Shown here in pieces: positions 1 to 31,889 of a DNA stretch of 31,889 nucleotides. Position 1 is the stretch's first letter; the number at the start of each line of letters is the position of its first letter. A program made the position numbers and the translations under genes. The stretch covers positions 1 through 31,889 of the forward strand of contig CALANS010000122.1 of the NCBI GenBank assembly GCA_937926105.1, in the 5' to 3' direction. Below the pieces are notes generated by a model, which was given only the letters and a program-made list of their open reading frames with translations, was not told where the DNA came from and did no database searches. Origin of the DNA: an uncultured Actinomycetes bacterium. GTDB taxonomy: Bacteria; Actinomycetota; Actinomycetes; Mycobacteriales; Nakamurellaceae.

Positions 1-55
1 GCGCGCTTCGTTCGCATCGAAGAGGTCAGGGGTTCGATTCCCCTCAGCTCCACCA
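1..55 (+). tRNA. tRNA-Ala (anticodon CGC), 3' part only
   Basis: The window opens inside a tRNA at about standard position 22. The anticodon stem CTTCG/CGAAG (6-10 with 18-22) closes the loop TTCGCAT with anticodon CGC at 13-15. The T arm is AGGGG-TTCGATT-CCCCT (28-44), the acceptor 3' strand is CAGCTCC (45-51), A73 is base 52 and CCA (53-55) is encoded. Acceptor position 70 is T, which fits the G3:U70 alanine identity pair, although the 5' strand is not visible. The T arm and acceptor shown here were probably supplied by the integrated element (see attL). A tmRNA 3' end was considered because it also ends CAGCTCCACCA, but the perfect anticodon arm argues for a tRNA. Confidence 0.85.
7..53 (+). 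repeat. attL, tRNA 3'-end direct repeat
   Basis: This copy matches 15237-15283 at 44 of 47 positions. The first 21 bases (7-27, anticodon arm and variable region) are identical, so strand exchange probably took place there. The three differences (28 A/G, 31 G/A, 41 C/T) all lie in the T stem. The changes at 31 and 41 are compensatory: the pair is G-C here and A-T in the right copy. In site-specific integration the sequence 3' of the crossover at attL comes from the element, so the functional tRNA now carries the element's T arm and encoded CCA. Confidence 0.85.
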
Positions 56-381
56 AGTTTTCGCAGGTCAGAGGCTTGTAGGGCCATTCCAAGAAGTTCA
101 TGATCACTTCCGTGCCCACAATATGCCCACACTTCGCAGCGATCGCGACTGAGATTCGGGCTGTTTGGTGACCGTGGCTGACCGGTTGGCGTCGAACGAT
201 CTGGCCTGATTTTGATCTTCGTCGCGATGGACTCGGGCCCTGCGCGCGGCACAGATCAGGGCTGCCAGGCCATGTTGTTGCCAGGAACTGGGGGCGCGCG
301 CAACGTTACTGTGCGTGATCGAGCGCGGGCTGTACTCGGGTGGCGCGATTGCCTTCGGATGCGGCCGGGTTTGGTGGGTGA
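56..381. other. left attachment arm, no gene
   Basis: This 326-base stretch lies between the tRNA and the integrase stop. It holds a paired GCCCAC motif at 112-134, also found near the right attachment site and at a third copy near 15467, which suggests integrase arm-type binding sites. Short open frames here have no recognisable features and run against the integrase reading frame. Confidence 0.5.
112..134 (+). repeat. paired GCCCAC motif, putative integrase arm site
   Basis: The form is GTGCCCACA-ATA-TGCCCACACTT, two GCCCAC words separated by six bases. Closely related copies are at 15115-15137 and 15467-15486, all in the same orientation and all close to a tRNA 3'-end copy. Arm-type sites bound by the N-terminal domain of tyrosine integrases are usually short direct repeats placed 50-150 bases from the core, which fits. 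Binding itself is inferred. Confidence 0.5.
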
Positions 382-1533
382 TCAGTCTCGGTGCTGTCGC
401 GTGGCGGCGCGCTGCAACGCGGCGGCGACCTGGTCGAGGTCGTCTGGGAAGAGATCTGCGTAGGTGTCGAGCGTCATTGCGGCGGATTTGTGGCCGAGCA
501 TTGTCTGCACGGCCTTGACGTTCGCTCCGGCGCTGATGGCCAGCGACGCAGCGGTGTGGCGGAGATCGTGAGGACTGACCCGGGGGAACGTCGGATCGGC
601 GCCCTGGCAGCGTTTCACTGCGGGAACGAAGTGACGGGGCCTGAAGTCCGACACGCGCAGCTCCCCACCCTTCGGCCCGGTGAAGACAAGGTCCTCGCGT
701 CCCTTGCCGTCACATTCGGCGGCGATCTGGTCATCGAGGAATTGGGGATAGGGCACGGATCGGCGTTCGTGGGTTTTCGGTGTGGAGTAGACCAGTTCGC
801 CGCGCACCTCGGCGACGGCGCGGCGAACGTCGATTCGCCGGCGCGTTGGTTGGATGTCGCCGACTCGCAGGGCGGCCATCTCGCCCCAGCGCAGCCCGGT
901 GTAGGCGAGCAGCCGCACGATCGTGCCGTAGGTCGGTTGCGGCATGTATTTCGTGTAGCCGGTCTTAAATGTGATCGGCTGGGTCGAGATCTCCGCCGCG
1001 AGGGCGGCAACCTGGGCGTGAGTGAGGTATCCGCGCTCGCTGTGTCCGCGGCGTGGGGGCTTCACGCCCTTGGTCGGGTCGCGGCCCAGCCTGTGGTCCT
1101 CGATGGCATATTCGAGGATGCCGCGCAGCACACGCAGCGCGACCTCGATGGTCGCCGGGCCCGTGCCGTTGCTGGCCATGGTGGCCACCCAGGCGCGTAC
1201 CGCAGGCGTAGTGATCCCGGAAACGGGCACGGATCCCCACCTGGGTGCGACGTGGACTCGCCACGCCGTGTCCTGTTTCGCCTCCGTCGATGACTTGAGA
1301 CGAGCATGGGTGTTGGTCCAGGCGGCGTGCATTTCGGCGACCGTCGTGCTGCCGGCGGTATCCGACACGTAGTCGCCGCGAATTTTCGCCGATTCGACAT
1401 TGGCGGCGAATGCCTCGGCTTCACGCTTGGTGCGAAAGCCACGCTTGTCGGTCTGCCTGCCTTCCGGGTTGCGGTACCGCACGCGGTAGCGCGTTTCTCC
1501 CGTCGAGAATTTGTAGCGTTCGATGGTTGCCAT
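382..1533 (-). CDS. int: tyrosine recombinase (integrase)
   Basis: A 383-residue tyrosine-family integrase that would integrate and excise this element at the tRNA-Ala 3' end. Residues 1-60 look like an AP2-like arm-binding domain (RYRVRYRNPEGRQTDKRGF region). Residues 64-150 are the SAM-like core-binding domain, and 165-383 the catalytic domain with R215 (TGLRWGE), K253, H322 and R325 (HDLRH), H348 (LGHKS) and nucleophile Y358. All catalytic residues are present, so it looks intact. The ATG at 1533 was chosen over an upstream in-frame start because its A is shared with the excisionase stop (TGATG), a coupling arrangement. The gene reads toward attL, as is usual for tRNA-targeting elements. 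Confidence 0.95.
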   Translation of the reverse strand: MATIERYKFSTGETRYRVRYRNPEGRQTDKRGFRTKREAEAFAANVESAKIRGDYVSDTAGSTTVAEMHAAWTNTHARLKSSTEAKQDTAWRVHVAPRWGSVPVSGITTPAVRAWVATMASNGTGPATIEVALRVLRGILEYAIEDHRLGRDPTKGVKPPRRGHSERGYLTHAQVAALAAEISTQPITFKTGYTKYMPQPTYGTIVRLLAYTGLRWGEMAALRVGDIQPTRRRIDVRRAVAEVRGELVYSTPKTHERRSVPYPQFLDDQIAAECDGKGREDLVFTGPKGGELRVSDFRPRHFVPAVKRCQGADPTFPRVSPHDLRHTAASLAISAGANVKAVQTMLGHKSAAMTLDTYADLFPDDLDQVAAALQRAATRQHRD

Positions 1534-1727
1534 CAGTGACTCGCGGCCTTGGTGAACAGGTTCGCTTCGATCCACTCGTCGAGGTCCTGCGGCCGATACC
1601 GGATCGATCGCCCGCTGACCCGGACGAACCGTGGTCCGCTGCCGAGGTACCGAAGTTGTGCGAGCGCGCCTTTGGTCATCGCGAGGAGGTCACCAGCCTG
1701 TGCGGGGGTGAGCAGTTGCTCAGTCAT
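1533..1727 (-). CDS. xis: excisionase-like helix-turn-helix protein
   Basis: A 64-residue MerR/excisionase-type winged helix: LLTPAQAGDLLAM is the helix-turn-helix, followed by the RYLGSGPRFVRVSGRSIRY wing and the DLDEWIEAN helix seen in 'helix-turn-helix domain 17' proteins. Such proteins bend attachment-site DNA and bias recombination toward excision. Its stop overlaps the integrase start by one base, so the two are probably translated together. Upstream, at 1770-1796, is a 27-nt sequence repeated just before the relaxase gene, suggesting shared control of excision and mobilization. Confidence 0.85.
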   Translation of the reverse strand: MTEQLLTPAQAGDLLAMTKGALAQLRYLGSGPRFVRVSGRSIRYRPQDLDEWIEANLFTKAASH

Positions 1728-1769
1728 GACGTCACACCCTTCGGTGATGAAGATGGGCTTCTACTCATC

Positions 1770-1796
1770 AGTGGTGGCTTCCTTGCGCCGTTAGCC
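1770..1796 (-). promoter_or_regulatory. 27-nt repeat upstream of xis-int
   Basis: This segment matches 5017-5043 at 24 of 27 positions: AGTGGTGGC, five variable bases, then TGCGCCGTTAGCC (plus-strand reading). The inner edge is 42 bases upstream of the xis start. Because the other copy precedes traA in the same orientation, a shared operator or promoter element is likely. No gene crosses either copy. Confidence 0.5.
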
Positions 1797-1949
1797 CGGC
1801 CAGCGGTTCGCGTGGGATGGTGGCTGGCGTTGGCGGTCGCCTGCGTGGCCGGCGGCAGTGGTGGCAGCGGCGGGACATCAAGACGGCGGTGACGGCGGTG
1901 CTGCGGTGTGCGTGAGCCAGCGCGGCGGGGACTGCAGCGCTGCCGTGGT

Positions 1950-4900
1950 TCAGCGCCCGAGGGTCGATGCCGCGGCGATGCCGGCCGGCCTTCGTCGCTC
2001 GACCGTCAGACGAGCTCGGATACGGTGTGCGGACTGTTCCGCGCCGACGTGGGCGAGCACAGCCGCCAGCACTTCCGTGCGGCTGGACGGTGGCGCCGCG
2101 TAGGCGACGTGCGAATCGGCCTCGCTCGGGCTGTCGGTCGCGATGTAGGCGCGGTTGGATCGGGTGCCGCGCGTCATGGCGACGTAGAACGCCTCCCGCG
2201 TCATCCGGTCGGTCGCAATCGTGTGGGTCGTGTCGACCGTCATGCCCTGGCAGCGATGCGCGGTGACCGCGTAGCCGAGCTCCACATGCTGCGAAACGTA
2301 TTCCGCTGGAAGCACTGTCGACGTGGCGGCGCCGTCGGCGTGCACACGCAGCCCGCCGTGGCGGTCCACGCCGGTCACGGTGAACGCAGTGCCGTTCTTG
2401 ACGAATCCGCGTTCGTAGCGCCCGAACCGGTCCGGCTTAGTGTCTCTTTCGGTGCCGTCGCGCACAGTGCGGTCGACGCGGCGGGTGACAATACGATCCC
2501 CAACCGCCGCGGTGCTCCCGTCGTGCAAAGCGATGCCGCCAGCCTGGACCGACCCGTTAGCGATCCGCTCGGCGCGGGCACGAAGGTTCAGCGCCTGGAC
2601 GGTGGCGTTGTCCGCGGCGACCAGCAAACTGTTGAGCCCACGGTCCCGGTCGGATCTCCATGCCGTGTAGGCGGCGTCGATCATGGCGTCCAGGTCGCCG
2701 TCCGTAAGACGACCGTGCTCTTCATACGCGCCGATCGCGTGCGCGTCTCCGTCTCGCAACAGCAGCGATGCCTGCGCCTCCCAGGAGCGGGCGGCGCCAT
2801 CGCCGTTGCGGAAGCGGTGAATCTCGGTCAGCTGTGGAATCTCTGGCCGGGCGGCGGTGAGCATCTCGAACGTGCCACCCGCGCCGATCGCCGGCAATTG
2901 TCGATGGTCACCGACCAGGAGCAGCTTTGCGCCGGAAGTGTGTGCCTGACGTGCGAGCGCGTTGATCGTGGCAAGATCGGCCATTCCGGATTCGTCCAGG
3001 ACCAGGAGCTGGCCGGAGCGCAGCGTCCAACTGTCGTAGCGCGCCATCGCTCGGGTGATGGCATCGTCGATGCCGTTTGTCGGCCGCCCCTGCACGTGGA
3101 GTTCGTCGCGTCGGCGGCGCAGATCGGCGATCCGGACGGCCCGGCCCGGCTGCAACTGTTGCTGCGCGAGCCACTGCGCCGTGTTCTCGGCGGCGATGTC
3201 GATCTCCGTGCCGAGCACCTCGGCGGCGACCGCGGACGTGGCGAGGCCGACGACCGATCCCGGCCCGTGCTGCGCCTCCCACACGGCGCGAAGGCCCGCC
3301 ATCGTGGTCGTTTTACCGGCGCCCGCGGCACCGACCAGGATGTCGCACACACGCCCGGACGTCGACACCTGCCGGACCGCATCGGCCTGATCCGGTTCCA
3401 ACAAGTAGCCGCGGATCGGCAGCGGCGCTCCGGTGATCTGCTCCGCGAGATCGGCAGGCACAGTCGGCCCGGTGCGGTTCGCGTTCGCGGCCAGGACCTC
3501 GTCCTCGGCGGCGAGCACCTCCGGTGAGGTGAATACCTCCGGCGCGTCGAAGATCGACCGTCCGGTGGTCGGGTCGACCCCGACGCCGGCCAAGGCCCTG
3601 CCGGCGGCCTGCATTGACGGATTGAGGAGCACGCTCCGGTCCATCGCGGACTTCGCGACGCGACCCCGAACGTCGAGAAGGCCTGCGGCGCCATCGAACT
3701 GAAGGTTCGCGGCGCCAATTGCGCGGCAGGCCGCGGCAACGAGATTCCACCTCGACCAGGTCGCGCGCCTGGCCTCGACATCATCCATGGCGGCCGCAGC
3801 GAGCCTTTCGATCGTCGCGCCGTCCACCACCGCTGCGGCGACCAGATTGCGTTCGGGCGAGGCTGCGGCGCGGGTGACGGTCTGTCGCGCCCATGCCCCG
3901 GCGTCGGAACCGAGCACGAGCCTGGCGCGCGCCGCCCACCGTTCGGTGTATTCGGCGAGACTCGACGCCTGCTTGGGTTGCCTGGTCGACAGTGTCGCCT
4001 GCTGGCGGATACGGACCGCCTCCGGGCCAGTGGGCTCGCGCCCATGTTCGGCGACGAACGCGGTGATAGCGTCGTCCTTCGCCGCGGTGATCGCGGCCGA
4101 CCGATGCGAGAACTCGCCGATCAGGTGATCCGGAACGGCTGCGAGCTCGCGGCGCGGATTGCGGGCCCGGCCACGTGACCGCGTCTCCCAGGCAAGCCCC
4201 AGGACGCGGGTGATGTTGTCGGCGAGCAGCAGGTCGTAGGTGTCCGAATGCGCCACGGCCGCCGCATACAGCAGTTGCCCGTCCAGCGTGCGCCACCGGC
4301 CGTCGGTGACGGCCTGGACCCGGTTGGCAACCGTCACGTGCGTGTGCAGCTGCGGGTCGCCCGCCCGGGAATCGTGGTGGTCGAACGCTGCCGCGATCAG
4401 CCCGTGGACCGGCGCCCGGGCCGCGCCGTCCGTACCGATCCTGGTGCGTGCCACGTCCCGTTCGAACAACGTGATCGTCTCGGTGACCGCGGCGTGGTGC
4501 GCGGCCACGATCGCGCGCTGCGTCGTCGCATCCGACAGCGCCCACAGAACCGACACCGACTTGGGCACCGAAAACGTGAGGTCAAATCCGGCAACCGAAG
4601 CACGGCTGGGCCGCGCCCGCGCAGCCGCCTCGATCGCCGCCACCCGTGCCGCCCGCACTTCGTCGGGCAGATTGGCAGGCAGCTTCGCGACCTCCGCAGC
4701 GATCCGAACGTCGATTGGCGCCGGTCTCGCGTATTCGCGGCCGAGGGGCACGTCGGTCACAGGATGATGCCCTGCGCCGAACAGACGAGCCATCTGCTCC
4801 TCTGTCACCGTGGCACCCACACGGATCGCGCCGCCGCCGTCGAGGCCTTCGATGCCGCTGCCCAGCCAGACTCCCGCCGGGTAGCCCCGGTTCGTGTAGT

Positions 4901-5003
4901 ACCGCGTCATCGCGTCATGACCGACATCCGGGGCGTCGCCGCGCGCCGTATGCCGCATCAGGTACTCGTACCCCGAGCCGGCCGACAGCTTCGCCACAGA
5001 CAT
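1950..5003 (-). CDS. traA: MobF-family conjugative relaxase-helicase (TraA-like)
   Basis: A 1017-residue TrwC/TraI-type relaxase that would nick oriT, stay covalently bound to the 5' end and unwind the strand for transfer. The relaxase domain has the catalytic tyrosine pair at Y35-Y36 and the histidine cluster around H209/H210, H220 and H222 (HHDSRAGDPQLHTH). The C-terminal half is a RecD-like superfamily 1 helicase with Walker A GAAGAGKTT (558-566), Walker B VLDES (668-672), the VGDHRQLPA motif (697-705) and GYAVTAHRCQGMTVD near the end. The ATG at 5003 begins MSVAKLSAGSGYEYL, the usual start of actinobacterial members; the frame is open 38 codons further. It ends soon after the helicase, so it may lack the longer C-terminal tail of some relatives. 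Confidence 0.95.
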   Translation of the reverse strand: MSVAKLSAGSGYEYLMRHTARGDAPDVGHDAMTRYYTNRGYPAGVWLGSGIEGLDGGGAIRVGATVTEEQMARLFGAGHHPVTDVPLGREYARPAPIDVRIAAEVAKLPANLPDEVRAARVAAIEAAARARPSRASVAGFDLTFSVPKSVSVLWALSDATTQRAIVAAHHAAVTETITLFERDVARTRIGTDGAARAPVHGLIAAAFDHHDSRAGDPQLHTHVTVANRVQAVTDGRWRTLDGQLLYAAAVAHSDTYDLLLADNITRVLGLAWETRSRGRARNPRRELAAVPDHLIGEFSHRSAAITAAKDDAITAFVAEHGREPTGPEAVRIRQQATLSTRQPKQASSLAEYTERWAARARLVLGSDAGAWARQTVTRAAASPERNLVAAAVVDGATIERLAAAAMDDVEARRATWSRWNLVAAACRAIGAANLQFDGAAGLLDVRGRVAKSAMDRSVLLNPSMQAAGRALAGVGVDPTTGRSIFDAPEVFTSPEVLAAEDEVLAANANRTGPTVPADLAEQITGAPLPIRGYLLEPDQADAVRQVSTSGRVCDILVGAAGAGKTTTMAGLRAVWEAQHGPGSVVGLATSAVAAEVLGTEIDIAAENTAQWLAQQQLQPGRAVRIADLRRRRDELHVQGRPTNGIDDAITRAMARYDSWTLRSGQLLVLDESGMADLATINALARQAHTSGAKLLLVGDHRQLPAIGAGGTFEMLTAARPEIPQLTEIHRFRNGDGAARSWEAQASLLLRDGDAHAIGAYEEHGRLTDGDLDAMIDAAYTAWRSDRDRGLNSLLVAADNATVQALNLRARAERIANGSVQAGGIALHDGSTAAVGDRIVTRRVDRTVRDGTERDTKPDRFGRYERGFVKNGTAFTVTGVDRHGGLRVHADGAATSTVLPAEYVSQHVELGYAVTAHRCQGMTVDTTHTIATDRMTREAFYVAMTRGTRSNRAYIATDSPSEADSHVAYAAPPSSRTEVLAAVLAHVGAEQSAHRIRARLTVERRRPAGIAAASTLGR

Positions 5004-5016
5004 CACCACACCCAGT

Positions 5017-5043
5017 AGTGGTGGCGCCCCTGCGCCGTTAGCC
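5017..5043 (-). promoter_or_regulatory. 27-nt repeat upstream of traA
   Basis: Partner of the copy at 1770-1796 (24 of 27 identical). Here the inner edge is only 13 bases from the traA ATG, so a bound protein or RNA structure could affect initiation directly. Both downstream genes also share a GGGTGTG word a few bases before their ATG. The function is inferred from position and conservation only. Confidence 0.5.
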
Positions 5044-5152
5044 GATGTCGGGAGATTGCGGGCCCGATCATCCAGGCCGGAATCATTCGCCCAGCACGAC
5101 GAGTTCATGCAGCTCAAGGAGGCACGAACCGCCCGTGACGCATAATGTCGGC

Positions 5153-6283
5153 ATGAGGGCCACTGCGAAGGCGCTGCACGCGAAGGCGCTTTCTTCCATG
5201 CGCACGGCGATGGCCGCCTTCAACAGTCCTCACGACGACGGCAGACCCACGGTTGTTCTCCTCCACCTTCAGCATGCGTTCGAGATGCTCATCAAGGCGG
5301 CACTAGTCCAAGGGAGCGTCAAGGTCTTCGACAAGAAGTCCGGCCGCAGCATCGGATTCGAGGCAGCGGTCAACCAGTCCTGTCAGCTTGCGGGCGTCAA
5401 GGTCACCCAGGACGAGGCAGGGACGCTACGGGCGATTGACGCCCTTCGAGACGATGAGCAGCACTGGTTCAACGATGTCTCCGAGGGCTTGCTCTACCTC
5501 CATGCTCGGGCAGCAGTGACCCTATTCGACGAGTTGCTGCTACGCGCATTTAACCAGCGACTGGCCGACTACCTTCCCAACCGTGTACTTCCAGTCTCGA
5601 CTGAGGCTCCTCAAGACATCCTCACGCTCGTGGACAGCGAGTATGCAAACATTGCCGGGCTCCTCCACCCCGGCCGCCGGGCGCGCGGGGAGGCACGTGC
5701 CAAGATTCGCACACTCTTGGCGCTTGAGGCGCACGTTGCTGAGGACACGAAGGTCAGCGATGCCGACGTGAATCGCGTCGAGCAAGGCATCAAGTCGGGC
5801 AAGACTCGCCAGCAGGTCTTCCCGAAACTGAGCCCCCTCGCGGCCGACATCAGTGGGGAGGGTCTGACGGTCAAGGTGAGGATCGTCAAGCAGCCAGACG
5901 CGTTGCCGGTGCGGCTGGTGCGTAACGACGAAGACGGTGAGGTCATCGACGCAGCAGCAGTCCGGGAAGTGGATCTCCAGAAGAAGTTCCACTGGTCACC
6001 CTTCGAACTGGCCGACAGGTTGAGCATCACGCGACCCCGAGCGACTGCCCTCCGCGAGCATCTGGGCATTGACCAAGATGCCAGCTGTCTGCACGTTTTC
6101 GTATTCGGATCACAGAACCACCCGCGCTACTCAGACAACGCGTTGACCCGCATGCGTGAAGCGCTCGCCACGCAGGATATGGATGCAATCTGGAAATCGC
6201 ACGGCCAAGGCCGTCGATCGAAGCCGCGGCCCCCATGCGCCCAGCCCGACTGCGCCGCTGGGATGGGCCAGAAGGCGTCGTAG
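5153..6283 (+). CDS. DUF3644-like protein with HEPN-type R-x4-H motif
   Basis: A 376-residue protein that I place, from memory, with DUF3644. The N-terminal helices include HLQHAFEMLIKAAL (38-51), and residues 99-104 read RDDEQH, which fits the HEPN ribonuclease motif R-[NDH]-x3-H. HEPN proteins are common RNA-cleaving effectors in toxin-antitoxin and phage-defence loci. The C-terminus (about 295-345) looks like a winged helix that could bind nucleic acid. A CATAAT box ends a few bases upstream of the ATG, suggesting a leaderless transcript. An in-frame GTG at 5135, 12 bases after AAGGAGG, is the alternative start. It is the first cargo gene and is divergent from traA. RNase activity is inferred. 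Confidence 0.65.
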   Translation: MRATAKALHAKALSSMRTAMAAFNSPHDDGRPTVVLLHLQHAFEMLIKAALVQGSVKVFDKKSGRSIGFEAAVNQSCQLAGVKVTQDEAGTLRAIDALRDDEQHWFNDVSEGLLYLHARAAVTLFDELLLRAFNQRLADYLPNRVLPVSTEAPQDILTLVDSEYANIAGLLHPGRRARGEARAKIRTLLALEAHVAEDTKVSDADVNRVEQGIKSGKTRQQVFPKLSPLAADISGEGLTVKVRIVKQPDALPVRLVRNDEDGEVIDAAAVREVDLQKKFHWSPFELADRLSITRPRATALREHLGIDQDASCLHVFVFGSQNHPRYSDNALTRMREALATQDMDAIWKSHGQGRRSKPRPPCAQPDCAAGMGQKAS

Positions 6284-6445
6284 CGATCACATGGAGCGGG
6301 TCGCCGGGAGGCGAGCCTGCATTTTCCGGCACCGGCGACCGAGATGCAGCGTCGTTGAGCGTGATCCAACGCGGGCGGTAGGCGTCTCGCGGCTCTTCTG
6401 GGGTCGGCACACATGTTCTCAAACAACCTCGGTCATACTGGGGCA

Positions 6446-6895
6446 ATGACGCACGCTTCCGCCCCCCAGGTTGTCAGTATTGGCTACGAGGGCCGGAGCG
6501 CTTCTGAACTCGTAGAAGAATTGCGCGCTCAGCGGGTCGCTGTCCTGGTAGATATTCGGCTGACACCGATCTCGCGCAAGCCGGGTCTTTCAAAGACTGC
6601 GCTTGCTGCAGCTGTTCGGGCAGCGGGCATCGATTATGTGCACTTACGCGAGTTGGGTAATCCCAAGTCCAACCGTCCTGGGTATCGAGCTCGTGAGTCG
6701 GAAGCGTTGGATCTTTACGGCGCGATACTGAGTTCAGCCGGCGGGCAGTCTGCACTACGACATGTCACTGAACTGCTCGATGGTGGAGCGGTAGCTTTGC
6801 TGTGCTTCGAACGCGATCACGCGGATTGTCACCGGCACCAGGTTGTCGATGAGCTGGGCGCACGATGCGAGGATCTGCAGGTCACCTACGCGTAA
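6446..6895 (+). CDS. DUF488 family protein
   Basis: A 149-residue protein with the DUF488 signature: SIGYEGRS (11-18), VDIRLTPISRKPGLSK (35-50), VHLRELGNP (65-73) and the C-terminal LLCFERDHADCHR (118-130) with C120, C128, H129 and R130. The family is widespread and its biochemistry is poorly known; a catalytic or metal role for the Cys-His cluster is inference. The ATG at 6446 is preceded by CATACT six bases upstream, a probable -10 box of a leaderless transcript. It converges with the gene at 6903-7733, leaving seven bases between the stops, and the two may form one functional unit. Confidence 0.85.
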   Translation: MTHASAPQVVSIGYEGRSASELVEELRAQRVAVLVDIRLTPISRKPGLSKTALAAAVRAAGIDYVHLRELGNPKSNRPGYRARESEALDLYGAILSSAGGQSALRHVTELLDGGAVALLCFERDHADCHRHQVVDELGARCEDLQVTYA

Positions 6896-6902
6896 GGCGC
6901 GC

Positions 6903-7733
6903 TCAGTCGAATAGAGGGGCTTCGATCGTGCCGGGGCGTTCGACCTTGGGCGACCAAACTCCCAACGCAGAAAACGACGCTCGGTGTTGGTGAAAGTTGC
7001 CCACGAACAGGTGCGTGTCGACGCTCTCGTCGAACAGTGACTCGTACTTGTCCAGCAACATCTGCTTGGCTCTAGCCGGTCCCTTCTCTCGAGACCATCG
7101 TCGTCCCGCCTGTCCCGTTTCCCAGTCCAGCAACGACGGCTGGTGCCCCGGGCAGGCTGGCGCGCCGCAATGGTACTTAATGCTTACACGGAACGGCGCG
7201 GGCTGAAGTTCACGAAATCCGGTCGGGTTGAACAGATCCGGTTGGGCAGCCCTGACCGCCTTGGACAGTTGACTCGCGTCCCAGGGTTCGCCGTCCGCGA
7301 TCCTGACTTCGACGTGGCTAACCTTCACGAGACCGAGGGATGGTGCGGATTGCGAGTAGTCCACAGCCTGATTGGCAGCGATCAGTTCGCAGGTGGTCGT
7401 TGCGCCTATCAGCGGTCGGATCAGGTCGCGCCGTTCCGCCCAGTTCCGAGCAGTGCCGACTTTCCGGATGGAGCGCATGCGCGTCTGGTCAGGGCGCATC
7501 GACTCGAGACGTGGATCCGCACCACCGTGTGGAACCACCGGGATCTCGAGAATCTCATATTTGGCGAACTGCTGCTCGTAGTCGACTAGCCGAAACCTCA
7601 TCGGATAGAGGCGAATCCACTTGGGCACTCCATCGTCCAGTCTGACCCCGGCGACGCATACGGTCTCGCCATACTTGTCCGATGGACTGGGGTAGGTTTT
7701 GACGGTCACGAGCACGGTCGCTGTCTCCGTCAT
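6903..7733 (-). CDS. uncharacterised zinc-motif protein convergent with DUF488
   Basis: A 276-residue protein of unknown function. The N-terminal half (VLVTVKTYPSPSDKYGETVCVAGV, then WIRLYPMRFR) is a recognisable conserved block that I associate from memory with proteins encoded beside DUF488. Residues 187-205 hold a compact cluster, C189-x4-C194-x2-H197 followed by LLDWE (201-205), which could be a zinc site next to acidic catalytic residues. A nuclease role is possible but unproven. The ATG at 7733 has AGGAGG about ten bases upstream, and an upstream in-frame start lacks this. No signal peptide or membrane segment is visible. Confidence 0.6.
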   Translation of the reverse strand: MTETATVLVTVKTYPSPSDKYGETVCVAGVRLDDGVPKWIRLYPMRFRLVDYEQQFAKYEILEIPVVPHGGADPRLESMRPDQTRMRSIRKVGTARNWAERRDLIRPLIGATTTCELIAANQAVDYSQSAPSLGLVKVSHVEVRIADGEPWDASQLSKAVRAAQPDLFNPTGFRELQPAPFRVSIKYHCGAPACPGHQPSLLDWETGQAGRRWSREKGPARAKQMLLDKYESLFDESVDTHLFVGNFHQHRASFSALGVWSPKVERPGTIEAPLFD

Positions 7734-7924
7734 TAAGATTGCGTCCTCCTGCCCGGAAACTGGGTACCGGCTGTTAACTGATTGAAGGGTAGACGGAACC
7801 ATTGGCCTGCGCGACATCGTCGCCCCACGAGACCACGATTCCTTCGGCGCCCAAAAATAGCGGAGTTCTCGCCGTGGCTCGAAGGCGCTGCCGGGCAGAT
7901 TGGTGACGCCGCAGGGTTCGCCTG

Positions 7925-8425
7925 GTGCGGATTGTCGTGGGTCTGGCGGTCAGGCGGGTTGCTGTCCAGTTGCGAACGCTCATTGGAGAGCGGATCGCGT
8001 TCTGGCGGGAGCTCGAACACCGCTCCGACCCCATCGACGCGAAGATCGCCGAGTTACAGGCCAAGCTGGCGAAGATGAATTGGACGGACTCGGTGCTGCC
8101 CGGTTACGGACCGGGATCGGTGCAGCGCAGCATCGCCCAGCTGAAAGACGCGCAGAACGAAATCCTCAAGAGCGAGAGGGATATCGTCGCGCAGTTCCAA
8201 TCGGTGATCGAGTCCGCCAGGTCGACGCGGGAGGCGCTCGATGCTGCTCAGCCTGCCGTCAGTGGAACGTCGCCGACTCTCGTGTATTGGCACGACGGAG
8301 CCGGTGAGCATGCGTTCGTCACTGACGAGAAGCTGGAATTGATCGCTACGGATCACTCATCCAGCTGGCTGCGCAGCGCGAGGGCGCGGGGGGGGGGTGG
8401 CGAAATGCAAGTCGTGTGCCGATGA
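7925..8425 (+). CDS. hypothetical coiled-coil protein, possibly frameshifted at its end
   Basis: A 166-residue frame starting at GTG. Residues 20-110 are strongly helical and charged (EHRSDPIDAKIAELQAKLAK, then KDAQNEILKSERDIVAQFQ), typical of a coiled coil; a short beta-like segment follows (LVYWHDGAGEHAFVTDEKLELIA). I do not recognise a family. The last residues are read through a run of ten G (8388-8397), so the true C-terminus may lie in another frame through slippage or sequencing error. The start is uncertain because no good ribosome site is seen. Confidence 0.45.
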   Translation: MRIVVGLAVRRVAVQLRTLIGERIAFWRELEHRSDPIDAKIAELQAKLAKMNWTDSVLPGYGPGSVQRSIAQLKDAQNEILKSERDIVAQFQSVIESARSTREALDAAQPAVSGTSPTLVYWHDGAGEHAFVTDEKLELIATDHSSSWLRSARARGGGGEMQVVCR

Positions 8426-8634
8426 TTTTGGGGGTGGTCGGAGGGCCTGCAGCGGCGGCACTGCCCCGGGCTGAGGCGCCCGCGGGTTGGCCGTGCCGGC
8501 GCGCGATCGCCACCGGCCGGTGGCGGCGCCGATCCGGAGATGCATCGCTACCTGTTCGGTTGATCGACTGGTAGTGATTCCGCCGTGGAGCTGGGGTTTC
8601 CCGTCACATGTCCCCATCCCGTCCGGCGGCCGGA
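8426..8634. other. gene-free gap with palindrome
   Basis: No gene is visible. The perfect palindrome GCCACCGGCCGGTGGC (8509-8524), extended by one pair, lies between two converging genes and could fold into a terminator-like hairpin for either, although it lacks a T run. Confidence 0.35.
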
Positions 8635-8946
8635 CTATTGAGCCGCCGCGAGTCGCGGCTCGTAATCCTGCCCACCGTAGAACACCCCGAGAATCGTGAG
8701 CTGGATGTCGTTAGTCGGCGCGAACGCGATGACGACGCGCCGCCGGTATCCGACGGTCCGGAGCCCCGGTCGTATGTCGTCGCGATTGGTGCCGATTCCG
8801 GGCATGTCTGCCAGGCTCTCGCAGTAGTTGATGATCGCGGCGACGAATTGTTGCGCATCTGTGGGAGATCCGTGGTCAGCGATCCACTCGTAGATGTCTA
8901 GCAGTTGGCTCTCGGCGGCCCGCGTGAAGCTGACGGCGATTGTCAT
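8635..8946 (-). CDS. parE: ParE/RelE-superfamily toxin
   Basis: A 103-residue type II toxin. It begins TIAVSFTRAAESQLLDIYEWIADHGSP and continues with an R-x-GLRTVGYRRRVVIAF strand pair, the ParE fold pattern of two helices then a sheet. ParE members usually poison DNA gyrase, while RelE members cleave mRNA; the sequence alone fits ParE better because of the long helical hairpin. Its ATG overlaps the stop of the upstream antitoxin (ATGA at 8946-8943), the classic coupled arrangement in which antitoxin is translated first. Confidence 0.85.
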   Translation of the reverse strand: MTIAVSFTRAAESQLLDIYEWIADHGSPTDAQQFVAAIINYCESLADMPGIGTNRDDIRPGLRTVGYRRRVVIAFAPTNDIQLTILGVFYGGQDYEPRLAAAQ

Positions 8947-9224
8947 CGATTCGATGCGAGTCGGGTGCGGTGGCGCTCGGCGAGCCGGGTGCGAATGGCG
9001 TCGCCGTTCACGGCGACGGAGGGGTCGGCGTGCATCTCGTCGTAGGCGGCGGCGACCTCGGTGCGCAGCCAGGACTCGACGGCGTCCTCGCGCGCGAATA
9101 GTGCTCGTAGGCCGTCGCGGATGACTTCGCTCTCGCTGGCGTATGCCCCGGATTCGACGTGCGACTTGACGGCGTCGGCCATCTCGTTCGGAAGCGTGAT
9201 GCTCATCTGACGTGTCGTACGCAT
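8943..9224 (-). CDS. parD: ParD-type ribbon-helix-helix antitoxin
   Basis: A 93-residue antitoxin. The ribbon-helix-helix domain MSITLPNEMADAVKSHVESG (7-26) with SESEVIRDGLRAL (30-42) binds operator DNA, and the C-terminal tail wraps the toxin. The open frame extends far upstream, but the ATG at 9224 has GGAG at proper spacing. ParDE would stabilise the element in its host. An inverted repeat (TTCGGT...ACCGAA, 9234-9263) directly upstream is a likely autoregulatory operator. Confidence 0.85.
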   Translation of the reverse strand: MRTTRQMSITLPNEMADAVKSHVESGAYASESEVIRDGLRALFAREDAVESWLRTEVAAAYDEMHADPSVAVNGDAIRTRLAERHRTRLASNR

Positions 9225-9233
9225 CGCCACTCC

Positions 9234-9263
9234 TTCGGTTCGATAGGACTCGATCCTACCGAA
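9234..9263. promoter_or_regulatory. putative ParD operator
   Basis: TTCGGT (9234-9239) and ACCGAA (9258-9263) are inverted around an inner AGGA/TCCT pair, ten bases upstream of the antitoxin start. ParD-type proteins repress their own operon from such sites. Confidence 0.5.
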
Positions 9264-9308
9264 GTTCGGCTGGGCACGGCGGGATGCGCCGCGCACGGCC
9301 GAACTTCG
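9260..9308. other. long inverted repeat (11-bp stem)
   Basis: CGAAGTTCGGC (9260-9270) pairs perfectly with GCCGAACTTCG (9298-9308), with an inner CGGCG/CGCCG stem in the loop. It abuts the ParD operator. There is no T tract, so a binding site or cruciform is more likely than a terminator. Confidence 0.4.
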
Positions 9309-9626
9309 CTGCCGCTCATCCCTGCCTCGCCGAAGGATAAACGGGAGTGCAGCGCCGGAAACCGGGCACGATGACTGCGAAGTGCGGTGCGAGCGCACAC
9401 CGTGGACCCGGAGTGTTGCATCCGCGCCACGCGCAGGCAACGGCGTCTCTTCTGAACTCGTTTGAACTCGCCGCAGCTCGGCCGCTTCTTCCGCGTTGCA
9501 TCGCAGGCCACACATGGTGGCGACTCTTGAATGCAGCGTTTCTGCAGCGCCTCGAATTGTCCTCGTGTAGCGCTGTTGCAGCGCATCGGCAGCGTTTTGG
9601 CAACGGTTACTTCGCACCCTGCCGCC
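9309..9626. repeat. intergenic stretch with TGCAGCG 11-bp repeats
   Basis: No convincing gene. GCAGCG-type words recur: TGCAGCG at 9532 and 9543, TGCAGCG at 9577 and GGCAGCG at 9588, forming two pairs with 11-base spacing set 45 bases apart; another copy is at 9348. Helical-turn spacing suggests a protein-binding array upstream of the gene at 9627, or a remnant origin or oriT. Confidence 0.4.
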
Positions 9627-10418
9627 ATGGAAAACGGAAACGATGCCGGCCGTCCGGGTGCGGGCCGCCGGTCGATGGATTGGGAGGCCGCGTTCCTCAG
9701 CGGCGATCCGGCGATGCAGTGGGCTGCGGCGTGTTCCGTGGCGCAGGCTGTCGCGGGCCACGACCGCTGGGTGGATTCGACGGCAGTTCACGAAGCGAGG
9801 ATCGGCGCCTACGAGACCGCGGTCGCGGCCGTGCAGAGCGACCCGGACTTGGTGGTTCCAGCGGCCGTCGCCGGGGCACGGCGCGCCCTGTACTGGGAGC
9901 GGACAGCGAGGAGCCAACTTGTGCCGCCGTCGTCACTCGATGCCCGCAGATGGCGTAACCAGCCCCCCGATGCGGGGGCAGTCAAGCTTGTGCCACTTTC
10001 GGCAGCTGCCGAAGCCGATCGCGGGTACCCGACGGGGCAGGTCCCAATGGCCGCCGCCGGCGCCGGTGGCCACGGCAGTTCGGCCCTGGATGAGGTCGCA
10101 GCCCGTCTGGTCGATCGTGGCTGGCGTTGGCCGGTGCCCGCCGCGTACGCCGTCGGCGACGCGGTGCAGGCGGTCCTCGCCGTCGGACGAGATCGCGCGG
10201 CGGCCAGCCTCGCGAGCATTCACGGCGATTTGCCGCGCGTAGTGACCGAGGGGCTGGTCATGCTCGTCGCGGGTTCGAGGATGCGAACCTCGAGGCCGTG
10301 GGCTCAATCAGCTACCACAACAGCCGCGGCACTATTACGTATCGGGACTACTCGCGCGCGGAGAGTCTCGTCGACGAGCCGTTCGATGCCAACTCGGCCA
10401 AACACATCAACCTCGTGA
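9627..10418 (+). CDS. hypothetical protein, 3' end replaced by out-of-frame sequence
   Basis: From the ATG at 9627 a coding-like protein runs for about 214 residues (MDWEAAFLSGDPAMQWAAA to VTEGLVMLVAG). It is alanine-rich and helical, soluble, and of no family I can name. After about 10270 the frame becomes low-quality Ser/Thr/Arg sequence, while a different frame becomes clearly coding. The gene has therefore probably lost its 3' end in a deletion that fused it out of frame to the fragment that follows. The annotated stop at 10418 is then accidental. Confidence 0.5.
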   Translation: MENGNDAGRPGAGRRSMDWEAAFLSGDPAMQWAAACSVAQAVAGHDRWVDSTAVHEARIGAYETAVAAVQSDPDLVVPAAVAGARRALYWERTARSQLVPPSSLDARRWRNQPPDAGAVKLVPLSAAAEADRGYPTGQVPMAAAGAGGHGSSALDEVAARLVDRGWRWPVPAAYAVGDAVQAVLAVGRDRAAASLASIHGDLPRVVTEGLVMLVAGSRMRTSRPWAQSATTTAAALLRIGTTRARRVSSTSRSMPTRPNTSTS

Positions 10419-10789
10419 TCGAGTGGACCCTGCGTGACATCGAGGGCGGACTGCGGTTCCGAATCATCGGCTACTTGCAGAACTTCTACGACATCAGCGT
10501 GCTCGCACTTGGCCGTGCGGCTGCCGGGATCAACGTGGCGGCTCTCGTGGAGTACGGCACCACCGATTCACGAGCGATCGAGCTACAAGAGATTGGATTC
10601 AGCCGCAGTGTGGCAACCGAGCTGCTGACCGAGCACGTCGATAGCCTCAGGTTCACCGCCGACGGCGAGCTTGGTGAAATAGACCATGCGTTCCTCTTGA
10701 GCCGTGCAGAGCTCTCTGAGGATGCGCGTTCAGAGATCGAGCGCATATTAGTGAAGGCACCGATGCCTGTGGTCGGCACTGACGCGTAG
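10262..10789 (+). pseudogene. C-terminal fragment of a larger protein (possibly a helicase-like ATPase)
   Basis: From about 10271 the second forward frame reads as a good protein: FEDANLEAVGSISYHNS, then VIEWTLRDIEGGLRFRIIGYLQ, INVAALVEYGTTDSRAIELQ and IGFSRSVATELL, ending in VVGTDA at the TAG. There is no start codon with a ribosome site at its beginning, and upstream codons in this frame are arginine-rich shadow sequence. It looks like the tail of a much longer protein; I have a weak recollection of similar tails on large DEAD/DEAH helicase-like proteins in actinobacterial defence islands, but no helicase motif survives here. Confidence 0.5.
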
Positions 10790-10845
10790 TTCCTCACAAG
10801 GCGCGATTGTGTGCAGACGGTCCGCGCCCCTTGCGCGCCCATCGA

Positions 10846-11925
10846 TTATTCCCGGGCGCAGCGGTGACCAAGCGAGTATCGCCGGCGGGGGTCCTCCTCG
10901 AAGCACGGTGTTGCGTGGAGCACGGCCCGCAGTTCGCCGGTAGATGGGACGTTTAGGAGAGACGGATCGCAGGAGCGGAGCTGGTCCTGGATCTCTCGTG
11001 CAAGCAGAGGCCCGCTCTGAGCCCGTGCCACCAGCATTTCGGCAATTCGTGCCTCGATCGATTCGCTCGGATCAACGTTGACAGCGTGCGTGTCGAGCAG
11101 CCGCAACCCGTCCTGGGCGCGAGCTATCTGCTCGAACACGAACTCGACGACAGGAGTAAGTCTCTTCCCGATCGCGTGGCGTCGGTGCGGACTGGACAGC
11201 AAGACGGCTCCAGCTCCGATTGTGAGCGCGCGAGTCAACCAGGTTTGAAGGCCGAAGCAATTGCCGATTGTTCGCGCGAGATAGTCCACACCAGCGACTG
11301 ACGCTGCACCAAGGCCGAACGCTCCTACTTGGATGTGCTCGCCTGTCGAGACCTGGTGTTCCGCGCCGTGTACTGAGGGCAGAGTTTCCGGGCGAGGCGC
11401 AACCCCAAACTTGTACAAGTGCTCGTCATGCGAGTATGCGACAGGCCGTAGTCGAGAGAGCAGCACGGCGAGCTGTGCGGTCGGTACGTCGCTTGCCCCT
11501 TTGCCGTTTCGCGCCGCACCGACGGCAACGGCGAGAGGGTGATCTGCGAACAGGTCGCCCATCTCGACGAACGTGATGTCAGGCATGAACTTCGTCTCGA
11601 AACGGTCGCGGAAGACGGCCGGAGCCGTGGGAGACCCCTGAGCTGCAGCCTGCTCGGCAAGCTTGTGCCATTTGCTCGGATGACCGTGTCCGTCGTCGCG
11701 GTACAGCTCAGCAAAGACGTGCTGAGACGCATACTGGCGAAGTTGGACGCCGGAGAAGCCCGTCAGTAGCGGTTTGGGTGTCTTCAGGCTGTCGCGAACT
11801 TGGTTCAACAGGAAGTCGGTATCCCATAACGCGACGCGCAAGTTGCCATGGCGACGGTACTCAAAGCCAGCGGACGCCAGCAGCGGAAGCAGCTCCACGG
11901 GAGCCATCGGTGCGTCGTGGGTCAT
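10846..11925 (-). CDS. PIN-domain protein with hydrophobic segments and C-terminal winged-helix-like region
   Basis: A 359-residue protein. The N-terminal 175 residues look like a PIN nuclease: acidic residues D35/D37 (ALWDTDFLL), E73 (VFAEL), D146 (SDVPTA) and D167 (SHDEHL) fall in the usual order. Residues 200-220 and 228-245 are hydrophobic and glycine/alanine-rich and may be membrane segments. The C-terminal 90 residues (IEARIAEMLVARAQSGPLLAREIQDQL, ending YSLGHR) resemble a small winged helix. The start is the ATG at 11925, with GACAAT seven bases upstream, so it may be leaderless. No partner antitoxin is adjacent. A stand-alone RNase effector is a plausible role, but this is inference. 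Confidence 0.6.
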   Translation of the reverse strand: MTHDAPMAPVELLPLLASAGFEYRRHGNLRVALWDTDFLLNQVRDSLKTPKPLLTGFSGVQLRQYASQHVFAELYRDDGHGHPSKWHKLAEQAAAQGSPTAPAVFRDRFETKFMPDITFVEMGDLFADHPLAVAVGAARNGKGASDVPTAQLAVLLSRLRPVAYSHDEHLYKFGVAPRPETLPSVHGAEHQVSTGEHIQVGAFGLGAASVAGVDYLARTIGNCFGLQTWLTRALTIGAGAVLLSSPHRRHAIGKRLTPVVEFVFEQIARAQDGLRLLDTHAVNVDPSESIEARIAEMLVARAQSGPLLAREIQDQLRSCDPSLLNVPSTGELRAVLHATPCFEEDPRRRYSLGHRCARE

Positions 11926-12277
11926 CCTCAGATTGTCCCGCGGAGCACCGACAGGATTGGGATCACCGACGGGTAAAGATAGTGCGTCGGCTCCGGGGCG
12001 CCCCCCAGAGTAGGGCGTTCCACCTCTGAATTCGTCCGACCCGGATCGGCACCTCCCTCCAGGCAGGCCGGCCCGTCTGACATGGACGTCGCAAGGCTCC
12101 CGAGCTTTCGGTTTCTCAGGGGAGCGTGCCTTGGTCGCAATCGCGAAGTTTGCAAGGTTGAAGTTCGTGAGGCGGAACCCCGTGTGTTGCGTTCCGCCGA
12201 CGCCAACCTGGCTGACTTGCATCCGCGTTCCAAGCGGGGAACACAGTTCGTCGGTGGTCGTTCGTAGTACTGATCAC
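11926..12277. other. divergent intergenic region
   Basis: This 352-base gap separates two divergent genes. It contains a perfect 8-bp hairpin, GGCGGAAC (12171-12178) with GTTCCGCC (12191-12198). Just before the right-hand gene is TAGTACT, a possible -10 box. I see no further gene. Confidence 0.4.
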
Positions 12278-12631
12278 ATGGCTCAGTGCACAGCTCCAGT
12301 TGAAGGTCATCGCACGGCGAGCGGTGCCGCAAACTGCCCCGTCTGCCGCTCTTCGTACCGACCGACCTACTACACGCCGCCACCCGCTTGCACGCCTCCT
12401 CCGGCGCCTCGACGGTTCCCCAGCCACGCCAGCCGGTCTTCTAGCCGCGGCAGCGGGGGCAGCAGTTCGAGCCGCACCCGACGGTCGTCCGTTACGTACT
12501 CGACGCGCGAGTACCAAACGCTCAACCCTGTACGCGAGCAGGTCGTCCAGATCGCTCGGGCCGACGATGGCAGTCGTGACCTGTCACCCGAGCGCGCCCG
12601 TCACCTTGGTATTCACGGGCCTGTGCGATGA
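12278..12631 (+). CDS. zinc-ribbon fragment with Ser/Pro-rich linker, truncated
   Basis: A 117-residue product. The N-terminus forms a compact zinc-ribbon pattern, C4...H11...C20-x2-C23 (CTAPVEGHRTASGAANCPVC), followed by a proline/serine/glycine-rich linker (about 30-75), then TREYQTLNPVREQVVQIA. From memory this arrangement stands in front of TIR domains in actinobacterial proteins, but no TIR domain follows: the frame stops at 12631 and neither other frame supplies one. It is therefore probably a truncated relic, or a small stand-alone ribbon protein. It lies 137 bases upstream of the RHH-IMPase-membrane operon. Confidence 0.4.
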   Translation: MAQCTAPVEGHRTASGAANCPVCRSSYRPTYYTPPPACTPPPAPRRFPSHASRSSSRGSGGSSSSRTRRSSVTYSTREYQTLNPVREQVVQIARADDGSRDLSPERARHLGIHGPVR

Positions 12632-12690
12632 CGGACGACGCGCGCAACCCCGGCAAGCCTGGTGCGTCCTACCAGTAAATTTCGTAATCT

Positions 12691-12718
12691 GTACACGAGT
12701 TACCGTCGAGTCGTACAC
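12691..12718. promoter_or_regulatory. repeated GTACAC boxes upstream of RHH gene
   Basis: GTACAC occurs at 12691-12696 and again at 12713-12718, start to start 22 bases (about two helical turns). They lie 50-80 bases upstream of the ribbon-helix-helix gene, a likely position for autoregulation. TACACT at 12714-12719 could serve as a -10 box. Confidence 0.35.
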
Positions 12719-12768
12719 TGGACGTTTGAGGCGCTGTCAGCGGCGCCCCTGGAAGGAGACCCACAAAC

Positions 12769-13011
12769 ATGGAAAAGCCCGTTACCGTGCGCCTGCCCGA
12801 AAGTCAGGTGCGCCAGCTGATGGCGCTGGCCGTTGTTGACGACGTGAACCTGGCGCAGCTGCTCCGCGAGGCAGTCAGGGACTACGTGGATGCGCGCTTC
12901 AGGGACAAGGCGGAGTTGACGGCTAAAGCACAGGCCGCAAGAGTGCGCCAGGAGAACGTGCTGGAAGGTCTGGAACTCGCTGTAGTAAATAGCGCTGCGA
13001 GGTCCCATTGA
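12769..13011 (+). CDS. ribbon-helix-helix (CopG-like) DNA-binding protein
   Basis: An 80-residue protein with an N-terminal ribbon-helix-helix: KPVTVRLPESQVRQLMALAVVDDVNLAQLLREAV gives one strand and two helices. It resembles CopG/ParD-type antitoxins and regulators. The C-terminal tail (RFRDKAELTAKAQAARVRQENVLEGLELAV) is helical and could contact a partner. GGAAGGAG precedes the ATG at good spacing. It leads a three-gene run with the IMPase-like gene 18 bases downstream, so it may be the regulator or antitoxin of that unit. Confidence 0.75.
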   Translation: MEKPVTVRLPESQVRQLMALAVVDDVNLAQLLREAVRDYVDARFRDKAELTAKAQAARVRQENVLEGLELAVVNSAARSH

Positions 13012-13029
13012 ATCTGGTAAGACACACGT

Positions 13030-14010
13030 ATGGATTCGGAGACGCTGCATACTGCTGTGGTCAACGCTGTGGCAGATGGGCTCGAGTTCGCGCAGCGGCA
13101 CCTTCTTCACGGAGACCGGACGTTGCTGGCGGACTCATGGTCTCCGGGCGACCTGCCTGCCGATGAGCGGGAACGGCTGCTGCAGTTGCTGATCAGCCAG
13201 CAAGACTTCAGTGAGGCCGAGGTCGCGAGGCATCTCGGTGAGGCCCCGATTCCGGCGGACAGACGTACGCACCTGATGATTGTCGATTCGCTGCGGCAGC
13301 ACTTCCCGCATTGCTACGTCGTCGGCGAAGAGGCGTCGGACAACGAGTGGGATGCAGCAGTCGACGCGCCTCAATCCTCCCTCATCTTTCAGATCGACGC
13401 GATTGATGGTTCGTTGCCATACGACAGCCTCACTTTTGGCTTCAGCGTGAATCTCTTGGCCTTCGAGCGAGGTCCTGGTTTCGCTCGTGACAAACTCCTA
13501 TTGGCGGCAGTTATCAATTCGAGCGGCTTTCTGGCATTGTATGAACAGGGCTTGGGCGCCTCGATCGGTACGCCAACCGAATTGACGCTCACTACTGAGC
13601 CCTTGGACGATGAGTTCCGTATCGACAGCGTCGCTGCGTTAGGTGCGTTGCCGCGCCATCGGTCTCTGATTTCAGGAATTTTGCGGGATGACGCGCTGAC
13701 GATCTTCACGACTGCGGGCGCGCCAGCAGCGATGGGCCTCATAGCCGGTCGGTTAGCGGTCCTCGTCGCGACCAAGCCGCAGACGCTGCACGATGCTGCG
13801 TTCCTTCCCATCGTTGCGGCTCTGGGGATCCCCATCTTGGTTGATGGCGGCGTTGTGCTTGGAATGGGAGATGTTGAGCAGCTATTTTCGAGCGTCGCCC
13901 GCAAGCGCACGGACCGCGAAGCGCACCCGATTCCACGTTTCGTCGTCGCGCGCAATCCGGTCGTCGGAGCAACGCTGGCACGAACACTGTTCAGCGAACA
14001 GGGCTCGTGA
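13030..14010 (+). CDS. inositol-monophosphatase-superfamily protein
   Basis: A 326-residue protein with the metal-binding signature of the Li-sensitive phosphatase superfamily: GEE (99-101), DAIDGS (123-128, usually DPIDGT), TTAGAPAAMGLIAGRLAVLV (228-247) and HDAA (254-257, usually WDxAA). The active-site aspartates are kept, so it could be catalytic, removing phosphate from an inositol phosphate, a sugar phosphate or a 3'-phosphonucleotide such as PAP. The N-terminal 40-80 region is unlike housekeeping members. The gene sits between an RHH regulator and a membrane protein on a mobile element, not in a metabolic operon. Its stop overlaps the next start (TGATG). The substrate is unknown. Confidence 0.8.
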   Translation: MDSETLHTAVVNAVADGLEFAQRHLLHGDRTLLADSWSPGDLPADERERLLQLLISQQDFSEAEVARHLGEAPIPADRRTHLMIVDSLRQHFPHCYVVGEEASDNEWDAAVDAPQSSLIFQIDAIDGSLPYDSLTFGFSVNLLAFERGPGFARDKLLLAAVINSSGFLALYEQGLGASIGTPTELTLTTEPLDDEFRIDSVAALGALPRHRSLISGILRDDALTIFTTAGAPAAMGLIAGRLAVLVATKPQTLHDAAFLPIVAALGIPILVDGGVVLGMGDVEQLFSSVARKRTDREAHPIPRFVVARNPVVGATLARTLFSEQGS

Positions 14011-14765
14011 TGGCCAAGGCCCTGCCCATGCTGCGCCTGAAGTACGGCGCACTGCTGGCGGGGGCACTGCTGATTCTCGCGGGTGGTGTCTGCTTCTTGG
14101 TTGCGTATGCGACCGCCTCGCCACTTGCGCAGACCATGTGGAGCAACGTTGGCGCTGCCTTGATTACGACTGGCCTGATTGGCGTCATTTACGATTCCAT
14201 GCTCAAACCCCGCATGCTTGCCGACATCAAGTCAAGCTTGGACATTGACCGCTGCAAGGTGAATGCGATTGCCGCCGTCGCGGAACTGCCGGTGAGTAGG
14301 TGGCGACCGCGGCACAGTGACGTCTTGGTCATCACGCCGAGTGTCGCCGAGTGGTTGCGGCAAGGGGACTGGCATTACTTATGCGCTGAGGCGCGGGCGA
14401 GCACACTCGTGGTCAGGGTCTACGGGCATCTCGATGACGGGTCGGATCAGGCAGTTCGCGATGCGGTCGCGATCGCGTGGGCGGACGCCGGCGCCAATGG
14501 GGTGTCCGCTGCTTCTCGTGGCAGCACGGTAGTGATTTTCGATCACCCGGGCGCGGCGCAAGTGTCGCTGTATCGAAGCGGTGACGCCGCAATTGTGGGC
14601 TTCGACGCGCCCTTCGCCGACTACCTTCCAGGAGCAGCTGTCGGCCTGCAGATTTCACGAAGCGACACGGAACTGTGGCAATGGGTTCTCGGCGTGGAGA
14701 CCCGAGTGGCTTTACGGGCGCGGCAGGTCTGCCGCGTCCCCCATGCCGCAGGTACCTGGAGGTAG
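14010..14765 (+). CDS. two-helix membrane protein with cytoplasmic domain, unknown
   Basis: A 251-residue protein. Two transmembrane helices lie at about 12-34 (GALLAGALLILAGGVCFLVAY) and 45-62 (NVGAALITTGLIGVIYDSML); the remaining 190 residues form a soluble, alpha/beta-looking domain that I do not recognise (HSDVLVITPSVAEWL, STLVVRVYGHLDD, STVVIFDH, AAIVGFDAPFADYLPG). The ATG at 14010 shares its A with the stop of the phosphatase gene (TGATG); a GTG one codon earlier is possible. Membrane-anchored partners are typical of abortive-infection effectors, but no known effector motif is visible. Confidence 0.65.
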   Translation: MAKALPMLRLKYGALLAGALLILAGGVCFLVAYATASPLAQTMWSNVGAALITTGLIGVIYDSMLKPRMLADIKSSLDIDRCKVNAIAAVAELPVSRWRPRHSDVLVITPSVAEWLRQGDWHYLCAEARASTLVVRVYGHLDDGSDQAVRDAVAIAWADAGANGVSAASRGSTVVIFDHPGAAQVSLYRSGDAAIVGFDAPFADYLPGAAVGLQISRSDTELWQWVLGVETRVALRARQVCRVPHAAGTWR

Positions 14766-15236
14766 GTCAGTGCACGCGACCACCGATCGGGACGGGCCTC
14801 AAGCGCATGCATGGCGGACCTCGAATGCCGAGCGGGCCGCAGCGCGCGTCGCGATGCACGTGCAGCGGCATTTTGGACATTGAGCACCATGCGGCGCGGC
14901 CTGCCGCCGGGGCTGCGGTGCCCTCGACAGCGTTCAGCGGTTTCCGCACCGCGGTTCGCACCCAGAGTGACGGGCCGGTGCCGTTGTATCGGTTGCAGTA
15001 GCTAATCCGTGCCGGGCATGTTCACTGCTCATGTTGATGGCCGTCATGAATGGCGGCGGGCGGTTTCCTGGAGGGTGGCGGGTAAGTGCTAGCCTGCAGA
15101 CAGTCAGTTGGGCCGTGCCCACAAAATGCCCACACTCTGCGGCGATCCACGTGATCGTGGCTGATCCGCGGGAATTTATATGAGCACGTCAAACGGGACG
15201 CACTGCGTTTACTTCAGGTCACGGAACCGCCTGATT
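14766..15236. other. right end of the element, no gene
   Basis: These 471 bases hold no recognisable gene. The stretch carries a paired GCCCAC motif (15115-15137) about 100 bases inside the right attachment core, mirroring the left arm. Confidence 0.5.
15115..15137 (+). repeat. paired GCCCAC motif, right arm
   Basis: GTGCCCACA-AAA-TGCCCACAC has the same design as 112-134. The similarity runs on into the following bases (CTGCGGCGATC here, TTCGCAGCGATC at left), so the two element ends share a longer imperfect repeat. Confidence 0.5.
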
Positions 15237-15283
15237 TTCGTTCGCATCGAAGAGGTCGGGAGTTCGATTCTCCTCAGCTCCAC
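15237..15283 (+). repeat. attR, displaced host tRNA-Ala 3' end
   Basis: This copy keeps the anticodon arm, variable region, T arm and acceptor strand but has no 5' half. Its T stem carries A52-T62 where attL has G-C, and G49-T65 where attL has A-T, so the stem still pairs. CCA is not encoded (CACT). A strong hairpin follows directly at 15284, as expected downstream of a real tRNA gene. I infer that this is the original chromosomal 3' end pushed aside by integration. Confidence 0.85.
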
Positions 15284-15335
15284 TGCGGTCATGGGGTCCT
15301 GCCGAGCGCTAGCGAGGTAGGGCTCCATGACCGCA
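15284..15335 (+). terminator. 20-bp hairpin, probable original tRNA-Ala terminator
   Basis: TGCGGTCATGG (15284-15294) pairs perfectly with CCATGACCGCA (15325-15335), and pairing continues to 20 bp with three G-T wobbles. The loop contains the palindrome CGCTAGCG. It starts two bases after the tRNA discriminator position and is followed by TTTGA. This is best read as the terminator of the host tRNA gene, now cut off from its promoter by the element. Confidence 0.6.
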
Positions 15336-15391
15336 TTTGACGCTGTGAATCGAGTGGGCCCACGCCGCGAGGCGTTAGCCGAGTGGTGGGA

Positions 15392-15486
15392 TCTCCTCAG
15401 CTCCACCACGTTTGACCTGCGGAAATAGGTTTTTTCGAACGCGTTCTAGACGCGTTTCTCGGGCGCGTGCCCACATTTTGCCCACG
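15392..15486 (+). mobile_element. stranded end of a second, related element
   Basis: TCTCCTCAGCTCCACCA (15392-15408) repeats the tRNA 3' end with the attR-type T62 but with CCA. A paired GCCCAC motif follows 59 bases later (15467-15486), the same order and spacing as in attL (CCA at 53-55, motif from 112). No integrase or other gene of a second element follows, so this looks like a solo left end after deletion. A short palindrome, AACGCGT-TCTAG-ACGCGTT, lies at 15438-15456. Confidence 0.5.
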
Positions 15487-15878
15487 AAATGTTTGCCGAC
15501 CGCGGCCGGGAATCGAGGTCGGCGCCACATTTCCGCAGGTCGCGCCGCCCGATTGTCGGATAAATGACGAGTTTCCGGCTGACACGTTCGCGTGTTTCGA
15601 AGAGGGCGGCAAGTGCGTGGTTTACGCGCGTGTAGACGCCGAGTCCCAATTCCCCGCGTTCTTGCTCGAACCGCTATCTGGGCTGCTTCCGGCGGGCGGT
15701 CGCTGACGGAGGTAGCAAACTCAATCTGGCTACGCCGCGTCGCGCGCGTCTCCCGACCGGCCTGTGCGGGGGATGAGGCGCCGTCGGTCTCGGCACGATG
15801 TTTCGGATCCCCGTGAGCGCTAGGCCGGGATTTGCTGCAAAGCCGAACCGAGGTGCGGTGGAGTGCCTCGGTCCGCTA
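15487..15878. other. gene-free junction, with possible operon terminator
   Basis: No convincing gene. ACCGAGG (15847-15853) and CCTCGGT (15866-15872) form a hairpin just downstream of the stop of the minus-strand catabolic operon and may end it, although the T tract is poor. Confidence 0.4.
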
Positions 15879-16409
15879 CTACTCGCCGCCGTAGAAGGGG
15901 TGACGGAGAGTCTCACGCGCGGCGACGAGGGTGGCCCTTGCCTCGGCGTGCTCGTCGGCGACGATCTCGCGCAGCGCCGCGTTCATGGCTTGTCGCGCGG
16001 CGTTCTTGACGGTCGTCTCGTTGGTGGCGGCCCCGTCGACCCAGAGCGAGACCAGCAGGAGCGTGTCCTGGTCGGGCTCGGTCAGGCCGTCCGCCACCAC
16101 GTCGAGAACTCCCTGCGCGATGCCGACCGGCGCCGCCCCGAAGATCAAGGTCTCGTGGATCCCCTCCATCGCACGAGACTTCGTGAGGATCACCGTGGGC
16201 GGGTTCAGCGTCACGTACGAGGGCTGGTCCTCCCCGACGCAGGCAAGCACCGGCGTGTAGCCATCAGTCGGGGAGGTGAAGGCCGTGGTGATGGCTGCGG
16301 CGGTCGCCGAACCGCGTCGAGCGGCGAGCACGTTGAGGTGAACGCCGTTCGGGGCCAGGCCGCCCCATCCCTGTGCGATGCGCCCGTCGATATCGGTTCT
16401 GCGGGTCAT
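15879..16409 (-). CDS. formaldehyde-activating enzyme (Fae) homologue
   Basis: A 176-residue Fae-family protein. NGVHLNVLAARRGS aligns with the Fae N-terminal block and keeps the conserved histidine (H24), VTLNPPTVILTKSRAMEGIHETLIFGAAPVGIAQGVLDVVADG is the central helix-rich block, and the end reads LRHPFYGG (ATHPF in methylotroph Fae). True Fae condenses formaldehyde with tetrahydromethanopterin, a cofactor most actinobacteria lack, so the substrate here may be a different aldehyde or carrier. It is the last gene of the operon, 23 bases after the kinase, with GGAG before the ATG. Its presence suggests that the pathway releases formaldehyde or a similar C1 unit. Confidence 0.8.
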   Translation of the reverse strand: MTRRTDIDGRIAQGWGGLAPNGVHLNVLAARRGSATAAAITTAFTSPTDGYTPVLACVGEDQPSYVTLNPPTVILTKSRAMEGIHETLIFGAAPVGIAQGVLDVVADGLTEPDQDTLLLVSLWVDGAATNETTVKNAARQAMNAALREIVADEHAEARATLVAARETLRHPFYGGE

Positions 16410-16432
16410 GGTGATTCTCCAGTTTTCTCTGA

Positions 16433-17848
16433 TCAGTTGTTCGGAGTGGGGACCGGACTGTCCCCGGACAGCATCCGGAAGAGCGGGTCGGTATAGGCGG
16501 TAACCTGCGCGTATCGCTCCGCGAGGGCGGCGTACTGCGCCGATTCCGCCGCGGTCGGCACCTTCACCGTGTCGACATGGACCATCCGCGCCACGGCCTC
16601 ACGCCAGCCGGGGAAGGCGCCAACGCCGACCGCGGCGGTGATCGCGGCGCCGAGCCCGGCGGCGTCCGGCACGGCCAGGCGTTTCGCCGGGATGCCGGCG
16701 AGGTTGGCGACGATCTGCAGCATCAGCTCGGATTTGGATCCGCCGCCCGAGACGATGAGATACTCCGGCGCGACATTCAACGCACCGATGAGCCGCGCGA
16801 GATGCCCGTGCATCGTGAACGCGATGCCCTCCAGGAGCGCGCGGTAGATCGCGCCCCGCCCTTGTGTCCCGTCGAAGCCGAGCAGCGCCCCGCGGCGGTA
16901 GGGAGCGTCCGTCGGTGCCAGCCAGTCGAGGATGGCCACCAGACCGCCGCTGCCGGCGGGCACGAGTTCGGCTTCGGCGCCGAGTTCCTCGTCCGTCACC
17001 CCGTCACCGAGGAGCTCACGGAACCAGCTGGCAGTCCACATGCCGCGGCGGATGCCGTGGCTCTCGTAGAGGTACTGGCCGGGGATCGCCCCGAAGTTCC
17101 GCCAGCCGGCGTCGCCGAGTTCCTGTGGCCTATCCGCGACGATCATCGCTGCGATGTAGGTACCCAGCGACAGCAGCGCCGCCGACGGTCCGAGCAGGCC
17201 GCTGCCCAGTGCCTCGACGGCCTTGTCATTCGAGGACGTGAAGACGGGTAGCCCGGCCGGCAGCCCGGTCGCAGCGGCGGCGTTCGCAGTCAGATCACCG
17301 GCCAGGGCCCCGGGGTCGACGAGGGCGAACAAGATGTCCCTTGGCATGCCGGTCCGCTCGAAGGCGGCGTCGTCGGCGGACCATCGCCAGGTGCTCTGGT
17401 CGATGGGCCACACACCCTGATAGTTGCCGGCGGTGTCAACGAATCGGCCGGTCAGCCGGTGTGTGATGTATCCGCTGGACGTCGTGATCCATTCCACCGC
17501 CGGGTCGAGGTCGGTGACGCCCCGGGAGACACGCGCATCCATCCAGCTGAGCATTGGTTCGGTGAGCCGGCCGGCCCCGTCCAGGTAGGCGCGACAGAAC
17601 CGGATGGTACACAGCCCGATCGCGGCGATGTCGCGCACTCGGTCGCCCAGCTCTTGGGCAACCGCGCGACAGGCCGTAGCGATCGAGTCCCACACGTCAT
17701 CGCCGGGATGCTGAACCCGTCCACCGGGGCCGAGCACGGTTGCCCGCAGCGGTACGCGCGCCGAGGCGACGACCGTGCCGTCGCGGTCGATCACCGCGAC
17801 CTTCGTACTCTGCGATCCGTTGTCGATCGCCAGGAACAGGTCACTCAC
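16433..17848 (-). CDS. FGGY-family carbohydrate kinase (YgcE-like)
   Basis: A 471-residue FGGY kinase that phosphorylates a polyol, ketose or sugar-acid-like substrate. The ATP/phosphate-1 loop is at 7-15 (IDNGSQSTK), the central substrate region contains VFTSSNDKAVEALGSGL and LSLGTYIA, and the C-terminal signature GGGSKSELMLQIVANLAGIPAKRL is clear. Length is normal. The GTG start overlaps the stop of the FAD oxidase gene by eight bases. Together with the adjacent oxidase and SDR it matches the E. coli trio ygcE-ygcU-ygcW, whose substrate is, to my knowledge, not established. Kinase specificity cannot be read from sequence. Confidence 0.85.
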   Translation of the reverse strand: MSDLFLAIDNGSQSTKVAVIDRDGTVVASARVPLRATVLGPGGRVQHPGDDVWDSIATACRAVAQELGDRVRDIAAIGLCTIRFCRAYLDGAGRLTEPMLSWMDARVSRGVTDLDPAVEWITTSSGYITHRLTGRFVDTAGNYQGVWPIDQSTWRWSADDAAFERTGMPRDILFALVDPGALAGDLTANAAAATGLPAGLPVFTSSNDKAVEALGSGLLGPSAALLSLGTYIAAMIVADRPQELGDAGWRNFGAIPGQYLYESHGIRRGMWTASWFRELLGDGVTDEELGAEAELVPAGSGGLVAILDWLAPTDAPYRRGALLGFDGTQGRGAIYRALLEGIAFTMHGHLARLIGALNVAPEYLIVSGGGSKSELMLQIVANLAGIPAKRLAVPDAAGLGAAITAAVGVGAFPGWREAVARMVHVDTVKVPTAAESAQYAALAERYAQVTAYTDPLFRMLSGDSPVPTPNN

Positions 17849-19316
17849 CGTTGGCCCGCGGGAAGATCGAGCCGGGGTTCATGATGCCGTTCGGATCGAA
17901 GTGGTGCTTCAGGCCGGCGAGGAGCGGATAGGCGCTGCCGTGCTCCTGTCGAATCCACGGCGTGCGGTATTTGCCGACGCCGTGGTGGTGCACCATCGAC
18001 CCGCCCAGCCGCAGCGCCTCCTCGACGATGATCGCGTTAAGCGGGATGTGGTATTCGTTGATTTCGTCGCGCGGCGCGCAGTGGATGTCGTAGTCGTAGA
18101 CGAAGTAGAGATTCGTGCCGTTCTGATAGCTGTGTGACGAGTGGCCGCCGAGCATGGTCAGGTCGGCGGCGCGCGGGAATTCGGACCGAATCCGGGACAT
18201 CACGGCGTGGTAGAGCTCGGCGACGTGCGACCAGGACACGGAGACTTCGGTCGTGTAGCCGAGGTGCGAGTTTGCGAGCATCTGCTCCTTCTCCGCCTCG
18301 ATCTTGTCGACGCCCCAATTGAGGTCGGCGAACCAGCGCTCGATCAAGGCGTTGTCGACCCGGCGGTGCGGCACACCTTCGAACAGCTCCTCGATGGCCT
18401 GAGCAGTGGCATCTGCGAGCGGCTTCGGCCCCTCGGCGACGAGAACTATGACGTTGTCCTCGGGCCCGGCGAAATGCGCGAAGTGCTGCTGCGCATCCTG
18501 CGGGGAGTACAGGCGGCAGACGCTCGGTCGGTATCCCGCCGTGATCAGGTCATGCAACGCGTCCACCCCGGCGGCGAAATCGTCAACCAGGAAACCGAAA
18601 TAGCGATTGTTGTCGGGGTAGTACCGGAACACCTTTACCGTCACCTCGGTGACGAAACAGAGGGCGCCTTCGTTGCCGATGACGATATGACGGATATCGG
18701 GCCCGGCCGCCCGCCGCGGCACATTCTTGATCCGGGCGACGTGGCCGTCCGGCAGCACCGCTTCGAGCCCGACGACCATGTCCTCGATCCCGCCGTAGAG
18801 CGTGGAGAACTGGCCGATGGAGCGGGTCGCGACGAGGCCTCCGTATTGGGCGAGCGGCTTGGACTGAGGGGAGTGGCCGGTCGTCAGCCCTACGCCGCGC
18901 AGCTGCTCTTCGAGCGCCTCCAGCCGGACGCCGCACTGGACGGTGGCTGTCATGTCGCGCTCGTTGACGACCAGGATGCGATCCATGCGGGACCCGTCGA
19001 GCACGATGCTGCGCGGCGTGACGATTTCCAGTCCGCCCTCGGTGCTGGTGTGCCCGGTGCGGGGCACCACGGCGATGCGGTGCTCGTTGGCGTAGGCGAG
19101 CACCCGGCTGATGTCGGCGGTGCTGGTGGCGTAGACGACGGCCATCGGAAGCGGGCCGTCATATATGTCGTGGACCGCGGTGTACTTCTTGAATCGATCG
19201 ACGCTCGACTCGCGCAGTTCCGATGGGTCGGTGTGGACGTTGTCCGCGCCGAGCATCGACGCGAGCATGCGGACATCGTCACCGTGCGACGTGTCGGGGA
19301 GGGCGGTCGGAGTCAC
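17841..19316 (-). CDS. FAD-linked oxidase of the VAO/PCMH superfamily (YgcU-like)
   Basis: A 491-residue flavoprotein related to alkyl-dihydroxyacetone-phosphate synthase. The FAD-binding half contains VVPRTGHTSTEGG, then ATVQCGVRLEALEEQLRG, TTGHSPQSKPLAQYGGLVATRSIGQFS and IVIGNEGALCFVTEVTVKV. The cap and C-terminus carry LGGHSSHSYQNGTNLYFVYDYD and the histidine triplet motif MVHHHGVGKYRTPW, ending in FDPNGIMNPG. I recall E. coli YgcU as nearly collinear. The likely reaction is oxidation of a hydroxyl of the imported or phosphorylated substrate. The GTG start has AGAAG upstream; 82 bases separate it from the SDR gene before it. Confidence 0.88.
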   Translation of the reverse strand: MTPTALPDTSHGDDVRMLASMLGADNVHTDPSELRESSVDRFKKYTAVHDIYDGPLPMAVVYATSTADISRVLAYANEHRIAVVPRTGHTSTEGGLEIVTPRSIVLDGSRMDRILVVNERDMTATVQCGVRLEALEEQLRGVGLTTGHSPQSKPLAQYGGLVATRSIGQFSTLYGGIEDMVVGLEAVLPDGHVARIKNVPRRAAGPDIRHIVIGNEGALCFVTEVTVKVFRYYPDNNRYFGFLVDDFAAGVDALHDLITAGYRPSVCRLYSPQDAQQHFAHFAGPEDNVIVLVAEGPKPLADATAQAIEELFEGVPHRRVDNALIERWFADLNWGVDKIEAEKEQMLANSHLGYTTEVSVSWSHVAELYHAVMSRIRSEFPRAADLTMLGGHSSHSYQNGTNLYFVYDYDIHCAPRDEINEYHIPLNAIIVEEALRLGGSMVHHHGVGKYRTPWIRQEHGSAYPLLAGLKHHFDPNGIMNPGSIFPRANGE

Positions 19317-19398
19317 TGACGTCTTCTTTCGTCTCGATCATAGGCGGCAGTCCGGCGCCGCCACTGCTGCCTCGCGTTGGTCGTTCGGTGGCTCTCGG

Positions 19399-20175
19399 TC
19401 ACCGGACGAGATAGCCGCCGTCTACGACGACGACATGTCCACTGACGTAGTCGGAGGCGCGCGAGGCGAGGAATACCAGGGCTCCCATCAGATCGGCGGG
19501 CTTGCCCCAACGGCCTGCGGGGATGTGCTCGATGATGCGGCGATTGATGTCCGCGTCGGATCTGCTGCCCTCCGTCAGTCGGGTCTCGATATATCCGGGT
19601 GCAATTGCGTTGACCTGGACATTGTGCTGCCCCAGCTCGTCGCAGTAGGCCTTCGTGAACCCGACGATGCCAGCCTTGGTCGCCGAGTAGGCGGGCGACA
19701 TTTGGCCCCCGAGGAATGAGAACAGCGACGCAATGTTGATGATCTTGCCGGATCGCTGCGCCATCATGACGCGCGCCGCCTCGTGACCGAGTTCGAAGGC
19801 GGCGGTCAGGTTGATCGCGATCATCGGATCCCATTTCGAGCGATCGAAGGATTCGACGTCATCGATGAGGCAGATGCCGGCGGAGTTCACGAGAATGTCA
19901 ACGCTGCCGAAGGTCTCGACGCAGCCGGCAACGATGGTTGCCGGCTGTCCGGGTGCGGTGATGTCGGCGTCGACGACCTCAATGCGGCCGCCGCCCGCCG
20001 ACACCAGGGCGGCGGTCGTCCCGCCGTCATTGGTGATGCTGGGCGCGTACACGTTGGCGCCGGCGGCCGCGAGCGCGAGGCTGAAGGCCTGCCCGAGTCC
20101 GGTGTTGCCTCCCGTGACGATGGCGTTCTGGCCTGCGAGCGAGAACAGGTCGAGCGAGAAGTCGGTGATTTCCAT
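19399..20175 (-). CDS. short-chain dehydrogenase/reductase (YgcW-like)
   Basis: A 258-residue classical SDR. The nucleotide motif is TGGNTGLGQA (21-30), the structural motif NSAG (97-100) replaces the usual NNAG, and the catalytic residues are S150, Y163 and K167 (SPAYSATKAG). The N-terminal lead (MEITDFSLDLFSLAGQNAIV) and the C-terminal VVVDGGYLVR match what I recall of E. coli YgcW, often annotated as a deoxygluconate-dehydrogenase-like enzyme. It would oxidise a secondary alcohol with NAD(P). It begins three bases after the aldehyde dehydrogenase stop, so the two are co-translated. Confidence 0.88.
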   Translation of the reverse strand: MEITDFSLDLFSLAGQNAIVTGGNTGLGQAFSLALAAAGANVYAPSITNDGGTTAALVSAGGGRIEVVDADITAPGQPATIVAGCVETFGSVDILVNSAGICLIDDVESFDRSKWDPMIAINLTAAFELGHEAARVMMAQRSGKIINIASLFSFLGGQMSPAYSATKAGIVGFTKAYCDELGQHNVQVNAIAPGYIETRLTEGSRSDADINRRIIEHIPAGRWGKPADLMGALVFLASRASDYVSGHVVVVDGGYLVR

Positions 20176-20178
20176 GGT

Positions 20179-21639
20179 CTACTCCGCGTCCGGATCGGTG
20201 AGATGGATGCCCATATAGACGGTCTCGAGGTATTCCTCGATGCCTTCGACGCTGCCCTCGCGGCCCAGACCGGACTGCTTGATGCCGCCAAACGGCGCCG
20301 CCGGGTTGGAGACGAGGCCGGTGTTCACGCCGATCATGCCCGCCTCGATGCGCTCGCCGAGGCTCAGCGCGCGGTTGATGTCCCGCGTGAAGACGTAGGC
20401 GACGAGCCCGAAGTCGGTATCGTTCGCCAGCGCGATGGCTTCCGCGTCGGTGTCGAAGGTGACGATCGGGGCGACCGGGCCGAAGATCTCCTCGCGCAGG
20501 ATGCCGGAGCCGGCCGGTACCTGCCCGAGAACCGTTGGCGGGTAAAAGAATCCGGGGCGCTCAGGGGCGGTGCCGCCGGTCAGAACCGTGGCGCCGTCGG
20601 CGACAGCGGCGTCGACGAGTCGGGTCACCTTCGCGACGGCGCGGTCGTCTATCAGTGCGCCGAGCCCGACGCCGTCCCGCAGGCCGGGGCCCATCTCTAT
20701 CGCGCCCAGCGCAGCCGCAAGACGCGCCGCGAACTCATCGGCGACCGATCGATGCACGATGAAGCGGTTGGCGGCGACGCACGATTCGCCGCCGTTGCGC
20801 ATCTTCGCGACCACAGCGCCGGCGACGGCCGCATCGAGGTCGGCGTCGGCGAACACCAGGAACGGTGCGTTGCCGCCGAGCTCCATCGATACCCGCAGCA
20901 CCGTGTCGGCCGACTGGGCGATGAGCAGCTTCCCGACCGGGGTGGAACCGGTGAAGGAGAGCTTGCGCAGCCGTCGGTCCTTGATCATCGGACCGGTCAC
21001 CTCGCCGGGCCGGGTGGTCGGGATGACGTTCAGCACCCCAGCGGGTAGACCCGCCTCCCCCATGACCTGCGTGAACAGTAGCGCGGTGAGCGGCGTGAGC
21101 TCGGCGGGCTTGAGCACCATGGTGCATCCGGCGGCGACGGCCGGCCCGATCTTCCGCGTCGCCATGGCCAGCGGGAAGTTCCACGGCGTGATGAGCAGCG
21201 CCGGGCCGACCGGCCGTTTCACCGTGAGGATGCGATTCGACCCGACCGGCGCCGGGAGGTAGCGGCCGGCGACCTGCGGTGCGAGCTCGGAGAACCAGCG
21301 CAGGAATTCGGCGCCGTACACGACCTCGGCCCGGGATTCGGCGAAAGGTTTGCCCATCTCCAACGTCATGAGCGTGGCGAATTCGTCGATGCGGGCCAGC
21401 GTCATCTCGTAGGCCCGCCGCAGAATGTCGGCCCGCTCGCGCACCGTAGTGCGGCCCCAGTCGCCCTGGGCGCGAACGGCGGCGTCCAGCGCTCGCGTCC
21501 CGTCGTCGGCGGCGGCGTCACTGACCTGAGCAAGGACCTCCTCGGTCGCCGGGTCGTGGACGGGGAAGAGTGCCCCGCCGGTGGCGTCCACCCAGCGGCC
21601 GTCGATGTAGAGCTGAGTGGGTGTATACGGGCGCGTCAT
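20179..21639 (-). CDS. NAD(P)-dependent aldehyde dehydrogenase (GabD-like)
   Basis: A 486-residue aldehyde dehydrogenase near the succinate-semialdehyde dehydrogenase branch. Visible landmarks are LLITPWNFPLAMATRKIGPAVAAGCTMVLKPAE (cofactor pocket), LSFTGSTPVGK, the general-base glutamate in MELGGNAP, and the catalytic cysteine in NGGESCVAANRF. The EIFGPVAPI and PFGGIKQSGLGREGS motifs complete the fold. It would convert an aldehyde intermediate to the acid. Its ATG overlaps the upstream dehydrogenase stop (ATGA). The exact aldehyde is unknown; the neighbouring GarR-type enzyme could reduce or produce the same semialdehyde. Confidence 0.92.
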   Translation of the reverse strand: MTRPYTPTQLYIDGRWVDATGGALFPVHDPATEEVLAQVSDAAADDGTRALDAAVRAQGDWGRTTVRERADILRRAYEMTLARIDEFATLMTLEMGKPFAESRAEVVYGAEFLRWFSELAPQVAGRYLPAPVGSNRILTVKRPVGPALLITPWNFPLAMATRKIGPAVAAGCTMVLKPAELTPLTALLFTQVMGEAGLPAGVLNVIPTTRPGEVTGPMIKDRRLRKLSFTGSTPVGKLLIAQSADTVLRVSMELGGNAPFLVFADADLDAAVAGAVVAKMRNGGESCVAANRFIVHRSVADEFAARLAAALGAIEMGPGLRDGVGLGALIDDRAVAKVTRLVDAAVADGATVLTGGTAPERPGFFYPPTVLGQVPAGSGILREEIFGPVAPIVTFDTDAEAIALANDTDFGLVAYVFTRDINRALSLGERIEAGMIGVNTGLVSNPAAPFGGIKQSGLGREGSVEGIEEYLETVYMGIHLTDPDAE

Positions 21640-22571
21640 GCCGTCGCCGCCTGCTGCTCAGCAAGCCGAAGTGGGCGACTGGTGAGGTCCTCATAAAGCT
21701 GGAACGGCGTCATCTCGCCGGCCGTCTCGCCATACTGGGCCAGCGCCCGCCGGTAGATCTGCTCGACGATCGCGGACAGTTCCACCGGGACACCCACCGA
21801 CCGCGACAGGTCGATTGATAAGCCCAGATCCTTGCAGGCCAGGGCGACGGCGAAGCCCTCGTCATAGTCGCCGTGATCGAGGATCGAGAGCACGTCGTTC
21901 TCCAGGAAGTTGCTGTTGGCCGGGCTGGCGATGAGCGACCGGCGCAGCACGGCGAGGTCCACGCCGGCGGCGACACCGGTGGCCAGCACCTCAGCCGTCG
22001 CGATGAGATGTGAGAACCAGAGTTGGTTGATCATCAGCTTGACGGCGTAGCCGGCGCCGTGGCCTCCGACGTGGATGACGCGGTCGGCATTGCCCATGGC
22101 ATTGAAGACGGGGCGCAGCCGAGCGAAGTCTTCCGCGTCGGCGCCGACGAAGATCTGGAGCGTCCCGTTGGCCGCGCCCACCGCCATACCGGAGACGGGC
22201 GCATCGACTACGTGCAGATCGAGCGAGCGCGTGGCGTCGATGACCCGGCGCTCCACCTCGGGGACAGAGGTGGACATGTCGATCCACGTCGCCCCCGACC
22301 GGATCCCTTGCAGGACACCGTGGTCGCCGAACAATGCAGCGTCGACGTCGGTGGGCCGCGGCAGCATCGTGATGACGATGTCCGTCTGCGCCGCCACCTC
22401 GGCGCCGGTCGCAGCCCATCGTGCGCCGGCATTGACGGCGTCACGGCCGGCGTCGTCCCTGCGATCCGAGACGACGAGCGGGAACCCCGCTTTCTGCAAA
22501 TTGGCGACCATGCCAGAGCCCATGTGGCCGAGGCCGATGAACCCGACCGTGGGGAGGTGTTGCTCGTTCAC
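21636..22571 (-). CDS. 3-hydroxyisobutyrate/tartronate-semialdehyde-type dehydrogenase
   Basis: A 311-residue beta-hydroxyacid dehydrogenase. The Rossmann motif GFIGLGHMGSGMVANL opens the protein, the substrate-binding block DAPVSGMAVGAANGTLQIFVGAD follows, and the catalytic lysine lies in GYAVKLMINQLW; KDLGLSIDL is the C-terminal helix motif. It interconverts a 3-hydroxyacid and its semialdehyde. The GTG at 22571 was chosen because GAAGGA lies directly upstream; a GTG five codons earlier is less well placed. It is the first enzyme gene after the transporter genes, with a gap of about 135 bases, and overlaps the aldehyde dehydrogenase. Confidence 0.9.
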   Translation of the reverse strand: MNEQHLPTVGFIGLGHMGSGMVANLQKAGFPLVVSDRRDDAGRDAVNAGARWAATGAEVAAQTDIVITMLPRPTDVDAALFGDHGVLQGIRSGATWIDMSTSVPEVERRVIDATRSLDLHVVDAPVSGMAVGAANGTLQIFVGADAEDFARLRPVFNAMGNADRVIHVGGHGAGYAVKLMINQLWFSHLIATAEVLATGVAAGVDLAVLRRSLIASPANSNFLENDVLSILDHGDYDEGFAVALACKDLGLSIDLSRSVGVPVELSAIVEQIYRRALAQYGETAGEMTPFQLYEDLTSRPLRLAEQQAATA

Positions 22572-22708
22572 AAATCCTTCTTTCACTGTCTATTTCGAGA
22601 AAATCGCACTGCCGCAGCACGTCTGGACCAACCGAGACGGAGTCATCGATGACGGCGGCGCCGTACGGCGCGAAGGCGGCTGGGTCGGTCCTTCCGTGAT
22701 CCGGCCCG

Positions 22709-23413
22709 TCATGCCGCAGCCGGCTGGGGGAGCGCCACGCGGTTGCGGAAGATCAGCCCCGTTCGGCGCATCGGCGCCGGCGTGACGGTGCGCTGCACCA
22801 GGCCGAGCACAATCTGCACGGCAAGTGCCAAGGCGACGACGAGAATCGCGCCGCCCACCTGCTCGCCGGGCAGGTTGCTCGCATAGGCGCGAAACACGAT
22901 CTGGCCTAGCCCGCCCGCGCCGGCATAGCCCGCGATTGTCGCGACTGCCACGATCTGCACGGCCGCGCTCCGTATGCCGGACGCGATCAGCGGCACGGCC
23001 GACCGGAGTTCGACGCGCCACAGCACGCCCCAGTGCCCCATTCCGATGCCGCGTGCCGCCTGCACCGTGGCGCTGTCGGCCTCGGCCACGCCGGTGTAGG
23101 CGTTCGTGAGCACTTGCGGCAGCGCGAACAGGACGAGCGTCGCGGTCAGGGTCGCGAAATTGAGTCCCCAAGCGCTGACCGCGAAGATGACGATCACGCC
23201 GAACGATGGGACCGCGCGGCCCAGGTTCGCCAGCCCCAGCACGATGACCGAGCCGCGGTGGAAATGCCCCAGCGTGACACCGAGCGGGAGCGCGATCACC
23301 ACGACGATCAAGAGCGCGAATCCGCTGAACGCCACGTGTTCGCGGATGAGGTTCAGGATTCCGTCGGAGCCCCAGTAGTTCTCCGATGACGTGAGATACG
23401 ACCACCAGCTCAT
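22709..23413 (-). CDS. OpuC-type ABC permease
   Basis: A 234-residue inner-membrane permease of the osmoprotectant/quaternary-amine uptake family. Several hydrophobic helices are clear (FALLIVVVIALPLGVTLGHF, FGVIVIFAVSAWGLNFATLTATLVLFALPQ, VVALALAVQIVLGLVQ). The coupling loop reads AARGIGMGHWGVLWRVELRSAVPLIASGIRSA, the EAA-like motif that contacts the ATPase. The ATG at 23413 overlaps the stop of the first permease (ATGA). Together with that permease it would form the heterodimeric channel. Confidence 0.88.
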   Translation of the reverse strand: MSWWSYLTSSENYWGSDGILNLIREHVAFSGFALLIVVVIALPLGVTLGHFHRGSVIVLGLANLGRAVPSFGVIVIFAVSAWGLNFATLTATLVLFALPQVLTNAYTGVAEADSATVQAARGIGMGHWGVLWRVELRSAVPLIASGIRSAAVQIVAVATIAGYAGAGGLGQIVFRAYASNLPGEQVGGAILVVALALAVQIVLGLVQRTVTPAPMRRTGLIFRNRVALPQPAAA

Positions 23414-24105
23414 GTGCCCACCAACCCTTGCTGACGATTCCAACGGGTCACATTGCGGCCGATCGCCAGGATGATGAGGTCGAGCAGGATCGCGAGGATC
23501 ACCATGCCGATGACGGCGTCGACGACCTGCTGTCGGTACAAATTGTTGGCGTATCCCAGCGTCATGATCTCACCCAGGCCGCCGTGCGAGAGGATGAAGG
23601 CCACCGGCACCATGGCGACGGTGCTCACCGATGCCATGCGGATGCTGGAGATGATGACCGGCATCGCGAGGCGGAGTTCCACTCGGGCGATCCGCCGGAT
23701 CTTGCCGTACCCCATGCCGTCGGCCGCCAGAATCGCCGAGTCGGGAACCGACCGGAAGCCCTCGACGAACCCGCGGACGAGGATCAGCTGCGTGTAGAGC
23801 GTCAGACCGATGATCGGTCCGAACAGGCTGAGTCCGGTGAACGGCAGCAGGATCGAGAACAACGCGATGCTGGGCAAGGAATAGATCCCGTCCATCAGGC
23901 CGATCGTGAAGTTCTCCGCGATGGGGAACCGCCTGATCACCAGCGAAATGGCGAAGGCCAAGACGATGCCGATCGCGACGCTGATGACCGTGAGCTCGAC
24001 CTGCTCGATCGCGCTGTGCAGATACTGCTGCCGCTGGCTTTCGTACTGGAAGTACTGCAACCCGAACCACGGGTTGTTGTCGCTGGCCGAAAGGACGTAG
24101 CTCAT
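23410..24105 (-). CDS. OpuC-type ABC permease
   Basis: A 231-residue permease partner. Helices include LTVISVAIGIVLAFAISLVI, LYSLPSIALFSILLPF-like segments and AVIGMVILAILLDLIILAIG. The cytoplasmic coupling loop is AADGMGYGKIRRIARVELRLAMPVIISSIRMASV. Its ATG overlaps the ATPase stop (ATGA), so ATPase and permease are translated in step. The extended periplasmic N-terminus (SASDNNPWFGLQYFQYES) is unusual in being aromatic-rich and may contact the binding protein. Confidence 0.88.
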   Translation of the reverse strand: MSYVLSASDNNPWFGLQYFQYESQRQQYLHSAIEQVELTVISVAIGIVLAFAISLVIRRFPIAENFTIGLMDGIYSLPSIALFSILLPFTGLSLFGPIIGLTLYTQLILVRGFVEGFRSVPDSAILAADGMGYGKIRRIARVELRLAMPVIISSIRMASVSTVAMVPVAFILSHGGLGEIMTLGYANNLYRQQVVDAVIGMVILAILLDLIILAIGRNVTRWNRQQGLVGT

Positions 24106-25340
24106 GGCCGGGCTCCCACCGTCCGATCCGCTGGCCCGGAAGCGTCGCCGTCATTATCGTGCCTGTCGTCCCCGCCGATCGGAGTGCGCACCGCGGAATG
24201 GATGTGTTCGAGCGTGAGCGCGCCCAGCAGCTCACGCGAGGCGTCGTCGACGACGAGAACCCAAGACTCGTCCCGTTCCAGGATTCGCGCCGCCGCGTGA
24301 CGCAATGTTTGTGCGGTGCTGACGCAGATGCCGTCAGCGCCCCGCATCACCGCCTCGACCTGCCCGGTATCGGGCAGGTCGCTGGCCGTGACCCAGCCGA
24401 CGGGGCGGCGCTGCTCGTCCAGCACCACCGCCCAGTCCCGGGAGCGCAGTTGCAACGCCGCGCGGGCTTCGGCCGCCGACGCGGCGCGATCCACGACGAC
24501 CGTCGCCTCCAGAGCCGTGCCGGCCACCGACGTGACCGACAGTTGGCGTATGCCCCGGTCTCCGCCCACGAAGTCCTCGACGAACTCGTTGGCCGGCCGC
24601 GCGAGAATTGTTGCGGGCGTATCGAATTGCTCCGCGGCTCCGTGGGCACCGAACACCGCGATACGATCCGCCATGAAGAGCGCCTCTTCGATGTCGTGGG
24701 TGACCATGACGATCGTCTTGCGCACTTCACCCTGAATCCGGATGAACTCCCGCTGCAGCCCCGCCCGGGCGATCGGGTCGATCGCCGAGAACGGCTCGTC
24801 CATCAGCAGCACCGGCGGATCCGCGGCGAGTGCGCGCGCCACTCCGACGCGCTGCTGCTGGCCGCCGGAGAGCTGTGCCGGGTACCGGTCCCCGTAGATA
24901 GCCGGATTCAAGCCCACCAGCCGCAACAGCTCGTCGGCCCTATCGCGACGCCGCTTGCGCGGCCAGCCGAGCAGCCGGGGCACCTCGCCGACGTTGTTCC
25001 AGATGTTTTCATGCGGGAACAGGCCGACCTGTTGAATCACGTAGCCGATGCCCCTGCGGAGCTGGACCGGATTCATGTCTCCGACGTCGCCCCCGTCGAT
25101 CTCGACGCGGCCGGAGGTCGGCATGATCAGCCGGTTGATCATCTTCATCGTCGTCGTCTTCCCGCACCCCGACGGTCCGACGAGGCAGACGAGCTCGCCT
25201 CGTCGGATGTCGAGATTCAAGTTGTCAACCGCGACCACGCCGTTGTCGTACACCTTGTGCAGGCCACGGAGCCGGATGGCGACCTCATCGTCGGGGGTGC
25301 CGGCACCGCGCTCGGCGTGCACGTCGGATGTAGCGGTCAT
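24102..25340 (-). CDS. OpuC/ProV-type ABC ATPase with CBS domains
   Basis: A 412-residue ATPase driving the importer. Walker A is GPSGCGKT (55-62), the signature LSGGQQQR (157-164), Walker B VLLMDEP (177-183), and the switch histidine lies in MVTHDIEEA. After about residue 270 come two CBS repeats (LRSRDWAVVLDEQRRPVGWVTASDL, then LERDESWVLVVDDASRELLGALT), which in OpuA-type ATPases sense ionic strength or nucleotides. The ATG at 25340 is preferred; a GTG three codons earlier is an alternative. It begins within 15 bases of the binding-protein stop. Confidence 0.92.
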   Translation of the reverse strand: MTATSDVHAERGAGTPDDEVAIRLRGLHKVYDNGVVAVDNLNLDIRRGELVCLVGPSGCGKTTTMKMINRLIMPTSGRVEIDGGDVGDMNPVQLRRGIGYVIQQVGLFPHENIWNNVGEVPRLLGWPRKRRRDRADELLRLVGLNPAIYGDRYPAQLSGGQQQRVGVARALAADPPVLLMDEPFSAIDPIARAGLQREFIRIQGEVRKTIVMVTHDIEEALFMADRIAVFGAHGAAEQFDTPATILARPANEFVEDFVGGDRGIRQLSVTSVAGTALEATVVVDRAASAAEARAALQLRSRDWAVVLDEQRRPVGWVTASDLPDTGQVEAVMRGADGICVSTAQTLRHAAARILERDESWVLVVDDASRELLGALTLEHIHSAVRTPIGGDDRHDNDGDASGPADRTVGARP

Positions 25341-25353
25341 TCGACCCACAACC

Positions 25354-26418
25354 TCAGCCCTTCAGTTGCTTGTAGAGGTCCTGCGCGACGGCGGCCACCG
25401 GTGCGCGATCGACCTGAATCTGCTTGTTCGCCGCGTTGAGCAGCTCCTGCGTCAGCTTGGCCTGAACGGCGTTGAGGGCGTCCCTCAGAGCCGTCGACGC
25501 GGCGGGCGTGTAGACGGCGGGAACGATGTGATCCGGATGGTTCAAACCTTTCGGATCCTCCAGGATCGTGACGGGATTGTCGGCGAGCACGCCGTCGCTG
25601 GAGTCGAATTGCACGAGCTGGAATGTGTTGTCGAGGAGCTTGTCGACGCTGTCCTGGCTGGACAGCACGGTGACCTTGAACTCCTTGGCGTTCAATCCGT
25701 AGACCGATTTGAGCCCGGCGAGGCAGTACGAGCGGGTCTCGCACTCCTGGATGCCGGCCACCACCACCGGGTTCGACTTCGAATAGGCGGCCAGGTCCGC
25801 CAGTGTCTTCAGGTTGTGTTCCTGGGCGAACTTCGTCGCGACACCGAACGCGTAGTTGTCCGTGGCGGGCGACGGATCGAGCACCGTCACGTTCTTGGCG
25901 GCCGCCAGCGGCCGGAGAGTCGCTAGGTTCTGATCCGTATCGCTCGTCGATGCACCCTGCTTGAAATACTCGAGCATCGAACTGCTGTATTCGACGTCCA
26001 GATCGACATCGCCGCGGCTCAGTGCAGGTTCCGCAGTCTCACGCCCCTGTGTCTGGACCAACGTGGTCTTGAATCCGGCATCCTGCAAGGCCAGCGAGTA
26101 CACATTGGCGATGAGCTGGCCCTCCGGGAAGGCGAGCGCCGCGATCTTGATCGTCTGCGTGGAGGGCGCTGGCTCATCGCTGGAGCTGGCGGAATCGGCG
26201 GAGTCTGTGGAGTTGTCGGCGGACGCCGAGGACGCGGATTGAGATGATTCGCTTGCCGGTGCGCTGTCACCGGAACTCGATGCTGCGGCACCACTGCTGC
26301 TTCCGCAGGCAGCCAGGATCATACCCGCCACGCCGACGAGCGCGGTGGCGGCGGCGAATCGCCCGACGCGCGAGCGGCGCGACGACGGGGCGAATTTCGT
26401 CAAATGCGGCACATTCAT
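25354..26418 (-). CDS. substrate-binding lipoprotein of an OpuC-type importer
   Basis: A 354-residue lipoprotein. The signal peptide has an arginine-rich n-region (SSRRSRVGRF), a hydrophobic core and the lipobox MILAAC, with C38 as the lipidated residue. A Ser/Asp-rich linker (39-85) tethers the binding domain, which starts IKIAALAFPEGQLIANVYSLALQDAGF and contains DVDLDVEYSSSMLEYF and VQFDSSDGVLADNPVTILED, the pattern of quaternary-ammonium-binding proteins such as OpuCC/ProX. Ligand-cage aromatics cannot be assigned with confidence. It is the first gene of the ten-gene operon. Confidence 0.9.
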   Translation of the reverse strand: MNVPHLTKFAPSSRRSRVGRFAAATALVGVAGMILAACGSSSGAAASSSGDSAPASESSQSASSASADNSTDSADSASSSDEPAPSTQTIKIAALAFPEGQLIANVYSLALQDAGFKTTLVQTQGRETAEPALSRGDVDLDVEYSSSMLEYFKQGASTSDTDQNLATLRPLAAAKNVTVLDPSPATDNYAFGVATKFAQEHNLKTLADLAAYSKSNPVVVAGIQECETRSYCLAGLKSVYGLNAKEFKVTVLSSQDSVDKLLDNTFQLVQFDSSDGVLADNPVTILEDPKGLNHPDHIVPAVYTPAASTALRDALNAVQAKLTQELLNAANKQIQVDRAPVAAVAQDLYKQLKG

Positions 26419-26659
26419 TGTCTCTCCCAGATCGATGACGAGGGGATCGTCGCTGACCGCGATAACGGCCGAGTGCGCGATCCGTACGGGGTGGCACTGA
26501 TATCGGTGAACTGACGCCGACGACTGCGATCAAGGGCTCCAGTCCAAAGCCGAAACCGCCGGGACGAACGAGGAACAGCTCGGGGTCACCGCGCCAGTAC
26601 CGTTCGCGCCGTGGGCCGACGGCCGGCGCTGTGCAGTGGTGTTTCTGCACGCCCGCCAT
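26267..26659 (-). CDS. possible small leader ORF before the operon
   Basis: The leader between promoter and binding-protein gene contains an ORF starting at ATG 26659 with GGGAG about eight bases upstream. The first 48 or so codons have mostly G/C third positions and read as a plausible peptide (MAGVQKHHCTAPAVGPRR, then WRGDPELFLVRPGGFGFG). The frame stays open and overlaps the binding-protein start out of frame, where it is low-quality sequence. It may be a small protein, a regulatory leader peptide, or chance; I recognise no family. Confidence 0.3.
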   Translation of the reverse strand: MAGVQKHHCTAPAVGPRRERYWRGDPELFLVRPGGFGFGLEPLIAVVGVSSPISVPPRTDRALGRYRGQRRSPRHRSGRDNECAAFDEIRPVVAPLARRAIRRRHRARRRGGYDPGCLRKQQWCRSIEFR

Positions 26660-26693
26660 GCTCGTCTCCCGCCTGCGGCTTGCGTTTCGACGA

Positions 26694-26722
26694 ATAATAA
26701 GACCAGGTTTGCGACACGACAA
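26694..26722 (-). promoter_or_regulatory. sigma70-type promoter of the catabolic operon
   Basis: On the minus strand TTGTCG (26722-26717) and TATTAT (26699-26694) are separated by exactly 17 bases. Transcription would start near 26687, giving a leader of about 270 bases before the binding-protein ATG. The -35 box lies inside the palindrome at 26718-26733, so repressor binding there would block it. Confidence 0.65.
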
Positions 26723-26745
26723 CAGATGTTGTCACGCTGACAACA
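26718..26745. promoter_or_regulatory. putative IclR operator
   Basis: GACAACAGATGTTGTC (26718-26733) is a perfect 7-bp inverted repeat with a two-base spacer; a third half site GACAACA follows at 26739-26745. It lies 19-46 bases upstream of the iclR-type gene and across the -35 box of the divergent operon, so one protein could control both directions. Confidence 0.65.
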
Positions 26746-26763
26746 CAGTCGTACGCTGCGACG

Positions 26764-27732
26764 ATGATCGATGAGAAGCGTCATGGCGCCAGGCCCAGAT
26801 CCGAGCAGAATTCGCAGGCACGGGCGGAGAGCTCTCTGGACACGAGCGTGACGCAGCGGCGCAACGCGTCCGGACTCGCGCGGGATATCGAGATCGTTGA
26901 ACTGCTCGCGACCGCGCACTCCGGTGACGGCATGGGCGTATCGCAGCTGGCCGCTGCCTCCGGTCGCGACAAGGGTGTGATTTCCCGGGCACTGGCCACG
27001 CTGCTCGACGCGGGCATGGTCAGCAGGGATTCCGCCACGCTGCGGTATCGGATCGGGCCACGAGTGTTTGCGTTAGCTGCGCGAAGCGTCGAGACAGCCC
27101 TGGTCACGGCCGCCCGACCGATCCTCCGCCGGCTGACACAGGCGACGCAGGAGACAAGCCACCTGTGCGTGCTGCGCGAAGGCAATGTGCTGACCCTGGC
27201 GAGCGAGCTGAGCCCGCACGAAGTCCGCACTACTGGCTGGCAGGGCGTGACCACCGCCGCGTGGCGCACGCCGTCCGGGCGCGCACTGCTCAGCGACTGG
27301 GACGACGAATCGCTGAGAGCCTGGTACGAAATCCACGGACGGGACAAAGCCATTGTCTCGCAGCTCGATCCGCAAATGACTGCCAGCGGATTCTCCGTCT
27401 TGGCCACGCCGCCACGGGACAAGACCGTGGTGCGCGACTTCCACAGCCTGCTGGCGGAGATGGCTCATATCCGCCAGGCCGGCTACGCGATCCTCGACGA
27501 GGAATTGGAGACCGGTGTGGTGGGCGCGTCCGCACCGGTGCGAGATTTCACTGGGTCGATCATTGCCGCGATCAACGTCAGCGCGCCCAAGGCGCGGATG
27601 ACGAACCGGCTCGAGGAGCTGGGTGCCTGCGTGGCGGGAGCGGCCTTGGGGCTGTCCCTTCGGCTCGGGGCTCCGGCCGCGGCCGACGTATCCGGCCAGC
27701 AGCCACGCCATCACGAAAACGAACGCCGCTGA
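26764..27732 (+). CDS. IclR-family transcriptional regulator
   Basis: A 322-residue regulator. A disordered N-terminus (1-35) precedes the winged helix (about 38-100: DIEIVELLATAHSGDGMGVSQLAAASGRDKGVISRALATLLDAGMV), then the effector-binding GAF-like domain (TSHLCVLREGNVLTL, TPSGRALLSDWDDE, RQAGYAILDEELETGVVGASAPVRDF, IIAAINVSAP). IclR proteins bind small acids or aromatic or sugar-derived ligands and usually repress or activate the divergent operon. The palindrome upstream supports control of the 26418-15879 operon and of itself. The start is the first ATG; internal starts are possible because the N-terminus is unstructured. Confidence 0.92.
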   Translation: MIDEKRHGARPRSEQNSQARAESSLDTSVTQRRNASGLARDIEIVELLATAHSGDGMGVSQLAAASGRDKGVISRALATLLDAGMVSRDSATLRYRIGPRVFALAARSVETALVTAARPILRRLTQATQETSHLCVLREGNVLTLASELSPHEVRTTGWQGVTTAAWRTPSGRALLSDWDDESLRAWYEIHGRDKAIVSQLDPQMTASGFSVLATPPRDKTVVRDFHSLLAEMAHIRQAGYAILDEELETGVVGASAPVRDFTGSIIAAINVSAPKARMTNRLEELGACVAGAALGLSLRLGAPAAADVSGQQPRHHENERR

Positions 27733-27822
27733 GTCGCGTGGCCATCCCATCCTACGAACCATCTTCGCGGGAATGGTTTCAGGGGAAGGTTAACGCTGAT
27801 GATTGCGGTAGTCGAGGTCGGC

Positions 27823-29015
27823 GATCCTCGCTGGTTTTGATTCGGGCGGGCCCGGGCAGTGATTGTCGTGTTCCCGTTGTGCCACTTGGTTTCTCGACCT
27901 GGTTTCGGGGCTCGCGGACGGGTTTCGGGCAGGCTGGCGCCATCGTTACCCGGCCATGATCGCGACCGCGCGGGCTCGCATCCGCGCGTTCGCCGACGCG
28001 AAGGCCACATGTAGCCGGTTCAGGTTTTCGACCATGCCGCGGTTGCGGGTCTTGGCGAAACCGAGGTCCCGTTTCGGGATCAAAAACGGGTGCTCGACCT
28101 CGCCCGGATCGACGCCTTCGCCGTCTCGATCGCCCGATCCGGTGCGGCCATCGTCTCCAACTGCCCCTTGCGCGCCGCGATCCGGAACTCGACCCGCGAC
28201 AAGTGCTCGTCTCCGGTGATCTCAGCCCGTTTGTCGATCCCCCGGTAGCCGGAATCGCTGTAGACAACCTCGTCGTCGGCCCGCACCAGTTTGTGCGTCT
28301 CATCGACGTCGTGGACGTTCGCCGCGGTCGCGGTCACGGTGTGCACGTAGCCCGAGCCGGCATCAGCCCCGATTTGGGCCTTCATGCCGAAGTACCACTG
28401 GTTGCCCTTCTTCGTCTGATGCATGTCCGGATCGCGCTCACCGGCAACGTTCTTCGTCGACGCCGGCGCGGCGATGATTGTCGCATCCACCACCGACCCG
28501 CCACGCATGATCCAGCCATTGGCGTCGAATAGGCGATTGAGCGAGTCGAACATCGCCCTGCCCAGGTCGTATTTTTCGATCATATGCCGGAAATGCAGCA
28601 GCGTCCTGGCATCGGGGACCTGCCGGACCGCGAAGTCCAGGTGCATGAACCGCCGCATCGCATACGAGTCGTTGATCTGGTCTTCCACGGCCTCATCGGA
28701 CAGGTTGAACCACACCCGCAGCAGATACATGCGCAGCATCGTCTCGATCGGCACCGGTTTGCGGCCGCGCTTGCTGTTGAAATCGTGCGGCTCGATCAGA
28801 GCCGTCCACTCGCCCCACGCGATCACCTGATCCATCTGGTCGGGGAACTCCTGACGATTCGGCACCCGGCGCCGGTCGTACTCCACATCCGGAAACGAAG
28901 GCTGCGACTCGGCCATTCACCTATTTTACCTGGTCACACCACGCGGCAAGGCCAGCGGCACGATCCAACCCCGCCCGAAACCCGAACCCGCCGCCACCCA
29001 AAATCAGCGAATCCC
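27823..29015 (-). mobile_element. IS5-family insertion sequence, inactive
   Basis: A transposase gene is flanked by imperfect inverted repeats near 27826-27850 (TCCTCGCTGGTTTTG then GGGCGGG) and 28987-29015 (whose complement reads GATTCGCTGATTTTG then GGCGGG). The size of about 1.2 kb is normal for the family. The ends are approximate and no target duplication could be assigned with confidence. Confidence 0.65.
27946..28916 (-). pseudogene. IS5-family DDE transposase, frameshifted
   Basis: The main frame gives 278 residues (28916 to 28080). The N-terminal block GEWTALIEPHDFNSKRGRKP is followed by MLRMYLLRVWFNLSDEAVED, then the catalytic-domain segments GGSVVDATIIAAP and YSDSGYRGID. Near 28098-28105 the frame shifts: it ends SSTRF at an early stop, while the next frame continues with EVEHPFLIPKRDLGFAKTRNRG and ends in AIMAG at 27946. 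That continuation is the normal C-terminus of such transposases and carries the last catalytic region, so a one-base deletion (or sequencing error) has split the gene. Confidence 0.8.
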
Positions 29016-29156
29016 TCGTTTTCGTGTCTGTCAGGTCTCGCGGGTGAACACGTTTTTCTGCAGCAAGGCGGAGACCGATTCCATCGCAGCGTGTCTCCGG
29101 ACGTACCGACTCTGCCCGTAGAGCGCGCGAGGTCGGTTTGGTAAGATCTAGGTGGA
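29016..29156. other. gene-free spacer right of the IS
   Basis: No gene is seen. TAAGAT at 29142-29147 could be a -10 box reading toward the tRNA-like segment and terminator that follow. Confidence 0.3.
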
Positions 29157-29219
29157 CCACAGGGGATTCGAACCCCTCCCGAGTTGGATGACAAGCCGCC
29201 TAGGGAACCAATCGTGGCC
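29157..29219 (-). ncRNA. tRNA-like sequence, degenerate
   Basis: On the minus strand a perfect T arm, AGGGG-TTCGAAT-CCCCT, is followed by GTGGTCC and A, and a matching acceptor 5' strand GGGCCAC lies about 60 bases upstream (seven pairs including a G-T). The middle part is too short and does not form a normal anticodon stem; instead TTGG and CCAA pair around a 20-base loop. It is either a decayed tRNA, a tRNA-derived attachment site, or a tRNA-like RNA. The total length is about 68 bases. Confidence 0.35.
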
Positions 29220-29275
29220 CGTGCTTTGAGAAGCGCCTCGGTTGCAGCCGAGGCGCTTCTTTTTCTTGGCACGGG
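29218..29275 (+). terminator. strong rho-independent terminator
   Basis: A perfect 13-bp stem AGAAGCGCCTCGG (29229-29241) / CCGAGGCGCTTCT (29248-29260) with a six-base loop runs directly into TTTT. An outer pair CCCGTGC (29218-29224) / GCACGGG (29269-29275) encloses it. The T tract gives plus-strand polarity, yet no plus-strand gene precedes it, so it may end a small RNA starting near 29154. Confidence 0.75.
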
Positions 29276-29363
29276 TCCGACTCTAGCACAGGCTAGAGAC
29301 AAAGTATGTCTCGAGGTTTGACTTTAGCTGCTCGTTCGGTATCCTCAGGGGGAGGAGGCAGTC

Positions 29364-30191
29364 ATGACTAGTATGTCCGCTGTGAGCGCGCCGCCGAAGC
29401 GAAGCCCGTCCTACCCTGCATTCGACCTTGAGGCTTCGATCAAGCGAGCGCGGGAGCTGTATGCAGCTGAAGGGCGCAACCCCGCTCCTATCGAAACTGC
29501 CGTGAGGCATTGGGGATACAAGGCGCCGAGCGGCCGAACGAATATTCTGGTGTCATCGCTCAAGAAGTTCGGTCTTATTGTCGACTCCGGTTCGGGTAAG
29601 AGCCGCGTGATCCAAGTTTCAGACGCCGCGCTACGTATTCTGGAGCACCCGGAGCAAGAAGAGAGGCGTGCCGCCATACAGAAAGCAGCGTTGCTGCCTC
29701 GTATCCATCGCGAGATGTGGGACAAGTACAAGGACGATCTGCCCTCTGACGCAACTCTCATCTGGAACCTCAAGACTGATCGTGACTTCACGGATGTTGG
29801 TGCGAAAGATTTCGTGAAAGAGTACCGAGCGACGATCGCGTTTTCGCAACTGTGTGACCCGGAGCCGGAGCATTCGGAAGTGGAGGGTGACCTTGAGGAC
29901 GCTGCCGGGGATGAGGTCACTGAGGCATTTGGCGACCAGTTGATCCGCAACGCTCCAGTTGGGCGCGTAACGGAGGGGCGCGTCAACGACCCTGCACGGA
30001 TTCGTGACGATGCGCCTTATGTTGAAAGCGTCACTGCGGTGCCTATTCCCCTCCCTGGCGGAGGATCGATCACGGTTCAGGGAGCATTCCCTGTCAGTGA
30101 AACGAACTGGGACTACTGGATGGCGGTGCTCTCAGTGATGAAGCCCGGACTGGTCGTTCCATCAAGTTTGCATCCGGGCGGCAACGGCTAG
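29364..30191 (+). CDS. hypothetical protein with winged-helix-like N-terminus
   Basis: A 275-residue protein of unknown function. Residues 17-95 (FDLEASIKRARELYAAEGRNPAPIETAVRHWGYKAPSGRTNILVSSLKKFGLI, then VIQVSDAALRIL) look like a winged helix with a recognition-helix-like segment. The middle part (KAALLPRIHREMWDKYKDDLPSDATLIWNLKTDRDF) is helical and charged, and the C-terminus is strand-rich with PIPLPGGGSITVQGAFPVSETNWDYW. GGAGGAGG precedes the ATG at good spacing. There are no membrane segments. It may be a regulator from a mobile element; it stands alone between a terminator and the toxin-antitoxin locus. Confidence 0.7.
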   Translation: MTSMSAVSAPPKRSPSYPAFDLEASIKRARELYAAEGRNPAPIETAVRHWGYKAPSGRTNILVSSLKKFGLIVDSGSGKSRVIQVSDAALRILEHPEQEERRAAIQKAALLPRIHREMWDKYKDDLPSDATLIWNLKTDRDFTDVGAKDFVKEYRATIAFSQLCDPEPEHSEVEGDLEDAAGDEVTEAFGDQLIRNAPVGRVTEGRVNDPARIRDDAPYVESVTAVPIPLPGGGSITVQGAFPVSETNWDYWMAVLSVMKPGLVVPSSLHPGGNG

Positions 30192-30307
30192 AGGTTTCAG
30201 TAGCGGCGTGTCGACAACGCGATTTCGGCCGGTCGTGGCAACTCTTCGATAGAGGTGTGCCGGATGGTGGCGGCGGATTGGAACCTAATGTTGAGCGCCG
30301 CGCGTTG

Positions 30308-30400
30308 ATTGACGATCCGCTATATTGCGCGTGTGGTGAGGTCGAATATCGCAGGGGTATTGCTGCGGCAGGCGCGACGGCGGTGCGATCCTCTCGCAAG
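30308..30400 (+). pseudogene. relic of a second XRE-MntA gene start
   Basis: ATTGACGATCCGCTATA is shared with 30542-30558. The downstream codons read VVRSNIAGVLLRQARRRCD, parallel to MSGSGTAGALLRRARVQSG of the intact antitoxin, then diverge. It is the 5' stub of a paralogous gene, left after deletion or decay. The -10 box is altered (TATATT) but may still be active. Confidence 0.5.
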
Positions 30401-30544
30401 GCCCTCACCCATCCCCGACCACGACACACCGCTACCAACCAGACGAATCACGCCAAACCGACTACACCCCCAAATGTGAAGAGCCGGTTTTGGGCCTCTC
30501 TGTATCCCTCGCATGATCCTAGCGATGTAGCGCGCGGGCCAATT

Positions 30545-30566
30545 GACGATCCGCTATAATTGCGTC
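30545..30566 (+). promoter_or_regulatory. leaderless promoter and operator of the mntA-hepT operon
   Basis: TATAAT (30555-30560) ends six bases before the ATG, so transcription probably starts at or next to the start codon. GACG (30545-30548) and CGTC (30563-30566) are inverted around it. The same block is repeated at 30308, suggesting a specific operator for the XRE domain of the antitoxin. Confidence 0.55.
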
Positions 30567-31094
30567 ATGAGTGGCTCGGGTACTGCGGGGGCGTTGTTGC
30601 GACGCGCTCGGGTACAGAGCGGCATGTCGCAGGCGGAGTTGGCGGCGCGCGCGGGTACGACGCAGAGTGTGATCAGCGTGTATGAGTCGGGTCGACGGCA
30701 GCCGTCGTTGCCGACCCTCGTGTCGCTGGTGGAGGCGACCGGTCTACGTCTAACTGTTGAACTATCCAGCGAAAGTGAACGGATTCCCGCGGGGCGGCAA
30801 GTCGGTGTCTTGGCGCGGCGTGTGCGGGAAAATGCTGATCGGATTCGGCATGCTGCGGCGACGGCGGGGGTGACGGTTCTAGGGCTATTCGGGAGCGCGG
30901 CGCGCGGCGAGGACGGGCCGGACAGCGACGTTGATCTGCTCATCGATGTTCCGGACGGCGTGGGGCTGTTCGCGCTAGGCCGACTCGAATCGGAGCTTCG
31001 CGAGCTTGTGGAGGCGCCGGTCGACCTGGTGCCGGTTGCCGGCTTGAAGCCTCGTGTTCGGCGTGAGGTGATGGCTGAGGTTCAGGCCTTGTGA
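30567..31094 (+). CDS. mntA: XRE-MntA fusion antitoxin (HTH plus minimal nucleotidyltransferase)
   Basis: A 175-residue two-domain antitoxin. Residues 6-60 are an XRE helix-turn-helix (LRRARVQSGMSQAELAARAGTTQSVISVYESG). Residues 85-175 are a minimal nucleotidyltransferase with the exact motif GS-x10-D-x-D (G109, S110, D121, D123) and a third aspartate at D153. MntA enzymes silence HepT by AMPylating a tyrosine near its active site; the fused HTH would let the same protein repress the operon. The ATG at 30567 was chosen over an upstream TTG because TATAAT sits just before it. The next gene overlaps its stop by four bases (GTGA). Confidence 0.9.
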   Translation: MSGSGTAGALLRRARVQSGMSQAELAARAGTTQSVISVYESGRRQPSLPTLVSLVEATGLRLTVELSSESERIPAGRQVGVLARRVRENADRIRHAAATAGVTVLGLFGSAARGEDGPDSDVDLLIDVPDGVGLFALGRLESELRELVEAPVDLVPVAGLKPRVRREVMAEVQAL

Positions 31095-31444
31095 GCCGCG
31101 ACGATCGTCAGCGGCTCGACGACATTATCGACGCCTGCGACGTGATTGCAGGGCACCTGGGTCGTGGGGATTTGAGCGACGGGCTCGTCTTCGATGCCGT
31201 GCGGATGCGCCTGGTCGAGATCGGCGAGGCGGTGAAGTCCATCGACGCCGACCTGCTTGCGTCGGAACCCGACATCCCGTGGAGTGAGGTGGCGAGGATG
31301 CGTGATTTGCTGACACACCGCTACTTCGACACCCTGCACTCGATCGTGGAGCACACCGCGAAATACGATCTTGTCGAGTTGCGCGCCGCGGTGATCCGCA
31401 TGACGGCGCGGCTATCAGATGGAGCGCAGCCAGGTGATGCCTGA
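31091..31444 (+). CDS. hepT: HepT-type HEPN ribonuclease toxin (DUF86)
   Basis: A 117-residue all-helical HEPN toxin. The catalytic R-x4-H-x-Y motif is at R71, H76 and Y78 (RDLLTHRY); the tyrosine is the residue AMPylated by the partner nucleotidyltransferase in characterised HepT-MntA pairs. The helices LVFDAVRMRLVEIGEAVKSI and SIVEHTAKYDLVELRAAV are typical of DUF86. It begins with GTG inside the antitoxin stop, so translation is coupled. It would cleave cellular RNA (tRNA in studied cases) when unmodified. Confidence 0.92.
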   Translation: MSRDDRQRLDDIIDACDVIAGHLGRGDLSDGLVFDAVRMRLVEIGEAVKSIDADLLASEPDIPWSEVARMRDLLTHRYFDTLHSIVEHTAKYDLVELRAAVIRMTARLSDGAQPGDA

Positions 31445-31719
31445 CATCGCTGATCGGCCGTTCGGTGGCGCGCGGGCCGTGCCCACATCCTGTCCACACG
31501 CCGTGAGGTTGGTGCTGGTCAGCGTCGCAGCGCTCAGGTTCCGGGGTGGTGATGGTCTCGATGCCGGCTTCGCCCGGCGCATTGTCGGCGCCGTCGAAGA
31601 GGTCAGGCGGGGCAACGCCCATGGCATCGCTGCGCGCATGGCGCTGAGTCCGCCGGGGGAATGAGTGACGGTGGTTCCGATTGCAAGCTGGCGCCCGGCC
31701 GGCGTGCGACCATGCACCT
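31445..31719. other. spacer with a divergent GCCCAC-like motif
   Basis: No clear gene. CGTGCCCACATCCTGTCCACAC near 31478-31499 resembles the paired GCCCAC arm motifs of the left element but has one changed word (GTCCAC) and no tRNA 3' end beside it. Confidence 0.35.
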
Positions 31720-31889
31720 ATGCAGTCGAACGATCCGGGAGCGGGGACTCAATTGCGTCGCGAGTTGGAGCGCCTGCGATCTGAGAATGCGAGGTTGCGC
31801 CGGCTATTGGATCTGCGCGGCGAGGATATTCGTCCGGACTCGGAGCAGCTATCTGCGCCGGTTGCTCCGCCGGGATTGGTCACCGCCGC
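31720..31889 (+). CDS. N-terminus of a coiled-coil protein, cut by the window edge
   Basis: An open frame from ATG 31720 to the end gives 56 residues: TQLRRELERLRSENARLRRLLDL is a leucine-rich coiled coil, followed by a proline/alanine-rich linker (LSAPVAPPGLVTAA). From memory, large TOTE-type helicase-nuclease proteins in actinobacteria open with such an ENARLRRLL helix and linker, but nothing diagnostic is inside the window. An in-frame start is not available further upstream with a better ribosome site. Confidence 0.4.
   Translation, partial: MQSNDPGAGTQLRRELERLRSENARLRRLLDLRGEDIRPDSEQLSAPVAPPGLVTA

What the first reader, a model, noticed from the sequence alone, without database searches (positions are those of the whole stretch)
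12769..14765. Candidate new cargo system: RHH regulator, IMPase-fold enzyme and two-helix membrane protein
Three same-strand genes are tightly packed (18-base gap, then a TGATG overlap) on a mobile element full of toxin and nuclease folds. The middle gene keeps the metal-site aspartates of the inositol-monophosphatase superfamily (GEE 99-101, DAIDGS 123-128, HDAA 254-257), an enzyme type I do not know from any described defence or addiction module. A membrane protein with an unknown 190-residue cytoplasmic domain follows. A phosphatase that edits a signal or a 3'-phosphonucleotide, coupled to a membrane effector and controlled by an RHH protein, is a testable model.
Basis: partly seen in the sequence, partly recalled or inferred. 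Interest (0 to 1): 0.72.

Follow-up and report, generated by a model that had tools for sequence, protein, structure and literature searches.

The report
Element-borne phosphatase and membrane protein operon
A mobile DNA element in a bacterium carries three packed genes (a small DNA-binding regulator, a phosphatase of a rare and unstudied branch of the inositol-monophosphatase superfamily, and a membrane protein shorter than its relatives) that may form a new conflict or stress module, but what they do is not shown.

The parts
12769..13011 (+). RHH (CopG-type) protein, 80 aa; likely autorepressor or antitoxin-like partner
   Evidence: Pfam RHH_1 22.2 bits over cut-off 20.5; no plasmid tblastn match at E 0.01
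13030..14010 (+). IMPase-superfamily phosphatase of a rare clade, 326 aa; D77, E100, E101, D123, D126, D255 conserved
14010..14765 (+). Membrane protein, 251 aa: one strong and one weaker N-terminal hydrophobic segment plus a ~185-residue domain; lacks the C-terminal ~150 residues of its relatives
12691..12718 (+). Two GTACAC repeats 22 bases apart upstream of the RHH gene; possible operator (lead only, pattern picked after reading the sequence)
   Evidence: 1 match; shuffles mean 0.01, but post hoc; GTACAC alone is not enriched
1..53 (+). 3' part of a tRNA gene, left attachment site of the element
   Evidence: Rfam tRNA 36.1 bits, cut at the 5' end; repeat partner
382..1575 (-). Tyrosine integrase of the element
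   Evidence: Pfam Phage_integrase 6.1e-19, Arm-DNA-bind_4 3.4e-6
15237..15283 (+). Right attachment site: 47 bases, 93.6% identical to window 7-53

Best explanation
A three-gene cargo operon of a tRNA-integrated element, most likely a conflict-type (defence or addiction-like) module. Shown or strongly predicted: an RHH protein, a metal-dependent small-molecule phosphatase with the IMPase fold and all metal ligands kept, and a translationally overlapping membrane protein. Inferred: the RHH protein represses the operon; the phosphatase turns over a small phosphorylated metabolite (a 3'-phosphonucleotide, NADP or sugar/inositol phosphate are the substrate types known in this fold); the membrane-anchored domain senses that ligand or the phosphatase itself and disturbs the membrane when the level changes, for example when infection alters the nucleotide pool. 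The substrate, the partner contact and any toxicity are not shown.
Against: No PADLOC model matches the three proteins. The phosphatase relatives readable in context number one, and there the coupled gene is a PIG-L deacetylase, not a membrane protein, which also fits sugar/inositol metabolism. A Tetrasphaera MAG contig set has the membrane protein (P0015) but no phosphatase of this family came from it. The window's membrane protein is short and may be impaired. Phage and viral-contig searches found no relative.
Confidence: 0.38

Rival explanations
1. Metabolic cargo: the enzyme is an ordinary sugar-, inositol- or nucleotide-phosphate phosphatase that gives its host a catabolic, thiol-related or stress advantage; the membrane protein is an anchor or unrelated.
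For: IMPase-fold enzymes are mostly metabolic (recalled). The Mycolicibacterium homologue overlaps a PIG-L deacetylase gene by 4 bases (PIG-L 4.1e-18); phosphatase plus PIG-L deacetylase are successive chemistries in mycothiol synthesis (recalled).
Against: The family is rare: no relative from two patterned scans of 84,980 species genomes. No sugar or inositol gene lies next to it inside the element; the sugar-type genes at 15.9 kb onward are outside the right repeat.
Confidence: 0.27
2. Chance neighbours or decaying cargo: the RHH gene regulates something else and the membrane gene is a truncated remnant at the element's end, so there is no three-part system.
For: The membrane protein stops ~150 residues before the end of its three relatives and nothing resembling the missing part follows. 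P0015 appears without the phosphatase. RHH had no plasmid match.
Against: TGATG overlap, 18-base gap, and the equal-length single contig for P0002 and P0014. The 251 residues left are 54-56% identical to relatives with long invariant runs.
Confidence: 0.18
3. Type II toxin-antitoxin-like pair: the 80-aa RHH protein with its helical tail is the antitoxin and the phosphatase the toxin (for example by draining NADP or another phosphorylated cofactor); the membrane protein is an accessory.
For: Small RHH gene 18 bases upstream of an enzyme; NADP phosphatases occur in this fold, e.g. entries 5eyg and 4g61 among the matches.
Against: No known TA or PADLOC model is met; the Mycolicibacterium relative has no RHH gene directly upstream (only a weak RHH match, 0.0055, below cut-off, downstream).
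Confidence: 0.12

Closest known systems
IMPase superfamily enzymes: CysQ/Hal2 3'(2'),5'-bisphosphate nucleotidase, SuhB/IMPase, IMPase/NADP phosphatase, plant-type histidinol-phosphatase
   Different: 13-19% structural identity; separate clade with strong support (100/99); 326 aa with ~60 poorly modelled residues (about 21-80); DGS instead of DGT, HDAA more often than WDAA; operon with RHH and membrane genes
Fructose-1,6-bisphosphatase class I
   Same: DGSSN-type motif in the Mycolicibacterium-like clade; weak sequence match to FBPase 2 (0.015)
   Different: Below the FBPase Pfam cut-off where scored (13.9 and 15.1 against 34.8)
Panoptes (OptS/OptE) and other enzyme plus two-helix membrane effector defence pairs
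   Same: Two-gene idea: an enzyme that sets a small ligand and a membrane protein with a soluble domain (abstract of PMC12657218)
   Different: No nucleotide polymerase; a phosphatase instead; no sequence link shown between the membrane proteins
Fic / PIG-L / RES plasmid region of Mycolicibacterium pCBMA213_1
   Same: Distant family member (27.8%, E 3e-23) in a plasmid region with toxin-like genes
   Different: Coupled to a PIG-L deacetylase; no membrane partner and no upstream RHH gene

Membership tests
IMPase superfamily | IMPase/FBPase fold | tested here: met
IMPase superfamily | Metal-site residues (E of GEE, DxxDG, D of the late W/H-D-x-A motif) | tested here: met
   23 of 23 at E100, E101, D123, D126, D255; the first part aligned to SuhB/CysQ; the late motif is not in that alignment and rests on the fold and on 3 of 23 members with WDAA
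IMPase superfamily | Phosphatase activity | not testable with these tools
   needs enzyme assay
Pfam PF00459 Inositol_P as a sequence family | Curated cut-off 27 bits | tested here: not met
   window protein 14.2 bits, E 0.031; 13 of 23 members match at E <= 1, best 0.00063
CysQ 3'(2'),5'-bisphosphate nucleotidase (TIGR01331) | Curated cut-off 228.8 bits | tested here: not met
   17.0 bits
RHH/CopG regulators | PF01402 cut-off 20.5 bits | tested here: met
   22.2 bits
Type II toxin-antitoxin system | Small regulator-antitoxin gene directly upstream of a co-transcribed partner | tested here: met
   layout only; transcription not tested
Type II toxin-antitoxin system | Toxicity of the second protein neutralised by the first | not testable with these tools
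   bench test
Panoptes / CBASS | mCpol or other cyclic-nucleotide synthase gene | tested here: not met
   none of the three proteins matches one in Pfam or PADLOC
Panoptes / CBASS | Two-helix membrane effector with beta-rich ligand domain | tested here: inconclusive
   no family hit; model of the long relative too poor in this part
Known anti-phage systems in PADLOC-DB 2.0.0 | Match to a system protein model | tested here: not met
   RHH and phosphatase none; membrane protein only REase_II at 0.073; P0014, P0015, P0025 none

The most novel reading that the evidence does not exclude
The operon is an unrecognised defence module in which an IMPase-fold phosphatase, an enzyme class I know from no described defence system, guards or clears a phosphorylated signal and a co-translated membrane protein executes the response; long versions of the membrane protein add a C-terminal domain shared with a PIN nuclease.
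Probability: 0.2. Interest if true: 0.75.

Novelty: new variant of a known kind. Interest (0 to 1): 0.42.

Why it matters
If the pair works together, a phosphatase fold known from lithium-sensitive metabolism would join the list of conflict-system enzymes, suggesting that a small phosphorylated metabolite is monitored by a membrane protein. If not, the work still delineates a rare IMPase-superfamily clade, carried here on an integrative element and in one relative on a plasmid, with intact metal sites and unknown substrate.

Tried and rejected
Recurrence: genome contigs scanned twice with phosphatase alignments (45 and 41 pattern matches, none a relative), viral contigs four times (39, 61, 41, 22 matches, none a relative). 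These scans need short conserved peptides, so they do not prove absence. The membrane protein was never scanned in genome contigs (cap spent), so the Tetrasphaera context was not seen. Plasmids: phosphatase one record, membrane protein none, RHH none at E 0.01; phages: none for the phosphatase or P0025. The protein searches scored only the 7,996, 7,996 and 7,993 candidates sharing most words.

Promoter scan found none, inverted repeats upstream were unremarkable. The GTACAC repeat pattern was read off the sequence before it was tested, so one search is no fair test.

Literature: no paper of the held library has both 'inositol monophosphatase' and 'anti-phage' or 'bisphosphate nucleotidase' and 'phage defense'. 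Searches listed 20 of 977 and 15 of 583 papers, with no occurrence of 'inositol monophosphatase' in any listed; one search listed 12 of 14 papers, none on phage defence by title and abstract start. I saw the outline and abstract of PMC12657218, two passages of PMC11514479, and otherwise only search listings. Subscription papers and bioRxiv are not held.

Full report
What is there. Three + strand genes, 12769-13011, 13030-14010 and 14010-14765, are separated by 18 bases and then share a TGATG overlap. The RHH gene has a purine-rich ribosome-binding-type stretch (GGAAGGAG) ahead of its ATG. The operon has lower third-position GC (0.72, 0.68, 0.73) than the two flank genes compared (0.85, 0.88) and the integrase (0.79), as foreign cargo would.

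The element. The window opens inside the 3' half of a tRNA gene (Rfam 36.1 bits; ARAGORN, which needs a whole gene, reports none). Positions 7-53 recur at 15237-15283 with 93.6% identity. A tyrosine integrase on the minus strand lies at 382-1575. The unit of about 15.2 kb therefore looks like a tRNA-integrated element, and the operon is its last cargo before the right end. Three other cargo genes match PADLOC phage-defence-candidate models: 5045-6283 PDC-S19 (1.9e-160), 6903-7817 PDC-M19B (1.1e-39), and 6413-6895 PDC-M19A (6.1e-28, DUF488). PADLOC-type 'phage defence candidate' genes are computational candidates (two passages of PMC11514479).

The membrane protein. It has one strong and one weaker N-terminal hydrophobic stretch. 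Three relatives other than the window's own cluster were found (P0014-P0016, 54-56% identity, 398-401 aa); all carry about 150 more residues at the C terminus. No trace of that part follows the window's stop: tblastn of the C-terminal pieces gives nothing better than E 1.3 anywhere in the window. The extra domain (about residues 280-385) is found on a Streptomyces plasmid fused to a PIN_8 nuclease (38% over 106 residues, E 1e-14 pairwise; plasmid search E 1e-7; PIN_8 7.2e-56), and weakly, E 2e-3 to 5, in seven other plasmid records. No family is known for the conserved ~185-residue middle part, and it could not be modelled.

Recurrence. P0002 (phosphatase, 65%) and P0014 (membrane, 54%) both come from a single contig of 2965 bases of the same source, so they are very probably neighbours; I could not read the contig. 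No other row shows such a coincidence, but only the longest contig of each cluster is listed. Against an obligate pair: P0015 comes from a Tetrasphaera MAG (14 contigs, longest 1.84 Mb) and no phosphatase row bears that source or length. The RHH gene's recurrence is untested apart from one plasmid search without a match. The one readable phosphatase relative, on Mycolicibacterium plasmid pCBMA213_1 (27.8%, E 3e-23), overlaps a PIG-L deacetylase gene by 4 bases and follows a Fic gene with a 70-aa upstream gene. Two scans of genome contigs and four of viral contigs gave no relative.

How it probably works. Inference only: RHH autorepression; phosphatase action on a small phosphorylated compound; the membrane protein as reader or executor. 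The strongest arguments for a conflict role are gene packing, the company on the element, and the PIN-fused relative of the C-terminal domain. The strongest arguments against are the lack of any match to known systems, the PIG-L partner in the only readable relative, the unpaired P0015, and the short form of the window's own membrane protein. I give the conflict-type reading 0.38, metabolic cargo 0.27, chance or decay 0.18, an RHH-phosphatase toxin-antitoxin pair 0.12.

Novelty. The fold and the RHH class are known; the clade, its mobile setting and its coupling to this membrane protein I found in no held paper under the searches named. Hence a new variant of a known kind, with a more novel defence reading at probability 0.2.

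Noticed in passing
window 5045-6283 (+): Strong match to PADLOC candidate PDC-S19 (1.9e-160) with a weak DUF3644 match; a defence candidate on the same element.
   Followed up: no
window 6413-6895 (+) and 6903-7817 (-): DUF488 gene matching PDC-M19A and, facing it on the other strand, a gene matching PDC-M19B: a convergent pair resembling a candidate defence system.
   Followed up: no
window 15395-15413: A 19-base piece resembling the tRNA end (94.7%) lies ~110 bases beyond the right repeat, perhaps a remnant of an older insertion.
   Followed up: no
window 15879-25349 (-): Beyond the element: Fae-like protein, FGGY kinase, FAD-linked oxidase, aldehyde dehydrogenase and an ABC transporter ATPase with a CBS domain, probably host metabolic genes.
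   Followed up: partly
L002 4020-5381: Streptomyces plasmid protein joins a PIN_8 domain to the C-terminal domain seen in the long membrane relatives P0014-P0016.
   Followed up: partly
L001 8978-14506: Mycolicibacterium plasmid cluster with a 70-aa gene plus Fic, a phosphatase of this family overlapping a PIG-L deacetylase, and a RES gene.
   Followed up: partly
window 12691-12718: GTACAC direct repeat 22 bases apart upstream of the RHH gene, a possible operator.
   Followed up: partly
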